A stretch of DNA of 64,000 bases, from positions 3,693,703 through 3,757,702 of the forward strand of contig NZ_CM011002.1 in NCBI RefSeq assembly GCF_000158095.2. Direction: 5' to 3'. Positions 1 to 64,000 of this stretch are shown here, in pieces. Below the pieces are notes generated by a model that worked only from the letters and a program-made list of their open reading frames with translations, was not told the DNA's origin and searched no databases. Made by a program: the position numbers and the translations under genes. The first letter of the stretch is position 1; every line of letters begins with the position of its first letter. The stretch is from Roseibium alexandrii DFL-11. GTDB taxonomy: Bacteria > Pseudomonadota > Alphaproteobacteria > Rhizobiales > Stappiaceae.

Positions 1-84
1 CAAAACGCCCTTGCGGCTTAATACACCGTTGGCATACCCCTTTGCCGGGGCCCAGCCGTCGGGATGAATGATTTTGTGGCTCAT
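1..84 (-). CDS. RidA-family enamine/imine deaminase, N-terminal 28 residues only
   Basis: Reading from an ATG at 84-82, the translation begins MSHKIIHPDGWAPAKGYANG, which resembles the start of RidA/YjgF-family proteins. The rest lies outside the window. RidA proteins hydrolyse reactive enamines and imines in the cytoplasm. Here the gene is the last visible member of the minus-strand aminobenzoate operon, 43 bases after livF. A deaminase fits a pathway whose ring-reduced product is an aminocyclohexene-type enamine. Family assignment rests on a short segment; the pathway role is inferred from context. Confidence 0.7.
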   Translation of the reverse strand, partial: MSHKIIHPDGWAPAKGYANGVLSRKGVL

Positions 85-127
85 AATGCGTCTTTCTTAT
101 TTGCCCGGGACTTAAGAGACAGACTCC

Positions 128-817
128 CTAGATCCCGAGATATTTTTCTCCGGTCTCCGCGTCCAAATCCGCCATCCGGCCTGACCAGACCGTTCGGCCC
201 CGTTCCAGAATGACACCCTGATCGGCGACCTGCTGCAGCTCTTTCAAAGACTTGTCGACCAAGAGGATCGACAATCCACTGCTGTTCTTCAGATGGCTAA
301 TGGCCGCCCAGATTTCCTGCCGGATGATCGGCGCAAGGCCTTCTGTCGCCTCATCCAGGATGACGAGGATCGGATTGGTCATCAGCGCCCTGCCGATCGC
401 CAGCATTTGCTGCTCCCCGCCAGACAGCGAGGCCGCCTTCTGGTTCCGGCGCTCGGCCAGACGCGGAAACAGCTCCGCGACCTTGGCGAAATCCCAGGTA
501 CCGGGACGAGCCGCAGCAGTCAGGTTCTCCTCAACCGACAGATCGGCAAAGCAGCGCCGGCCCTCCGGCACCAGCCCCACACCAAGGCGCGCGACCTTGT
601 GGCTTGGCATGCCGCCAATCACCTTGTCCTTGAACCGGATTTCTCCGCCGGACGGTAACATGCCGCAAATCGTCTTGACGGTTGTTGACTTGCCCATGCC
701 GTTTCGGCCCATCAATGCGACCACTTCGCCTTCGCCGATTGACAAGGACACGTCAAACAGTGCCTGACTGGGGCCATAACTGGCCGTGACATTGGAGAGA
801 GCCAAAAGCGCGCTCAT
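128..817 (-). CDS. Branched-chain-type ABC transporter ATPase, LivF-like
   Basis: This 229-residue cytoplasmic ATPase is of normal LivF length. Walker A is GRNGMGKST (37-45), the signature is LSGGEQQ (131-137) and Walker B is LVILDE (151-156). It would pair with the LivG-like ATPase to energise uptake through LivH/LivM-like permeases. The start overlaps the livG stop by four bases (ATGA), showing translational coupling. Within this operon the HAAT-family importer most likely imports an aromatic acid such as aminobenzoate rather than leucine, as is known for similar transporters in benzoate-type clusters. The substrate is inference. Confidence 0.9.
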   Translation of the reverse strand: MSALLALSNVTASYGPSQALFDVSLSIGEGEVVALMGRNGMGKSTTVKTICGMLPSGGEIRFKDKVIGGMPSHKVARLGVGLVPEGRRCFADLSVEENLTAAARPGTWDFAKVAELFPRLAERRNQKAASLSGGEQQMLAIGRALMTNPILVILDEATEGLAPIIRQEIWAAISHLKNSSGLSILLVDKSLKELQQVADQGVILERGRTVWSGRMADLDAETGEKYLGI

Positions 818-1563
818 GCTTCGTCTCCCAGATAAGCATCGCGCACATCTTTGTTGGCGCGGATTTCTTCAACTGTGCCGGTTGCGATGACTTTGCCGTA
901 GACCAGCACGCTGATCCGATCGGCCAATGCAAAAACGGCGTCCATGTCGTGCTCGACCAAAAGGATCGGCGCCTGATGGCGGAGATCGCCAAGAAACTCG
1001 GTAAGCCGCTTGGAGCCTTCCGTACCGAGGCCGGCCATGGGTTCATCCATCACGAAGGCTTTCGGCTTCAATGTCAGGGCAACGGCCACTTCCAGCTGAC
1101 GTCTCTGACCGTGGCTGAGTTCTGCCGTGCGTGTCTTTGCATGATCTTGAAGACCGACGCGCTCCAGCGCTTCCATAGCGGTGTCCAAAAGGTCCTTGTC
1201 TTTAAGAACCGGCTTGAAAAATCGCCATGGGTTTCCCTGTCCCCCAAGCGCGCCCAGCACCGCATTTTGAAGAACAGTGTCTTCCATCGCGAGCGCCGAG
1301 ATCTGGAAGGTCCGTCCGAGCCCGACGCGTGCCCGCAGTTCCGTTGGCAGATCGGTGACGTCCTCCCCCAACAGCTTCACCGTTCCGGTATCCGGCTTGA
1401 GACCGCCGCAGATCTGCTTGATCAAGGTCGACTTGCCAGCCCCGTTCGGTCCGATGATCGCGTGGATTTCTCCAGCCATCAGATCAATGGAAACATCGTC
1501 ACTGGCCTTCAGCGCTCCGAAGCTCTTGGAGATGCCTTGCGTTGCGAGAATTGCCTCAGTCAT
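814..1563 (-). CDS. Branched-chain-type ABC transporter ATPase, LivG-like
   Basis: The protein has 249 residues starting MTEAILATQG. An upstream extension is open but lies inside livM and is not protein-like. Walker A is GPNGAGKST (38-46), the signature LSHGQRR (149-155), Walker B VMDEP (171-175) and the switch histidine is in VEHD. It is the second ATPase of the five-part importer. The start overlaps the livM end by eight bases. LivG proteins normally keep the switch histidine while LivF proteins lack it, and that asymmetry is visible here. Confidence 0.9.
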   Translation of the reverse strand: MTEAILATQGISKSFGALKASDDVSIDLMAGEIHAIIGPNGAGKSTLIKQICGGLKPDTGTVKLLGEDVTDLPTELRARVGLGRTFQISALAMEDTVLQNAVLGALGGQGNPWRFFKPVLKDKDLLDTAMEALERVGLQDHAKTRTAELSHGQRRQLEVAVALTLKPKAFVMDEPMAGLGTEGSKRLTEFLGDLRHQAPILLVEHDMDAVFALADRISVLVYGKVIATGTVEEIRANKDVRDAYLGDEA

Positions 1564-2539
1564 GTGCCACCTCCCGGCCAAGCAGCATGCCGATGATCCC
1601 GCCGCGTGCGAACAGCACGACACCCAGCAACAGGACACCCAAATAGATGTGCCAGTAATCGGACAGGTCCCCGAGGATGTGCTCAAGCGCCACAAAAACT
1701 ACGGCACCGACAACCGGCCCGTACAGCCGGCCAAGTCCGCCGAGAATAATGAAGATGATCAGCTCTCCGGACATCTGCCAGGAGAACATGGTCGGGCTGA
1801 CAAACCGGTTGAGATCGGCAAAAAGAGCCCCGGCGAGACCCGTGATCGCACCGGACAATACGAACGCAACCAGACGCAAGCGCATCGGGTTTAGACCAAC
1901 GGTTTCGACCCGGTCCGGCACTTGGCGTGCCGCATTGAGCGCAAGGCCAAAAGGTGATCGTTGCAACCGTGCGGCAAAGAACATCACCGCTGCGAGGATC
2001 ACAAAGCACACGGCATAGAACTGGATCGGAACGAGTGTGTTCACGCCCGGAAAGCCATTGCGGACATAGATCGACAGGCCGTCTTCACCGCCATAGGCAC
2101 TCCAACTGATCGCAAAGAAAAAGAACATCTGTCCGAATGCCAGCGTGATCATGATGAAGTAAACGCCGGAGGTTCTGAGTGACAAGAGACCGATGAAGTA
2201 GGCCACAACAGACGACAGAACCACGGCGACCAGCCAGATCACCGGCATGGATTTGGTGCCCTCGACAACGAACGGCCATTCCATCAATGGGGTGTAAGTC
2301 TGCGCATGATGGGCAAGGATACCCATTGCATAGCCGCCAATCCCGAAGAAGACAGCGTGTCCAAGGCTGACAAGGCCGCCAAGACCCAGGGCGATGTGCA
2401 GACCGACCGCCGCCAGCGCAAGAATGACAGCGCGGGTGGCAAGGGTCACGGTGAACGGCTCACCGGAATAATGCGCCCAGAGCGGAACGAGGGCCAGTGC
2501 GGCAAGCGCGGCCGAGTTGAACATTGTTTCCCGGGTCAT
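1556..2539 (-). CDS. Branched-chain-type ABC transporter permease, LivM-like
   Basis: A 327-residue polytopic inner-membrane protein with many hydrophobic segments and the LivM-like stretch GLGGLVSLGHAVFFGIGGYA near residues 52-71. It would form the translocation channel with the LivH-like permease. The start overlaps the livH stop by four bases, and its own end overlaps the livG start. Its role in importing the aromatic substrate of the flanking CoA pathway is inferred from operon membership. Confidence 0.9.
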   Translation of the reverse strand: MTRETMFNSAALAALALVPLWAHYSGEPFTVTLATRAVILALAAVGLHIALGLGGLVSLGHAVFFGIGGYAMGILAHHAQTYTPLMEWPFVVEGTKSMPVIWLVAVVLSSVVAYFIGLLSLRTSGVYFIMITLAFGQMFFFFAISWSAYGGEDGLSIYVRNGFPGVNTLVPIQFYAVCFVILAAVMFFAARLQRSPFGLALNAARQVPDRVETVGLNPMRLRLVAFVLSGAITGLAGALFADLNRFVSPTMFSWQMSGELIIFIILGGLGRLYGPVVGAVVFVALEHILGDLSDYWHIYLGVLLLGVVLFARGGIIGMLLGREVAHD

Positions 2540-3456
2540 GCGCGCGCTCCAAACAGACCGGTTGGGCGCAACACAAGGACTGCAGCCATCAGGATGTAGA
2601 TCGCCATGGAGGCGATCGAAGATCCGATGGACGTGGCCGTTGCCGGACTGAAGAAGAGTTTCATCAGCTCAGGCAGGAAGATGCCGCCGAGTGTATCCGT
2701 GAGGCCAACCAGGATCGCGCCAATGAGCGCGCCCTTGATGGAGCCAATGCCGCCGATGACGATTACAACAAAAGCCAAAATCAACACAGGCTCGCCCATG
2801 CCGACTTGCACCGACTGGATTGCCCCAACGAGGGCTCCGGCAAGACCGGCAAGCGCTGCCCCCAGCGCAAAGACGATGGTGTAGAGCTTGGCAATGTCGA
2901 CACCGAGCGCTGCGATCATTTCCCGGTCGTTCTCCCCGGCCCTAATCTGAATCCCAAGGCGGGTGCGCGAAATCAGAAGGAACAAACCGGCAGCGACAAG
3001 CAATCCAACGATGATCAGCGTAAGGCGGTAAAGCGGATACTCAATACCGCCCGGAAGCGTCACCGGTCCGGACAGCGCATCGGGAATATCCAAAAAGAGC
3101 GGAAAAGAGCCGAACAGCCATCGTGTCCCTTCTGAAAAGATCAGGATCAGTGCGAAAGTCGCGAGTACTTGATCCAGGTGATCCTTAGTATAAAGCCGCC
3201 GGATGACGACAAGTTCGACAAGGGCTCCGGCTATGGCAGCTCCGGCCAGCGCCGCAATCAATCCCAGCAGGAATGATCCGGTTGCTCCGGCAACAGCTGC
3301 GGCGCAAAAGGCCCCGATCATGTAGAGCGATCCATGGGCCAGATTGATCAGCCCCATCACTCCGAAGATTAACGTCAGACCTGCGGCCATCAGGAACAAC
3401 ATGATCCCGAATTGGAGGCCGTTTAAAATCTGCTCTATCAGCAATATCAAAGACAT
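2536..3456 (-). CDS. Branched-chain-type ABC transporter permease, LivH-like
   Basis: A 306-residue permease starting MSLILLIEQILNG. The 15 upstream in-frame residues are hydrophilic and lie in the gap after the binding-protein gene, so the internal ATG at 3456 is preferred. The LivH hallmark MGLINLAHGSLYMIGAF follows in the first 60 residues, and the rest is a run of membrane helices. It lies between the binding-protein gene and livM, as usual for HAAT transporters. Confidence 0.9.
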   Translation of the reverse strand: MSLILLIEQILNGLQFGIMLFLMAAGLTLIFGVMGLINLAHGSLYMIGAFCAAAVAGATGSFLLGLIAALAGAAIAGALVELVVIRRLYTKDHLDQVLATFALILIFSEGTRWLFGSFPLFLDIPDALSGPVTLPGGIEYPLYRLTLIIVGLLVAAGLFLLISRTRLGIQIRAGENDREMIAALGVDIAKLYTIVFALGAALAGLAGALVGAIQSVQVGMGEPVLILAFVVIVIGGIGSIKGALIGAILVGLTDTLGGIFLPELMKLFFSPATATSIGSSIASMAIYILMAAVLVLRPTGLFGARA

Positions 3457-3509
3457 GCAGTTCCACCCGAAAGCTGGCCCCGATCGAATGACCGAGGCCA
3501 AACATCACC

Positions 3510-4646
3510 TTACATGTTGCACTCGGACCAATAGGCATCTGAATGGCTGTTCAGCGCCTTGCCGATGATCTTGTTGGTGAAGACATCGCCTTCCTTGATG
3601 ACTTCCCGCACGTAGATATCCTGAATCGGATGGTTGTTGGGGCCGAATCTGAATTCGCCGCGCGTGCTCTTGAAATCAGCTTCCCGAAGCGCTTCCCGGA
3701 AAGCATCCGCGTCCTTCACGTCGGCTTTTGCCATGGCGGATAGCAACAGGTTGGCGGTGTCAAACCCTTGAGACGCGTAGAGCGACGGCAAACGGCCGTA
3801 TTCCGCTTGGAAGCTCTCGACGAATGCGTTGTTGACCGGTGTGTTGATGTCCTTGGACCACTGACTGGTGTTACGAACACCAAGCGCAGCGTCGCCAACT
3901 GCTTGCAGGATCCCTTGGTCAAAGGAGAACGCCGGGCCAACGACCGGCAGGTCGATGCCGCTGCCGGCATACTGTTTCAGGAATGAGATGCCCATTCCGC
4001 CCGGAAGGAAAAAGTAGACACTGTCTGCACCAGACGCACGGATTTGCGCGAGTTCAGCCGCATAATCGGTTTGCCCCAGCTTGGTGTAGAGCTCACCCGC
4101 CAAATCGCCTTTGTAAAGACGCTGGTAGCCTGTGAGTGCGTCCTTGCCAGCCGGATAATTCGGCGCGAGAATGAAGCTGTTCTTGTAGCCTTCCACATTG
4201 GCAAATGCGCCTGCGGCTTCATGCAGGTTGTCGTTCTGCCAGGCCACGTTGAAGTAGTTCGGGTGACACCCCTTGCCAGCCAGCATGGACGGACCTGCGT
4301 TCGGCGACAGATAGAACTTTCCCTGCGCCGTTACGGATGGGATGACGGCCATGGCAAGGTTCGACCAGATGAGACCAGTCAGAACGTCCACATTTTCGGC
4401 CTGCACCAGTTTGTCGGCAAGTTTTACGGCAACATCCGGCTTACGCTGATCGTCTTCAATGATGACTTCAATATCTTCATTGCCGGACTGCTTGACCGCT
4501 AACATGAAGCCATCGCGAACATCGATGCCAAGACCGGCACCACCGCCTGACAAGGTGGTGATCATGCCGACCTTCACCGGCTCTGCAGACGCCGCAGCAA
4601 CGCCGAGGCTGAGTGCGGCAACCGCCGCAAGTAGTGTTTGTTTCAT
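3510..4646 (-). CDS. Periplasmic substrate-binding protein of the HAAT-type ABC transporter
   Basis: A 378-residue Peripla_BP_6-type protein. The start at 4646 follows an AGGAG Shine-Dalgarno (TTAGGAGAAC) and opens a clear signal peptide, with predicted cleavage after ASA near residue 20. The mature protein starts EPVKVGMITTLSGG, typical of ABC binding proteins for amino acids and aromatic acids. It sits between the CoA ligase gene and livH. Import of an aromatic acid is inferred; binding residues cannot be assigned by eye. Confidence 0.9.
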   Translation of the reverse strand: MKQTLLAAVAALSLGVAAASAEPVKVGMITTLSGGGAGLGIDVRDGFMLAVKQSGNEDIEVIIEDDQRKPDVAVKLADKLVQAENVDVLTGLIWSNLAMAVIPSVTAQGKFYLSPNAGPSMLAGKGCHPNYFNVAWQNDNLHEAAGAFANVEGYKNSFILAPNYPAGKDALTGYQRLYKGDLAGELYTKLGQTDYAAELAQIRASGADSVYFFLPGGMGISFLKQYAGSGIDLPVVGPAFSFDQGILQAVGDAALGVRNTSQWSKDINTPVNNAFVESFQAEYGRLPSLYASQGFDTANLLLSAMAKADVKDADAFREALREADFKSTRGEFRFGPNNHPIQDIYVREVIKEGDVFTNKIIGKALNSHSDAYWSECNM

Positions 4647-4779
4647 GTTGGTTCTCCTAAAGAATTTGACCTGCTGTTCCCGAATTACGTGGCTCTGCGG
4701 CGTCTTTGACCGTCTAAAACCAAGGGGCCATGTGTGATCCCCGACGCTGCCCAAACGCCGGTTTATTCTGAGTGCTGTC

Positions 4780-6399
4780 CTACAGCTCTTCCCGAAGCCG
4801 GAACCTTTGAACCTTCCCGGTCGCCGTTTTGGGCAACGTGTCGGTGAAAATGACGGAGCGCGGGTATTTGTAAGGTGCGATGACCGCTTTCACGTGATCC
4901 TGTAACGCCTTGGTCAGCTCGTCCGTTGGTTCATTGCCCTCGACAAGGACGATGTGTGCCTGAACGATGGACCCGCGATCCGGGTCTGGCACGCCAATGA
5001 CGGCACACTCCAGCACCACATCATGCGCCAATAGCGCGGCTTCAACCTCCGGTCCGGCAATGTTGTAACCGGCGGATATGATCATGTCGTCATTGCGCGC
5101 GGCGAAGTGCAAATGACCGTCTTCGCTCATTGAAAAACTGTCGCCGGTGATGTTCCAGCCATCAACAACATATTTTTTCTGACGTTCATCCGCGAGATAG
5201 CGGCATCCAGTCGGACCGCGCACGGCCAACCGTCCGACGTCGCCTCGCGCGACAGGTTCTCCATCCTGACCAACGATCTTGACCTCGTAGCCCGAGACCG
5301 GTTTACCGGTGCAGGCCGGCTTGTGATCATCAAACCGGTTGGAAACAAAAATATGCAGCATTTCGGTGGCCCCGATGCCGTCCAGCATCGGTTTCCCCGT
5401 CTTTGCCATCCAGGCGTCATAGACCGGTGCCGGAAGCGTTTCACCCGCTGAGACTGCCGCCCGCAAGGACGAGAGGTCTGCACCTTCTTCCATTGCCTGC
5501 AGCATGACGCGGTAGGCCGTTGGTGCCGTAAAGCAGACCGTTGCCTTGTAGGTCTGGATGATCTCGATCATGTTCGGCGGTGAAGCGTTCTCCAGAAGCG
5601 TGGCTGCAGCTCCAAAACGCAGCGGGAAGACCGCTAAACCACCAAGGCCGAAGGTGAAGGCGAGCGGCGGCGACCCGACAAACACATCGTCCGGTGTGAC
5701 GGCGAGCACTTCCTTGGCATAGCCATCTGCAATGATCAGGATGTCCCGGTGAAAATGCATAGTCGCCTTGGGTGATCCTGTGGACCCGGAAGTAAATCCC
5801 AGCAGGGCGACATCGTCACGGCCGGTATTGACCGCGTCAAACCGGACGGATTTGGTCAGCGCCAGACGGTCGAGTTCGGCATCATGGTTGGACGTGCCGT
5901 CAAAGCCGATGACTTTTTTTAGATATGATGATGTCTTGGCGCAGGCGACCATCTCGTCCATCAACCGTGTGTCACACAGTGCGAATTCGATTTCCGCCTT
6001 GTCGACGATCTTGGCAAGTTCCCCGGCACGCAGCATCGGCATGGTGTTGACCACAACCGCACCAACCTTGGTCGCCGCCAGCCAGCAGGCAACCATCGCC
6101 GGATTGTTGGCGGAACGTATTAGAACACGATTGCCCGGCTTCACACCCAGATCTTCCACCAGCGCATGGGCGAGGCGGTTGGTCCAGTCGGAGAGTTCCT
6201 TGTAGGTCCGGCGGCGGCCATTGCCGATTAACGCTGTGTGATCCCCGAGACCTTTCTCAACCATTTTGTCGGTGAGCTCAACGCCGACATTGATGTGATC
6301 GGGATAGTCAAATCCATCCAGAAGAAACTCCGGCCATTGATCCTGAGGCGGAAGGTTGTCCCGGGCAAAGGTGTCGGTGTGAGCGGTTGGACCCAGCAT
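4780..6399 (-). CDS. AMP-forming aryl-CoA ligase, probably 2-aminobenzoate-CoA ligase
   Basis: A 539-residue adenylate-forming enzyme. The phosphate-binding loop is TSGSTGSPK (203-211), the hinge region reads ARNDDMIISAGYNI, and the catalytic lysine is K529 in KTATGKVQR. It would activate an aromatic acid to its CoA thioester with ATP. The substrate is inferred from the operon: the monooxygenase/reductase gene at 9600 and the RidA gene are the hallmarks of the aerobic 2-aminobenzoyl-CoA route known from Azoarcus evansii. Benzoate or salicylate remain possible. It is separated by three bases from the upstream acyl-CoA dehydrogenase. Confidence 0.8.
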   Translation of the reverse strand: MLGPTAHTDTFARDNLPPQDQWPEFLLDGFDYPDHINVGVELTDKMVEKGLGDHTALIGNGRRRTYKELSDWTNRLAHALVEDLGVKPGNRVLIRSANNPAMVACWLAATKVGAVVVNTMPMLRAGELAKIVDKAEIEFALCDTRLMDEMVACAKTSSYLKKVIGFDGTSNHDAELDRLALTKSVRFDAVNTGRDDVALLGFTSGSTGSPKATMHFHRDILIIADGYAKEVLAVTPDDVFVGSPPLAFTFGLGGLAVFPLRFGAAATLLENASPPNMIEIIQTYKATVCFTAPTAYRVMLQAMEEGADLSSLRAAVSAGETLPAPVYDAWMAKTGKPMLDGIGATEMLHIFVSNRFDDHKPACTGKPVSGYEVKIVGQDGEPVARGDVGRLAVRGPTGCRYLADERQKKYVVDGWNITGDSFSMSEDGHLHFAARNDDMIISAGYNIAGPEVEAALLAHDVVLECAVIGVPDPDRGSIVQAHIVLVEGNEPTDELTKALQDHVKAVIAPYKYPRSVIFTDTLPKTATGKVQRFRLREEL

Positions 6400-6402
6400 T
6401 GG

Positions 6403-7572
6403 CTATCCTCCCTGATTGGCGCTGTCAGCGGCAAAAGCGCCAAGTGTCTGGCGTGCAATGACGATTTTCTGGACGTCCGTTGCGCCTTCATAAATGCGCA
6501 AGGCCCGGATCTCGCGATAGAGCTTCTCTACGGTTTCACCGGAGCGCACGCCATCACCGCCATGCAGCTGAACGGCCTTGTCGATCACTTGCTGCGCTTG
6601 TTCGGTGGCGAAAAGCTTGGCCATCGCCGCTTCCCGGGTGACGCGCGGCGCGCCGCTGTCCTTGGCCCATGCGGCCCGGTAGATCAGCAGGGCAGCTGCA
6701 TCCACGTCCAGTGCCATGTCGGCGATATGTCCTTGCACCATCTGAAGATCGGCGAGCGGTGCGCCCTGAATCTGGCGTGTGCTCACCCGCTCAAGCGCCT
6801 CGTCCAAAGCCCTGCGGGCAAAGCCCAGCGCGGCTGCTGCGACCGTGGAGCGGAAGATGTCGAGCACAGACATGGCGATTTTGAATCCATCGCCCGGGTT
6901 GCCGATTAGGTCGGATTTTTTGATCCGGCAATCGGTGAAACGCAGTGTTGCCAGCGGATGCGGGGCAATCGTGTCAAGACGTTCGGTAATTTCAAACCCT
7001 TGACGATCCGGCGTTACGACAAAAGCCGACAACCCCTTGGCGCCGGGCGCCTCGCCGGTGCGGGCAAACAGAGTATAAACGTCGGCAATACCACCGTTGG
7101 AGATCCAGGTCTTTTCACCATTCAGAACGTAGCTGTCGCCATCATCCGTCGCAGTCATGGTGGAATTTGCGACATCGGAACCGGATTGCGGCTCGGTGAG
7201 CGCAAATGCCGAGATTGCCTCTCCGGATCGGGTTTTCGGCAGCCAGACCGCTTTTTGTTCCGCGGTCCCAAACAGCGACAAGGCCCCCGTGCCAAGACCT
7301 TGCATGGCGAGCGCAAAATCGGCCAACCCGTCATGGCGCGCGAGAATTTCACGGGAGAGGCACAGAGTACGGACATCCAGCGGCGCCCCGTCCTCGGAAG
7401 CTGTCGGCTGAAGCCACCCGGCGGCCCCCATCGCCTTGACCAGCAACCGGCAGGCCTGGTCAGTGTCAGAATGGTCGACCTGAAGACCTTTCGCAAAGTC
7501 CTCCAGTTCGGCAGCCAACGTGCGGTGCCGGTCTTCGAAAAACGGCCAGGAAAGAAAACTCTTGTCTGCCAT
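6403..7572 (-). CDS. Acyl-CoA dehydrogenase
   Basis: A 389-residue flavoenzyme with the acyl-CoA dehydrogenase motifs [11 protein letters not shown] and EKTWISNGG in the middle domain, and YEGATDVQK near the end, giving E362 as the likely catalytic base. It would oxidise a CoA-bound ring or ring-opened intermediate and pass electrons to ETF. The ATG shares one base with the stop of the upstream hydratase gene. In the aminobenzoyl-CoA pathway the steps after ring reduction are only partly known and resemble beta-oxidation, so the precise substrate is open. Confidence 0.85.
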
Positions 7573-8372
7573 CAGTTGCCCTCGAACACCGGTTTTTCCT
7601 TGTTGACGAAGGCGTTGTAGGCCCGCTCGAAATCCCCGGTCTGCATGCAGATCGCCTGCGCCTGCGCTTCGGCCTCAATCGCCTGCTCAATCGACATCGA
7701 CCATTCTTGCGCGAGCATCGTCTTGGTCATCATGTGCGCAAAGTTCGGCCCTGCCACGATCCGCTCTGCAAAGGTGACAGCTTCGTTTTCCAGTGAGTTC
7801 GCATCCACCAAGCGATTGAAGAAGCCCCAGCGTTCCCCTTCATCGGCGCTCATGGAGCGGCCAGTGTAGAGCAGCTCCGCCGCCCGGCCCTGGCCGATGA
7901 TCCGGGGAAGAATGGCGCAGGCGCCCATATCACAGCCCGCAAGGCCTACGCGGGTGAATAGGAACGCCGTTTTGGCGTCCGGAGTGGCAAAGCGCAGGTC
8001 TGAAGCCATGGCGATGATCGCCCCGGCGCCGACGCACACCCCATCAATTGCTGCAATCACCGGCTTTCCGCAATTGACGATCGCCTTGACCAGATCCCCC
8101 GTCATCCGGGTGAAGGCAAGCAATTCCTTCATCGACATCCTGGTCAGCGGGCCGATGATATCGTGGACATCGCCGCCGGAGGAGAAATTGCCCCCGTTCG
8201 GCAGGAAGACCACGGCATGAATGTCGTCGCGATAGACCAGATCCCGGAACCAGTCGCGCAGCTCTGCATAGCTTTCAAAGGTCAGCGGGTTTTTCCGCTC
8301 CGGCCGGTTGAGCGAGACCCGCGCGATGCCGCCATCGACGGACAGATTGAAGTGTTTCGGGGCGTCGGTCAT
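7572..8372 (-). CDS. Enoyl-CoA hydratase/isomerase family protein
   Basis: A 266-residue crotonase-fold protein with the CoA-binding/oxyanion segments [13 protein letters not shown] (near 60-72) and [17 protein letters not shown] (near 110-126). It could hydrate a CoA-bound alkene or, like some crotonase paralogues, hydrolyse the ring C-C bond of a 2-oxocyclohexane carboxyl-CoA. That second role is a hypothesis suggested by the pathway. It overlaps the MarR gene upstream by four bases and the dehydrogenase gene downstream by one. Confidence 0.85.
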
Positions 8373-8860
8373 GGGCGGCCTGCCTTTTTCAGTGCTGTCT
8401 CCGGTTCGCCGGAAGATCCAAATTGTTCAAAAATCTCGTTGCAAGCTGCAATGGCAGTGCGGTCGAGACCGCCCATCAGCTCATCGATCCAACCTTCATG
8501 TTTGGCGGCCAGATCTGCGAAAATCGCGTGCCCTTCGGACGTCAGCTTGACCCGGTTGGCGCGTTTGTCGCCCGGAACCGCCATACGGACCGCATGACCG
8601 TCTTCGACCAGACGCTCAACGATGCCGGTTACATTGCCGTTGGAGACTTTGAGAAACGCGGAAATTTCGCTCATTTTTAGGCCGTCCGGATAGCGCGACA
8701 GCGCCGACAGGACATCGAACCGAGGCAGCGTGGTGTCGCATTCATCGCGCAAACGCCGGCGAAGTTCGGTTTCAATTCCGGATGTTGCCTTGAGCAAGCG
8801 AAGCCAGAGACGCAGCCGGGATTTGGAGATTGGCTCCGCGGAGGTGTCGTGCGCGGCCAT
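8369..8860 (-). CDS. MarR-family transcriptional regulator
   Basis: A 163-residue winged-helix protein. The middle shows the MarR DNA-binding pattern: [20 protein letters not shown], then [15 protein letters not shown] and the wing around [12 protein letters not shown]. It is embedded in the aminobenzoate operon, translationally coupled to both neighbours. MarR proteins of CoA-dependent aromatic pathways are commonly repressors released by the aryl-CoA intermediate. A likely target is the AT-rich palindrome at 11989-12004 ahead of the operon; this is inference. Confidence 0.85.
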
Positions 8861-9603
8861 CAGATCTCGCCTCCCGACAGACTAAGCGCGTGGCCGTTAA
8901 CGCTGGCCGCTCCGTCGGAGCACAGCCAAAGCGCCGTTTCGGCAACTTCCCGTGGCTGAACGAACCGGTTTTGCGGGTTGATCTTGCGCAGTGTTCCTAA
9001 GGCTGCCTCGCGCTCCATGCCGGTCTTTTCGACTATGTTGTCGATCGAACGCTCCAGCATGGGTGTTTCGAGAAAGCCGGGGCAGATTGCATTGACCGTG
9101 ATCCCAGTGCGCGCCAACTCGACCGACAGCGACCGGGTCAGGCCGACAACACCATGCTTTGCGGCGCAATAGCCGGACACATACGGATAACCCTTGAGAC
9201 CCGCTGTTGAGGCAATCGCCATCATCCGGCCCCAGCCGGCATTCTTCATATCGCTCAAGGCAGCTTGGAAGGAGAACGCAACACCGGTCAGATTGACCGC
9301 CAAATTAGCGCTGAAGGCTTCGGGTGACATCTTGGCAAACGGCACGCTTTCCGTCGCACCCGCATTGGCGACTACGACTGAAATCGGGCCTTGCTCCTGA
9401 CGGGCAGCGTCGAAGGCTGGTTTGATCGCGGCCGGATCCGACACATCACAGACCTGATACGGCAGATTTTGTGCTTCGAGCTTTTCCGCATTCCGGCCCA
9501 TGATGGTGACTTTGGCGCCTGCCGTCTCAAAGGCATGCGCGATTTCCGCGCCTGCCCCGGATCCGCCGCCCGTCACGATCACATGTTTTCCGGCAAGCGT
9601 CAT
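8860..9603 (-). CDS. SDR-family oxidoreductase
   Basis: A 247-residue short-chain dehydrogenase starting [20 protein letters not shown]. The longer reading frame extends into the monooxygenase gene and is rejected. It shows the nucleotide-binding TGGGSGAG (12-19), the NAG motif (VVANAGA) and YCAAK as the catalytic YxxxK. It probably oxidises a hydroxyacyl-CoA intermediate with NAD. The start overlaps the end of the monooxygenase gene by four bases (ATGA). Confidence 0.85.
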
Positions 9604-11927
9604 ACCTTGCCCACCGTCTCGGCGTTCTTGTCTGCAAGCCGCCACAGCTGATCGCGGCCAGCGAGGTACGGCAGCGGCCAATCGGGTGCCGCACGATCGC
9701 CGATCTTCGCCCCTTCATGCAGCGTCCAGTAGGGATCGGTCAGATGCGGGCGACCGACGGCCACCAGATCCGCGCGGCCTGCCATCAGGATCGAATTTGC
9801 GTGATCGGCCTCGAAAATGTTGCCGACGGCCATGGTGGTCAGGCCCGCCTCATTCCGGATTCGGTCAGAGAACGGCGTCTGGAACATGCGGCCGTAGACC
9901 GGCTTGGCATCAACGGTCGTTTGACCCGCGGAGACGTCAATGAGATCCGCACCGGCATCTGCGAACATGCGGGCAATCTCGATCGCTTCGTCCGGTGTAA
10001 CGCCGTCCTCGCCAACCCAATCGTTCGCGGATATGCGGACTGACATCGGCTTTTCTTCCGGCCAGACAGCGCGCATCGCCCTCAAAACTTCCAGCGGATA
10101 GCGCATCCGGTTTTCAAGGCTGCCGCCATAGTCATCGGTCCGGACATTCGAGACCGGCGAAATGAAGGATGACAACAAATAGCCGTGGGCTGCATGCAAT
10201 TCGATCATGTCGAAGCCGGCACGGTCCGCCATCTCAGCAGAGGCGACAAACTGATCGCCGATCTGGTCCATTTCCGCGCGGGTGATTTCACGTGGGGTCG
10301 CGTTGCGCGATGACCAGGGAATTGCGGACGCGGACACCAAGTCCCAGTTGCCGTCTTCAAGCGGCAGGTCCATCCCCTCCCAACCAAGATTGGTCGAGCC
10401 CTTGCGGCCGGAATGCCCGATCTGGCAGGCGATCTTTGCGTCCGTGTTCTCGTGCACAAAATCAGTTAGGCGCCGCCAGGCTGTTTCGTGCTCCGGTGCA
10501 TAGAGCCCCGGGCAACCCGGCGTGATGCGGCCTTCCGGGCTGACACAGGTCATCTCGACATAGACAAGCCCGGCCCCGCCCTTGGCCCGTTCGCCATAAT
10601 GGGTCAGGTGCCAATCGGTCGGACAGCCATCCACGGCCTTGTACTGCGCCATCGGCGAGACGACAATCCGGCTTTTCAGCTCCATCTCACGCAGCTTGAA
10701 TGGCGCAAACATCGGCGCGCGCGGCGGCGTGTTTTCATTGTCTGCAACCGGCAGACCGGCGTCCTTGCGGGCCTCGCCCATGAACCAGCTTTCAGCGCTT
10801 GCCAGCCATTTCGGATCCCGCTCGCGCAGGTTTTCATGGCTTATGCGCTGGGACCGGGTAAGCAGCGAATAGTTCAGCTGGACCGGATCAAGATGGAGGT
10901 AGCGCTCGACATTTTCGAACCACTCCAGCGAGTTGCGTGCAGCAGACTGCAGGCGCAAGACTTCCAGGCGGCGCTGATCCTCATAAATCGCAAATGCTGA
11001 GGCAAGGTCCGGCTCGCTGTGCAGCAGATCCGCCAGCGAAATGGCGGATTCCAAAGCCAGCTTCGAGCCCGAGCCGATGGAAAAATGCGCGGTTGCGGCC
11101 GCATCGCCCATCAGGACAACGTTCTCGTGGGACCATTTCTCGCACAGCACCCGTGGGAACTGGATCCAGGCGGATCCGCGAATGTGGTTGGCATTGGTCA
11201 TCAGGCTATGGCCGCCAAGATGATCCTTGAAAATCTCCTCGCAGGTCTTGATGCTTTCCTGCTGGCTCATATCAGCGAAACCAAAGGCTTCGAAAGTTTC
11301 CGGCATGCATTCAACAATGAAGGTCGCCGTATCATCGTCGAACTGATAGGCGTGCGCCCAAACCCAGCCGTGTTCAGTCTTTTCAAAGATAAACGTGAAG
11401 GCGTCGGAGAAGGTCTGATGGGTGCCGAGCCAGACGAAGTGGCATTTACGCACATCGATGTCCGGCTTGAACGTATCGGCATAGAGCGTGCGGGTCCTGG
11501 AATTCAGACCATCGGCAGCAACAACCAGATCGTAGTCCTTGCGGTAATCTTCGGCGCTGCCAACTTCGGTTTCGAATTTCAATTCCACGCCGAGTTCACG
11601 GGCGCGCTCCTGCAGCAATAGCAAGAGTTTCTTGCGGCCGATGCCGCAGAAGCCGTGGCCGCTGGACAGCTGTTTTTCCTGGCCGACCAACAGCGCGATG
11701 TCATCCCAATAGGCAAAATTCGCGCGGATTGTTTCCGCGCTGACGGGATCGTTGGCAGCCAGATTGTCGAGGGTTTCATCGGACAGAACCACGCCCCAGC
11801 CGAATGTGTCGTCCGCCTTATTGCGCTCAATCACGGTGATCTCGTGAGAGCTGTCCCGCAGCTTCATCGAAATGGCGAAGTAAAGACCGGCCGGCCCGCC
11901 TCCAAGACACACGATGCGCACGTTCAT
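9600..11927 (-). CDS. Two-domain flavin monooxygenase/OYE-type reductase, probably 2-aminobenzoyl-CoA monooxygenase/reductase
   Basis: A 775-residue fusion. Residues 1-390 are a class A flavin monooxygenase with GGGPAG (9-14), an [10 protein letters not shown] motif and [14 protein letters not shown], the second FAD motif. From about 395 to the end is an Old Yellow Enzyme-like FMN domain ([37 protein letters not shown]). This architecture is known for 2-aminobenzoyl-CoA monooxygenase/reductase, which hydroxylates and reduces the ring of aminobenzoyl-CoA. Databases often call the family bifunctional salicylyl-CoA 5-hydroxylase/oxidoreductase. The RidA gene and the ligase favour aminobenzoate. 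It is the first gene of the operon. Confidence 0.85.
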
Positions 11928-12035
11928 TCTCCCCGGATCTGATCTTAGCCAAAACGTCTGGGGCTGATCCTGCGCTCGATTTTCAGATATTTCAAGTATG
12001 AAATTTTATATTTAAAATATCTTGCGGTGCAGCAT
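11928..12035 (-). promoter_or_regulatory. Promoter/operator region of the aminobenzoate operon
   Basis: The gap ahead of the monooxygenase gene turns AT-rich, unlike the surroundings. It contains a perfect palindrome with ATTTCA and TGAAAT arms and a four-base centre at 11989-12004, followed by further AT-rich partial symmetry up to about 12022. The position is 62 bases upstream of the start codon. This is a plausible MarR operator overlapping the promoter. No transcription start can be fixed from sequence alone. Confidence 0.5.
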
Positions 12036-12089
12036 GCGCTGAATAGAGGAATTGCGGCGGGTTTTGGAGATTGGCAAAAAATGCTCTGC

Positions 12090-12145
12090 GAACGAATGGA
12101 TCCCGGATCGCCGCTGCGCTGCTTCCAGGATGACACCACGGAAAA
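12090..12145. repeat. Dispersed intergenic palindrome-type repeat (putative)
   Basis: The stretch GGATCCCGGATCGCCGC, then CTGCGCTGCTTCCAGGATGAC, has the look of the short repeated elements common between genes in Hyphomicrobiales. It lies between the SDR stop at 12166 and the aminobenzoate promoter. No second copy of exactly this type is present in the window, so the assignment rests on general resemblance. Confidence 0.35.
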
Positions 12146-12165
12146 AATCAGATCAAGCCATCCCC

Positions 12166-12906
12166 TCAAATACACCGCCCACCATCAACTTCCATGGCGA
12201 CTCCGGTGATCATCGAGGCTTCGTCGGAACAAAGGTAACAGGCCGCGTTGCCGAGATCTTCGGGTGTCGAGAAGCGGCCGATCGGGATGGTGGAGAGGAA
12301 TTTTGCCCGCATTTCCGGCGTATCCTCGCCCATGAAACTTTTCAAGAGCGGGGTTTCACCAGCAACCGGGCAGAGCGCGTTGACGCGCACGCCTTTGGGC
12401 GCCAATTCGACCGCCATTGTCTTGGTCGCGGTGATCATCCAGCCCTTGGAGGCATTGTACCAGTTGAGGTTCGGGCGCGGGCTGAGACCGGCGGTCGAGG
12501 CGACATTGAGGATCGCACCGGATCCGCGGTCGATCATTCCAGGAACGAAGTGCCTCGCCATCAGGTAAACGGACTTGCAGTTGACCGCCATCACCTTGTC
12601 GAATTCGTTCTCGGTGACCTCCTGCATCGGCTTCGGCAGATGGGTGATCCCGGCGTTGTTGACCAGAATATCGACACGGCCGAGCTTGGAGGCCGCAGTC
12701 TGTGCAAGCTCCACCACGCTATCATTGCTGGCCACGTCGGCTTTTGTGGCAAATCCACCGACTTCTGCGGCGACTTCTTCGGCCAAATCCAGATTCAGAT
12801 CTGCAATCAGCACCTTGGCGCCCTCAGTCGCGAACTTACGCACTATGCCAGCCCCAAAACCGGACGCCCCGCCGGTAACAATCGCTGTTTTGCCTTGCAA
12901 TCTCAT
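12166..12906 (-). CDS. SDR-family oxidoreductase
   Basis: A 246-residue short-chain dehydrogenase of classical type: TGGASGFGAG (11-20) binds NAD(P), NNAG lies in the centre, and YNASK is the catalytic YxxxK. The C-terminus ends in the usual TGVAMEVDGG segment. It is the last gene of the minus-strand run formed by the peptide-type ABC transporter and an aldehyde dehydrogenase, 37 bases after the latter. It probably converts an alcohol or ketone derived from the imported substrate; the substrate is unknown. Confidence 0.85.
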   Translation of the reverse strand: MRLQGKTAIVTGGASGFGAGIVRKFATEGAKVLIADLNLDLAEEVAAEVGGFATKADVASNDSVVELAQTAASKLGRVDILVNNAGITHLPKPMQEVTENEFDKVMAVNCKSVYLMARHFVPGMIDRGSGAILNVASTAGLSPRPNLNWYNASKGWMITATKTMAVELAPKGVRVNALCPVAGETPLLKSFMGEDTPEMRAKFLSTIPIGRFSTPEDLGNAACYLCSDEASMITGVAMEVDGGRCI

Positions 12907-12943
12907 GGGTTTAACTCCCTTAAATCATTTATCTTTTTGAGGA

Positions 12944-14398
12944 TCAGCCGTGATAGGCGGCGACGGTTTTCAGCGTGGTGAAGCCATAAAGGGCTTCAAA
13001 GCCCTTTTCCCGGCCATGCCCGGATTTTCCCATGCCGCCGAAGGGCAGCTCCACACCGCCGCCGGCCCCATAATTGTTGATGAAGACCTGACCTGTCCGG
13101 ATCTTTTTCGCAAGGCGCATCTGCCGGGCGCCGTCCCGGCTCCAGATGCTGGCGACAAGGCCGTAGTCGGTGCCATTGGCAATCGCGACGGCCTCATCCT
13201 CATCATCAAAGGGGATGATCACCTGCACGGGACCAAAAATCTCGTCGCGGGCCAGAACATGATCCGGTTTGACGCCTGCAAAGAGCGTTGGCGTTACATA
13301 GCTCCCGCCCTCTGGCGCATCCTTCAAAACGCCTTCCGCGGCCTTTTCCAGATCCGCGCCCCGGTCGATGAAGGTTGAGACAATGCCCTGCTGCTTTTTC
13401 GAGATCAGCGGCCCGACATCGAGATCGGAAAGCGCCGGCCCCACCTTCAGATCGCCGTACCGGCCGGCCATGCGCTCAACGACCTGATCATAGAGCCCAC
13501 GCTGAACCAGAATGCGGGAGGAGGCCGAACAGGTCTGGCCCGCGTTCTGCATCCCGGCATTCACCAGGAACGGCAGGGCCGCGTCGAGGTCGGCATCATC
13601 AAACACGAGCTGCGGTGATTTTCCACCAAGCTCCAGGGTGACCGGAATGACGTTTTTGGCAGCTGCCGTTTGAATGTGCACCCCGGTCGCGACGGAGCCG
13701 GTAAAGCTGACATGATGAATGCCCGGATGAGACGAGAGCGCGGTGCCCGCCTCCGACCCGAGCCCCGGCACGACGTTCAACACCCCATCGGGCAGACCCG
13801 CCGCCTTGGCAAGATCTGCAAAGGCAAGGGCCGTCAAACAGGCGTCTTCCGCAGGCTTCAAGACACAAGCGTTGCCGGTCGCAAGGGCAGCGCCAATCGA
13901 TCGGCCGATTATCTGCATCGGATAGTTCCACGGAACGATATGACCGGTGACGCCGTGCGGTTCGCGCAAGGTGTAAACCGTGTAGCCGTCGAGATAGGGA
14001 ATGGTCTCGCCGTGGAGCTTGTCTGCGGCCCCACCATAGAATTCCAGATACCGGGCAAGGGCGATGGCGTCAGCGCGGGCCTGTTTGAGCGGCTTGCCGA
14101 CATCAATTGCCTCGATCCGGGCAAGTTCTTCGACCTTTTGCAAGACCAGTTCGCGGAGTTTGAAGAGGATCCGCCCGCGCTCGACTGCTGTTGTTTTTCC
14201 CCACACGCCGTTGCGGGCGGCTTCCGCAGCTGCAACGGCGGCATCGATGTCTTCCGAAGTGCCCCGTGCAATGGCCCCGATCTCTTCCCCTGTTGAGGGG
14301 TTATATAGCGGCAGCGTGCCGCCGCCTGAAGGCGCGGTCCATTCACCGTTGATCAGGCATTTGGCCGGATCAAACCAGAGAGCCAACTTGTTGCGCAT
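12944..14398 (-). CDS. NAD(P)-dependent aldehyde dehydrogenase
   Basis: A 484-residue aldehyde dehydrogenase of standard length. Visible motifs are VPWNYP, SFTGSV, the ELGGKSP segment with the general base glutamate, and GQTCSASSR with the catalytic cysteine. It oxidises an aldehyde to the acid in the cytoplasm. It starts nine bases after the ABC ATPase stop, so it is probably cotranscribed with the importer. The sequence resembles betaine-aldehyde or gamma-aminobutyraldehyde dehydrogenases only in a general way, so no substrate is claimed. Confidence 0.88.
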   Translation of the reverse strand: MRNKLALWFDPAKCLINGEWTAPSGGGTLPLYNPSTGEEIGAIARGTSEDIDAAVAAAEAARNGVWGKTTAVERGRILFKLRELVLQKVEELARIEAIDVGKPLKQARADAIALARYLEFYGGAADKLHGETIPYLDGYTVYTLREPHGVTGHIVPWNYPMQIIGRSIGAALATGNACVLKPAEDACLTALAFADLAKAAGLPDGVLNVVPGLGSEAGTALSSHPGIHHVSFTGSVATGVHIQTAAAKNVIPVTLELGGKSPQLVFDDADLDAALPFLVNAGMQNAGQTCSASSRILVQRGLYDQVVERMAGRYGDLKVGPALSDLDVGPLISKKQQGIVSTFIDRGADLEKAAEGVLKDAPEGGSYVTPTLFAGVKPDHVLARDEIFGPVQVIIPFDDEDEAVAIANGTDYGLVASIWSRDGARQMRLAKKIRTGQVFINNYGAGGGVELPFGGMGKSGHGREKGFEALYGFTTLKTVAAYHG

Positions 14399-14407
14399 CG
14401 TTCCTCC

Positions 14408-16003
14408 TCAGGCCGCGGTGATATCGGCCGGGAGAACCGGCGCGGCGGCGACCAATTGTTTTGTGTAATCGTGTTTGGGCGCATCGAAGACGTTTCCTGT
14501 GGGACCTTCCTCAACGATTTCGCCGGACTTCATGACCAGCACCCGGTCAGTGATTGAGCGCACAACGGACAGGTCGTGGCTGATAAAAAGATATGTGAGA
14601 TCAAGCCGGTCGCTCAAATCCGCCAGCAGATCCAGAACCTGCGCGCGGACGGAGACATCGAGCGCAGACACCGCTTCATCCAGAATGATCAGATCCGGCT
14701 TGATGATGAGCGCCCGGGCAATGGCGACCCGCTGCCGCTGGCCGCCACTGAACTCGTGGATATATTTGTGCCGGTCCTCAGCGGCCAGGCCGACGCTCTC
14801 CAGTGCCTCGGCAATTTTTTGATCCCGCTCCGCGCCCTTCGGTGGGTTGTCCAACAAATGAAATGGCTCGGTGATCAGACGTTCAACCTTCCATCGCGGG
14901 TTGAAGCTGCCGTAAGGGTCCTGAAACACCACTTGCATCCTGCGGCGGACCGCAAGGTTGGCGTGGTGATGGGTGAAAACCGGTTGGCCGTCGAACAGGA
15001 TCTCGCCGCTCTGAACTTCTTCAAGACCCAAAATGGCCCGGGTCAACGTAGATTTGCCGCAGCCAGATTCGCCCACAAGACCAAGGCTCTCGCCCTTCTT
15101 GATTTCAAAGCTGACAGTGTTCACCGCGCGGAAGTGGACGGTCTTGCCCCACCAGCCGTGGATGTGTGTGACATAGTCCCGGACAACATTCTGGACTTTT
15201 AGAAGCGGCGTCTCCTGTACAAGCCCCTCCCGGTCCGGCACATGACTTGAGGCGGCAAGCAAAGCCTTGGAATAGGGGTGCTGCATGGTGCGGAAGACCG
15301 TGTCTGCAGGCCCCGCTTCGACCACTTCACCGTTCTTCATGATCAGCAGATCATCGGCAAGGTCTGCAACGACCGCCAGGTCATGGCTGATCAGCATCAA
15401 ACCCATATTGTCTTCCGACACCAGCTTTTTCAAAAGTTCCAGAATTTGAGCTTGGGTGGTGACGTCCAGTGCGGTCGTTGGTTCATCCGCGATCAAGAGC
15501 TTTGGCCGCAAGGCAATCGCCATCGCGATCACCACCCGCTGTCTTTGGCCTCCGGAGAGTTCATGCGGATAACGGCTCAAAGGAAACTTGTCTTGCGGCA
15601 GCTCTGCACGGCGCAGCGCTTCGGCGGCCCGGGCCATCGCCTCGGATTTTGAAACGTTTTCGTGCACCAGAATGGTTTCAGCCACCTGTGCCCCGATGGT
15701 TTGCAGCGGATTGAGCGCAGTCATGGGCTCCTGAAACACCATACCGACATCCCGTCCACGGATACGGCAGAGTTCCGGCTCGCTGAGGGTCAGAACATCC
15801 TGTCCGGCGAGCGAAATCTTGCCGGAGCAGGAGGTACCGTTCGGCAAGAGCTGCATGACGCTGAAGGCCGACATGGACTTGCCGGAGCCGCTTTCCCCAA
15901 TCACGCCGAGGATCCGGCCGGGCGCAACCTGCATGGAAACATCTTTGAGAACCGGGATCCCGTGGATGGACAAAGAGAGGTTTTGGATGTCCAGAAGGCT
16001 CAT
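14408..16003 (-). CDS. Peptide/opine-type ABC transporter, fused double ATPase
   Basis: A 531-residue protein carrying two complete ABC domains, equivalent to DppD and DppF fused. The first has GESGSGKS (35-42) and LSGGQRQRV; the second, from about residue 265, has GESGCGKS and FSGGQRQRV, each followed by a Walker B with DE. It powers both permeases encoded upstream. It overlaps the second permease gene by four bases. Fused ATPases of this kind are usual in importers of peptides, nickel, glutathione or opines. Confidence 0.9.
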
Positions 16004-16830
16004 ACGCGCGCCCTTCGCAGTTTCGGATCGAGAAGATCCCGAAGGCCATCGCCCATCAGGTTGAGACCGAGCACCGTCAACAGGATCGCAAGGCCTGGAA
16101 ACAGCGCCAGATGGGGGGCCAAGGAGATCATCGTCTGACTGTCAGCCAGCATCCGCCCCCAGCTCGCCGTTGGCGGCTGAGCGCCGAGACCAACATAACT
16201 CAGGCCCGCTTCGGCCAGAATGCCGAGGGAAAACTGGATGGTTCCTTGCACGATCAGCAAGTTCGCAACGTTCGGCAGGATATGTTCGATTGATATCCGG
16301 GCCGGTCCCTTGCCTGCGACCCTTGCCGCCAGAATGTAGTCCCGATTCCACAAGGATAGCGCGGCGCCGCGCGTCAGCCGGGCAAAGACCGGAATGTTGA
16401 AGATGCCGATGGCAATGATGGCGTTCAGCGCGGATGCCCCGAAAACCGCTGTGATCATCACTGCGATCAAAAGGCTCGGGAAGGCAAACACCAGATCGTT
16501 TGCGCGCATGATCACCTCATCCATCCAGCCGCCTTTGCGGGCGGCGGCGGCAAGACCAAGAGGCACCCCGACGGACATGCCGATGCCGACAGCGACAAGC
16601 GCGACAGCAATGGATGTGCGCGCACCGACCATGATCATGCTCAAGATGTCCCGGCCAAACTGGTCCGTACCCAGCCAATGCTCCCAGCTTGGCAGCTTCA
16701 TCCGATTGGCGATATTCAAGACTGTCGTGTCATACGGAACCCAGATCAGGCTGATCAGCGCAGCCGCGACGAACACAAGCGACAAAAACAGACCCGGCAA
16801 TAGGGTGCGGCTGTGAAACAGGACACTCAT
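16000..16830 (-). CDS. Peptide-type ABC transporter permease, DppC-like
   Basis: A 276-residue inner-membrane permease. It has the N-terminal HWLGTDQFGRDI motif typical of DppC/OppC proteins and the ATPase-contact loop AARVAGKGPARISIEHILPN near residues 177-196. The membrane helices match the BPD_transp_1 fold. The start and stop codons overlap both neighbours, so the order binding protein, DppB, DppC, ATPase is conserved. Confidence 0.9.
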   Translation of the reverse strand: MSVLFHSRTLLPGLFLSLVFVAAALISLIWVPYDTTVLNIANRMKLPSWEHWLGTDQFGRDILSMIMVGARTSIAVALVAVGIGMSVGVPLGLAAAARKGGWMDEVIMRANDLVFAFPSLLIAVMITAVFGASALNAIIAIGIFNIPVFARLTRGAALSLWNRDYILAARVAGKGPARISIEHILPNVANLLIVQGTIQFSLGILAEAGLSYVGLGAQPPTASWGRMLADSQTMISLAPHLALFPGLAILLTVLGLNLMGDGLRDLLDPKLRRARV

Positions 16831-17777
16831 CAGCGGCGCCTCCGCAGGCGTGGATCGACCCAGGCATAGGCCATGTCGACCGCGAAATTGACGACAATCA
16901 CTGCGAACACCAGAAGCATCACTACGCTTTCAACGACAATGAGATCCCGGGCGCTGATCGACTGAAACACCAGACGGCCGAGACCGGGTAAAAAGAAGAC
17001 ATTTTCAATTATGATCGCCCCTGCCAGCAGGAAGGAGAATTGCAGGCCGAGAATGGTGAGCACCGGGATCAAGGCATTGCGCACGGCATGCCGCCAGAGC
17101 GTCTGCCCCTTGGTCAAACCCTTTGCCCGTGCTGTCCGGATGAAATCCTCACCAAGCGTGTCCAACAAACTGGAGCGCATTACGCGCGTCAGGATGCTGG
17201 CCTGCGGCAACGCAAGCGCGATCGCCGGGAGGGTCAAGGCCTTCGTGCCTGCGAAAAACCCGGCATCCCACCCTGGAAACCCGCCAGCAGAAAACCAGCG
17301 CAGATTGATGGCGAAAACGAGCACCATCAGCATCGCAAACCAGAAGTTCGGGATTGCCACGCCAAGCTGGGTGACGCCCATGACAGACGCATCAGCTGCC
17401 GAGCCCCTGCGGGAAGCCGCCCAAATACCAGCCGGAAAGGCAATCAGCGTGCTGAGCGTCAGGGCATAAAGCGCCAGCGGCAGCGAGACCCACAGCCGGT
17501 CACCGATCATCCCCGACACAGGCGTCCGGTAGGTATAGGAAACACCGAAGTCTCCAACCAATAGCCCGCCGGCCCAAGACAGGTACCGTTGAAAGATGGA
17601 GCCGGTCAGTCCCAGTTCTTCGCGGAGCGCCTGGAGCGTGTCTTCCTGCGCATTGAGGCCGAGCATGTAAGCTGCCGGATCACCAGGCACGACTTCAAGC
17701 GCCAGAAAGATCACGATCGAGGCGGCGACCAGGCTCAAGCTCAAAGACAACAGACGTTTTAGAATATAATGGAGCAT
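16830..17777 (-). CDS. Peptide-type ABC transporter permease, DppB-like
   Basis: A 315-residue permease starting MLHYILKRLL, the usual DppB/OppB N-terminus. A TTG six codons upstream is also possible, but the ATG fits the family better. It carries the long periplasmic segment after the first helix (VPGDPAAYMLG, GDFGVSYTYRTPV) and the coupling loop FIRTARAKGLTKGQ. Its end overlaps the DppC-like start by one base. A 235-base gap with a hairpin separates it from the binding-protein gene. Confidence 0.9.
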   Translation of the reverse strand: MLHYILKRLLSLSLSLVAASIVIFLALEVVPGDPAAYMLGLNAQEDTLQALREELGLTGSIFQRYLSWAGGLLVGDFGVSYTYRTPVSGMIGDRLWVSLPLALYALTLSTLIAFPAGIWAASRRGSAADASVMGVTQLGVAIPNFWFAMLMVLVFAINLRWFSAGGFPGWDAGFFAGTKALTLPAIALALPQASILTRVMRSSLLDTLGEDFIRTARAKGLTKGQTLWRHAVRNALIPVLTILGLQFSFLLAGAIIIENVFFLPGLGRLVFQSISARDLIVVESVVMLLVFAVIVVNFAVDMAYAWVDPRLRRRR

Positions 17778-17900
17778 GGACTTTCTGTTCGGCAACCGGC
17801 AAAGGCCGCCCTTGCCATGGCATTAACTTCGGCTTGGAGCGCCGAAACGGCGCAATGTCATATGATTTCAATATCTTGGTAAAACCAAGAGATTAAAGGC

Positions 17901-17955
17901 TCACCTTGAGGAGGCGTAGCAGCGGGTTTCACTATGCCAAGCCCCCTCAAGGTGA
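17901..17955. repeat. Long hairpin between binding-protein and permease genes
   Basis: TCACCTTGAGG (17901-17911) pairs exactly with CCTCAAGGTGA (17945-17955). Inside it GGCGTAG (17913-17919) pairs with CTATGCC (17932-17938) with one wobble. It resembles the CCTGAGGAGGC-type intergenic palindromes frequent in Hyphomicrobiales. On the minus strand it follows the binding-protein stop by about 60 bases, so it may protect that part of the mRNA or partly end transcription, raising binding protein over permease. Confidence 0.6.
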
Positions 17956-18012
17956 TGCTTAACCCCGCGTTCCGGTGGGTTGAAACGCTTGAGGAGTTAA
18001 GTTTAGGCGGGA

Positions 18013-19497
18013 TCACTCCTCCCAATAGACAGCCGTCATGTCCGCCGCAGGGGTTGGCTGGTTAACCCAGAGGCCCTTGATCTTCGCATTTGCCACCGTC
18101 GGGAAGGCAAGCTGGAACAGATAACCGTTCACATAATCCTTGGAGAGCATTTCCTGAGCCTGCTTCAAAAGCTCGGACCGCTTCTCCGGATCGTTTTCAG
18201 CGGTGAGGTTTTCAAAGAGCTTCTGAAACTCAGGATTGTCGTACTGGAAGTAATAATCCGGGCGGGCATAGATGCCTATATCCATCGGTTCCACGTGACT
18301 GACGATTGTCAGACCGTAGTCCTTGCCACGGAACACTTGTTCCAGCCACTGCGCCCATTCCAGATTGGAGATCTCAGTTTCAATGCCGACAGCGCGCAGC
18401 TGTGCGGCGATGATTTCCCCGCCCCGGCGGGCATAGGACGGCGGCGGCAATTTCAAAGTCGTCGTAAAGCCATCCGGATACCCTGCTTCCGCCAGCAACT
18501 TCTTGGAGAGTTCCGGGTCGTAGGCGCTGTTGGCGGTCAGATCGACATAGTCCGGATTGTGCGGGGCAAAGTGTGTGCCGATTGGCGTGCCATAGCCGAA
18601 CATGGCTCCATCAATAATTGCCTGACGATCGATGGCATGCGCGATAGCCTCGCGCACCTTAGCGTCATCAAGCGGCGGCAGCTTGTTGTTGGTCGAAAGG
18701 ATTGTCTCGCCTTCGGTCGATCCAACCAACACCTGAAACCGCGGATCAGCTTCAAATTGCGGAAGGTTTTCAGGTGCAGGAAAACCAACAAAAGCATTGA
18801 CGTCTTCTGCCATCACAGCGGCGAAGGCTGCGGTCGGATCGGAAATGAACTTGAAGGTCACATTGTCCAGTTTGGCGGGCGTGCCCCAATAGTCAGTGTT
18901 TTTCTCAAGATCGATCCGGTCACCCTGAACCCAATTCGAGAACCTGAATGCGCCCGTGCCAATCGGGTTGGTTTTGATGTTCTCAATAGACTCGGGTGCA
19001 ACGATAACCGCATCGCCCCAAGCCAAGTTGAACAACAGACTGCCATTTGGCGTTGAGAGCGTGACCGCCACAGTCTGCGGGTCGACAACTTCAACGGATT
19101 CAATGCCGGTGAACAACGCTTTTTGCGCATTCTGGCTGTCATCCGATCGCGCGCGGTCCAGACTGAATTTCACGTCTTCGGCCGTCATATCGGTGCCATC
19201 GTGGAACTTGACGCCGGATTGCAGTTTGAAAGTATAGGTCTTGCCGTCTTCGGAAATCTCCCAGCTCTCGGCGAGGCCGGGCAAAATGGATCCGTCCGGC
19301 CCGAAGCGGGTCAATCCTTCAAAAACGTTCGAATAGAGGACCGAATCAATTGCACCGGCGGCCGCACTGGTCGGGTCGAGGTGTGGTGGTTCCAGCTGCA
19401 TGGCCACCGTGATATCGCTCTTTGCATGGGCCAACCCCATGCTGGCAGACAATGCCAAGGCACTGATCAGGCCTGTTCCAACTTTTCCCAAACGCAT
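18013..19497 (-). CDS. Peptide-type ABC transporter substrate-binding protein
   Basis: A 494-residue SBP_bac_5-type protein. The N-terminus MRLGKVGTGLIS and the following hydrophobic stretch form a signal peptide with likely cleavage after AHA near residue 25. The mature part has the family segments FEGLTRFGPDGSILPGLAESW and YTFKLQSGVKFHDGTDMTAEDVKFSL. The start is supported by a GGGGAG ribosome site. It acts in the periplasm, handing substrate to the DppBC-like permeases. It heads the operon and is divergent from the PAS-LuxR gene. Confidence 0.92.
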   Translation of the reverse strand: MRLGKVGTGLISALALSASMGLAHAKSDITVAMQLEPPHLDPTSAAAGAIDSVLYSNVFEGLTRFGPDGSILPGLAESWEISEDGKTYTFKLQSGVKFHDGTDMTAEDVKFSLDRARSDDSQNAQKALFTGIESVEVVDPQTVAVTLSTPNGSLLFNLAWGDAVIVAPESIENIKTNPIGTGAFRFSNWVQGDRIDLEKNTDYWGTPAKLDNVTFKFISDPTAAFAAVMAEDVNAFVGFPAPENLPQFEADPRFQVLVGSTEGETILSTNNKLPPLDDAKVREAIAHAIDRQAIIDGAMFGYGTPIGTHFAPHNPDYVDLTANSAYDPELSKKLLAEAGYPDGFTTTLKLPPPSYARRGGEIIAAQLRAVGIETEISNLEWAQWLEQVFRGKDYGLTIVSHVEPMDIGIYARPDYYFQYDNPEFQKLFENLTAENDPEKRSELLKQAQEMLSKDYVNGYLFQLAFPTVANAKIKGLWVNQPTPAADMTAVYWEE

Positions 19498-19822
19498 AGC
19501 TACTCCCCTTTTGCCGTCCCGCGTACTGCGGCTTCACCAGCAGCTCGGCCAGCGAACGCGCGACCACCTTCGCTGAAACAAGCGTATAAATTTCGCCGGC
19601 ATCGTCGTCCGGCTTCAGCACCAAACCCAGAATGCCAGGTCCATAGCCTATACAATTTTTGAGTTTGCCGGTCCGGTCAACATGCTTTTGATCACACATG
19701 CCGCCACTGATGAGGTGTCTGACCTGTTCGCCCGCTGTCAAAGGGAACGCGTACTCCAATGAGTCCGCCCACTTTGGCCTGCTTTCGGTCATGCCCGGGA
19801 CAATCCAGTGTAAATCGTACAC
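19346..19822 (-). CDS. Possible hypothetical protein or remnant
   Basis: A 158-residue frame with a GTG start, or an ATG at 19792, in the 412-base gap between the binding-protein gene and the PAS-LuxR gene. Its first 110 residues look protein-like (for example IYTLVSAKVVARSLAELLVKPQ), but the last 50 run antiparallel in phase into the binding-protein gene and look like shadow sequence. No ribosome site is evident and I recognise no family. It may be chance or a decayed gene. Confidence 0.2.
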   Translation of the reverse strand: MYDLHWIVPGMTESRPKWADSLEYAFPLTAGEQVRHLISGGMCDQKHVDRTGKLKNCIGYGPGILGLVLKPDDDAGEIYTLVSAKVVARSLAELLVKPQYAGRQKGSSYAFGKSWNRPDQCLGIVCQHGVGPCKERYHGGHAAGTTTPRPDQCGRRCN

Positions 19823-19876
19823 ATCGTAGCAAGCTCATTGTTGGCAACTCATCGATAAACTATGCTACGAACTACC

Positions 19877-19894
19877 TACGGTTCCTACACCGTA
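19877..19894. promoter_or_regulatory. Palindrome ahead of the PAS-LuxR gene
   Basis: TACGGT (19877-19882) and ACCGTA (19889-19894) form a perfect inverted repeat around a six-base centre, ending 15 bases before the PAS-LuxR start. The position suits an autoregulatory operator for a LuxR-type dimer, or a site controlling both divergent genes. Confidence 0.4.
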
Positions 19895-19909
19895 CAATCA
19901 CGGTGACTT

Positions 19910-20467
19910 ATGCTTGAGCTCGACCAAATAGCTTACGACCATGCCCCGATGGGTCTTGTTCTGACCGAACATCGGGTTATCCGTACCTGCAACGACACGT
20001 TTGCGCAGATGTTCGGATATGAGAAGGAAGACCTGATCGGTCAGAGCTTCCGGCTGCTTTACGGAACGGACCACGAGTTTCATCAGGTGCGGGACATTGG
20101 GCTGGAACCCTTGCGGCAGTCCTTACCGTATTCGGATGAACGGCTGATGCGGTGCGCCGACGGGAACCGGATCTGGTGCCGGTTCCGCGCCCGGACGCTG
20201 ACACCTGAAGATCCATTGGCGCGGACCGTTCTGAGTTTTGCCTTGATAGAAACTAAGGACAGCGGCCCACAGCTCACCAAACGGGAGCGGGAAGTTGTCC
20301 TGTTGTTGTCTCAGGGCAAGACGAGCAAGGAAATCGCCCGCGACCTTGGCCTTTCGCCCCGTACAGTCGAGGACGTGCGCGCGCGGCTATTAAAGAAATT
20401 CGAAGTCAAGAACGTCGCCGTTCTGCTCGCCCGATTGGCAGGCCTGTCCAGCTCTCCAATGAGCTAG
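19910..20467 (+). CDS. PAS-domain LuxR-type transcriptional regulator
   Basis: A 185-residue protein. Residues 1-115 form a PAS domain (GLVLTEHRVIRTCNDTFAQMFGY and GQSFRLLYG). Residues 120-180 are a LuxR helix-turn-helix (LTKREREVVLLLSQGKTSKEIARDLGLSPRTVEDVRARLLKKF). It probably senses a small ligand directly and controls the divergent peptide-type ABC operon. Its stop codon overlaps the stop of the convergent sugar-kinase gene at CTAG (20464-20467). The ligand is unknown. Confidence 0.88.
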   Translation: MLELDQIAYDHAPMGLVLTEHRVIRTCNDTFAQMFGYEKEDLIGQSFRLLYGTDHEFHQVRDIGLEPLRQSLPYSDERLMRCADGNRIWCRFRARTLTPEDPLARTVLSFALIETKDSGPQLTKREREVVLLLSQGKTSKEIARDLGLSPRTVEDVRARLLKKFEVKNVAVLLARLAGLSSSPMS

Positions 20468-21396
20468 AGGCGCTCGGCCTTCTCCGCTTCATAGAGCGAA
20501 AGGACGTCCGTCCGGCGGCAGAGTTCAGTGCCGGAGGTCAAGGCCGTTGCAGCGCCAGCCGCCACCCCCAGCCGAAAGGCCTTCTCCATCGGGTGTCCTT
20601 GCGTCAGCGACCAGACCAGCGCGCCAACAAAACTGTCGCCTGCACCAACGGCTGACTTTGCCGCAACATGCCGGGCAGGCACCCGCAAGACTGTCTCCTT
20701 GTTGACCAGAAGCGCGCCCTTTGTGCCCAGCGTAACTGTGACGTTTTCTGCAGCGCCTTTATCGACCAGTTCTTTCGCGAAATTCCGGACACCATCTTCA
20801 TCAAGCGGCCGGCCTGCAAGCTCTTGAAGTTCGCCCAAGCTTGGTTTGAACAAAAAGACGTTCCCATGATCCAGCGCCGCCTTCAAAGCAGGGCCGGACG
20901 TGTCGATCACGAACCGCCCCCCACGCTGAACCACTGGATCAATCATCTTCGCATAGGTGTCTTCCGGCACACCGCGTGGCAAGGATCCGCTAGCCACCAC
21001 GTAGTCCGCACCGGCCTCACCAAGAAGATCAATGACCGGCTGGAGCTCGCCGTCGGCCACCTCCGGCCCTTCCGGTACAAACCGGTATTCAATCCCCGAG
21101 GTTTCCTCGTGAACCGCGAACGCCATCCGGACGGGATTTGAAATAGGAAACCGGCGCAGGGCAATTCCGGTTTCGGCCAGAAAAGCATCCAGCAGAATTC
21201 CCGTTGCACCGCCCGAAAGATAGGTCAGTTCCGGATCTCCGCCGAGTTCGGAAATCACCCGCGCAACGTTGACACCGCCACCGCCCGGATCCTGCCGCTG
21301 ATTGGTGGTGCGTGTTTTGTGCATGGACTGCACACGCTCCGCATCACAGGAAACATCAATGGTGGGATTGAGCGCGATGCAAAGAACTTTGGTCAT
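20464..21396 (-). CDS. pfkB: PfkB-family sugar-phosphate kinase, 6-phosphofructokinase II-like
   Basis: A 310-residue ribokinase-fold enzyme starting MTKVLCIALNPTID. The 64 upstream in-frame residues cross the repeat and terminator and are rejected. It has PGGGGVNVARV (37-47) near the sugar site, SGSLPRGVP, and GAGDSFVGA with D254 as catalytic base. The PGGGGVNVAR form is that of Pfk-2 and 1-phosphofructokinases, which phosphorylate fructose phosphates with ATP. It stands alone between a terminator and a convergent gene. Whether the substrate is fructose 6-phosphate, fructose 1-phosphate or tagatose 6-phosphate cannot be told. Confidence 0.8.
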   Translation of the reverse strand: MTKVLCIALNPTIDVSCDAERVQSMHKTRTTNQRQDPGGGGVNVARVISELGGDPELTYLSGGATGILLDAFLAETGIALRRFPISNPVRMAFAVHEETSGIEYRFVPEGPEVADGELQPVIDLLGEAGADYVVASGSLPRGVPEDTYAKMIDPVVQRGGRFVIDTSGPALKAALDHGNVFLFKPSLGELQELAGRPLDEDGVRNFAKELVDKGAAENVTVTLGTKGALLVNKETVLRVPARHVAAKSAVGAGDSFVGALVWSLTQGHPMEKAFRLGVAAGAATALTSGTELCRRTDVLSLYEAEKAERL

Positions 21397-21466
21397 GGGA
21401 TCCGTTTCGCTGGTGTCCCACTTGTTTTGCAAAAGTCTGTGGTCGTTCTCAAGTCCGGTGAACTGC

Positions 21467-21501
21467 GCAAAAGAAAACCCCTCTCCGATTGGGGAGAGGG
21501 G
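21467..21501 (-). terminator. Rho-independent terminator of the cox-like operon
   Basis: CCCCTCTCC (21478-21486) pairs perfectly with GGAGAGGGG (21493-21501) around a six-base loop. Read on the minus strand, the stem is followed by TTTTCTTTT. It lies after the coxM stop and before the pfkB start, so it should insulate pfkB from the cox transcript. Confidence 0.8.
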
Positions 21502-21526
21502 CTCGAGACTGTCGACTTCATCTGTC

Positions 21527-21585
21527 GCGTCCCGGCTTTGCACCGGGGTCACCCTCGATGAGGTCCCGGCGCAAGACCGGGACAG
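21527..21585. repeat. Imperfect palindromic intergenic repeat
   Basis: GTCCCGG near 21529 and CCGGGAC near 21576 form the ends of an imperfect inverted repeat with two internal CCCGGCTTTGCACCGGG-like halves. It resembles dispersed REP-like elements of alphaproteobacteria. It sits between coxM and the terminator on the transcribed strand. Confidence 0.4.
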
Positions 21586-21614
21586 CACGTAGCGAAGAAT
21601 TGAAAGCCGGTTAT

Positions 21615-22415
21615 TTACCCAGCCGCAGCCACCGCCCGCTTTGCCATAACCGTCACAAGATTGGCACGGTAAGCAGCCGATCCGTGCAGATCCGACAAGA
21701 GATCATCCGCATTCGGTGCAATACCGGAGACCGCGTCCGCCGACCAGTTGCTGCCAAGAGCCGCTTCCATGTCATTCATACGGAAAACGCCATCCTGTCC
21801 TGCTCCTGTGACGGCAACCTTGATGGATCCATCTGAGCCCTGCGCCACGAACACACCGGCCATAGCGTAGCGAGACGCCGGGTTCGGGTATTTGGCGTAA
21901 GCGCTTTTCTGTGCACCGGGGAACTTCACGGACTGAACCACTTCATCTTCGTCCAGCGCGGTTTCGAACATCCCGGTGAAGAAGTCTTCTGCGGAAAGTT
22001 CCCGCTTGTTGGTGACGACGGTCGCGCCCAGCGCCACAAGCGCCGACGGATAATCAGCGGCCGGATCGTTGTTGGCGACAGAGCCGCCGATGGTGCCCAT
22101 ATGGCGGACCGCCGGGTCGCCGATACCGCCCGCCAGGGACGCAAGGCCCGGCAGTTTGGATTTGACGATATCGTTGGAGGCAACTTCCGCGTGGGTGGTC
22201 GCCGCACCAATGGCAACCCCATCCCCGTCGGCGCAAATGCCCTTCATTTCCGGGATCTGTGTAACGTCCACCAGATCAGAGGGAGCTGCAAGGCGTTGTT
22301 TCATGGTTGGCAGCAGGGTTTGTCCGCCACCCAGGATCTTGCCGTCATCGGCCTTGGCGAGCAGCTCGGCGGCTTCAGCAGCAGAACCGGCCCGGTGATA
22401 GGTTGTTTCATACAT
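21615..22415 (-). CDS. coxM: CO dehydrogenase-like medium subunit, FAD-binding
   Basis: A 266-residue FAD-binding subunit of the molybdenum hydroxylase family. LGGGQTLLP (28-36) and [16 protein letters not shown] (about 108-123) are the two FAD-contact motifs. It would take electrons from the iron-sulphur subunit and pass them to an acceptor. It is the last gene of the operon, behind coxL, with a perfect hairpin in the gap at 22450-22469. The symbol follows the family; true CO oxidation is doubtful because coxL is form II. Confidence 0.85.
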
Positions 22416-22449
22416 TTCAGGATCTCCCCAAAATAAATTCTCAATTGAG

Positions 22450-22469
22450 CGGGCGGCGTCTGCCGCCCG
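22450..22469 (-). promoter_or_regulatory. Intercistronic hairpin between coxL and coxM
   Basis: CGGGCGGC (22450-22457) and GCCGCCCG (22462-22469) form a perfect eight-base stem with a four-base loop. It has no U-run, so it is more likely an mRNA-stabilising or processing stem than a terminator. Confidence 0.5.
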
Positions 22470-22490
22470 GAATGATGTTCGCTGTCGGCC

Positions 22491-24851
22491 TTATTCGGCT
22501 GCCAGTTTCATGCCTGACTGCGCCAGTGCCCAGACCCGTTCCGGTGTTGCCGGCATGGTCAGGTCATTGGAGCCCAGTGCGTCCGTGATCGCATTGATCA
22601 CGGCTGGCGGAGAGCCAATCGCGCCGGCCTCACCGCAGCCTTTCATACCAAGCGGGTTGCCCGGGCATTCAGTCACATGGGTGGAAAGCTGGTAGGACGG
22701 CACATCATCGGCACGCGGCATGGTGTAATCCATGTAGGACGCCGTCAGGAGCTGACCGCCCTCGTCATAGGCCGCATTTTCCAGAAGCGCCTGACCGATC
22801 CCCTGTGTAATGCCGCCATGGACCTGGCCTTCGACGATCATCGGATTGATCACGTTGCCAAAGTCATCGGCCGCCACAAAACTGACGATTTCCGTCTTGC
22901 CGGTTTCCGGATCGATTTCCACCTCGCAGACATAGGTGCCTGCCGGGAAGGTGAAGTTGGTCGGATCGTAGAACGCGCCCTCCTTCAAACCCGGCTCCAT
23001 GCCTTCCGGCAGGTTATGGGCAGTGTAAGCGGCAAGCGCCACTTCGGTAAACGACAGTTTCTTGTCGGTACCGGCCACCTTCAGCTCGCCGCCTTCGATC
23101 TGGATGTCGCCTTCGGCGGCTTCCATAAGGTGAGCTGCGATCTTCTTGGCCTTGGACTCGACCTTGTCGAGTGCCTTGACGATCGCGGACATGCCCACTG
23201 CGCCGGAGCGCGATCCGTAGGTGCCCATGCCGAACTGCACCTTGTCGGTGTCGCCGTGGACGATGGAAACCGAATCGGTGTCGAGGCCGAAACGCTCACT
23301 GATCAGCTGGGCAAAGGTGGTTTCGTGCCCTTGGCCGTGGCTGTGCGAGCCTGTCAGAACCTCAATGGTGCCAACCGGATTGACCCGGACTTCGGCCGAT
23401 TCCCAAAGACCGACGCCAGCACCGAGTGATCCGACCGCAGCTGACGGCGCAATGCCGCAAGCTTCGATGTAGCAGGATAGGCCGATGCCGCGCAGCTTGC
23501 CGCGGGACGCGGCTTCCGCCTTGCGTGCAGCAAAACCATCGTAGTCTGCTGCCTTCAAGGCCGCGTCCAGCGTCGCATCATAATCACCGGCGTCGTAACA
23601 CATGATCACCGGGGTCTGATGCGGAAAGGCCCGGATGAAGTTCTTCCGGCGGAACTCCGCCGGAGACAGCCCGACTTCGCGTGCCGCCGTTTCCATCATC
23701 CGCTCAACCAGATAGGTCGCTTCCGGACGTCCGGCTCCGCGATAGGCGTCAACCGGGGTCGTGTTGGTGTAAACCGCTTTCACGTTGGCGTGGATTGCCG
23801 GAATATCGTACTGGCCCGACAGCAGTGTCGCGTAGAGATACGTCGGTACGGACGATGAGAACAGCGACATGTAAGCGCCAATGTTTGCAACTGTCTTGAC
23901 GCGGAAGCCAAGGATCTTGTTGTCGGCATCGAGCGCCAGTTCCGCCTCGGAGCGGTGATCACGGCCATGCGCATCGGTCAGGAACGCCTCGGTGCGATCC
24001 GAGACCCACTTGACCGGACGCCCCACGCGCTTGGACGCCCACAGGCAGACCATTTCTTCCGGGTAGATATAGATCTTGGACCCGAAGCCACCGCCGACAT
24101 CCGGTGCGATTACCCGGAGTTTGTGTTCCGGCGCAACAGCATAAAACGCAGACAACACCAGACGCGCCACATGCGGGTTCTGTGATGTGGTGTAGAGCGT
24201 GTAATGCTCTTCGGCATCATCATACCCGGCAAGCGCCGCGCGCGGCTCCATTGGATTTGGCACCAGACGGTTGTTATGGATCTCCATCTTGGTAACGTGA
24301 GCGGCCTTTTCAAAGGCTTGGTTTGTGGCAGCCTCGTCACCAATTTCCCAATCGAAAATCAGATTGCCTTCGGCTTCCGGGTGGAGCTGCGGTGCGCCGG
24401 GCTTCAATGCATTCAACGGATCAACGACAGCGTCCAGTTCCTCGTAATCGACAACCACCGCATCCGCAGCATCGCGGGCCTGGGCCTGCGTGTCTGCGAT
24501 AACAACGGCAACGGCCTGACCGACGTGGCGAACAGTTTCCGGCTCAAGGGCGCGCCAGCCGCCCATTTTCATCGGCGTGCCGTCCTTGGAATGGATCATC
24601 CAGCCGCAAATCAGGTTGCCAATCCCGTCTCCGATGAGCTGATCGCCTGTTAAAACGGCATCAACACCCGGCATCGCCAAAGCGGCTTCGGCGTCTATGT
24701 TAGCGACTTTTGCATGTGCATGCGGTGAGCGCACAAAAGCGGCGTACCCCATGCCAGGCATGGTCATGTCATCGGTGTACCGGCCCTTGCCGGTGATGAA
24801 GCGCTTGTCTTCCTTGCGCAGGGCGCGGGCGCCAATCCCCTCTACTGCCAT
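22491..24851 (-). CDS. coxL: Form II CO dehydrogenase-like large subunit, molybdopterin-binding
   Basis: A 786-residue molybdenum subunit starting [20 protein letters not shown] after a GGGAGAG ribosome site; an in-frame extension upstream is unlikely. DVGGGFGSK (251-259) and [12 protein letters not shown] near residue 740 with the catalytic glutamate mark the family. The active-site loop is AYRGAGR (369-375), the form II signature. Proven CO dehydrogenases carry AYRCSFR, with the copper-binding cysteine. The enzyme therefore more likely hydroxylates an organic substrate such as an aldehyde or N-heterocycle. It is flanked by coxS and coxM. Confidence 0.88.
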
Positions 24852-24989
24852 CACTCTCTCCCTAAAACTGTGTGGCTTTGGCCCCTGCCGGCTGTGCTGC
24901 ACCGTTCCTCCCGGCAACACATTGGCAGTCAGGCCGTAAATACGTCCCATGCACCGGAGTGCACGCTAACTAGCGGCGAGTACCTCGTG

Positions 24990-25481
24990 CTACTCGGCAG
25001 CTTGGGCCATGCCGGCCATTTGGTCGGAGGCAGCTTTGATCGCCTTGACGATGTTCTGATAGCCGGTGCAGCGGCAGATGTTGCCTTCCAGTTCGTGGCG
25101 GATGGTTTTTTCATCCAGGTTACCGGCGCCATGGCGATTGATCATGTCGATCGCGCTCATGATCATCCCTGGTGTACAGAAGCCGCATTGCAGACCGTGA
25201 TGCTCGCGGAAGGCTGCCTGGACCGGATGCAGATTGTCCGCACTGCCGACGCCTTCCAGGGTGACAACCTCGGCGCCATCGGCCTGAGCTGCCAGCAGCG
25301 TACAAGCCTTTACAGCCTTGCCGTTCACATGAACCACACAGGCTCCGCACTGCGAGGTGTCGCAGCCCACATGGGTTCCGGTCAAACCGCGCACGTCCCG
25401 GATGAACCCGACCAGAAGCGTGCGGTCCTCCACATCTGCTGAAACGGACTTACCGTTCAGCACCATCGACACTTTTGCCAT
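24990..25481 (-). CDS. coxS: CO dehydrogenase-like small subunit, two [2Fe-2S] clusters
   Basis: A 163-residue iron-sulphur subunit. The first cluster site is [12 protein letters not shown] with a fourth cysteine in KAC (residues about 39-60), and the second is CGFCTPGM plus CRCTGY (about 99-137). It transfers electrons from the molybdenum site to FAD. The order coxS, coxL, coxM differs from the classical coxMSL order, as is common for form II clusters. Confidence 0.9.
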
Positions 25482-25650
25482 GAATTCTTCTCCCTCAGAT
25501 ACTTCCAGATCTGAACACCCGCGTCCAAAGGGTCTTCGGATCCAAATTTCTCCGGCTTACCGCCGGTTGTTCGGCTTGTCCGGTCCGGTTTTAAAGTCCA
25601 GTCCCGGATCCTCCATCCAGAGACTTTCCAAAACACCGGACCAAACGTCA

Positions 25651-25673
25651 ACTGCCGCCGAAACAGCGGCAGT
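25651..25673 (-). promoter_or_regulatory. Hairpin directly after coxG
   Basis: ACTGCCGC (25651-25658) pairs perfectly with GCGGCAGT (25666-25673), five bases after the coxG stop on the minus strand. No T-run follows, so it is probably a stabilising or partial attenuation stem ahead of coxS rather than a full terminator. Confidence 0.45.
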
Positions 25674-25678
25674 CAAAT

Positions 25679-26407
25679 TCAGCTGGCCAATGCCAACACA
25701 ACAATGAGGCCTGCCAAGGCGATCAACCCCCAGACCATGGGGCCGCCAAAGGCACCGCGACCGGCCGCCGATTCAATGTTTTCTTCCGCCTTGTGCAGCT
25801 GGTCTTCGACGGCGTGTTCAGCTTCTTCCAGTGCATGCACAACCCCGGAAGGGGTGTCTTCAACGGCAAGCCGCTTGGCTTCTTCTGCAACGCCGGGATC
25901 CAATTCCTCCGCGTTTCCAGCCGATGCCTCCGCAACCGTTTCGGTGGTTTCTTCTGCCGCCGGCGCAGGACCGGCAACGGCTTCAGAGAACTTTGCGAAA
26001 AAGTCTTCCGCCATTTTCTTCGCAGTGGAATCGATCAGCCGGCTGCCAAGCTGCGCCAGCTTGCCGCCAACTTGCGCCTTTGCGGTGTACTCCAGCAACG
26101 TGCCGCCTTCGACTTCGGTCAGCTTCACGTCTGCGGAGCCTTTCGCAAATCCGGCCACGCCGCCCTTGCCTTCACCGACGATCGTATAACTCTCCGGAGC
26201 ATTAATGTTCTCAAGGGTGACCGCACCTTTGAACTTGGCCTTTACCGGACCAATCTTTGAGGTCACGGCTGCCGTCATTTCGGTGTCGGATGTCTTTTCG
26301 AGGGATTCACAACCGGGAATGCTTGCTTTCAAAATCTCCGCATCATTCAGTGCGGCCCAGACAGCATCCCGCGATGCTGCAATCACCTGACTGCCCGATA
26401 TGTCCAT
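25679..26407 (-). CDS. coxG: CoxG-like SRPBCC protein with C-terminal membrane anchor
   Basis: A 242-residue protein starting [14 protein letters not shown] after a GGAGG ribosome site. Residues 1-145 are a CoxG/SRPBCC domain ([33 protein letters not shown]). An acidic, alanine-rich linker follows, and the C-terminus is one hydrophobic segment ([17 protein letters not shown]). CoxG is known to help attach molybdenum CO dehydrogenase to the membrane, and this layout suits that role. It heads the cox-like operon and is divergent from the FIST sensor gene. Confidence 0.85.
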
Positions 26408-26629
26408 TGTGGTCCTCCAAAGCCGATTTTTTTCCAAAATCGTTGGTTCATAGAAAAGAACAGAGTGCTGTCCCTGTACACTGTACTTTAGGTCACGCCC
26501 TCCAAATCCGATACCGCGACCAGAGCAGGAACCAGGCTCGCTTTACAAGTCTTCGTTTCAACAGCTACAAATTTATAGTGGTGACGGCAATCCCGGAGAC
26601 AAGAGGCCGCTGTCATCCGGGAGGATACT
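26408..26629. promoter_or_regulatory. Divergent promoter region between coxG and the FIST gene
   Basis: These 222 bases hold the presumed promoters of both the cox-like operon and the sensor operon. The only marked symmetry is a TGTACACTGTAC stretch near 26484-26496. The sharing of the region suggests that the FIST-kinase-regulator set may control the cox-like operon, but no operator can be assigned with confidence. Confidence 0.35.
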
Positions 26630-27826
26630 TTGGACGCGAATGCCTGGACGCAATTCGGCTGCGGGGTCGTAGCTTTGACCGCTCGCCAGCCAGACGATGC
26701 TCGATTTTGGGCAGATCTGGAAGCCGCCGCTCAATCTTCGGCGTATTCCCTTGGATTGATCTTTTATTCCCAGGACAGTTTTCCGGCGGACCTGTTACGG
26801 TCGAAAATGGCTGAGTGCGCTGTCGGTTTGCCCTATGCAGCGTGTTCAACAGCCGACGAAATTGGCGGTGTGGATGAGGGCGCCGGCCGGTGTCTGGCCA
26901 TCTTGTTTCCGAAAGATCAGTTTGCGATCACGCCATTCAGGATCGACGGGATCCGATCCATCGGTTTTGACCGCATCGTTGCCCAGGTGAAACGGGAACG
27001 GCAGGCCTTTGAACACGACCCGGCACCATTTGCAGGCACGGAAGACAAAGGTGACACCTTTGCCCTTTGCCTAATCGATGGCCTGTCGGTAGTAGAGGAG
27101 ATGGTCACCGCCGCCCTGCACTGGGCTTTGGAGGACATTCCTCTTCTTGGCGGTTCCGCTGGCGACAGCATGCATTTTTCAAAGACTTCGCTGATCCTCA
27201 ACGGGGCAGCCGGAGATGATTGCGCCATCGTCCTTTTGTGCCGCAGCCGCATCCCTTTCAAGATCTTCAAGACCGACAACTTCATTCCGACCGACCGAAA
27301 GCTGGTTGTCACCCGCTCTGATCCGGCACGCAGGATTATCTACGAATTCAACGCCGCTGAAGCTGCGTCCGAGTATGCCCTTGCTGTCGGGCTTGATCCT
27401 TCGTCACTGTCTCCACTGAGTTTTGCGTCCCATCCGCTCGTGGTCCGGGTTGGCGGTGAGTATTATTGCCGCTCGGTGCAAAAGGTGAACCCGGACGGGT
27501 CGCTCTCCTTCTTCTGTGCAATCGACGACGGGATTGTCCTGACCGTTGCCGAGCCCACGGGCATGAGCCGGTCAACGCGGGAAGCATTCGAGAGTGTCGA
27601 TGCTGAAATCGGCGGCATCGACTTTGTGCTCGGGTTCGACTGCGCCCTTCGCCGGATTGATGCGCAAAACCGGCAGGCGACGCAGCGCATCAATGCGATC
27701 TATGACGCCTACAACGTGCTCGGCTTCAACACATACGGTGAGCAGTATCTGTCGATGCATCTCAATCATACGTTCACCGGAATTGCCTTTGCGAAACCCC
27801 CAGCCGAACCGGAAACGCCATCATGA
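26630..27826 (+). CDS. FIST-domain sensory protein, NosP-like
   Basis: A 398-residue cytoplasmic protein with FIST N (about 25-225; LGLIFYSQDSF, PLLGGSAGDSM) and FIST C (about 230-385; YNVLGFNTYGEQYL). The start is a TTG preceded by GGGAGGA at a good distance, and no ATG occurs before the conserved region. FIST proteins bind small ligands; NosP members bind haem and sense nitric oxide, regulating a kinase encoded next to them. The gene overlaps the kinase start by four bases, which supports the same pairing. Haem binding here is not shown by sequence. Confidence 0.85.
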   Translation: MDANAWTQFGCGVVALTARQPDDARFWADLEAAAQSSAYSLGLIFYSQDSFPADLLRSKMAECAVGLPYAACSTADEIGGVDEGAGRCLAILFPKDQFAITPFRIDGIRSIGFDRIVAQVKRERQAFEHDPAPFAGTEDKGDTFALCLIDGLSVVEEMVTAALHWALEDIPLLGGSAGDSMHFSKTSLILNGAAGDDCAIVLLCRSRIPFKIFKTDNFIPTDRKLVVTRSDPARRIIYEFNAAEAASEYALAVGLDPSSLSPLSFASHPLVVRVGGEYYCRSVQKVNPDGSLSFFCAIDDGIVLTVAEPTGMSRSTREAFESVDAEIGGIDFVLGFDCALRRIDAQNRQATQRINAIYDAYNVLGFNTYGEQYLSMHLNHTFTGIAFAKPPAEPETPS

Positions 27827-29175
27827 GCCTTTATGATATCGATGACCCGGTCCGGCTGAAAAAGATCAATGCAGCGCTGGTCAATCGCGTTGAGCAGGCG
27901 GTCGATCAACAGCGCAACGCGTTTTCGCTGTTTGAAACGGCCATTTCCCTTGAGGGCCAGATCCGGAAGCGGACGGATGAGCTGACGTCGGCCTTGCGCC
28001 GCGTGGAAGAAATCAACGTCGAGCTCGCCCGCCAGAAAGACATATCGGAGCGGGCCAACCGGTCGAAAACACAGTTTCTGGCGGCCGCCAGTCATGACAT
28101 TCTGCAACCGCTCAATGCAGCCCAGTTGACGATCTCGTCACTCTACGACCTCCAGCAATCGGACAAGGCAATAGCCATGGTTGCGCAGGTCGAGCGGTCT
28201 CTCGACACGATGAATGAGCTCTTGCGCACGTTGCTTGATATTTCGCGTCTGGATGCGGGCGTGACAATGCCGCGCTTCACCTCCGTGCCGATCCCCCCAA
28301 TTCTGGACAGTCTCCTGTCCGATCTTCGGCCCATGGCCGAAAAAAAGGGACTGCGGCTGCGGGTGGCCGTGACAAATGACTGCGTCTACACCGACCGGCT
28401 GATGCTGCGGCGCGCACTTCAGAACCTGATCTCCAACGCCATTCATTATACGGATAAAGGCGGTGTCTTGATCGGCACCCGGCGGCAGGGGGATCGGATT
28501 TCAATTGAAGTGATCGATACCGGCCGCGGTATTCCGGAAGACCAGCAAGAAAAGATCTTTGAGGAGTTTCATCGCGGACCACTGTCAGAGGGAGCGGCGG
28601 ACCAAGGGACCGGGCTTGGCTTGGGCCTTGCCATCGTTAATCGTCTTGTGACGGCGCTCAATCACGAGGTCTCCGTTCAATCATCTCCGGGCAAAGGCAG
28701 CGTCTTCCGCATCAGTGCGCTGAGGGCCTCAACTCCCCCGGCATTGCAAACTGCAGAAACCCAGCCTTCAGCTCCGCCCGCAGCCAAGGGCAACCTTTCC
28801 GGCCGCAAGATATTGGTTCTGGAAAATGATCCGGCCGTTGTTGAGGCAATGGAGGGGTTGCTTGCGAACTGGGGCTGCGAATTCAAGGTGGGGCGGTCCA
28901 CACGGGATGCGCTGGAAGCATTGGAAAGCTTAGGCTGGATCCCGGATCTGATCATCGCCGATCACCATCTGGATCATGGCAATCTCGGAACTGAAACACT
29001 GGCCCAGCTTTTCACCATCCTGCCAACCAAAGTGCCGGCAATCCTTGCGACAGCCGATGCTTCCGAAACTGTTGTTGAAGAAGCCAAGCGGCTTGGTGTT
29101 GAACACATGCCGAAGCCTGTGAAACCGGCGCAATTGCGAGCCCTGGCAACCCATCTGATCAACGGCGGCGAATAG
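27823..29175 (+). CDS. Hybrid histidine kinase with receiver domain
   Basis: A 450-residue protein without membrane segments. A coiled-coil region (20-80) precedes the phosphoacceptor H91 in SHDILQPLNA. The ATPase has N in NLISNAIHYT (201-210), DTGRGIP (232-238) and GTGLGLGLA (262-270). A receiver domain covers about 328-448, with acceptor D380 in IIADHHLD. It resembles the NahK/ErcS' kinases, lacking a sensor domain of its own, so input likely comes from the FIST protein encoded just upstream. Output is probably the convergent LuxR-type regulator, although a phosphotransfer protein would usually be needed after a receiver. Confidence 0.88.
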   Translation: MSLYDIDDPVRLKKINAALVNRVEQAVDQQRNAFSLFETAISLEGQIRKRTDELTSALRRVEEINVELARQKDISERANRSKTQFLAAASHDILQPLNAAQLTISSLYDLQQSDKAIAMVAQVERSLDTMNELLRTLLDISRLDAGVTMPRFTSVPIPPILDSLLSDLRPMAEKKGLRLRVAVTNDCVYTDRLMLRRALQNLISNAIHYTDKGGVLIGTRRQGDRISIEVIDTGRGIPEDQQEKIFEEFHRGPLSEGAADQGTGLGLGLAIVNRLVTALNHEVSVQSSPGKGSVFRISALRASTPPALQTAETQPSAPPAAKGNLSGRKILVLENDPAVVEAMEGLLANWGCEFKVGRSTRDALEALESLGWIPDLIIADHHLDHGNLGTETLAQLFTILPTKVPAILATADASETVVEEAKRLGVEHMPKPVKPAQLRALATHLINGGE

Positions 29176-29197
29176 TCTCTGTCAGCTATTGGACCGA

Positions 29198-29902
29198 TTA
29201 GGCGGGCGCTGCTGCTGTTGACAGCTCGAACGGACTGGCGGTGCCCAGCGCCTCAAGGCGATTGACCTCAATGACGGCCTGCGTCCGGCTGGAAACACTC
29301 AATTTGCGCAAGATTTCAGACACATGCGCCTTAACCGTGGTTTCACCAACCGACAGTTCATAGGCAATCTGCTTGTTGAGAAGGCCATTGCAGATCATTT
29401 GCAACACACGGATTTGCTGAGGCGTCAGGCTGGACAGCCGTTCGATCATTTTGCGAGTGTCATCGTCAAGCGGGTCTTCCGCACCGTCCGCATAGGTTTC
29501 CGGCACATAAACTGCCCCGTTCATAACCTGCTGAATGGCATCGGCCAGCGTCGTCTTCTTCGAGGATTTCGGGATAAATCCAGCCGCTCCATAAGCCAAA
29601 ACTTGCGCAATGATCGGCGGATCCTCAGCCCCTGAGACAACAACCACCGGAAGGCGCGGATAATGGGTTCTCAAATGCAGCAGCCCGTCCATTCCCTTGA
29701 CCCCTGGCATCGATAGATCCAGGAGCGCCAGATCAAATCCGGCATCGTCCTGCAAGATCTGGTTCGCCTCATCAAGTGACGCTGCATCGAGCGTATCTGA
29801 GTTCGGATAGGCAAGCTCAACGGCGCTGTGCAACGCTTCGCGAAACAGCGGGTGATCATCGATGATCAGAAACTTGCTGGCGCTGCCGGTCTCCATGGAC
29901 AT
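29198..29902 (-). CDS. LuxR/NarL-type response regulator
   Basis: A 234-residue regulator. The receiver domain (1-125) has the acidic pair D15-D16 and phosphoacceptor D62 in LALLDLSMPG. The C-terminal HTH (155-220) reads LTPQQIRVLQMICNGLLNKQIAYELSVGETTVKAHVSEILRKL, close to AgmR/ErbR regulators of alcohol oxidation. It is convergent with the kinase gene, 22 bases apart. In pseudomonads, FIST, kinase and ErbR-type regulator genes also cluster. Likely targets are this locus or the nearby cox-like operon, by inference. Confidence 0.88.
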   Translation of the reverse strand: MSMETGSASKFLIIDDHPLFREALHSAVELAYPNSDTLDAASLDEANQILQDDAGFDLALLDLSMPGVKGMDGLLHLRTHYPRLPVVVVSGAEDPPIIAQVLAYGAAGFIPKSSKKTTLADAIQQVMNGAVYVPETYADGAEDPLDDDTRKMIERLSSLTPQQIRVLQMICNGLLNKQIAYELSVGETTVKAHVSEILRKLSVSSRTQAVIEVNRLEALGTASPFELSTAAAPA

Positions 29903-30061
29903 TGCTGCGGACCTCCCTTCCGCGTCTTGATATCTGCCGCTTCATGGCCAGTGTGCTTGTTATCCGGCCACGGTGCGAACAGACCACCAGTGTTTCGCGG
30001 TCCCTGTCCGAACTCAACTGTTCTTTAGATCAAGTACAAGAATCGTGACGAATGCGTTGGC

Positions 30062-31051
30062 CTATAGGTCGGCGACCTTGATCACCGTCGTACCGATTTT
30101 GGTACCAGCCTCCACAAAGGCGTGGGCTTCGGCAGTCTGGTCCAGCGAGAACGTACGGGCAACCGGATGCTGCAATTCGTTGTTGGTCAGCCAGCCGGTA
30201 ATATCCACAACAGCAGCGGTTCGCGCGGCTTCGGGCAGCACATAGACCAGTACCATCCGCAAGGTCTGCCCGGCAAACATCATTGGGTAAAACGGAAGTT
30301 TCGGTTCCGGGTCCGCCATGGAGCCATAGGCAGCAACCGTTCCGTTCTGCGCCAGCACCTTTTGTGTGACGGAGAGATTGCCTCCGAACTCCACCTCGAC
30401 GATCCGGTCCACACCCTTTCCATCCGTTGCGTCCAATATGGCTGCGGCAACATCCTCGGTCCGATAGTTCAAAACGACATCCGCGCCCATCTTCCGCGCA
30501 TGCTCAGCCTTTTCCTCCGAGCTGACGGTGGTGAACACCCGGGCACCGCGCAGCTTGGCCATCTGGATGGCATAGGACCCCACAGTACCCGCGCCGCCGG
30601 TCACCAAAATATCCTGACCATCAATCGACCCGTCGGCAAAGAGGCATCGGTGCGCGGTCATCGCAGGAATGCCGAGACAAGCGCCCGCCTCGAAACTTGC
30701 CTCCGTTGGCAGGTAGACGGCCTGCTCCTCATGCAGGGCGACGAGAGTTGCGTTCGATCCATGTGGCCGTTTCCAAGCCGCATTCCAAAGCCAGACCCGC
30801 TCGCCGATACGCTCCTCATTCACACCCTCACCAACGGCCACGATCCGGCCGGCACCATCGCTGTGCGGGATGATGCGCTCAAATGCCATCGGCCCGCGCG
30901 CGCCCGCCCGGGACTTCACATCCGAAGGGTTAGGAGCCGAGGTTGCCACCTGCACCAGAACTTCGCCTGGAGCCGGTTTGGGATCGTCCAGATCTCCAAC
31001 AATAATCACCTCGGAGGCCGGTCCATTTTTTTCGTAGTACGCGGCTTTCAT
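30062..31051 (-). CDS. NADPH:quinone oxidoreductase-like MDR protein
   Basis: A 329-residue medium-chain reductase starting MKAAYYEKNGPASEV. A longer frame exists but crosses non-protein-like sequence. It has the N-terminal GroES-like fold, the nucleotide-binding VTGGAGTVGSYAIQMAKLRGARV near 145-167, and no obvious zinc-binding cysteines, so it fits the quinone oxidoreductase branch. It would reduce quinones or enones with NADPH. It lies 131 bases downstream of the CdhR-like regulator gene on the same strand; no functional link is evident. Confidence 0.82.
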   Translation of the reverse strand: MKAAYYEKNGPASEVIIVGDLDDPKPAPGEVLVQVATSAPNPSDVKSRAGARGPMAFERIIPHSDGAGRIVAVGEGVNEERIGERVWLWNAAWKRPHGSNATLVALHEEQAVYLPTEASFEAGACLGIPAMTAHRCLFADGSIDGQDILVTGGAGTVGSYAIQMAKLRGARVFTTVSSEEKAEHARKMGADVVLNYRTEDVAAAILDATDGKGVDRIVEVEFGGNLSVTQKVLAQNGTVAAYGSMADPEPKLPFYPMMFAGQTLRMVLVYVLPEAARTAAVVDITGWLTNNELQHPVARTFSLDQTAEAHAFVEAGTKIGTTVIKVADL

Positions 31052-31182
31052 GTCTTTGTTCCTGCTCTTGGTTTCAGCGGGTGGCCGGTTTGTGGGTCTT
31101 TGAGCATTTATATGGTGTGCGAATAGGACTGAGCCCGAAAATAAATTTGTTTCCCCGCCATATTGTCTCATTGCTGCACCCA

Positions 31183-32136
31183 TCAGCGCTCCTGCCTCGG
31201 AGGAGATCCGAATTCAAGCCGGTAGGCGCGCGTCATGGCGCTGGCGTTTTGGTATCCGCAGCGCACGGCGATCTCCGCGATGGTCAGATCCGTCGACTGA
31301 ACCAGACGCCGCGCTTCCCTAAGCCGGATTGATTTATAAACCGCCAGCGGCGTCATCCCGAACTCGGACCGAAAGCGTGTTTCGAGTAAACGCTGATCAA
31401 CCTTGAGCCTTCCTGCAACGGTGGGAATGGCAAGGGGAGTTTCGATATTCCGCCGCATCAAGGCGGTTGCTTCGCGCATGAGGCCATCACCGGAACGCAC
31501 CGGCAACAAGTCCGGACGCTCACCGGCGCTGCCATGCATGAACAGGGCAGCCACCTCCAGCGCAAAGAGAGGGCTGTGGTCTTTCTTGATAATCTCCAGC
31601 ATCAACTCGAATGTCGTAGATGCCCCGCCACAAGTGGCAATCCGGTTTTCCAGCACAAACCGGTCTTCAACGACATCCACCTCAGGAAAGGTTTCGGAAA
31701 AACCTGCAAACTCGTCCCAGTGAATAGTGACCCGAGCATCCTCCAGGACGCCGGCGGCCGCGAGCATCCATGCACCCGTGTCGAGACCTCCAAGCAGCTT
31801 GAACCGCGCCCGTGCAGCCCGGAGGATCTGATGCAGCTTTGGCGTTGAAAATGCCTTGAAGCCGTAGCTCGGCATAACAAACAGGTAGTCGCCGCCCGGC
31901 GGCGCCTGCTGCCACTTGAGCGTTTCCACTGGCAGGCCGCTGGACGACGTTACCGTGCCGCCCTCAACGCTGACATGCTGCCAGGAATAGAGCTCTTTGC
32001 GCGCGATGGTGTTGGCGGCCCGGAACGGCTCGACAGCGTTGGCCAGACAATGGTTGGAAAAGTTGTCGAACAGCAGCACACAGATTGACCGAACCTGCGA
32101 AACCTTCTCATCTTTGGTTTTTATCAAAATCTGCAC
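31183..32136 (-). CDS. GlxA-family AraC-type regulator, CdhR-like
   Basis: A 317-residue protein with a DJ-1/PfpI-like domain (about 15-190; LLGGLDTGAWMLAAAGVL) and a C-terminal AraC HTH pair (about 215-313; IPTVAGRLKVDQRLLETRF and LTIAEIAVRCGYQNASAMTRAYR). The start is a GTG; no nearby ATG fits. GlxA-family members such as CdhR activate carnitine dehydrogenase genes. This gene is divergent from the butyrobetaine/carnitine operon, 79 bases away, so activation of that operon by carnitine or a related compound is likely. Confidence 0.87.
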   Translation of the reverse strand: MQILIKTKDEKVSQVRSICVLLFDNFSNHCLANAVEPFRAANTIARKELYSWQHVSVEGGTVTSSSGLPVETLKWQQAPPGGDYLFVMPSYGFKAFSTPKLHQILRAARARFKLLGGLDTGAWMLAAAGVLEDARVTIHWDEFAGFSETFPEVDVVEDRFVLENRIATCGGASTTFELMLEIIKKDHSPLFALEVAALFMHGSAGERPDLLPVRSGDGLMREATALMRRNIETPLAIPTVAGRLKVDQRLLETRFRSEFGMTPLAVYKSIRLREARRLVQSTDLTIAEIAVRCGYQNASAMTRAYRLEFGSPPRQER

Positions 32137-32215
32137 GATATCTTACCAAAACTGCACAGACGATCAGCTTTCTTTCTCTCACTCTCGATCAATCAAATCA
32201 AGAGAGGCGCTGGCG

Positions 32216-33376
32216 ATGCATTTTGGCCTGACCGACGAACAAGAGATGATCGTGTCCACCGTACGGTCTTTCGTTGAAAATGAAATCTACCCACACGAGG
32301 AGATGGTGGAGAAGACCGGTCAGGTGCCCCATGAGCTTGGGGAAGAACTCAAGCAAAAATGTATCGACCTCGGGTTTTATGCCTGCAATTTCCCGGAAAG
32401 CGTCGGCGGCGCGGGTCTTGGCCACCTCGATTTCACGCTTGTCGAGCGCGAGCTTGGCCGCGGGTCCATGGCGCTCAACCATTTCTTCGGCCGACCGCAG
32501 AACATCCTGATGGCCTGTGAAGGCGAGCAAAAGGAAAAATACCTGCTCCCGGCTGTGCGCGGCGAGAAAATGGACGCTTTGGCCATGACCGAACCGGACG
32601 CTGGGTCCGACGTGCGGGGCATGAAATGCCAGGCGGTCCGCGATGGCGGGGATTGGGTGATCAACGGGTCCAAGCACTTCATTTCCGGGGCCGAGCATGC
32701 CGATTTCTTTATCGTCTTCGTGGCCACCGGCGTGGACGAAACGCCAAAAGGACCGAAAAAACGGATCACCTGTTTTTTGGTGGATCGCGGCACGCCTGGT
32801 TTCGAAGTACGCGACGGCTACAACTCCGTCAGCCACAAAGGCTACAAGAATTATATTCTGTACTTCGACCAATGCCGTTTGCCGAATGCGCAGGTGCTGG
32901 GTGAAGTCGACGGCGGCTTTGAGGTCATGAACGAATGGCTCTATGCCACGCGCCTGACCGTTGCGGCCATGAGCGTTGGCCGCGCACGCCGCTGCTTCGA
33001 CTATGCGGTGAACTATGCTGCCGAACGCAAGCAATTCGGCCAATCCATCGCCAAATTCCAGGGTATCAGCTTCCAGGTTGCCGACATGATCACGGAGATC
33101 GACGCGGCGGACTGGCTGACGCTTGCCGGGGCATGGCGTCTCGACCAAAGCCTGCCCGCCAATCGGGAAATCGCAAGCGCCAAGGTTTATGCGACCGAAA
33201 TGCTGGCGCGCGTGACCGACACCACCTTGCAGATCTTCGGCGGCATGGGCCTGATGGATGATTTCCCGATCGAACGCTTCTGGCGCGATGCGCGGGTTGA
33301 GCGCATTTGGGACGGCACCAGCGAGATCCAGCGGCACATCATCAGCCGGGACATTTTCCGTCCGCTGGGAGCATAA
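32216..33376 (+). CDS. Acyl-CoA dehydrogenase, probably gamma-butyrobetainyl-CoA dehydrogenase
   Basis: A 386-residue enzyme starting MHFGLTDEQEMIV after a GAGAGG ribosome site; 73 upstream in-frame residues overlap the divergent regulator and are rejected. It shows ALAMTEPDAGSD, WVINGSKHFISGA and the C-terminal FGGMGLMDD. The usual catalytic YEGTSE reads WDGTSEIQ, so an aspartate (D366) replaces the common glutamate. As first gene of a carnitine operon it would form crotonobetainyl-CoA from butyrobetainyl-CoA. The substrate is inferred from neighbours. Confidence 0.85.
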   Translation: MHFGLTDEQEMIVSTVRSFVENEIYPHEEMVEKTGQVPHELGEELKQKCIDLGFYACNFPESVGGAGLGHLDFTLVERELGRGSMALNHFFGRPQNILMACEGEQKEKYLLPAVRGEKMDALAMTEPDAGSDVRGMKCQAVRDGGDWVINGSKHFISGAEHADFFIVFVATGVDETPKGPKKRITCFLVDRGTPGFEVRDGYNSVSHKGYKNYILYFDQCRLPNAQVLGEVDGGFEVMNEWLYATRLTVAAMSVGRARRCFDYAVNYAAERKQFGQSIAKFQGISFQVADMITEIDAADWLTLAGAWRLDQSLPANREIASAKVYATEMLARVTDTTLQIFGGMGLMDDFPIERFWRDARVERIWDGTSEIQRHIISRDIFRPLGA

Positions 33377-33378
33377 GG

Positions 33379-35412
33379 ATGCGGTCCTTGAACCGGCTGC
33401 TGAACCCGCGCTCGATTGCGGTTGTGGGCGGGGGCACCTGGTGCGAAAGCGTCCTCAAGCAGTGCCACGCCTTTGGCTACACGGGCCAATTGACGGCCGT
33501 TCATCCAAAACGCAGCGAGATCGCAGGTTTTCCGGCGGTCTTGTCCCTTGACCAGTTGAACGAAGCACCGGACGCGATTTTCGTCGGCGTCAACCGGCAT
33601 GCGACCATCGAAGTGATCCGTCAGGCAGCGCAATTGGGCGCAGGCGGTGCAGTTTGTTTTGCGTCCGGCTTCCGGGAAGCTGCGGCAGAACTGGAAGATG
33701 GCGTTGGCCTCCAGGAAGAGCTGGTGGCCGCCGCCGGTGACATGCCGATCCTCGGACCCAATTGCTACGGGTTCATCAACGCGCTGGAAACCGCGTCGCT
33801 CTGGCCGGATCAGCACGGTTTAGCGAAGGTTTCCAACGGCGTTGCCATTATCTCGCAGAGTTCCAACATTGCCCTGAACCTCACCATGCAGGCGCGGGGC
33901 CTGCCAATTGCCTACATCATGACAGTGGGCAATCAGGCGCAGTCGGGATTATCTCACATCGGCGAGGCTTTGCTTGATGATGACCGGGTCACAGCGATCG
34001 GTCTTCATATCGAGGGGATCGACGATCTCCCGTCCTTTGAAGCCTTCGCGAGAAAGGCCTGGGCCTGCGGAAAACCGGTCGTGGCGCTGAAGACCGGCCG
34101 TTCCGATCAGGCTCAGGCTGCCACGATCTCGCATACGGCCTCCATTGCCGGCTCGTCCGCAGGCGCGACGGCCCTGTTTGACCGGCTCGGCATTGCTGAG
34201 GTCCGGTCTCTTCCGGTGCTTCTGGAAACGCTCAAACTGATGCACGTCCATGGACCGCTTACATCTGAGCGGATCGCATCGCTCTCCTGTTCCGGCGGCG
34301 AAGCCAGTCTCATGGCGGATCTCGGGCTGACCCATGATGTTATTTTTCCAGACCTCACCCAAACCCAGTCAGACGGACTGAGAGAAGCGCTCGGCCCCAA
34401 AGTCGCCCTCGCCAACCCGCTCGACTATCACACCTATATCTGGGGTGACTCGGATGCGATGACGGCCACTTTTGCCGCCATGATGACCGGAGATCTGGCG
34501 CTTGGCCTCATAGTCCTCGATTTCCCAAGGGAAGACCGCTGCGATGGCGCTGAGTGGGAAAAGGTGATCGGCTCCATCGAAGCGGCTGCCAACCTGTCGA
34601 ACAAGCCGATGGGCATTGTCAGCTCTTTGGTCGAAGCCCTGCCGGAATCCATTGCAGCAAACCTCATCGACCGTGGCTTAGTTCCCTTTTCAGGCATGGA
34701 AGAGGCCCTTGCAGCCATCGCAGCCGCGTCAAATATGGCACCCCCTCCAGCTGACAACGTCTTCACCTCACCACCTTTGACGAGCCCTGAAACCCTGAGC
34801 GAACACCAAGCCAAGCAACAGCTTGGAGCCTTCGGGATTCGGGTACCCAAAAGCGGCACCGCAGCCTCCCCGGAGAAGGCGGCAGAAGTGGCTGAAAGCG
34901 TTGGCTTTCCAGTCGTTTTAAAAGGGCAGGGAATTGCGCACAAAAGCGAAGCCGGGGCGGTTATACTCAATCTCAATTCGCGGGAAGATGTTGAGGTGGC
35001 CGCGGGCAAAATGCCTGTCGGTACCTTTCTCGTGGAGGAGATGGTCACCGGCGCGCAGGCAGAGCTCCTGATCGGCATCGTGAAGGACCCTGGGCATGGC
35101 CATGTTCTCACCATCGCTGCCGGCGGCGTTTTTACCGAACTCCTGCAAGACGGCGTGTCTCTCACCATTCCCGCCAACCGCCGAGAGATTGAAGAAGCCC
35201 TCGAACACCTGAAAATCTCAAAAGTACTCGCCGGCTACCGGGGCCGGCCTGCTTGCGACCTTCCCAAGGTTCTCGATACGATCATGGCTCTCCAAGACTA
35301 CGTTCAATCCGGAACGGTCGAAGAGGCCGAGATAAATCCCCTCCTTTGCGGCCAGGATTTTGCGATTGCGGCCGATGCCCTCATCAGATGCGGACAAAAT
35401 CATGACGGATAA
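33379..35412 (+). CDS. NDP-forming acyl-CoA ligase, acetyl-CoA synthetase (ADP-forming) family
   Basis: A 677-residue protein. The N-terminal half is a CoA-binding plus succinyl-CoA-ligase fold (NPRSIAVVGGG, GPNCYGF, the phosphohistidine-type loop KTGRSDQAQAATISHTASIAG). From about residue 465 comes an ATP-grasp domain (LSEHQAKQQLGAFGI, PVVLKGQGIAHKSEAG). The start at 33379 is two bases after the preceding stop. It would join CoA to butyrobetaine or carnitine with ADP and phosphate release. In enteric bacteria the equivalent CaiC is an AMP-forming enzyme of another family, so this is a non-homologous solution if the role is right. Confidence 0.82.
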   Translation: MRSLNRLLNPRSIAVVGGGTWCESVLKQCHAFGYTGQLTAVHPKRSEIAGFPAVLSLDQLNEAPDAIFVGVNRHATIEVIRQAAQLGAGGAVCFASGFREAAAELEDGVGLQEELVAAAGDMPILGPNCYGFINALETASLWPDQHGLAKVSNGVAIISQSSNIALNLTMQARGLPIAYIMTVGNQAQSGLSHIGEALLDDDRVTAIGLHIEGIDDLPSFEAFARKAWACGKPVVALKTGRSDQAQAATISHTASIAGSSAGATALFDRLGIAEVRSLPVLLETLKLMHVHGPLTSERIASLSCSGGEASLMADLGLTHDVIFPDLTQTQSDGLREALGPKVALANPLDYHTYIWGDSDAMTATFAAMMTGDLALGLIVLDFPREDRCDGAEWEKVIGSIEAAANLSNKPMGIVSSLVEALPESIAANLIDRGLVPFSGMEEALAAIAAASNMAPPPADNVFTSPPLTSPETLSEHQAKQQLGAFGIRVPKSGTAASPEKAAEVAESVGFPVVLKGQGIAHKSEAGAVILNLNSREDVEVAAGKMPVGTFLVEEMVTGAQAELLIGIVKDPGHGHVLTIAAGGVFTELLQDGVSLTIPANRREIEEALEHLKISKVLAGYRGRPACDLPKVLDTIMALQDYVQSGTVEEAEINPLLCGQDFAIAADALIRCGQNHDG

Positions 35413-36187
35413 CCCAATCAAGACAAGCGTCACCGGCCATATTCTGGAGGTCACGCTCGACCGTCCGAAGGCCAATGCCATCGATCTCAAGACAAGCCGG
35501 ATCATGGGAGACATCTTCACTGACTTTCGCGACAACCCGGATCTGCGGGTGGTGATTGTCACCGGCGCCGGCGAGAAGTTCTTCTGCCCTGGCTGGGACT
35601 TGAAGGCTGCCGCCGGCGGTGATGCGGTCGATGGTGATTACGGCAAAGGCGGCTTTGGCGGATTGCAGGAATTGCGCGGCCTCAACAAGCCGGTGATCGC
35701 GGCCGTAAACGGCATTTGCTGCGGCGGCGGACTGGAGCTCGCCCTGTCTGCCGACATTATTCTGGCTGCCGATCACGCGACATTTGCCCTTCCGGAAATC
35801 CGCTCCGGTACGGTTGCCGATGCGGCCAGCATCAAACTGCCCAAGCGCATCCCGTATCATATTGCCATGGAAATGCTCCTGACAGGCCGCTGGATCGAAG
35901 TCGAGGAAGCCGCCCGCTGGGGTCTCGTCAACCACGTCCTTCCGGCTGCTGACTTGATGAGCGAGGCTCGGAAGATGGCCGAGTTGCTCGCCTCAGGCCC
36001 ACCGCTTGTCTACGCCGCGATCAAGGAAGTCGTTCGTGAAGCGGAAGACATGAAATTCCAGGATGCCATGAACCGCATCACCAAGAGCCAGTTCGAAACC
36101 GTCGAACGGCTCTATCGATCGGAAGATCAACTTGAGGGCGCGCGTGCCTTTGCAGAAAAACGCGATCCGGTCTGGAAGGGCCGCTAG
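35402..36187 (+). CDS. Enoyl-CoA hydratase, CaiD-like crotonobetainyl-CoA hydratase
   Basis: A 261-residue crotonase starting MTDNPIKTSVTGHILEVTLD; the start lies inside the ligase gene, an 11-base overlap. It has KFFCPGWDLKAA, the oxyanion segment NGICCGGGLELALSADIILA and LPEIRSGTVADAASIKLPK, similar in layout to CaiD. It would hydrate crotonobetainyl-CoA to carnitinyl-CoA. The stop codon TAG forms the first bases of a hairpin. Function is inferred from family and the neighbouring carnitine genes. Confidence 0.85.
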   Translation: MTDNPIKTSVTGHILEVTLDRPKANAIDLKTSRIMGDIFTDFRDNPDLRVVIVTGAGEKFFCPGWDLKAAAGGDAVDGDYGKGGFGGLQELRGLNKPVIAAVNGICCGGGLELALSADIILAADHATFALPEIRSGTVADAASIKLPKRIPYHIAMEMLLTGRWIEVEEAARWGLVNHVLPAADLMSEARKMAELLASGPPLVYAAIKEVVREAEDMKFQDAMNRITKSQFETVERLYRSEDQLEGARAFAEKRDPVWKGR

Positions 36188-36230
36188 AGCATCGTGCGCT
36201 CAGGAAAACGCACAAAGATGCTCTATCACT
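36185..36230 (+). repeat. Hairpin of the TAGAGCATC repeat type after the hydratase gene
   Basis: TAGAGCATC (36185-36193) pairs with GATGCTCTA (36217-36225), and GTGCG (36194-36198) with CGCAC (36209-36213), leaving a three-base bulge. Elements with these ends are common between genes in Hyphomicrobiales. It includes the hydratase stop codon and divides the operon into an upper CoA part and a lower carnitine part. It may act as a partial terminator or stabiliser. Confidence 0.65.
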
Positions 36231-36300
36231 TTAAAAACGATCAGCTTTTGGCCGTTCTCCCTAGTCCGGTTGAACGCCCGCTGATCCGGAGGAAAAATTC

Positions 36301-37212
36301 ATGCCACTTCAAATGAACCGGGACGTTTTCATCACCTGCGCTGTCACCGGATCGGGCTCCACGCAGGACAAGTCTCCCCATGTTCCACGCAGCCCGAAGG
36401 AAATCGCGGACAGTGCGATCGACGCGGCCAGGGCGGGTGCTGCAGTCGTTCATTGCCATGTCCGCGATCCGGAGACCGGTGTCCCGTCCCGCCGTCTGGA
36501 CCTCTACCGTGAAGTCACGGACCGCATTCGCTCGGCCGACGTTGACGTGGTCCTCAATCTGACCGCCGGAATGGGCGGCGATATAGTTTTTGGCTCTACA
36601 GAAGCCCCCTTGCCCGTCAATGCAGCCGGAACGGACATGATTGGTGCAACAGAACGTATGGCACACATCGCCGAGTGCCTTCCGGAAATCTGCACCCTTG
36701 ACTGCGGCACCATGAATTTTGCTGAAGCCGATTATGTCATGACCAACACTCCGGGCATGCTCCGGGCCATGGGCGGCATGATGACGGAGCTTGGCGTTAA
36801 GCCGGAGATCGAAGCCTTTGACACCGGGCATCTCTGGTTTGCCAAACAGCTGGTTGAAGAAGGCACATTGACATACCCGGCCCTCGTTCAGCTGTGCATG
36901 GGCGTTCCCTGGGGCGCGCCGAACGATCTCAACACCTTCATGGCCATGGTGAATGCGGTCCCGCAAGACTGGACCTGGTCGGCCTTCAGCCTTGGCCGCG
37001 ATCAAATGCCGTATGTCGCAGCTTCCGTTCTGGCAGGTGGCAATGTCCGGGTTGGCCTGGAAGACAATCTCTTCCTGGAAAAGGGCGTGCTGGCCACCAA
37101 TGCCCAGCTTGTCGAAAAAGCGGCCGGCGTCATTGAAGGCATGGGAGCCCGTATTGCCGGACCAGTCGCCGTTCGACAAACACTGGGTCTGACCAGGAGG
37201 GCTCCAAAATGA
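36301..37212 (+). CDS. BKACE-family beta-keto acid cleavage enzyme, probably 3-dehydrocarnitine cleavage
   Basis: A 303-residue TIM-barrel enzyme of the BKACE (DUF849) family. VHCHVRDPETG (50-60) holds the zinc-binding histidines 51 and 53, and the start is preceded by GGAGG (CCGGAGGAAAAATTC). Family members condense a beta-keto acid with acetyl-CoA and split the product. Dehydrocarnitine cleavage to betainyl-CoA and acetoacetate is known for the carnitine branch. The next gene, overlapping by four bases, encodes the carnitine dehydrogenase-thioesterase that would supply the substrate and hydrolyse the product. Confidence 0.88.
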   Translation: MPLQMNRDVFITCAVTGSGSTQDKSPHVPRSPKEIADSAIDAARAGAAVVHCHVRDPETGVPSRRLDLYREVTDRIRSADVDVVLNLTAGMGGDIVFGSTEAPLPVNAAGTDMIGATERMAHIAECLPEICTLDCGTMNFAEADYVMTNTPGMLRAMGGMMTELGVKPEIEAFDTGHLWFAKQLVEEGTLTYPALVQLCMGVPWGAPNDLNTFMAMVNAVPQDWTWSAFSLGRDQMPYVAASVLAGGNVRVGLEDNLFLEKGVLATNAQLVEKAAGVIEGMGARIAGPVAVRQTLGLTRRAPK

Positions 37213-38627
37213 AGGCGGCAATCATTGGCGGCGGCGTCATCGGCGGCGGTTGGGCCGCGAGATTTCTCCTGAACGGCTGGGATGTTGCCGTTTTTGATCC
37301 AGACCCGGAAGCGGAACGCAAGATCGGCGAAGTGATCGCCAATGCGCGCCGCAGCCTGCCCGCGCTTTATGATACGGCGCTGCCCGCCGAAGGGAACTTG
37401 AGCTTCCACTCAGAGATGGCTGATGCTGTTCAGAACGCAAACTGGATACAGGAAAGCATTCCAGAGCGGCTGGACCTGAAACACAGGATCCTCGGAGACC
37501 TGAGTGAACTGGCGCCGGAGACCGCGGTCATTGGCTCGTCAACTTCGGGGTTCAAGCCATCGGAGCTGAACGAGAAAGGCGCGCGCGCTATCGTCGCACA
37601 CCCTTTCAACCCAGTTTACCTCCTGCCGCTCATTGAGCTGGTTGGAGATGCCGGGGCTTGCGAGAACGCAGCGCCCGTTCTCCGCTCAATCGGCATGTTC
37701 CCCCTGATGGTCCGCAAGGAAATCGACGCCCACATTGCGGACCGGTTTCTGGAAGCGGTCTGGCGCGAAGCCCTATGGCTGGTCAAGGACGGTATTGCCA
37801 CAACAGAAGAAATCGATGAAGCCATCCGGATGGGTTTTGGCATCCGATGGGCGCAGATGGGCCTTTTCGAGACCTACCGGATTGCCGGCGGTGAAGCCGG
37901 TATGAAGCATTTCATGGCGCAGTTCGGTCCGGCCTTGAAGTGGCCCTGGACAAAACTGATGGACGTCCCGGAGTTTACCGATGAGCTGGTTGACCTGATA
38001 GCGGGGCAATCTGATGCGCAATCCGGCCATATGTCGATCCGCGAGCTGGAGCGTCTGCGGGACGACAATCTCGTTGGCATGATGCGGGCGCTTAAAAAAA
38101 CCGGCAGTGGCGCCGGCGGCGTCATCCAGCGCCATGAGGCAGACTTGCCGAAACCTGAAGCGCCGGATTTGCCAATTACGGGCGACCGGAAAATCCCTGT
38201 CAGCTGGACCGACTACAACGGCCATATGAACGAGACCCACTATCTCGAGGCCGGGTCACTCGCAACGGACCGGTTCATGGAGCTGATCGGCGCAGATGCG
38301 AATTATATCGCGTCAGGCAAAAGCTATTTTACCATCGAAACCCATGTCCGTTATCTCAGCGAATTACACGCCGGTAACCGGCTGACCATCCGCACCCAGG
38401 TGCTTAAAGGTGAAGGCAAGAAGCTGCACCTCTTCCACTTCCTTTACGGACCCGACGACACACTCGCAGCAACTGTTGAAACACTGCTGTTGCACGTGGA
38501 CCTAACGACCCGGGCAAGTTCTCTGCCGGATCAAGCGGTTGCAGAGAAGTTGGGGGCCTATCATCAGGCCCATGCGGCTCTCGAACAGCCTGAGGGAGCG
38601 GGACGATCCGTCGGCCAAAAGGCCTGA
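37209..38627 (+). CDS. Bifunctional carnitine 3-dehydrogenase/betainyl-CoA thioesterase
   Basis: A 472-residue fusion. Residues 1-310 are a 3-hydroxyacyl-CoA-dehydrogenase-type NAD enzyme (IIGGGVIGGGWAARF at 5-19, SSTSGFKPSEL, AHPFNPVYLLPLIELV). From about 325 a hot-dog thioesterase follows, with SWTDYNGHMNETHYLEAG as the 4HBT active-site segment. The same fusion is known in carnitine-degrading rhizobia: it oxidises L-carnitine to 3-dehydrocarnitine and hydrolyses betainyl-CoA to glycine betaine. It ends the operon before a strong terminator. Confidence 0.9.
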   Translation: MKAAIIGGGVIGGGWAARFLLNGWDVAVFDPDPEAERKIGEVIANARRSLPALYDTALPAEGNLSFHSEMADAVQNANWIQESIPERLDLKHRILGDLSELAPETAVIGSSTSGFKPSELNEKGARAIVAHPFNPVYLLPLIELVGDAGACENAAPVLRSIGMFPLMVRKEIDAHIADRFLEAVWREALWLVKDGIATTEEIDEAIRMGFGIRWAQMGLFETYRIAGGEAGMKHFMAQFGPALKWPWTKLMDVPEFTDELVDLIAGQSDAQSGHMSIRELERLRDDNLVGMMRALKKTGSGAGGVIQRHEADLPKPEAPDLPITGDRKIPVSWTDYNGHMNETHYLEAGSLATDRFMELIGADANYIASGKSYFTIETHVRYLSELHAGNRLTIRTQVLKGEGKKLHLFHFLYGPDDTLAATVETLLLHVDLTTRASSLPDQAVAEKLGAYHQAHAALEQPEGAGRSVGQKA

Positions 38628-38650
38628 ATTAAACCGTACCTACATCGAAT

Positions 38651-38690
38651 GATAAAAAATAAACCCGCCTATTTGGGCGGGTTTATTTGT
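38651..38690. terminator. Bidirectional rho-independent terminator
   Basis: AAATAAACCCGCC (38657-38669) pairs perfectly with GGCGGGTTTATTT (38676-38688) around a six-base loop, with T-rich or A-rich sequence on both sides. It lies between the convergent carnitine operon and TRAP transporter operon and can stop transcription from either side. Confidence 0.92.
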
Positions 38691-38745
38691 TGCTCTAGCC
38701 TGTGCCGGAATTCACTCCCGGCTGGGTTGCCGTCCCTAATTGCCA

Positions 38746-40053
38746 CTACAAACCTGGCAGCCACAGGGCCAAGCCCGGAAACAAGACCAACAAGGCGACG
38801 ACCAGCAGCGAGCAGCCGATAAACGGGAAAGCCGAGGTATAGATGTCTCGCATGGTGGTGCCGGGGGGCGCGACCCCCTTCATTACGAACAACAACAGCC
38901 CAAAGGGCGGTGTTGTGAAGCTGATTTCCAGCGACAAGAGCATGATCAGGCCAAACCAGATCGGATCGAAGCCCAGCGTCAATGCGAGTGGGAAGAAAAT
39001 CGGAACGGTCAACAGCATGATCGAAATCTGCTCCATGAACATGCCAAGGATCAAAAGAACTGCAAACATCACGAGCAGCATCGCGATCGGTGCCAGTTCA
39101 AACGATGTTGCCCAGTTGACCAGACCGCGGGAAGCTCCGGAAAAAGCGAGCAACTGACTGAAGGTGGCCGACCCGAACACGATCAGATAGGCCATCAGGG
39201 TGACCCGAAGCGCACCGGTAATCGATTTGCGCATGGCCTCCCATGTGAGGCAGCGGAAGACGGCGGCAAGGATGAGCACGCCCAGCGCGCCGAAGGCGGC
39301 TGCTTCTGATGGCGTAATGAAACCATTGATCATCAGTGTAATGATAATGACCATCACGCCCACCATCGGAACCACCTCCCGCACCAAGAGCGAGAGTTTG
39401 GCACCGAGGGACATCGGCTCAACGTCATAGGCCGGCGCAGCGGATGGATCGATTTTCGTCTGAAGCCAGATGGTGGCGATGTAAAACCCAGCCAGGATGA
39501 GCCCCGGAATGACCCCTGCAATCAGCAAGGCACCAACATCGATCTGCGCAAGCGTTGCTAGAAGAACGGCAAGAGCAGACGGCGGGATGATAATGGCCAG
39601 ACCGCCCGTCCCAAGGATCGGGCCGATGCTCATGTGGGTCTTATAGCCGCGCCGGTTCATCTCAGGGACCATGAGCGAGCCGAGAAGCGCGGTCGACCCC
39701 ATGGACGAGCCGGAGAGGGTTGAGAACGCTGTCCCCCCCATTACGGTGACATAGCTGAGGCGCCCGGGAAGCCGGCCAAGCAGCTTGTCGATGGCCGTGA
39801 ACATGCGGTTGCCGAGTCCCGTGTGAAAGAAGATTTCCCCCATCAACAAGAACAGTGGAATGGGGACCAGGGCGAACTTGGTCATGGACCCAAGGCCATT
39901 GTTGAGCAACTGGCCAATGCCGCGCTCCCCGCCCATGAAAATCCAGGCTCCCACGATGTTCGCCGCAAGAAACGCCAAGGCGACCGGCATCCCGATTGCC
40001 ATGAGGGCCACGATTACACCCAGCAAAAGGGCAAGCGCCTCATACCATTCCAT
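38746..40053 (-). CDS. dctM: TRAP transporter large permease, DctM-like
   Basis: A 435-residue inner-membrane protein of the normal DctM length with about 12 hydrophobic segments. Family segments include GMPVALAFLAANIVGAW, FLLMGEIFFHTGLGNRMF and IIIPPSALAVLLATLAQIDVGALL. It is the ion-coupled transport subunit of a tripartite ATP-independent transporter. Its start overlaps the dctQ stop by one base. It is the last gene of the leftward GntR operon; the substrate is probably an organic anion handled by the same regulon. Confidence 0.92.
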   Translation of the reverse strand: MEWYEALALLLGVIVALMAIGMPVALAFLAANIVGAWIFMGGERGIGQLLNNGLGSMTKFALVPIPLFLLMGEIFFHTGLGNRMFTAIDKLLGRLPGRLSYVTVMGGTAFSTLSGSSMGSTALLGSLMVPEMNRRGYKTHMSIGPILGTGGLAIIIPPSALAVLLATLAQIDVGALLIAGVIPGLILAGFYIATIWLQTKIDPSAAPAYDVEPMSLGAKLSLLVREVVPMVGVMVIIITLMINGFITPSEAAAFGALGVLILAAVFRCLTWEAMRKSITGALRVTLMAYLIVFGSATFSQLLAFSGASRGLVNWATSFELAPIAMLLVMFAVLLILGMFMEQISIMLLTVPIFFPLALTLGFDPIWFGLIMLLSLEISFTTPPFGLLLFVMKGVAPPGTTMRDIYTSAFPFIGCSLLVVALLVLFPGLALWLPGL

Positions 40054-40559
40054 TATTCGTGTATCCCTGCTTCGCCGGTATGGAGCGTGTCCGGCCCGGC
40101 GACAAAACGCGAAAACTCGATTGCCATCAGCCCGAAGCTGACGGGAAAGGAAATCGTGAGAAGCCAGCGCGGGTAATAATAGGCGCGCGTGTCATAATCA
40201 CCGCGCTCAATGTTTTTCAAAAGCAATTCAACGCCTTGCCAGGCCAGAATGAGGCAGACAAGGACACAGGCAAGCGCCACGCTCCGGCTTACAACGTTCC
40301 GGACGGCAGGAGGCAAGATCGACGTAATGAGCTCGATATGCACATGCCCTTTCTCGCGCACCAGCCACGGCGCGCCCAGCATGGTCATGTAGAGAAGTCC
40401 GTATTCGGCCGACGTAAACAGCCAGGCAAACGGCTGCATACCCATATTTCGCATGAGCACAGAGCCGACCACCGATACCATAAGCCACACAAGCGTTGCC
40501 CCGGCTGCAATCGCCATTGTATCGATCAAGGCGTTATATGCTTTCTTGAGTGCTGTCAT
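40053..40559 (-). CDS. dctQ: TRAP transporter small permease, DctQ-like
   Basis: A 168-residue protein with four hydrophobic segments, starting at the ATG of MTALKKAYNALID. A TTG seven codons upstream is also in frame but lacks a ribosome site and lies next to a terminator stem. The family segment GAPWLVREKGHVHIEL is present. It bridges the periplasmic binding protein and the large permease. Confidence 0.88.
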   Translation of the reverse strand: MTALKKAYNALIDTMAIAAGATLVWLMVSVVGSVLMRNMGMQPFAWLFTSAEYGLLYMTMLGAPWLVREKGHVHIELITSILPPAVRNVVSRSVALACVLVCLILAWQGVELLLKNIERGDYDTRAYYYPRWLLTISFPVSFGLMAIEFSRFVAGPDTLHTGEAGIHE

Positions 40560-40578
40560 GAAGACCGCCTGCTCCAGC

Positions 40579-40609
40579 AAAAAAGAGGGCCCGCGATCCC
40601 CGCGAGCCC
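40579..40609 (-). terminator. Terminator-like attenuator between dctP and dctQ
   Basis: On the minus strand a nine-base GC-rich stem (40587-40595 with 40601-40609, one G-U pair, five-base loop) is followed by TCTTTTTTG. It begins 14 bases after the dctP stop. A leaky terminator here would make far more binding protein than permease, as expected for a periplasmic component. Confidence 0.8.
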
Positions 40610-40622
40610 GTGTTTCAAGTGC

Positions 40623-41636
40623 TTATTTTGCAGCGTCGAAATCGTAGAACAATTCGATCAAGCGATCGTAATTGTCGGTGCCGCCCGGCTGTTCTGCCAT
40701 CAGGCCCTTCATCCGCTCCCACGTCTTTTCGCGTGCTGCTGCGAGGTAATTGGCTTTGGCTTCACCTTCCAATGAGACAGAGATCATGCCTGCAGCATCA
40801 AGCGCGGCGAAATCCTCATCCCGCTTCTTGCGCAGAGCCTCGACACTGTCCTTCTCATGCTGAATGGCGACATCTTGCAGGATTTTCTTGGATTCATCAG
40901 ACAGGGAATCCCACTTCTCCAGATTCACGATCACACCAAGGTCGGTGGAGAAGAAGCAGGGCTCGATCCGGTAGTTCAGGAACTCGTTCCATTTCAGATC
41001 GATCAAACCGATTTGGGTCCAGCCGGTTGCATCGACAACGCCGCGCTGCAGAGCGGCATAGACTTCACCGGTCGGCAAATCGATGACCTGCGCGCCGAGA
41101 TAGTTGGAGAAAAACGCGTTGTAGACGTTGTTGCCGCGCAGTTTCAGGCCTTCCACTTCCAGATTGCCATCGGCATCGAAGGTCGGCTCGTCGCGGGTCC
41201 AAAGATTGTAGCAGACACCACTGTCAAACCAGCCGAGATATTTCAGACCCATTTTTTCCTGATGGATCTGATCAATCAGTTCCGTACCACCGTTCTGGCG
41301 TGTTTCAACAGCGGTCAGGTTCGAGCCGACCATCGCGTCTTTTTCCGGCAGGGCGCCACCATAGAAGGAGCCCGGTGTGTAAACCATGTCAACGATGCCA
41401 TCCCGCACGGCATCCGGCTGCTGGAACATGCCAATGGCTTCCGGGCCACCGCGCACATCAATCTGGACCACGCCCTTGCCAGCTTCGTTGACCTTGTCGA
41501 CGAAGGACAGGAAGCTTTTTGTGTAGATCAGCGTTTCCGGGAATGCATGAACCGCGGAAATCCTGTCTTCCGCATGCGCGGTCGCTGTGAACAGTGATGC
41601 ACTGGCAACCAAGCCAGCTACGAGGATGTTTTTCAT
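40623..41636 (-). CDS. dctP: TRAP transporter substrate-binding protein, DctP-like
   Basis: A 337-residue periplasmic protein with signal peptide MKNILVAGLVASASLFTATA and cleavage after AHA near residue 22. It has GGPEAIGMFQQPDAVRDGIVDM and the DctP signature region EVYAALQRGVVDATGWTQIG near residues 196-215. A GGAG ribosome site lies at a proper distance. It delivers the substrate to DctQM. Position in the leuCD/GntR operon suggests a carboxylic acid or imide-related ligand; the ligand cannot be read from sequence. Confidence 0.92.
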   Translation of the reverse strand: MKNILVAGLVASASLFTATAHAEDRISAVHAFPETLIYTKSFLSFVDKVNEAGKGVVQIDVRGGPEAIGMFQQPDAVRDGIVDMVYTPGSFYGGALPEKDAMVGSNLTAVETRQNGGTELIDQIHQEKMGLKYLGWFDSGVCYNLWTRDEPTFDADGNLEVEGLKLRGNNVYNAFFSNYLGAQVIDLPTGEVYAALQRGVVDATGWTQIGLIDLKWNEFLNYRIEPCFFSTDLGVIVNLEKWDSLSDESKKILQDVAIQHEKDSVEALRKKRDEDFAALDAAGMISVSLEGEAKANYLAAAREKTWERMKGLMAEQPGGTDNYDRLIELFYDFDAAK

Positions 41637-41701
41637 AGTCTCACTCCACTTTGCGGGACGTCCCTCAGTTGGTCCCTATGTTTTCAAGGCTGGCCCCTCA
41701 G

Positions 41702-42340
41702 CTATTGGCTCCCATTCATTTGAGAGTTCTGGTCTTCCGCGTTGGGCCAAACCCAGGAAGAAGTTGTTCTGCGATCTTGCTTGTGTTTCTCGATCGCACG
41801 TTCGTGTTGCAGTGTCAGGTCGATGTCGTCCCACCCGTTGATCAGCTTTGTTCGCCAGCTGTTGTCGAGTGAGAATGGGACTTCGGATCCACCGACGATG
41901 ATGTGTCCGTGCTCCAGATGAATGTGTGCCGGACCGCAGCCTTCGTTGAGCTCGCCCGTCAGGCGCTCAAGATCGGCCTCCGAGATAAGTGCTGGCAACA
42001 GACCGTTATTGACCGCATTGCTCGCAAAGATGTCGCCGAAGCTCGGTGCCACCACGGCCCTAAAACCTGCATCCACCAACGCGTAGACCGCTGCTTCACG
42101 CGAAGAACCGCTGCCGAAATTCCGGCCTGCGATCAAGATGCTGGCCTGCGGAAACTGATTAAGCGGGAAGTCCGGACACTCCAATCCGTCGTCCAGACGC
42201 CTCAGATCATGAAGGAGGAACTGTCCATAACCCTCTGACCTTGGCGTCGACATGAACCGGGCCGGAATCAACTGATCCGTATCGATATTGTGAACCGGCA
42301 AAGCGACTGCTTGCCCCTGATGTTCAGTCCAACCAGCCAT
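41702..42340 (-). CDS. LeuD-like small subunit of an aconitase-family hydro-lyase
   Basis: A 212-residue swivel-domain subunit starting MAGWTEHQGQAVALP. It has NIDTDQLIPARFM (34-46), ILIAGRNFGSGSSREAAVYAL and the C-terminal WDDIDLTLQHERAIEKHK. With the LeuC-like subunit it forms an enzyme that adds or removes water on a branched dicarboxylic acid. The location in a GntR-controlled catabolic operon with a TRAP transporter speaks against a leucine-synthesis role, so no leuD symbol is given. The start shares one base with the leuC-like stop. Confidence 0.85.
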   Translation of the reverse strand: MAGWTEHQGQAVALPVHNIDTDQLIPARFMSTPRSEGYGQFLLHDLRRLDDGLECPDFPLNQFPQASILIAGRNFGSGSSREAAVYALVDAGFRAVVAPSFGDIFASNAVNNGLLPALISEADLERLTGELNEGCGPAHIHLEHGHIIVGGSEVPFSLDNSWRTKLINGWDDIDLTLQHERAIEKHKQDRRTTSSWVWPNAEDQNSQMNGSQ

Positions 42341-43746
42341 CAGAGTTCCCTCCCTTTCAAGAGAGGGCGTACATCGGTGATGGTGCCGGTCACAGCGGCA
42401 GCTGCGACCATCGCCGGTGACATGAGGTGCGTGCGAGCACCCGGACCCTGGCGCCCGCGAAAGTTCCGGTTGGTCGAAGACGCGCAACGCTTGCCCGGCG
42501 CAACGATGTCGCCGTTCATGCCAACACACATCGAACAGCCGGACGCAGACCACTCCAAACCGGCTTTCCGGAAAATCTGGTCCAGACCTTCTTGTTCTGC
42601 CTGGTGGCGGACAAGTGCTGACCCGGGAGAGACCAGTCCCGGTACCTTCACCGCCCGGCCTGCAAGCACGGCGGCAGCGGCCCGAAGGTCTTCGATCCGC
42701 CCGTTGGTACATGAACCGAGAAACACCTGATCGACCGGCGTGCCTTCGATCGGGCACCCGGCAGCCAGCCCCATATAGTCCAGCGCGTCGCGCGCAGCCT
42801 TTTGCTTTTCCTCTGACAGCCTGGACGGATCAGGAAGCGTTGCGCTGACCGGCAATGCTTGCTCAGGGCTCGTGCCCCAAGTGACGGTCGGTGCGATCTC
42901 TTCTGCCGCCAGACTTACATCTTTGGCAAAGACGGCATCTTCGTTAGAGCGCAGTTTCTGCCACTTTTCCTGAGCTTTCTCAAAAGCTGCGCCGTTTGGC
43001 GCGAAGGGCCGCCCTTTGATATAAGCAAAGGTGGTGTCATCGGGCGCGACCATGCCAAAGCGGCCACCGCCTTCGATCGAAAGGTTGCAGAGCGTCATCC
43101 GCCCTTCCATCGACAGGTCCCGGATGGCGCTTCCGGCATATTCGATCGCGTGTCCCCGGGCGCCGTCGGACCCAAGTTTTGCAATCCAGTTAAGCGCGAT
43201 ATCCTTGGCGCTGATGCCCTCGGCCAGCTTCCCGTCAACGACGATACGCATGGCCGCCGGTTTTTTCTGCCATACGGTTTGTGTCGCAAGAACATGAGCG
43301 ACTTCCGTCGCACCGATGCCAAAAGCGAGCGCACCAAACGCACCGTGGGTCGATGTGTGGCTGTCGCCACAATTGACCAGCAGACCCGGCAAGGTCAGCC
43401 CCTGCTCCGGGCCCACGACATGCACGATGCCCTGCGCCGGATCCATCAGATCGAACAGGCGCAAACTGTGCTGCGTTGCATTCGAGCGCAGCGTTTCGAT
43501 CATGCGGCGGATTTTAGGATCTGCGATATGTTCTCGGTGGCGCGTCGGCGCATAGTGGTCAACAACGGCAAAGGTCAATTCGGGTTCAGCGACGGCCGCA
43601 CCACGTTCGGCCAGTTTGGCGAACGCATGATGGGACCCTTCATGCACAAGGTGCCGGTCCACCCACAAAAGCGATGTCCCGTCTTCACGGGTCAGCACTT
43701 CGTGCGACGACCAAAGCTTGTCGAGAAGGGTCGTGGCCGCTGTCAT
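42340..43746 (-). CDS. LeuC-like large subunit of an aconitase-family hydro-lyase
   Basis: A 468-residue subunit of LeuC length, starting MTAATTLLDKLW. The [4Fe-4S] ligands are C346 (GSCTNGR), C404 and C407 (SGCSMC). NCGDSHTSTHGAFGAL and the substrate loop MEGRMTLCNLSIEGGGRFG are present. Compared with typical LeuC, substrate-region motifs are altered (HEGSHHAF, VDHYAPT). Related two-subunit enzymes include maleate hydratase and 2,3-dimethylmalate dehydratase, which are plausible alternatives. It overlaps the gntR stop by four bases. Confidence 0.85.
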   Translation of the reverse strand: MTAATTLLDKLWSSHEVLTREDGTSLLWVDRHLVHEGSHHAFAKLAERGAAVAEPELTFAVVDHYAPTRHREHIADPKIRRMIETLRSNATQHSLRLFDLMDPAQGIVHVVGPEQGLTLPGLLVNCGDSHTSTHGAFGALAFGIGATEVAHVLATQTVWQKKPAAMRIVVDGKLAEGISAKDIALNWIAKLGSDGARGHAIEYAGSAIRDLSMEGRMTLCNLSIEGGGRFGMVAPDDTTFAYIKGRPFAPNGAAFEKAQEKWQKLRSNEDAVFAKDVSLAAEEIAPTVTWGTSPEQALPVSATLPDPSRLSEEKQKAARDALDYMGLAAGCPIEGTPVDQVFLGSCTNGRIEDLRAAAAVLAGRAVKVPGLVSPGSALVRHQAEQEGLDQIFRKAGLEWSASGCSMCVGMNGDIVAPGKRCASSTNRNFRGRQGPGARTHLMSPAMVAAAAVTGTITDVRPLLKGREL

Positions 43747-44546
43747 GCGCCCTCCTCGTGCGTCTTTCCAATCGCTGGCTCCCAATGGCGGGCGTTCCCG
43801 TCCCCGACCCGGGTTAGCGGCATCTCAAGGCGGAACATGTCCGGGCGGTAGAGGCCCGCCAGATACTCAACCCCATTGCCATCAACGTCCTTGACCACGC
43901 GGCGCAAGGACAACAGCGCAGAGCCGACCGCGACATCAAGAGCGTCGGCAACTTCCGGCCCGGCAAGGGTTGCGGAAACCGACTGATGAGCATCCTTGAT
44001 CTGGACACCGCCACGTTCCAGCAATTTGAAGAGCGGGGTCGTTGCCAGGTCATTTTCTGAATAGTTGCGAGCGATTTCAGCCGGGACATAGGTTGTCAGG
44101 TGTGAAAACGGTGTTTGGTTCGTGCTCCGGACACGGGTTGCGATCTGAACTTGTTCATCGCTCGGCAGCCCGAGAGCGGATGCCACGAAATCCGGCGCAG
44201 CATCGTATGAAAAGGATAGAAGGCGCGCCGTGGTGCTTTGACCCATTTCAACAAGTTGCGGCATCAGGGTCGCAAGGTTCATAGCAACCGGTTTGTCCAG
44301 CTGACCCGCTGTCGAGACCGTTGTCCCGCTTCCTGCACGCCGGATGATGAGGCCCGAGGCGGCCAAAGCATCAAGCGCCCGGCGTACTGTCACACGCGAG
44401 ACACCAAAGACCTCAGAGAGTTTCTGTTCGCCCGGGAGGGTTTGCCCGTCCTGAAACCTGCCATCGGAAATCTGATCACGGAGAGACAGGTAGACCTGCC
44501 GCGCCTTGGCGCCTTCCGGCAACACCGATTTTGCATGCTTGTTCAT
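43743..44546 (-). CDS. GntR-family regulator of the HutC/UTRA type
   Basis: A 267-residue regulator. Residues 15-85 form the GntR winged helix (LPGEQKLSEVFGVSRVTVRRALDALAASGLI). A UTRA ligand domain covers about 100-245 (VQIATRVRSTNQTPFSHLTTYVP). It is the first gene of the leftward operon and divergent from the tautomerase-hydantoinase operon. The perfect palindrome at 44654-44671 is a likely binding site, so it probably represses both arms until a pathway intermediate binds. Confidence 0.9.
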   Translation of the reverse strand: MNKHAKSVLPEGAKARQVYLSLRDQISDGRFQDGQTLPGEQKLSEVFGVSRVTVRRALDALAASGLIIRRAGSGTTVSTAGQLDKPVAMNLATLMPQLVEMGQSTTARLLSFSYDAAPDFVASALGLPSDEQVQIATRVRSTNQTPFSHLTTYVPAEIARNYSENDLATTPLFKLLERGGVQIKDAHQSVSATLAGPEVADALDVAVGSALLSLRRVVKDVDGNGVEYLAGLYRPDMFRLEMPLTRVGDGNARHWEPAIGKTHEEGA

Positions 44547-44624
44547 GTGTGCAAGCCTCCGTGGGTAAGGCTCAATGGTATCGCTGGATACTCAAATATC
44601 AAGTTGCCGGTCCGATATTTTTTT

Positions 44625-44690
44625 CATTTTTTGTATTAGATATTTTTTCAAGCTGTATTATGTGTAATACAAATTGCTGTAGGGAGGCAG
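44625..44690 (+). promoter_or_regulatory. Operator and promoter of the tautomerase-hydantoinase operon
   Basis: TGTATTA and TAATACA form perfect seven-base arms around a TGTG centre (44654-44671). A further GTATTA half-site occurs at 44633-44638 in a very AT-rich stretch. TATTAT inside the palindrome could serve as a -10 box with TTGTAT at 44631 as -35. A strong AGGGAGG ribosome site precedes the first gene. The GTA-TAC symmetry is in the style of GntR/HutC operators; assignment to the neighbouring regulator is inference. Confidence 0.65.
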
Positions 44691-44691
44691 T

Positions 44692-45258
44692 ATGCCGATT
44701 GTCGAATTGCACGTATTGCAAGGCTACGAGTCGCAAGAAAAGCTGCGGCTTCATGAAGCTCTGACCGATGCGGTGCGCCTCGTCGTACCGGCTCCACCCG
44801 AAGCAATTACCGTCCTGATCCATGAATTAAAGGGCGAGGACTATTCCCGCGGAGGCATTCACCGGCAGGGCGCTTCAGCATTGCCGGATGCCGGCGACCT
44901 TGTTCGGACCTATCTGAGCGCCATGGAGGCAAGGGACCTGGAGCGCGCGCAATCGATGCTCAGCGCAGACTTCGTCATGGAGTTCCCGGGCACCGGTCCT
45001 CTCCGGACGCTTGACGAGCTGATCGCTTGGGCAAAACCACGCTACCGTTTCGTGAAAAAAACCTATGACGGCTTCGATGTCATGCAAAGCCGCAAAGCAG
45101 CGACAGTTGTTTATTGCCGCGGCAACCTCTCCGGCGAATGGCCGGATGGAGACAGCTTCGAAGGCATTCGTTTCATCGATCGGTTCGAAGTCGTCGCGGG
45201 CAAAATCACCCGCCAGGACGTTTGGAACGACATTGCAGAAGTAAAGGCCAACGCATGA
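44692..45258 (+). CDS. Tautomerase-like/SnoaL-like fusion protein
   Basis: A 188-residue protein. The N-terminus MPIVELHVLQGY matches 4-oxalocrotonate tautomerase-type proteins, with the conserved proline just after the initiator methionine as catalytic base; this part covers about 1-62. Residues 65-188 form a SnoaL/NTF2-like domain (LVRTYLSAMEARDLERAQSMLSADFVMEFPG and GIRFIDRFEVVAGKITRQDVW). It may isomerise a double bond of the imported substrate. It leads the rightward operon and overlaps hydantoinase B by four bases. Activity is unknown. Confidence 0.8.
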   Translation: MPIVELHVLQGYESQEKLRLHEALTDAVRLVVPAPPEAITVLIHELKGEDYSRGGIHRQGASALPDAGDLVRTYLSAMEARDLERAQSMLSADFVMEFPGTGPLRTLDELIAWAKPRYRFVKKTYDGFDVMQSRKAATVVYCRGNLSGEWPDGDSFEGIRFIDRFEVVAGKITRQDVWNDIAEVKANA

Positions 45259-46946
45259 GCGATATCGATCCGATAACACTGTCGGTTCTAGCCGGCCGCA
45301 TGGAACAGATTGCGGACGAAATGGACGCAACGCTCTTCCGCGCAGCGTTCAATCCCATCATTGCTGAAGCGCATGATGCCAGCCACGGCCTTTATCACGC
45401 CGGGACCGGCGACACGCTGGTCCAGGGAAAATCCGGTCTTCCGATTTTTGTCGGTGTGATGTCCTTTGCGGTCAAGGCGGTGATTGAAAAAGCCGCTGCC
45501 GATGGCGATTTGAACGACGGCGACATCTTCATCTTCAATGATGCGCATATCGGCGGCACCCACCTGTCGGACATGCGGCTGGTCCGTCCCTATTTCCGCG
45601 ATGGGAGACTGTTCTGTTACCTCGCCTCTGTCGGCCACTGGCACGATGTTGGCGGGGCCGTTCCAGGCAACTACAATCCTGCAGCAACGGAAGTTTTCCA
45701 GGAAGCGTTTGTCCTCCCCCCGGTCCGTTTGGCTCGTGCCGGTGTGGTCAATCAGGACATCATCGACATTCTCCTGCGCAATACCCGCCTGCCGCAATCC
45801 GCCATGGGCGATCTCAATGGCCAGCTGGGCGCGCTCGATCTTGGCATCAAACGCATGGACGAATTGCTCGACGAATACGGCGCCGCGACCGTGAGCGGCG
45901 CTCTTGACGCTCTTGGTCACCGCGCAGAAGCGCTGATGCGCTCTGAATTGACTGATCTGCCGGATGGGCGCTGGGAAGCGGAAGACTTTCTCGACAATGA
46001 CGGCATCACCGATGAGCCGCTGGCAATCCGCGTCGCGCTGGAAATCAAGGGCGATGAACTGACCCTGGATTTCGCCGGTTCCTCGCCGCAATGCGACGGC
46101 CCGGTCAACATCGCGCTGCCGACCACCGTCGCCACTGCCTATGTTGCGATCAAACACATCTTCCCGGCCTTGCCCGCAAACGCCGGCGTGATGCGCCCAA
46201 TCACGGTCAATGTGCCGGAGGGGTCGTTGTTGTCGGCTGAATTTCCGGCCCCAACCGGTGGCTATACCGAGACAATTCTGCGGATGATCGATGTGATCTT
46301 TTCCGCCTTTGCGAAGGCCGCACCGGATAGGGTCGTTGCGAACGCCTACGGCACGATCAACGCCCTGTCGATTGCAGGTAAGAAAAGCGACGGTAAGCCC
46401 TGGGTCATGTTCAGCTTTTATGGCGGCGGCCATGGCGGTTCATTGGAAAGCGACGGCCTGAACCACGGCAACGCTCCGATTTCAACGGCGACCATTCCGC
46501 CAATGGAAATTCTGGAAGCTGCCTATCCGGTCATGTTCCGCCAATGGGCGCTGCGGCCAGACAGCGCCGGTGCCGGTGCTCATCGAGGCGGTATGGGGGC
46601 CATCTACGAGATCGAAGTCCTTGAAGAGAATGGCGCCGAGGCCTTCCTCTTCGGAGAACGCGGCCGGTTTGCGCCAAAAGGCATTGCGGACGGACACGAC
46701 GGAGAACTCAATCAATTTACCTATGAACAGGATGATGGTTGGAAGACACCACCGCTCGCCTCGAAAATGCGCGGCATCAAGTTGCGCCAGGGCCAGGCTG
46801 TCCGCCTGGAAACACCGGGCGGCGGCGGATACGGCAAGGCGGAAAATCGTGAGGCGGGCGACATCGCCCGTGACGTGGCACGCGGTCTCGTCAGCTCAGA
46901 TGCGGCCGACAAGAATTACGGTACGGCTTGGCGGGAGGTGTCCTAA
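45255..46946 (+). CDS. hyuB: Hydantoinase B/oxoprolinase-type subunit
   Basis: A 563-residue protein of normal HyuB length starting MSDIDPITLSVLAGRMEQIA. It has NDAHIGGTHLSDMRLVRPYF, GHWHDVGG, APTGGYTETILR and the C-terminal RLETPGGGGYG, all typical of the family. With HyuA it forms an ATP-dependent amidohydrolase opening cyclic amides or imides such as N-methylhydantoin or 5-oxoproline; some relatives carboxylate ketones. Its stop overlaps the hyuA start. The actual ring substrate is unknown. Confidence 0.88.
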   Translation: MSDIDPITLSVLAGRMEQIADEMDATLFRAAFNPIIAEAHDASHGLYHAGTGDTLVQGKSGLPIFVGVMSFAVKAVIEKAAADGDLNDGDIFIFNDAHIGGTHLSDMRLVRPYFRDGRLFCYLASVGHWHDVGGAVPGNYNPAATEVFQEAFVLPPVRLARAGVVNQDIIDILLRNTRLPQSAMGDLNGQLGALDLGIKRMDELLDEYGAATVSGALDALGHRAEALMRSELTDLPDGRWEAEDFLDNDGITDEPLAIRVALEIKGDELTLDFAGSSPQCDGPVNIALPTTVATAYVAIKHIFPALPANAGVMRPITVNVPEGSLLSAEFPAPTGGYTETILRMIDVIFSAFAKAAPDRVVANAYGTINALSIAGKKSDGKPWVMFSFYGGGHGGSLESDGLNHGNAPISTATIPPMEILEAAYPVMFRQWALRPDSAGAGAHRGGMGAIYEIEVLEENGAEAFLFGERGRFAPKGIADGHDGELNQFTYEQDDGWKTPPLASKMRGIKLRQGQAVRLETPGGGGYGKAENREAGDIARDVARGLVSSDAADKNYGTAWREVS

Positions 46947-49009
46947 TGAGCGGACAGATGATTGGCGTTGATGTCGGCGGAACGTTCACGGACGTCTTTG
47001 TTCTCAATGAAGCCGATGGAACGGCCGCCGTTGCGAAGGTCCCAACGACCCGTCCGGATCAATCCGGTGGTTTCCTTGATGGCATCAGCAAGCAGGTCGA
47101 TGACCTGTCAACGATTTCTGTGGTTGTTCATGGCACCACGGCCGGGACCAATGCGCTTCTTGAACGCAAAGGCGCACCGACCGGAGTGATCTGCACGGAA
47201 GGTCTGAGAGACGTTCTGGAGATGCGCCGCCGGGACCGGCCACGCACCTGGGGGCTGCGGGGAGACTTTGAACCTGTTGTCGACCGGCGCAATCGTCTTG
47301 AAGTGCCCGAGCGAACCCTGGCAGATGGAACCATTCGTACCCCAGTAGATCTTGATGCGGTCCGCGCTGCCGCACAGCAGCTCCAGACGCAAGGTTGCGA
47401 GGCCGTCGCGATCCTGTTCGCTAACTCCTATGCAAACCCGGACAATGAAAAGGCGGCTGTTGCTGCTGTCAGGGAGATCTGGCCGAATGCCCATGTGTCC
47501 GCGTCCTCGGAAATCCTCCCTGAAATCCGCGAATTTGAGAGGTTCTCGACAACGGCGCTGAACGCTTACCTTCAGCCGGAAGTGTCCGGATATCTTGGCC
47601 GCCTGGAACAAGCGCTCAAGACCGGCGGGTTCGACGGCGAGTTCATGATCGTCCAGTCAAACGGCGGGGTTATGGCGGTCGATACGGCCTGCAGACTGCC
47701 GGTACGAACAGCGCTCTCAGGTCCTGCGGCCGGCGTGATTGCTGCGGGCTATATCGCCTCGTCTGCTGGTTTCAACAATGTCATCACCGGGGACATGGGC
47801 GGCACCAGTTTTGATGTGTCCCTGATTTCGGACGGTCAATCGATGCTGTCTCCGCAGACATCAATCGACTTCGGGATGGTTGTGCGCACGCCGATGATCG
47901 AGATCACCACGATCGGCGCGGGCGGCGGATCCATTGCCTGGGTCGATAAGGGCGGTCTTTTGAACATCGGCCCGGAAAGCGCCGGCTCCAATCCCGGCCC
48001 CGTTGCCTATGGTCTTGGAAATGACCGACCGACCGTCACGGATGCAAACGTTGTTCTTGGCCGCATTGATCCGGAGAGCCCCATCGGAGGAAAGCTGGAC
48101 CGGCTGGACGTCGAAGCGGCCGCCAATGCGATCGATATTCATGTCGGAAAGCCGCTTGGCCTCGACACGTTACAGGCGGCAGAGGCCATCATGCGGGTTG
48201 CCAATTCCCGTATGGCTGGGGCCATCCGGCTTGTCAGCATCGAGCGCGGCTTTGACCCGAAGAACTTTGCCTTCATGCCTTTTGGCGGTGGCGGCGCGCT
48301 GCATACCGGAGCGATGCTTGCTGAAGTCGGAATCGCCAAGGCCATCGTGCCTCGCTACCCCGGCGTCACCTCGGCCATGGGTTGCGTGATCGCGGACATG
48401 CGCCAGGATTTCGTTCAGACCATCAATTCACTGGTTGATGCCCTCGACGAAAATGCGCTGGCGGACCACATGCAAACCCATGTCGACAGCGGTATGGCTC
48501 TTCTGGATGCTGCACGCACGACGTTCGAAGCCCGGGACATCAGTTTTGAGCTGGACATGGCTTATATCGGTCAGACGCACACGGTCTCCGTACCGATTGC
48601 AGTGACCGTGCGTGACGGCCAGGTAACAGCTTCGAGCAAGGCAGATATCGAAGCCGCCTTTGATGCAGCTTACAAATCCGCCTTTGGCCGGCTCCTGAAC
48701 AACGGTGTCCGGCGGATCTTGAACTTGCGCACCGCCGTCACCGGGAAACGTCCGAAATTCGATCTTAAAACACTTGCCCCTTCAGCTGGTGGAACTGCGG
48801 AACCAAAATCGAGCCGCAAGGTGCATTTCGGGGATTCCTGGTACGAGACTGCAGTATACGACCGCCTTTCCCTGCTCGCAGGTACGGTGATCAATGGGCC
48901 GGCGATCCTGGTCCAGCCGGATACAACCGTTTTGGTTGAGCCCAATCTGCAGGCGCGTGTGGACGCTTTTGGCAACACTATTCTTGAACCTCTGGAGAGC
49001 ACGTCATGA
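46946..49009 (+). CDS. hyuA: Hydantoinase A/oxoprolinase-type subunit
   Basis: A 687-residue ASKHA-fold ATPase subunit starting MSGQMIGVDVGGTFTDVFVL. ATP-binding motifs are VDVGGTFTD (8-16), HGTTAGTNALLERKG and GDMGGTSFDVSL. The C-terminal domain includes FGGGGALHTGAMLAE and GPAILVQPDTTVLVEP. ATP is used to phosphorylate the cyclic substrate so that HyuB-HyuA can hydrolyse it. The start shares one base with the hyuB stop. The pair is clearly catabolic in this setting. Confidence 0.9.
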   Translation: MSGQMIGVDVGGTFTDVFVLNEADGTAAVAKVPTTRPDQSGGFLDGISKQVDDLSTISVVVHGTTAGTNALLERKGAPTGVICTEGLRDVLEMRRRDRPRTWGLRGDFEPVVDRRNRLEVPERTLADGTIRTPVDLDAVRAAAQQLQTQGCEAVAILFANSYANPDNEKAAVAAVREIWPNAHVSASSEILPEIREFERFSTTALNAYLQPEVSGYLGRLEQALKTGGFDGEFMIVQSNGGVMAVDTACRLPVRTALSGPAAGVIAAGYIASSAGFNNVITGDMGGTSFDVSLISDGQSMLSPQTSIDFGMVVRTPMIEITTIGAGGGSIAWVDKGGLLNIGPESAGSNPGPVAYGLGNDRPTVTDANVVLGRIDPESPIGGKLDRLDVEAAANAIDIHVGKPLGLDTLQAAEAIMRVANSRMAGAIRLVSIERGFDPKNFAFMPFGGGGALHTGAMLAEVGIAKAIVPRYPGVTSAMGCVIADMRQDFVQTINSLVDALDENALADHMQTHVDSGMALLDAARTTFEARDISFELDMAYIGQTHTVSVPIAVTVRDGQVTASSKADIEAAFDAAYKSAFGRLLNNGVRRILNLRTAVTGKRPKFDLKTLAPSAGGTAEPKSSRKVHFGDSWYETAVYDRLSLLAGTVINGPAILVQPDTTVLVEPNLQARVDAFGNTILEPLESTS

Positions 49010-49641
49010 TCGATCTGAAAACGTGGGATCCAAAGCGTACGGCGATCCTGACCATTGATCTGCAGAACGACTTTCTGCACCAAGAGGGTGCGTATGGCCG
49101 CGCCGGACAATCGGCTGACAGCATCGCGGCGTTGCCACAACGCATTGCGCCCTTGGTGAAGGCCTTGCGGGCACGCGGAGGCCACTACATTTCGGCGCAG
49201 TTCACACTTGTCCCGAATGCGTCGGGCGAACCCTTGATTTCCCCGCACCTGCAAGTGCTACGACCCTTCCTCGGCAAAGGTGATTTTGCACCGGGCTGCT
49301 TCGGCCATACGTTGGTCGATGAGCTCTTTCCAGCTGATTTCGTCATTGAAAAAGTGGCCTATTCCGCCTTTTACCAGACACGACTGGAATACATCATGCG
49401 CGCCGTTGGCATCGACAAGCTGATCGTTGGCGGAATCGTCACCAACGGCGGTGTCGCATCCACACTGCGGGACGCTCATCTTCGCGATATCGAGACCGTG
49501 CTTTTGACGGACGGGTCTGCCGCCTTCAAGAACAACGTGCACGAGGCAACCTTGCTGTCTCTGGCGACCGTCACCCATCAGATGGCGTGTGCCGACCTGT
49601 TGGACACCATCACAACAGATTGGCCGGAGGTGACGGCATGA
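49006..49641 (+). CDS. Isochorismatase-fold protein lacking the catalytic cysteine
   Basis: A 211-residue protein with the isochorismatase/cysteine hydrolase fold. D18 (TIDLQNDF) and K116 (FVIEKVAYSAFYQT) of the triad are present. The segment normally reading TNVCVEST is TNGGVAST, so glycine 149 stands where amidases have cysteine. Carbamoylsarcosine or maleamate amidases need that cysteine, whereas true isochorismatases lack it. The reaction may therefore be a different hydrolysis or isomerisation. It overlaps both neighbours by four bases. Confidence 0.85.
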   Translation: MIDLKTWDPKRTAILTIDLQNDFLHQEGAYGRAGQSADSIAALPQRIAPLVKALRARGGHYISAQFTLVPNASGEPLISPHLQVLRPFLGKGDFAPGCFGHTLVDELFPADFVIEKVAYSAFYQTRLEYIMRAVGIDKLIVGGIVTNGGVASTLRDAHLRDIETVLLTDGSAAFKNNVHEATLLSLATVTHQMACADLLDTITTDWPEVTA

Positions 49642-50504
49642 GCCTCAAGAAACGCCTGCAGCAGAACGAGATTGTCATCGCCCCCGGTGTTTATGACGGC
49701 CTCACGGCTTCGCTTGCCGAAGCCGCCGGGTTTGAAGCCCTTTATTTGAGCGGTGCCGCGGTCGCCTACACCCGTTTGGGCCGCCCGGACATCGGCCTCT
49801 CGTCCTTCACCGAGATGGCCGACACGATGGCACTGATTGCCGACCGGACTGATCTGCCGGTTATTATCGATGCAGACACCGGGTTTGGAAACGCGCTCAA
49901 TGGCCAAAGAACCATGCGCCTTTATGAGCGCGCCGGGGCAACAGCGCTCCAGGTCGAAGACCAGACCTATCCAAAGCGCTGCGGACATCTTGCCGACAAA
50001 TCCCTGATACCGGCCGCAGAGATGGCCGGAAAGGTTCGGGCCATGGCGGACGCACGTGCATCAGAGGAAACCCTGATCATTGCCCGAACGGACGCCATTG
50101 CGGTGGAAGGATTTCAAGCTGCCATCGACCGGGCCGGGGCCTATCTGGAGGCCGGCGCAGACATTCTCTTCATCGAAGCGCCCCAATCACGTGAGCAATT
50201 GACTGAAGTCGCAACCCAATTCGCAGGCCGGGTGCCACTTCTGGCAAACATGGTGGAGGGCGGCGCAACGCCCATTTCCGGCGCCTCTGATCTGGAAGCC
50301 CAGGGCTATTCCATCGTGATTTTCCCAGGCGGCATCGTCCGCGCCTTGGCCAAGACCGCACAAGAGTATTACGCCAGCTTACATGCCAATGGCAGCAACC
50401 GGCCCTTCAAAGACCGGATGTTCGACTTCGACGGTCTGAATGGCGTTATCGGAACCGCGGATATGCTGGCAAAGGGTTCAAGCTATGACCCAAGTGACCG
50501 TTGA
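49638..50504 (+). CDS. Isocitrate lyase/PEP mutase-family C-C lyase
   Basis: A 288-residue TIM-barrel enzyme starting MSLKKRLQQNEIVIAPGVYDG. Metal-binding acidic residues sit in IIDADTGFG (77-85) and QVEDQ. The loop KRCGH (113-117) with its cysteine is the mark of the lyase branch, as in methylisocitrate and 2,3-dimethylmalate lyases. It would split a 2-hydroxy or alkylmalate-type acid into pyruvate or glyoxylate plus a second acid. With the leuCD-like hydro-lyase it forms a hydratase/lyase pair. The substrate is inferred. Confidence 0.85.
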   Translation: MSLKKRLQQNEIVIAPGVYDGLTASLAEAAGFEALYLSGAAVAYTRLGRPDIGLSSFTEMADTMALIADRTDLPVIIDADTGFGNALNGQRTMRLYERAGATALQVEDQTYPKRCGHLADKSLIPAAEMAGKVRAMADARASEETLIIARTDAIAVEGFQAAIDRAGAYLEAGADILFIEAPQSREQLTEVATQFAGRVPLLANMVEGGATPISGASDLEAQGYSIVIFPGGIVRALAKTAQEYYASLHANGSNRPFKDRMFDFDGLNGVIGTADMLAKGSSYDPSDR

Positions 50505-51864
50505 GGTTTCATCGGCGCCAGCCGAGTTTGATCTGGACTGTGAAACCATGATCATTGGAGCCGGAGCAGCCGGTCTCGTTGCAGCACTTTCCGCTCAAGA
50601 AGACGGCCAATCGGTGCTCGTGATCGAGGCGGATCCAATCCCGCGCGGCTCCACGGCGCTCTCCGCAGGTCTCATACCGGCAGCTGGAACCAACATTCAA
50701 AAGGCAGCGGGTGTTGAGGACAGCGCAGACCTCTTTGCCCAGGACATTCAATCCAAGGCAAAGCAGGAAAATGATCCGGCGCTGGTAGATCTCCTGACCC
50801 AACAGTCTGGCCCGGCCATAGACTGGCTGAGTGAAACTCACGGCCTGCCGTTTTCGGTCATAACCAACTTCGATTACCCCGGTCATTCCAGGCACAGAAT
50901 GCATGGCCTCCCCACCCGGTCCGGCATTGAACTCATCGACAGCCTGCGCTCAACCTGCGAGACCCGAGGCATCGACATCATCTGTGAACGGCGCGCAGTG
51001 CAGCTTCATACGGATCAAGGTCGGATTTCCGGTGTGACCGTTCAGCGCCCCGATGGCGGACTGGAGACCATCGGATGTGAAAAGTTGATCCTGGCCTGCA
51101 ACGGTTTCGGCGGAAACCGCGATCTTGTCAGCCAGTTCATGCCGGACATAGCCGACGGCCTTTGGTTTGGTCACGACGGCAATCGCGGGGAAGCCATCGT
51201 CTGGGGAAAAGACATCGGCGCGGATATGGCGCATCTTGGCGCCTACCAGGGCCACGGCAACGTTGCGCATCCGCACGGGATCCTGATCACATGGGCGGTG
51301 ATCACAAGCGGCGGCGTCCAGGTGAACCGAGAAGCAGAGCGCTTTTGGAATGAATCTCAAGGTTACTCGGAAGCCGCCCGTGCGGTGCTCGCCCAACCAG
51401 GCGGCGAAGCCTATACAATCTTTGACGGCCAGATTGCGGAGATCGCCCGCCAGTTTGAGGACTTCAAAAACGCTGAAGCCGTGAGCGCGATCAAGGTCAG
51501 TGAGACGCTTGAAGGCCTTGCAGACCAGCTCGGCCTAGCAGCGGAAAACCTGACCGCCACAATCTCAAGCCTGCCATTGAATGAAACAGACGGATTTGGC
51601 CGGAGGTTTGGCGACACACAGCTAGCCCCGCCCTATTTCGGTGTCCGGGTAACGGGCGCCCTGTTTCACACACAGGGCGGGTTGCGGACCGACGAACACG
51701 CGCGTGTTCTGAAGACAGACGGAGCACCTATACTCAACCTCCATGCATGCGGCGGCGCAGCGTGCGGCGTTTCAGGCCGCGGTGACAGTGGTTATCTGTC
51801 CGGCAACGGTCTCTTGAGTGCCGTTGTCCTCGGCCGGATCGCAGGTCAGGCCCCGTCGGCTTAA
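50485..51864 (+). CDS. FAD-dependent oxidoreductase, fumarate reductase/KSTD-like
   Basis: A 459-residue flavoprotein. FAD binding is by MIIGAGAAGLVAALSAQ (22-38), with RGSTALSAGLIPAAG after it, and a C-terminal CGVSGRGDSGYLSGNGLLSAV. The fold is the fumarate reductase flavoprotein family, which includes tricarballylate dehydrogenase and ketosteroid dehydrogenases, enzymes that make or reduce C=C bonds beside carbonyl or carboxyl groups. It overlaps the lyase gene by 20 bases and ends the operon. Without a signal peptide it should be cytoplasmic. Confidence 0.82.
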   Translation: MTQVTVEVSSAPAEFDLDCETMIIGAGAAGLVAALSAQEDGQSVLVIEADPIPRGSTALSAGLIPAAGTNIQKAAGVEDSADLFAQDIQSKAKQENDPALVDLLTQQSGPAIDWLSETHGLPFSVITNFDYPGHSRHRMHGLPTRSGIELIDSLRSTCETRGIDIICERRAVQLHTDQGRISGVTVQRPDGGLETIGCEKLILACNGFGGNRDLVSQFMPDIADGLWFGHDGNRGEAIVWGKDIGADMAHLGAYQGHGNVAHPHGILITWAVITSGGVQVNREAERFWNESQGYSEAARAVLAQPGGEAYTIFDGQIAEIARQFEDFKNAEAVSAIKVSETLEGLADQLGLAAENLTATISSLPLNETDGFGRRFGDTQLAPPYFGVRVTGALFHTQGGLRTDEHARVLKTDGAPILNLHACGGAACGVSGRGDSGYLSGNGLLSAVVLGRIAGQAPSA

Positions 51865-51880
51865 GGCCGGGTTTCGCAAT

Positions 51881-52051
51881 TCAGATACGGGTTGTCCAAG
51901 TTGCACTGGCGGAGACCACGATGCGCTCCATATAGCTTTTGTAGTCACGCTTCGGCTGATCCGACAAAGGGCGCACGAACACTGAATCCGGGAAGTACTG
52001 AAAATAGCATTGTGACAAACCGACGAAGCTTGGAGGCACAGAGACAAACAT
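51881..52051 (-). CDS. Possible 56-residue hypothetical protein
   Basis: A minus-strand frame from the ATG at 52051 to TGA at 51881. The translation (MFVSVPPSFVGLSQCYFQYF at the start, RDYKSYMERIVVSASATW later) is free of the low-complexity look of shadow frames and no longer gene overlaps it. No clear ribosome site precedes it, and a 33-residue frame starts on the opposite strand at the same CATG. At most one of the two is likely real. Confidence 0.3.
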   Translation of the reverse strand: MFVSVPPSFVGLSQCYFQYFPDSVFVRPLSDQPKRDYKSYMERIVVSASATWTTRI

Positions 52052-52151
52052 GCTCGGCTTGACCGGACCGGAAATTGGTCATTTGCTGTTGTCGCTGGTT
52101 TTTGTTCTCATCGCCTTTGTAGCTTGGCGAAGCGTCAGCAAGGACAAATAG
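52050..52151 (+). CDS. Possible 33-residue single-pass membrane peptide
   Basis: An ATG at 52050 opens MLGLTGPEIGHLLLSLVFVL, continuing IAFVAWRSVSKDK before TAG. Residues 9-26 form one membrane helix and the C-terminus is basic. GGAGG lies 13 bases upstream, somewhat far for a ribosome site. It precedes the S8 protease gene by 51 bases on the same strand, so the two may be cotranscribed. Confidence 0.4.
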   Translation: MLGLTGPEIGHLLLSLVFVLIAFVAWRSVSKDK

Positions 52152-52202
52152 ACGCCGAAAGGCGGTCAAGATCCGCAGGACCTGTGATCAGACGAGACTT
52201 GC

Positions 52203-53513
52203 ATGAGTTCTTACATCACCAAGACAAGCTGGTCCGGAAAGATCCTTTTCATCCTCACAAGCTTTCTGCTTGGCAGTGCTGAGACCAAAGCGGAAGAACG
52301 GTCCAGTCAGTCCGCGAAGACGGTTTTGGAACGCGCGATATCGTCGGTCTGCGCTGACACGCCTCTGACCGGCTTTTCAATTCAAAACGCAGTTCCGCAA
52401 AGCTGGCTGCTCAACGAAACGAGTATACCAGCCTCCGGCCTGCTGGCGCGGCAGGACATCCGCCTGGTTTTGCCCGGTGGTGATGAGCTCACCGTTGAAA
52501 TCCGCCTCGCAGGAGGATCTCCCCGGCAAAACCGGGCCACCTACTATCGGAACGAGAACAATGCGCTTCTTCCCAGCGTTCTTGCGATTGCAGATGGCAG
52601 CTGCGTGATCCGGTCTGCCCGAAAGATCCGTTACAAAGATGAACCGTGGGTCCTGTTGGATCAGCTCCAGGGCGACATGGAAACCCTTCGCTGGACAGAG
52701 ACTCTTCAGGCCCCGTGGCCTGATGGGAAAGATCCCGGCGGCGCACGGGTGGCTTTTGTTGATTCCGGACTTGCCTATGACCTCCCGCTGTTTCGCGATC
52801 GGCTGGCGCGGGACAATGACGGCATTCCAATTGGATACGACTTTTGGGATATGGACCCCTGGCCTTACGATGGTGATACGTCCAGAGGCGCGTTTCTACC
52901 GGTCCGCCATGGCACAGCGGTCGCCTCCGTATTCGCCCGCGAAGCCGCAAATGCGGCTCTGGTGCCTTTCCGTTATCCGCGCCCGGATATGAGCCGGATG
53001 GCCGATATTGTTACCCGTGCAATTGACCACGAGATCCGGATCCTTGCGATGCCGCTCGGAAGCAATTCAGAGAAAGACTGGACGGAATTCGCTCAAGCAC
53101 TCCAAGACCAGAACATCTTGGCCATCGTATCAGCCGGCAACAATGGCCGCGATATCGATGCACAACCGGTCTATCCTGCGGCGCTCGATCTGGACAACAT
53201 TCTGACGGTCACCTCGGCTGATGGCTTTGGCCGATTGGCGCCGGGATCAAACTGGGGAAACACCAGCGTCGACCTGATGGTCCCTGCGGAAAACATTGCG
53301 GTGACCGATTTCCGGGGAGCTGCTGGCGTCACGTCCGGCTCCAGCTATGCCGTCCCACGGCTCGCCGCACTTGCAGCCCGGCTTCTGGAACAAAACCCGG
53401 GCCTGACTGCCCTCGAGCTAAAAGAACTTATCGTGGACCGCGCCGTCGCTTCACCTTTTGAAACGGACAACCGTGTTGCCGTCGGCTGGATTCCTGATCC
53501 GGACAAGGACTGA
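52203..53513 (+). CDS. S8-family (subtilisin-like) serine protease
   Basis: A 436-residue protein. Residues 10-30 are a signal peptide or anchor (ILFILTSFLLGSAETKA). The catalytic domain runs from about 180 to 425 with D187 (VAFVDSGL), H236 (RHGTAVASV), the oxyanion asparagine in AGNNG (311-315) and S381 in SGSSYAVP. Residues 35-175 are an uncharacterised N-terminal domain with C50 and C134. It probably acts in the periplasm. It lies 241 bases ahead of the transglutaminase cluster; a functional link is possible but unproven. Confidence 0.85.
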   Translation: MSSYITKTSWSGKILFILTSFLLGSAETKAEERSSQSAKTVLERAISSVCADTPLTGFSIQNAVPQSWLLNETSIPASGLLARQDIRLVLPGGDELTVEIRLAGGSPRQNRATYYRNENNALLPSVLAIADGSCVIRSARKIRYKDEPWVLLDQLQGDMETLRWTETLQAPWPDGKDPGGARVAFVDSGLAYDLPLFRDRLARDNDGIPIGYDFWDMDPWPYDGDTSRGAFLPVRHGTAVASVFAREAANAALVPFRYPRPDMSRMADIVTRAIDHEIRILAMPLGSNSEKDWTEFAQALQDQNILAIVSAGNNGRDIDAQPVYPAALDLDNILTVTSADGFGRLAPGSNWGNTSVDLMVPAENIAVTDFRGAAGVTSGSSYAVPRLAALAARLLEQNPGLTALELKELIVDRAVASPFETDNRVAVGWIPDPDKD

Positions 53514-53754
53514 ACTACAACGCAACGATAATACCGGAAGCGCCACTTCGCTGCAGACAATTCCCGCTTTTCACTTTATCTGACCATTGGTTGGACACCC
53601 TGTAAAAGACTTAGTCGACTTATCGATTTGCAAACGAGAGCCTGTAACTACTTCTTAGTAGCCGCGCTCATTCAGCGCTATGGCTCCGGTCCCTGTGCAA
53701 AGGATTTTATCTCTGCCATAGTGCAGTGCACCTTCCGCGCGACACGAGTACTCC
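53514..53754. promoter_or_regulatory. Intergenic region ahead of the transglutaminase cluster
   Basis: 241 bases between the protease stop and the DUF2126 gene. No hairpin with a T-run and no convincing gene is visible; a plus-strand frame here is short of ribosome site and ends inside the next gene. TTGGACA near 53593 is a possible -35 box. It presumably contains the promoter of the three-gene operon. Confidence 0.3.
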
Positions 53755-56700
53755 ATGGCCATTCATGCAAGTCTTTATCATCTGACACACTATGCCTACG
53801 ACCGGCCGGTAACACTTGCGCCGCAGATTGTCAGGCTAAGACCGGCCCCTCACAGCCGAACGCGGGTGATTTCGCACAGCCTGAAGGTTTCTCCGGGCGG
53901 CCATTTCGTCAATCACCAGCAAGACCCATACGGCAACTGGCTCGCCCGTTTCGTGTTCCCGGAACCGGTTCGGGAGTTCAAGATCGAAGTCGATCTTGTT
54001 GCGGACATGACGGTCTACAATCCGTTCGACTTTTTCGTTGAAGATCGCGCCGAGCATTGGCCATTCGAGTACGATGCGGACCTGAAAGACGATTTGGTCA
54101 TCTACAGGACGCCGGAGGCGGAAGGGCCAAAACTGGCAAAATTCATCGGGTCGATCGGTCTGGACGAAACCCGCACGGTCGATTTTCTTGTTGGCCTCAA
54201 TCACAGGGTCTCGGAGGAAATCGACTATACAATCCGTCTCGAATCGGGCGTTCAGACGCCTGAGGAGACCCTCACCAAAGGGTCCGGATCGTGCCGGGAT
54301 TCAAGCTGGCTGCTTGTTCAGGTTCTCAGGCATCTGGGATATGCCGCACGGTTTGTTTCAGGATATCTGATCCAGTTGAAACCGGATCTGAAGGCACTGG
54401 ACGGCCCCGCCGGCACGGATCATGATTTCACAGATCTTCATGCCTGGGTGGAGGTGTATATTCCCGGCGCAGGATGGATCGGTCTTGATCCGACATCGGG
54501 CCTTCTAACCGGTGAAAGCCATATTCCGCTGGCAGCAACACCCCATTACAAGAACGCCGCGCCGATTTCGGGGACGGCCACCTTTGCTGAAACCGATTTC
54601 AATTTCGACATGAGTGTTGCCCGTGTGTCCGAGCATCCGCGGATCACAAAGCCCTTCTCCGACGACGCCTGGAACCGGCTTCTTCAAACCGGCCATCAAG
54701 TCGATGCGGCACTGGAAGCTGGAGACGTACGCCTGACTATGGGCGGGGAGCCGACTTTCGTCTCCATTGATGACTTTGAAAGCGAGGAGTGGAACACAGC
54801 CGCGGTCGGGCCGGCAAAACGGGGTTTGGCCGACCAATTGATCCGCCGCCTGCGCGAACGGTTCGCTCCCGGTGGGGTCCTGCACTACGGGCAAGGGAAA
54901 TGGTATCCCGGTGAAACCTTGCCCCGATGGACATTTTCGCTTTTTTGGCGAGCCGATGGCACACAGATCTGGAAAAACCCGGACCTGATCGCGCTTGAGG
55001 ACAGCACTCCTGTCAAGGACCCATCTAATGCAGGGGCGCTTCTGGAAGCGATTGCCGAACATCTCGACCTGCCGAAGGAACATGTCCAACCAGTCTTTGA
55101 AGATCCAGCCGAATGGATCGTGAAGGAAGCAAACCTTCCGGAGAACCTCTCTCCACAGAATCCAAAACTTAAAGATGCCGAGGAGCGGGCCCGGTTTGCA
55201 CGTGTATTTGGTCGTGGCCTTGAAACCGCGGTCGGATATGTGCTGCCGGTCCAGAGCTGGCAGAGCAAAAGCACCGGCCCAAAATGGCGGTCTGAACGCT
55301 GGCGGTCGCGCCGGGGTCACCTGTTCCTCGTTCCAGGTGACAGCCCTGCCGGTTTCCGGTTGCCGCTTGGATCCCTGCCATACATCCGGCCTGTCGATTA
55401 CCCCTACACGTATACGGCGGACCCTTCCCTGCAAACGGGCGCCCTGCCGGACTATCAGGACGAGTTCAAGCAGAAACGCCAGCGTGCCATTCAGGATGAA
55501 ATTGACCGGCTCGCCGCAGAGGAAAAAGAAAAAGCTGAGCTTTTGCCGGAGACGAGTGCAGAGCACTCTCAACGGGTACAGACCCAACGGGAAACCGCTG
55601 ATGTTCAAACTGTTGTCCCACAAGGAGGGGTCGATCCGTCAGATGGATCCGTCCGGACCGCGCTTGCGATCGAACTGCGCGAGGGCCGGCTGTGTATCTT
55701 CATGCCGCCCGTCGAACGCCTGGAGGAGTATCTTGAACTTCTCGCTGCCGCAGAGCTGAGTGCAGAACAGCTCGGCCTCAAGATTCATATTGAAGGATAT
55801 GGACCACCGGATGACCCAAGGCTCAATGTCGTCCGGGTCGCTCCGGACCCGGGCGTTCTGGAGGTCAACATTCATCCAGCTGCAAGCTGGGACGATTGCG
55901 TCGCGACGACGGAAGCGATCTACGAAGAGGCCCGGCAATGCCGCCTCGGAGCGGACAAATTCATGATCGACGGCCGGCATACGGGTACCGGCGGCGGAAA
56001 CCATGTTGTCGTTGGTGGTGCGACGCTGGAAGACAGTCCGTTCTTGCGCCGGCCGGACCTTCTAAAATCCCTGATTTTGCTTTGGCAGCGGCACCCTTCA
56101 TTGTCGTATCTGTTTTCCGGGCTGTTTATCGGCCCGACCAGCCAGGCTCCACGGATCGACGAAGCCCGCCACGATACCCTTTACGAGCTGGAAATCGCGT
56201 TGTCCCAGATTGCCGGACCGGGCACAGGACATTACACGCCGCCCTGGCTTGTTGACCGCCTGCTCCGGAACATGATGACGGATGTAACCGGCAACACCCA
56301 CCGGGCCGAAATCTGCATCGACAAGCTCTATTCCCCGGATGGCCCGACCGGCCGTTTGGGACTGGTGGAGTTCCGCGGTTTTGAAATGCCGCCGCACCCG
56401 CGCATGAACCTTGCCCAGCAGCTGCTCCTGCGCGCCATCATTGCCCGTTGCTGGGCAACACCGGTGACGGGCCAGCCGGTACGATGGGGCACGGTTCTTC
56501 ATGATCGATACATGCTCCCGCATTTTGTCTGGCAGGATTTCCTCTCCGTTCTTGCGGATTTGAAAGACCATGGTTTCGAACTCGATCCGGTCTGGTATGA
56601 AGCCCAAGCCGAGTTCCGGTTCCCGTTCTGTGGTGCGGTCGATGTCGAAGACGTTCATCTGGAGATCCGGCAGGCCCTGGAACCGTGGCATGTCCTTGGC

Positions 56701-57171
56701 GAGACCGGAGCAATTGGCGGAACGGTCCGGTACACCGACAGCTCGGTGGAGCGCCTTCAAGTGCAGATGTCGACCGCCTTCAAGGACCGGTATGCCATCA
56801 TGTGCAACCAGCGCCCCATACCGATGACCGAAACCGGTACGGCGGGGACCAATGTTGGCGGTGTCCGTTTCAAAGCCTGGCAACCGGCAGAGGCGCTGCA
56901 CCCGGTTCTACCGGTCAACGCCCCCTTGACCTTTGACGTCTATGATCGCTGGTCTTCGCGGCCGGTCGGCGGATGCGTTTACCACGTCGCACATCCGGGC
57001 GGCCGGAACTACGACACATTTCCCGTCAATGGCAACGAAGCGGAAGCCCGCCGGCTGACCCGGTTCGAAGGGTTTGGCCATTCATCCGGACAGTACACTC
57101 CTGTATGGGAAGCGCCGCATCCGGAGTTTCCGATGACCCTGGATCTGCGGCGGCAGGGCGGGTTGATATGA
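53755..57171 (+). CDS. Transglutaminase-like protein with DUF2126 domain
   Basis: A 1138-residue protein. Residues 1-95 are the bacterial transglutaminase N-domain, and 100-260 the transglutaminase-like core with C180 ([10 protein letters not shown]), H229 (DLHAWVEVY) and D245 (GLDPTSG). The rest is DUF2126, rich in conserved segments ([42 protein letters not shown]). Such proteins are encoded with ATP-grasp and alpha-E proteins in a set predicted to ligate or modify peptides. The product is cytoplasmic by its lack of signal. It overlaps the next gene by four bases. Confidence 0.9.
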
Positions 57172-59564
57172 CCACGCCCGCAAAAGAGCCCCTTTCGGCA
57201 ACTTATCCCTTGTTGCGGGATTATGCCCTCCAGTCTGGTGTCGCTGACGAGCTGCTTGACCCCAATGGCGTGATGCGCCCGGTTTGGGGGCCATTCATTG
57301 AGCAGCTTTCGCAACTGTCGCAGCCGGAGATCACGGCCTGTTTCGCCCGCGGAGATCAATACCTGCGGGATGCCGGAGTGTTTTTCCGCCAATACAGCAC
57401 CGACCCTCACCAGGAACGCGACTGGCCTCTGAGCCATATTCCGGTGATCATGCACGAAGGAGAATGGGCAGAGATCTGTGAAGGGCTGACGCAACGCGCT
57501 GAGCTCTTGGAGCGGGTGGTGGCCGATCTTTATGGCGACGCAACCCTGGTCCGCGATGGTCATTTGCCCGCAGAACTTGTCGCACAAAACCCGGAATGGC
57601 ACCGGCCGCTTGTCGGATTAACACCGGCCTCAGGCCACCATCTCCATTTTCTGGCGTTTGAAATCGGCCGCAGCCCGGACGGGTCCTGGCTGGTGCTGGG
57701 TGACAGAACACAAGCCCCATCGGGCGCTGGCTTTGCGCTGGAAAACCGGATGGCGACTGTACGGGTGTTTCCCGAACCGTTTCCTCAATCCAAGGTGCAG
57801 CGGTTGGCAGGTTTTTTCCGGGCCTTCCGTGATGCCATGGATGACTTGCCTTCGACTGAGGGTGGACGCACTGCGATCCTGACGCCGGGCCCCGGCAACG
57901 ACACTTATTTCGAGCACACTTACATTGCCCGGTATCTCGGGCTAACACTTTTGGAAGGCGCAGATCTTCTTGTGCAGGACGGCACAGTTCAAATGCGGAC
58001 AGTGTCCGGCCCCAAACCGGTCAGTGTTCTGTGGCGCCGGCTGGATGCGTCCTACGCGGATCCGCTGGAACTCGATGAGACATCGCACCTTGGCACTCCG
58101 GGGCTTGTGGATGCGGTTCGCCAGTCGAATGTGAACCTGGTCAACAGCCTCGGCTCCGGGATCCTTGAAACCAGAGCCTTGATGGCATTCCTGCCGCAGA
58201 TCGCCGATGTGGTTCTGGGTGAACATCTCAAAACCCCAAATCTGGCAACGTGGTGGTGCGGGCAGGCCGCCGAGCGCGACTATGTGAAAGCCAACGCAGA
58301 GGACTTGTTCATTGGGGAAGCTTTCAGCAGGGCCCTACCCTTCGATATCGGCCGGACGGACGGTCCAAAACAAGATCCGGCACTGCAAACACCCGAGGCC
58401 CTCTCAAACTGGATAGACACCGGCGCCGGTCAGCTTGTCGGCCAAGAGGCGGTAACCCTATCGACCACACCGGTCTGGGATAGCGACCGGCTTGTCCCCC
58501 GCCCCATGAGCATCCGCGTCTTTGCTGCCCGCACGGCCGAAGGGTGGGTTTTCCTACCCGGAGGCTATGCCCGGATCGGCCGCGGCGGCGATGCTACAGC
58601 CCTATCCATGCAACAAGGCGGGTCTGTCGCAGACGTCTGGGTCATGAGAGACAGCTCTGTCCGGCAGGAAACGCTTTTCGATGCCAAAAACTTCCGGCGT
58701 CAAGGGCCAAGCGTCTTGCCCAGCCGGGCGGCGGACAATCTCTTTTGGCTCGGGCGCTACATAGAAAGAGCCGAAGGCGTGATCCGGCTGTTGCGGGGCT
58801 ATCATCTGCGGCTTGCTGAGGCAGGATATGACCAAGACCCGCGGCTTGTCCAAATCGCAGAACAGCTCCGGCTGCTATCGCTCGATCCAGATGAGGCCGT
58901 TATCACCGCTCTAAACCCACCCTTGAGCGCAGCCCGCGTATCTGCGGGCAAAGTCCGCGACCGGTTTTCCATAGATGGTTGGGCAGCACTCGCCGATCTC
59001 ACCAACAGCTTGAGAGATCTGACCCCGGACCTTGCGCGTGGAGACGACACGGCAAGAGCGCTTGGCATTCTTTTGAGAAAAATCACCGGCTTCAAAGGCC
59101 TCGTGCACGAAAACATGCACCGGACCTCCGGTTGGCGGTTCCTGACCCTCGGCCGGGCCATCGAACGCGCAGATGGGGCGGCCGGCGTGTTAATGGCATT
59201 TGCCGGAAATGACGCCGGACCCGGTTTTCCGGATGTCGCGCTTGAGTATGCTGACAGCGTAATTACCCATCAGCGCCGGTATCGTATTGACCCAACAAAC
59301 GAAACCGTTACCGATCTCCTTGCTCTCGATGCCAGCAACCCCCGCGCAATTCTCTTTCAGGTCACAGCCATGCGGCGCATAGCAGAAGACCTGCCGAATG
59401 CACGGATTAGTGGTCGCGTATCGCCCGTCCTCAGGGCCCTGCTGCCACTTGAAGCCCAGCTGTCTGTCGCCTCACCGTCAGAAATGAACGCGCGGCGGCT
59501 TGAGCGCGTTCGCATACGTCTGTCGGAAGTCTCGGACCGTTTGACAACCAATTATCTGATCTAG
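57168..59564 (+). CDS. Circularly permuted ATP-grasp/alpha-E fusion protein
   Basis: A 798-residue fusion starting [20 protein letters not shown]. Residues 1-480 are the circularly permuted ATP-grasp (DUF404/407) with [37 protein letters not shown] and the C-terminal [22 protein letters not shown]. From about 520 is the alpha-E domain ([20 protein letters not shown]). In many bacteria these are two separate genes. The ATP-grasp part is predicted to form amide bonds. It lies between the two transglutaminase-like genes, as in the conserved cluster. Confidence 0.9.
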
Positions 59565-59581
59565 GATCGGAGCGGAAACTG

Positions 59582-60457
59582 ATGCGCTATGAAATTCGCC
59601 TGACTGTCGGATATGATTATGGTGCGCCATCTGAACACGCCCGAACACTTGTCCGGCTGCTGCCCTCCGACGTCGCAGGCAAACAAATCGTCCCCTCTCG
59701 ATTACTCACTGTCGGGCCCAAACCACAGGAGCGTCACGATACCCGGGACTTCTTTGGCAATGTCATGACTGTCCTGGTGTTTCATGAGCCAATCGACAAG
59801 ATCGAAGTGTCTCTCAAGGCGACTGTTGAACGGCTTCAACCTGCTGCCAGTCTCGATTTTTCACCCGATCTCCAAAAGCTTGAACAGGAGGTTTTGGCGA
59901 ACCGAAACCTGACCGCTGTCGCCCCGGCGCACTACACGGGCATCTCGCCAAGGGTTCCGGCCGATCCGGCCATAACGGAATTTGCCAAATCTCAAGCGGG
60001 TAAGGGGCTTTCCACCATGAGCATAGTGGAAAGTATTGGCAAAGCGTTACACGAACAAATGCGCTTCGATCCGGAGGCAACCGAAGTGTCGACCCCACCA
60101 GCGGAGGCGTATTCAAAACGTCATGGTGTGTGCCAGGACTTTTCCCATATCATGATTTCAGGCTTGCGATCACTCGGTATCCCTGCCGGATATGTGTCCG
60201 GATTCTTGAGAACATTGCCCCCAAAAGGTCAGCCGCGCCTCGAGGGCGCTGATGCCATGCATGCCTGGGTTTGTGCATGGTGCGGCATTGAGACCGGGTG
60301 GATTGAATACGACCCGACGAACGCCTGCATTGCCGGCTCGGACCACATCGTAGTCGCCTACGGCCGCGACTATTCGGATGTCGCACCCGTCAAGGGCGTT
60401 TTGCGGTCATCCGGCGACCAAAGCAGCTTTCACTCAGTTGATGTCCGACCCCTTTGA
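59582..60457 (+). CDS. Transglutaminase-like cysteine protease-fold protein
   Basis: A 291-residue protein with an N-terminal Bact_transglu_N domain (1-80) and transglutaminase core (about 140-255). The triad is C184 (HGVCQDFSH), H227 (AMHAWV) and D244 (IEYDPTN). The start follows a GGAGCGG ribosome site. It could cleave or exchange the amide bonds made by the ATP-grasp partner. It ends the three-gene cluster; the HslV-like proteasome-type protease found downstream in some genomes is not present, since the rRNA operon follows. Confidence 0.88.
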   Translation: MRYEIRLTVGYDYGAPSEHARTLVRLLPSDVAGKQIVPSRLLTVGPKPQERHDTRDFFGNVMTVLVFHEPIDKIEVSLKATVERLQPAASLDFSPDLQKLEQEVLANRNLTAVAPAHYTGISPRVPADPAITEFAKSQAGKGLSTMSIVESIGKALHEQMRFDPEATEVSTPPAEAYSKRHGVCQDFSHIMISGLRSLGIPAGYVSGFLRTLPPKGQPRLEGADAMHAWVCAWCGIETGWIEYDPTNACIAGSDHIVVAYGRDYSDVAPVKGVLRSSGDQSSFHSVDVRPL

Positions 60458-60581
60458 TGTATCCGCTCTTCGGATATGCAAACAGGCGCCCTTTAGGACG
60501 TTTTTTTAGTATTAGTTTTGGAATGGGAGATCCGCAGCGCTAGCTGTGTCCTCTGCCAGGAGATCCGAGCGCATTAGGAAA

Positions 60582-60620
60582 ACAAAAATAGCCCCGCATG
60601 TGCGAGGCTTTGATTTTTTT
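60582..60620. terminator. Terminator of the rRNA operon, probably bidirectional
   Basis: AGCCCCGCA (60590-60598) pairs with TGCGAGGCT (60601-60609), one wobble or mismatch depending on strand. On the minus strand it is followed by ATTTTTGTTTT, on the plus strand by TTGATTTTTTT. It lies just past tRNA-fMet and so ends the rRNA transcript; it could also stop the transglutaminase operon. Confidence 0.85.
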
Positions 60621-60626
60621 GAGATT

Positions 60627-60703
<77 letters not shown>

Positions 60704-60730
60704 TTAAGGTGGAGGCTATCGTTGAAGAGA

Positions 60731-60762
60731 TGTGCTCAAGGTGCCCGAAGGGCGGTAGCACA
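60731..60762. repeat. rRNA-spacer hairpin repeat, copy 1
   Basis: TGTGCTCAAGGTGCCCGAAG then GGCGGTAGCACA. Outer arms TGTGCT/AGCACA and inner GCCC/GGGC form a hairpin with a GAA loop. It lies between tRNA-fMet and 5S rRNA. It differs from copies 2 and 3 by paired changes that keep the stem. Confidence 0.8.
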
Positions 60763-60798
60763 CTTTGAATGAAGAGCTTTCCAAATTGCGCTTTGCAG

Positions 60799-60914
60799 GC
60801 CTGGCAGCGACCTACTCTCCCACACCTTAAGATGCAGTACCATTAGCGCTGGGGAGTTTCACGGCCGAGTTCGGGATGGGATCGGGTGGGGGCTCCCCGC
60901 TAGAGCCACCAGGC
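60799..60914 (-). rRNA. rrf: 5S ribosomal RNA
   Basis: Read on the minus strand the sequence begins GCCTGGTGGCTCTAGCGGGG and contains CCCGATCCCATCCCGAACTC and GTGGGAGAGTAGGTCGCTGCC, all conserved 5S features. The two ends (GCCTGG and CCAGGC) pair. Length is about 116 bases; exact ends are uncertain by a base or two. Confidence 0.95.
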
Positions 60915-60975
60915 CGGCGAAGGGCAATTTGGATGTAAAACTGGTCTGTTTTGTTTTTTTTAGATGATTTCAAAC

Positions 60976-61007
60976 GTGCTCAAGTAGGCCGAAGGCCGGT
61001 AGCACAC
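60976..61007. repeat. rRNA-spacer hairpin repeat, copy 2
   Basis: GTGCTCAAGTAGGCCGAAGG then CCGGTAGCACAC. Outer arms GTGCT/AGCAC and inner GGCC/GGCC around GAA. It lies in the spacer between 23S and 5S rRNA, 61 bases upstream of the 5S gene on the transcribed strand. Confidence 0.85.
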
Positions 61008-61050
61008 TAAAATGATCTTTTACAAGGCGCCAAGGGCGCTTTTAAAACTC

Positions 61051-61080
61051 GCGCTCAAGTAGGCCGAAGGCCGGTAGCGC
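61051..61080. repeat. rRNA-spacer hairpin repeat, copy 3
   Basis: GCGCTCAAGTAGGCCGAAGG then CCGGTAGCGC. The outer arms differ from copy 2 by compensating changes (GCGCT/AGCGC). It lies just beyond the 23S 3' end, next to the long flanking stem. Confidence 0.85.
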
Positions 61081-61083
61081 AAG

Positions 61084-61110
61084 ATAAGATGAACATTGAC
61101 TAATGAGAGG

Positions 61111-61116
<6 letters not shown>
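61084..61116 (-). other. 3' half of the pre-23S processing stem
   Basis: The stretch AAGATGAACATTGACTAATG followed by AGAGGATCAAG is complementary to 63826-63856 on the other side of the 23S gene, with only small bulges. In the transcript the two halves would form a long duplex, the usual RNase III processing stalk of pre-23S rRNA. Confidence 0.85.
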
Positions 61117-63825
<2,709 letters not shown>

Positions 63826-63833
<8 letters not shown>

Positions 63834-63856
63834 CTCTCATTATCAATGTTCATCTT
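63826..63856 (-). other. 5' half of the pre-23S processing stem
   Basis: CTTGATCACTCTCATTATCA then ATGTTCATCTT is the inverted partner of 61084-61116. It includes or abuts the 23S 5' end. Confidence 0.85.
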
Positions 63857-63888
63857 TTTCAAGGTGCTCGCGCACCCTTAAAAAGATC
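63853..63888. other. Spacer hairpin upstream of 23S
   Basis: ATCTTTTTCAAGGTGC pairs with GCACCCTTAAAAAGAT around TCGC, with one bulge. It sits between the 23S leader stem and repeat copy 4 in the 16S-23S spacer. A role in rRNA antitermination or processing is possible; no tRNA gene lies in the visible part of the spacer. Confidence 0.6.
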
Positions 63889-63898
63889 ATGTTTGCTG

Positions 63899-63928
63899 GC
63901 ACTACCGCCCTTCGGGCTACTTGAGTGC
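63899..63928. repeat. rRNA-spacer hairpin repeat, copy 4 (inverted)
   Basis: GCACTACCGCCCTTCGGGCT then ACTTGAGTGC is the reverse complement of the copy 1-3 pattern (GCACTCAAGTAGCCCGAAGGGCGGTAGTGC). It lies upstream of 23S on the transcribed strand, so it can pair either with itself or with copy 3 behind 23S. Confidence 0.8.
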
Positions 63929-64000
63929 GTTACACCCAACCACCTTCAGAGCAATAAAAACCAACAAAGTTTGCTTCAAACCAATCAAGCATGGGCCCCT

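Follow-up and report, generated by a model that had tools for sequence, protein, structure and literature searches.

In Eubacterium barkeri, nicotinate fermentation ends with two steps carried out by 2,3-dimethylmaleate hydratase, DmdAB, and 2,3-dimethylmalate lyase. The carnation petal death protein, another enzyme of this lyase type, prefers alkylmalates without a third carboxylate. Hematinic acid, or 3-(2-carboxyethyl)-4-methylmaleimide, is a breakdown product of both chlorophyll and heme. We know of no genes for the degradation of hematinic acid or alkylmaleimides, and none were found in the open-licence literature searched. Chlorophyll is made and degraded at 10^12 kg a year (PMC7318184). 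Hematinic acid and the alkylmaleimides are its small oxidised fragments, and they have been reported in senescent leaves and in sediments (PMC7318184, PMC12860425); the leaves analysed in PMC7318184 itself gave hematinic acid and no maleimides.

Here, a gene cluster of Roseibium alexandrii DFL-11 is described whose make-up suggests uptake and degradation of a small ring compound; additional genes in some relatives offer a hint that chlorophyll or heme breakdown is the source of this compound. As in E. barkeri, a LeuCD-like hydro-lyase adjoins a PEPM-family lyase, and in some loci a hacA/IPMI_arch pair, whose small subunit is of the LeuD/DmdB type, replaces the hydro-lyase. The cluster is distinct from that system in its host organisms, and in having the predicted ring-opening pair HyuAB, an isochorismatase-fold protein without cysteine, a tautomerase fusion and, in some loci, glutarate-type genes, rather than the B12 mutase branch. 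No earlier description of the cluster was found in the open-licence literature searched.

Organisation of the locus

The window is a stretch of 64,000 nucleotides from R. alexandrii DFL-11 (GCF_000158095.2, contig NZ_CM011002.1, forward-strand positions 3,693,703-3,757,702). Within it, a set of 12 genes at 38746-51864, all with intact reading frames, forms two divergent operons flanking a GntR/HutC-type regulator gene, with the TRAP importer and hydro-lyase on the minus-strand arm, and the tautomerase-SnoaL fusion, HyuBA, the isochorismatase-fold protein (ISO), the PEPM-family lyase and the flavoprotein (FAD) on the plus-strand arm.

38746..40053, minus: DctM, TRAP large permease (Pfam PF06808 DctM, 8.9e-77)
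40053..40559, minus: DctQ, TRAP small permease, between DctM and DctP (ATG start; TTG at 40580 possible)
40623..41636, minus: DctP, TRAP solute-binding protein (Pfam PF03480, 1.4e-23)
41702..42340, minus: LeuD-like small subunit of the hydro-lyase (PRK01641, 206.8 bits; TIGR00171, 153.8 bits)
42340..43746, minus: LeuC-like large subunit, 4Fe-4S hydro-lyase (best family PRK12466, 721 bits; Cys346, Cys404, Cys407)
43743..44546, minus: GntR/HutC-type regulator with UTRA domain (PF00392, PF07702)
44654..44671, no strand: putative operator TGTATTA-N4-TAATACA, 20 bases 5' of the tautomerase-fusion start
44692..45258, plus: fused 4-oxalocrotonate-type tautomerase and SnoaL-like domain (PF01361, PF12680)
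45255..46946, plus: HyuB, hydantoinase B/lactamase subunit (PF02538, 4.7e-170)
46946..49009, plus: HyuA, hydantoinase A/ATP-binding subunit (PF01968, PF05378, PF19278)
49006..49641, plus: ISO, isochorismatase-fold protein without catalytic cysteine (PF00857)
49638..50504, plus: PEPM/isocitrate-lyase-family C-C lyase (PF13714; motifs KRCGHL, ANMVEGGxTP)
50485..51864, plus: FAD-dependent oxidoreductase, flavocytochrome c/TcuA group (PF00890, 7.1e-57)

An earlier sequence-only reading had described two divergent operons around one regulator and one palindrome, and each gene that it listed is confirmed; the twelfth, the tautomerase-SnoaL fusion, was absent from its list. The overlaps of 1-20 bases that it gave for the enzyme blocks were measured as 1, 4, 4, 1, 4, 4 and 20 bases, with gaps at DctQ-DctP and DctP-LeuD. 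Counterparts of DctQ in Sulfitobacter are annotated as TRAP small permeases, and the nearest solved chain to DctP is 4mnc/4mni (1.1e-46). The 4 promoter-like sites match the number expected by chance (4.2), and the 17 terminator-like sites are close to theirs (14.3).

Conservation of the gene set

The comparison drew on the best 80 of 580 confirmed candidate loci, which lean to close relatives and of which 26 are shorter than 20 kb; alignments were made from extracted sequences of at least 70% length (more than 300 residues for the flavoprotein), shorter ones being dropped. The sequence-only reading had suggested a search for co-occurrence, and this returned one conserved gene set: in the 54 relatives with full flanks from these best 80, LeuC lies near PEPM in all 54, HyuA and ISO in 53 each, and FAD and GntR in 52 each, LeuCD and PEPM being kept as tightly as HyuAB. 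LeuC identity is at least 59% in 51 of these 54 and about 36% in three. In an even sample of 289 evenly drawn alphaproteobacterial genomes, the present one included, ISO was found in 18 and PEPM in 37; all 18 ISO genomes carry PEPM, where 2.3 would be expected (P ~1e-18 if genomes are independent), and in 14 of them the two genes are at most 7 kb apart on one contig. On plasmids, 27 of the 30 records with ISO at above 50% identity appear in the list of 30 PEPM records as well, with the genes at most 5 kb apart.

The cluster is found in many marine and soil bacteria in the same arrangement. Gene content and order are identical in Roseibium, Sulfitobacter plasmids and other Rhodobacterales, while the enzyme core is accompanied by other importers in Azospirillum, rhizobia and Roseomonas, and occurs in Paraburkholderia without flavoprotein or tautomerase fusion (within the 14.8 kb viewed). 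Parts of the enzyme set are missing in L040, L066, L068 and L106, with PEPM standing without HyuAB, ISO and FAD in L040 and L106. In Tistrella, plasmid pTM2 carries HyuAB, ISO, a dehydrogenase gene and LeuCD but no adjacent PEPM, which is found on another plasmid. One further genome (G064) encodes a cluster-type LeuC but lacks the tautomerase fusion. These exceptions count against the reading set out below. Mining of the neighbourhood yielded mostly transporter parts; two neighbour families with no match in Pfam are probably not real genes, as they lie opposite those for the dehydrogenase and CoA-transferase.

Hydro-lyase and lyase

LeuC retains the cluster-binding residues Cys346, Cys404 and Cys407 in 74 of 75 rows, the remaining row being gapped, and LeuD is adjacent; the three cysteines and separate small subunit place the pair among the 4Fe-4S hydro-lyases of the aconitase superfamily. 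Elsewhere the genome encodes a housekeeping pair, with LeuC at 800.9 bits and LeuD at 252.1 bits. The cluster LeuC itself scores above the TIGR00170 cut-off (623.3 against 560.25 bits). In a quick tree with a single support value, built from 30 of the 75 cluster rows (L156 dropped, L106 on a long branch), the cluster LeuC is set apart from 26 housekeeping LeuC with a branch support of 100, and the genome's own housekeeping LeuC (L137) falls on the opposite side. Clustering with the genome's leucine pair had been named as what would overturn the sequence-only reading; the separate clade instead demonstrates, on phylogenetic grounds, that the cluster LeuCD is a dedicated paralog distinct from the leucine pair, and leucine biosynthesis (3-isopropylmalate isomerase) was rejected as its role on the basis of this tree. 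In Stappia, Pelagibius and Paraburkholderia, where the hacA/IPMI_arch-type pair takes its place, PEPM, HyuAB and ISO are retained.

PEPM shares the K(K/R)CGH catalytic loop and metal-site aspartates with both petal death protein and PrpB, with Lys113, Cys115, Gly116 and His117 present in 89 of 89 sequences. Its CGHL and NMVEGG motifs (88-89 of 89) resemble those of petal death protein (1zlp; CGHM, NMIEGG), unlike PrpB (CGHR, NITEFG), and it scores 292.1 bits against a PrpB cut-off (TIGR02317) of 354.4. The methylcitrate cycle was rejected on this missed cut-off and these motifs. Phe178, likewise in 89 of 89, occupies the position of the PrpB phenylalanine that makes room for a methyl group. 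Family membership and conserved pairing favour the hydratase and PEPM-lyase core that had been proposed.

Predicted ring-opening pair

The metal tetrad of HyuB (Asp41, His103, Asp106, His128) is conserved in all 78 aligned sequences, and matches the Asp41/His99/Asp102/His124 site given for CapB (PMC8453981). In HyuA, Asp9, Gly11, Gly12, Thr13 and Asp16 are present in 78 of 79 rows (one gapped), and Asp283, Gly285, Gly286 and Thr287 in 79 of 79. These ASKHA ATP motifs and the Asp-His-Asp-His site, shared with CapAB caprolactamase and HyuAB hydantoinase (PMC8453981), place the pair at motif level among the HyuAB/CapAB cyclic amidases and are consistent with the earlier interpretation. It differs from CapAB in its gene set, and in scores far under the CapA/CapB equivalog cut-offs (318.8 of 1000 and 515.2 of 1000); the caprolactamase models are the nearest to it and score above the acetophenone carboxylase models.

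Isochorismatase-fold protein, tautomerase fusion and flavoprotein

ISO shares its fold, Asp18 and Lys116 (both in 82 of 82) with RutB, the biuret and triuret hydrolases and the maleamate amidohydrolase NicF. It differs from them at Gly149, the position of the RutB catalytic cysteine, where glycine is found in 81 of 82 sequences, alanine in L039 and cysteine in none; glycine also occupies the position in L160 and L163. Lacking the cysteine of the Asp-Lys-Cys triad, ISO falls outside the isochorismatase-like cysteine amidohydrolases (RutB, NicF, CSHase). RutB and triuret hydrolase are among its nearest sequence neighbours, and a search with the predicted model (pLDDT 80.9) placed urea-type hydrolases, biuret and triuret hydrolases nearest, first, with PhzD and NicF lower; TM-scores are similar among the 50 matches listed, so this ranking does not decide function. 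The proposal that ISO strips the amide nitrogen in the usual way is not supported, a glycine standing in for the nucleophilic cysteine, and the missing nucleophile also weighs against nitrogen removal in the pathway set out below. Creatinine/N-methylhydantoin and pyrimidine pathways were discarded, since their amidases require this cysteine.

The tautomerase fusion carries, directly after its methionine, the N-terminal catalytic proline of 4-oxalocrotonate tautomerase in 56 of 58 sequences. The flavoprotein belongs to the FAD fold family of flavocytochrome c fumarate reductase, urocanate reductase and TcuA, and keeps both substrate-site histidines (His257 in 76 of 77, His395 in 75 of 77). It differs in having Tyr294 (76 of 77) and Tyr437 (75 of 77) at the two arginine positions, and without the catalytic arginine acid and the substrate-binding arginine it stands apart from the fumarate-reductase type (Fcc3, TcuA, UrdA), which argues against the fumarate-reductase-like action on a dicarboxylate that had been supposed. 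Tricarballylate oxidation was dropped on these arginines and a TcuA score of 181.6 of 369. An isonicotinate/citrazinate pathway was set aside, lacking gene evidence and with no relevant paper among those listed.

Glutarate-type genes in relatives

A glutaryl-CoA-dehydrogenase-like gene lies inside the operon in nine loci, accompanied in seven of the nine by a glutarate-type CoA-transferase; these are a minority, comprising 7 of the best 80 PEPM loci together with L163 and L169. The gene is 3' of FAD in L050, L062, L071, L097, L100, L101, L102 and L169, overlapping it by 8-14 bases in the four loci with starts read (L062, L071, L100, L169), and 3' of ISO in Tistrella pTM2 (L163). In R. alexandrii DFL-11, the gene is located elsewhere, outside the cluster.

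The motifs GYRSxxSVQSSL and YEGTHDIHALILGRA, which we take to be those of glutaryl-CoA dehydrogenase, occur in six of six dehydrogenase sequences, with Ile or Val after YEGTHD. Scores of 207.8-216.9 bits fall below the cut-off of 470 for NF045552, the sole glutaryl-CoA dehydrogenase model, and below those of the best NCBIfam models, which are FadE-type (248.7-250.1 of 600 bits). A relative at 66.8% identity is annotated gcdH in Rhizobium etli, one such annotation among the 60 matches listed, and the name given to the dehydrogenase rests on these motifs and this annotation. Its predicted structure is of low confidence (pLDDT 40.6). For the two CoA-transferases scored, the best of all models was succinate-glutarate CoA-transferase NF052585, at 533 bits under a cut-off of 750.

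Proposed pathway and alternatives

In the proposed pathway, the TRAP importer would take up an organic acid bearing a small cyclic amide. As their intact motifs suggest, the tautomerase fusion and flavoprotein would adjust C=C bonds in the ring, which HyuAB would open with ATP. Nitrogen would then be lost with the help of the cysteine-free ISO to give a substituted maleate, to which LeuCD, judged by family and gene pairing, would add water, and the resulting substituted malate would be cleaved by the PEPM lyase, yielding a 2-oxo acid together with a shorter one. Glutarate is the probable identity of this shorter acid, because the dehydrogenase-like gene (nine loci) and CoA-transferase (seven) lie in the same operon. 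Release of glutarate and pyruvate by the lyase requires 2-methyl-3-(2-carboxyethyl)malate, which corresponds to hematinic acid after ring opening and addition of water; the carbon balances, a C8 triacid giving pyruvate (C3) and glutarate (C5), and hematinic acid would be the simplest substrate yielding both.

That a cyclic imide or lactam feeds the LeuCD-PEPM pair is considered fairly probable, whereas ring opening, hydration and cleavage with glutarate as product are judged at even odds, and hematinic acid or a close relative as substrate is advanced tentatively. The full reading, that this is the first genetic pathway mineralising the monopyrrole imides of chlorophyll, heme and bilins, in which HyuAB opens imported hematinic acid, LeuCD hydrates it and cleavage gives pyruvate and glutarate, with the amide lost through ISO using the substrate's cis-carboxylate as nucleophile and Asp18 as proton donor, is given a probability of about 0.28. 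Imide ring opening to an alkylmaleate and on to pyruvate and a short acid had been predicted before; the gene set, LeuCD, PEPM core and HyuAB motifs support this in part, and the amidase role of ISO and the flavoprotein role are not supported. For the tetrapyrrole-derived alkylmaleimide suggested with it, the glutarate-type genes of nine loci hint at a carboxyethyl-maleimide such as hematinic acid.

The resemblance of PEPM to petal death protein speaks against hematinic acid. It would suit an alkylmaleimide without a third carboxylate, such as methylethyl- or dimethylmaleimide, whose ring would be opened and the product converted by hydration into a 2,3-dialkylmalate, then cut to pyruvate and butyrate or propionate, with last steps as in nicotinate fermentation; the LeuCD-PEPM pairing mirrors the hydratase and lyase of that route, and some loci have a hydro-lyase of the hacA/IPMI_arch type instead. 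This is thought unlikely, as the dehydrogenase-like gene embedded in nine loci would have no role other than as a lineage-specific add-on, and these imides carry no carboxylate, whereas DctP proteins mostly bind carboxylates. A methyl-free triacid, cis-homoaconitate, cleaved to glyoxylate and glutarate, shares the glutarate evidence and could explain the hacA (homoaconitase)-family substitutes, but is held to be a long shot given the invariant Phe178 at the methyl-accommodating position, and no abundant natural carboxyethyl-maleimide that lacks the methyl group is known to us.

Other explanations part HyuAB from an imide altogether. HyuAB might open a hydantoin, 2-piperidone or similar, with LeuCD and PEPM acting on an unrelated co-imported carboxylate; the caprolactamase models are nearest to HyuAB, albeit below cut-off, and 2-piperidone would yield glutarate. 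This is distinctly unlikely in view of ISO, which lacks the cysteine needed by an N-carbamoyl hydrolase, of the equally tight retention of LeuCD and PEPM, and of the 8 annotated among 21 recurrent neighbour families, a partial test in which no transaminase or aldehyde dehydrogenase appears. Least credible is an ATP-dependent carboxylase like acetophenone carboxylase, which belongs to the same superfamily as HyuAB (PMC8453981): HyuB and HyuA are the only such subunits in the annotated loci viewed, and the caprolactamase models score higher.

If the hematinic acid pathway is correct, marine Roseobacters, Roseibium, Azospirillum and rhizobia would possess a gene set that marks the ability to recycle this carbon and nitrogen, and a role would be provided for the cysteine-free branch of the isochorismatase fold, often auto-annotated as cysteine hydrolase.

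Regulation of the cluster

The regulator combines a GntR HTH with a UTRA domain, placing it in the GntR/HutC family. Folding of the RNA across the regulator gap is unremarkable (z -1.64, with 12 of 200 shuffles equally good), so no RNA switch is claimed. The palindrome TGTATTA-TGTG-TAATACA occurs in exact form nowhere else in the genome. A less strict pattern (GTATT, 2-8 bases, AATAC), picked after the data had been seen, occurs in 24 of 51 divergent intergenic regions of the window and relatives, the count covering divergent GntR regions shorter than 600 bases; 200 shuffled sets averaged 0.045 such regions and never had more than 1. In the favoured reading, the cluster would be an inducible catabolic regulon, with the palindrome as its putative operator.

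Layout and regulation of the cluster

The 12 genes occupy 38746–51864 in two divergent arms, with overlaps of 1 to 20 bases inside the enzyme blocks. This arrangement had been described in the sequence-only reading, and every gene it listed is present, although it omitted the tautomerase-SnoaL fusion. A hairpin at 38657–38688 sets the cluster apart from the upstream carnitine-type genes, the overall hairpin count being not above chance.

Genes of the cluster (38746–51864)
Minus strand, centre outwards: GntR/UTRA regulator, LeuC, LeuD, DctP, DctQ, DctM
Plus strand, in order: tautomerase-SnoaL fusion, HyuB, HyuA, isochorismatase-fold protein (ISO), PEPM-family lyase (PEPM), FAD oxidoreductase (flavoprotein)

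The palindrome noted between the arms, TGTATTA-TGTG-TAATACA, lies at 44654–44671, 20 bases upstream of the tautomerase start. It is the sole exact match in the genome; with ≤2 mismatches there are 4 genome sites, not above the reversed control. Forms of GTATT-(2 to 8 bases)-AATAC occur in 24 of 51 divergent gaps, against a mean of 0.045 in 200 shuffles. Both arms may answer to a shared inducer.

Conservation and co-inheritance

The twelve-gene cluster is one unit, and is real and widely kept. Relatives were collected with PEPM as anchor: from one genome per species, 580 loci were confirmed, and the window proteins were mapped on the 80 best of these. ISO was found in 76 of these 80, HyuA in 75, HyuB and the flavoprotein in 73 each, LeuC in 70, GntR in 69, LeuD in 68, the tautomerase fusion in 56 and DctP in 41. 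Among the 54 that have both flanks, LeuC and LeuD are present in all, HyuA, HyuB and ISO in 53, and the flavoprotein and GntR in 52; incomplete loci include L106 (no HyuAB, ISO or flavoprotein) and L066 (no flavoprotein). The importer varies, a branched-chain-type ABC importer replacing TRAP in Azospirillum, rhizobia and Roseomonas.

Co-occurrence across genomes, which the sequence-only reading had proposed as a check, is above expectation. Of 289 evenly sampled alphaproteobacterial genomes, 18 (own genome included) have ISO (E ≤1e-60) and PEPM was found in 37 (E ≤1e-100), and all 18 ISO genomes carry PEPM against 2.3 expected, a figure uncorrected for relatedness. The two lie <7 kb apart in 14 of the 18; in the other four, three of which belong to one genus, they are on separate contigs. 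On plasmids, 27 of 30 records with ISO of >50% identity have PEPM <5 kb away among the matches listed, the exceptions being two Paraburkholderia records absent from the listed PEPM matches and Tistrella pTM2, without PEPM at its ISO site. Across 26 relatives, cluster-type LeuC lies ~1 kb from a tautomerase fusion in 11 of 12 cases, the twelfth (genome G064) having no fusion.

The hydro-lyase and the lyase

LeuCD is predicted to be a dedicated hydro-lyase. A separate LeuC (800.9 bits) and LeuD (252.1 bits) are encoded elsewhere in the genome, and in a LeuC tree of 59 rows (quick method, SH-aLRT support only) 26 of 26 housekeeping LeuC fall on one side of a fully supported branch of length 1.31. 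The window LeuC groups with cluster LeuC of other genera, not with the leucine-synthesis LeuC, which was the outcome that the sequence-only reading had named as refuting. The cluster clade also holds three rows entered as genome LeuC, these being cluster copies adjoining the tautomerase fusion. LeuC is just 35–37% identical in Stappia (L112, L119), Pelagibius (L122), locus L103 and Paraburkholderia (L160), where L112 and L160 have a large subunit of the hacA/IPMI_arch group, and L122 and L160 a small subunit of the LeuD/DmdB group. A different hydro-lyase thus stands beside the same PEPM and HyuAB, which argues that hydration would be a required step. Separately, L161 (6983–10122) and L162 (6986–10158) each have LeuC, LeuD and LeuB as a trio close to a binding protein of the ABC or tricarboxylate type; these are possibly maleate- or citraconate-type modules, not leucine genes.

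PEPM keeps Lys113, Cys115, His117, Asp78 and Asp80 in 89 of 89 sequences. Its motifs at two variable sites, CGHL and ANMVEGGxTP, are close to CGHM and ANMIEGGKTP of petal death protein, which cleaves alkylmalates, and unlike CGHR and ANITEFGATP of PrpB; Phe178 sits at the position of a PrpB Phe that presumably allows a 2-methyl group, hence a pyruvate product. Reduced modules in Skermanella (tricarboxylate-type importer, LeuC, LeuD and a PEPM that is 41% identical, so of another subfamily) and Aliihoeflea (importer, LeuCD, GntR, 69% identical PEPM) suggest that LeuCD and the lyase can stand alone as a carboxylate module, to which HyuAB and ISO would form a front end.

Other PEPM surroundings were also seen. 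On Tistrella pTM1 (L041, 3917–17605) PEPM is accompanied by two MmgE/PrpD proteins, a tautomerase encoded on its own, an FAD enzyme, two genes assigned by annotation to the aspartate/glutamate racemase family, and an old-yellow enzyme that carries the name tRNA-dihydrouridine synthase. In Roseovarius (L067, 12449–19775) a second set immediately past the cluster combines an ABC importer with MmgE/PrpD and with two genes related to those of the Asp/Glu racemase family.

The proposed front end and the flavoprotein

HyuA keeps Asp9, Gly11, Gly12, Thr13 and Asp16 in 78 of 79 sequences (one row gapped), and Asp283, Gly285, Gly286 and Thr287 in all 79. The nearest structures to DctP are 4mnc/4mni, which we take to be a ring-keto-acid binder. 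The HyuB metal tetrad Asp41, His103, Asp106 and His128 (78/78) corresponds to Asp41, His99, Asp102 and His124 of caprolactamase CapB; relatives of HyuAB include some that open hydantoins or oxoproline and one proposed for 2-oxoindole acetate (both from PMC8453981).

That ISO removes the amide nitrogen, as the sequence-only reading implied, sits poorly with its active site: Gly149 occupies the RutB catalytic Cys position (TNGGV vs TNVCV). Among 82 orthologs this residue is Gly in 81 and Ala in one (L039), with Asp18 and Lys116 in all, and Gly likewise in the Paraburkholderia and Tistrella pTM2 copies. A label like cysteine hydrolase, as given by automatic annotation, is therefore misleading. 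EntB/PhzD-type isochorismatases likewise are not known to carry this Cys. In a substrate-assisted mechanism the cis-carboxylate of a maleamate would attack its own amide, which would explain the loss of Cys. The Ala copy accompanies LeuCD, PEPM, an SfnG/RutA-like flavin monooxygenase, SDR, flavin reductase and RibBA on a Variovorax sp. RA8 plasmid (L039, 10414–20388), perhaps an oxygen-dependent counterpart of HyuAB.

The likeness of the flavoprotein to fumarate reductase was not upheld at the arginine positions, which are Tyr294 (76/77) and Tyr437 (75/77), both histidines being kept in 75–76 of 77. It may act on a C=C that is ketone-like or part of a ring, not on a dicarboxylate. Neorhizobium and Tistrella have old-yellow-enzyme genes close to the cluster, which fit reduction of maleimide-type rings, although the family is broad. 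In L037 (6053–7024), a gene named as a nitronate monooxygenase encodes an Oxidored_FMN protein that is NamA-like and weakly similar to bilirubin reductase.

Glutarate-type genes and the candidate substrate

On Tistrella pTM2 the genes run GntR, HyuB, HyuA, ISO, acyl-CoA dehydrogenase, CaiB/BaiF CoA-transferase, LeuC, LeuD, with HyuA absent from the gene table and recovered by tblastn as two pieces. Seven of the 80 loci chosen as the best of 580 have this dehydrogenase (67–71% identical) after the flavoprotein gene.

Loci with the dehydrogenase after the flavoprotein
Among the best 80: L050, L062, L071, L097, L100, L101, L102
Also: L169 (genome G081)

The two genes overlap by 8 or 14 bases in L062, L071, L100 and L169, where starts were read. 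L097, L100, L101 and L102 look mutually close, and the nine dehydrogenase loci represent about six lineages by names and identity, not by tree. All six sequences inspected contain GYRSxxSVQSSLVMYPI and YEGTHD(I/V)HALILGRA, which we take to be marks of glutaryl-CoA dehydrogenase. Among profile models the dehydrogenase passes no curated family cut-off, and FadE-type models outscore the sole glutaryl-CoA dehydrogenase model; among the 60 plasmid relatives listed, one (66.8% identical) is annotated gcdH, and most others acyl-CoA dehydrogenase or nothing. Seven of the nine loci also have the CoA-transferase (L050 ends shortly past the dehydrogenase; L169 has none), and its top model in the two tested is succinate-glutarate CoA-transferase at 533 bits, below the cut-off of 750. 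Such a dehydrogenase is encoded elsewhere in the window's genome (80%) and elsewhere in 89 of 101 genomes searched, so mere presence proves nothing and the clue is its placement in the operon.

Support for the type of chemistry is fairly good, and hematinic acid, 3-(2-carboxyethyl)-4-methylmaleimide, is a candidate substrate and a good guess. PEPM would release R-CH2-COOH plus a 2-oxo acid; with glutarate and pyruvate in these places, the malate would be 2-methyl-3-(2-carboxyethyl)malate, its dehydrated form the maleate, and the imide hematinic acid, for which carbon balances as C8 = C3 + C5. Oxidation of chlorophyll and bilirubin yields hematinic acid, which with alkylmaleimides is reported from senescent leaves and sediments (PMC7318184, PMC12860425). 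The cluster was not described in open-licence literature under four of six gene-family names combined (full text) or maleimides, dimethylmalate lyase and cyclic imides (titles/abstracts listed), weak evidence of novelty since open-licence literature alone was covered; annotated records viewed do not name it as a pathway.

Neighbouring genes

Upstream, 35360–38627 carries an enoyl-CoA-hydratase-like frame (judged from sequence), BKACE, and a fusion of 3HCDH with a 4HBT thioesterase, which together are presumably arranged as in carnitine degradation. Downstream, a subtilase (52203–53513) precedes a group at 53755–60457 comprising transglutaminase-DUF2126, a circularly permuted ATP-grasp with Alpha-E, and a second transglutaminase.
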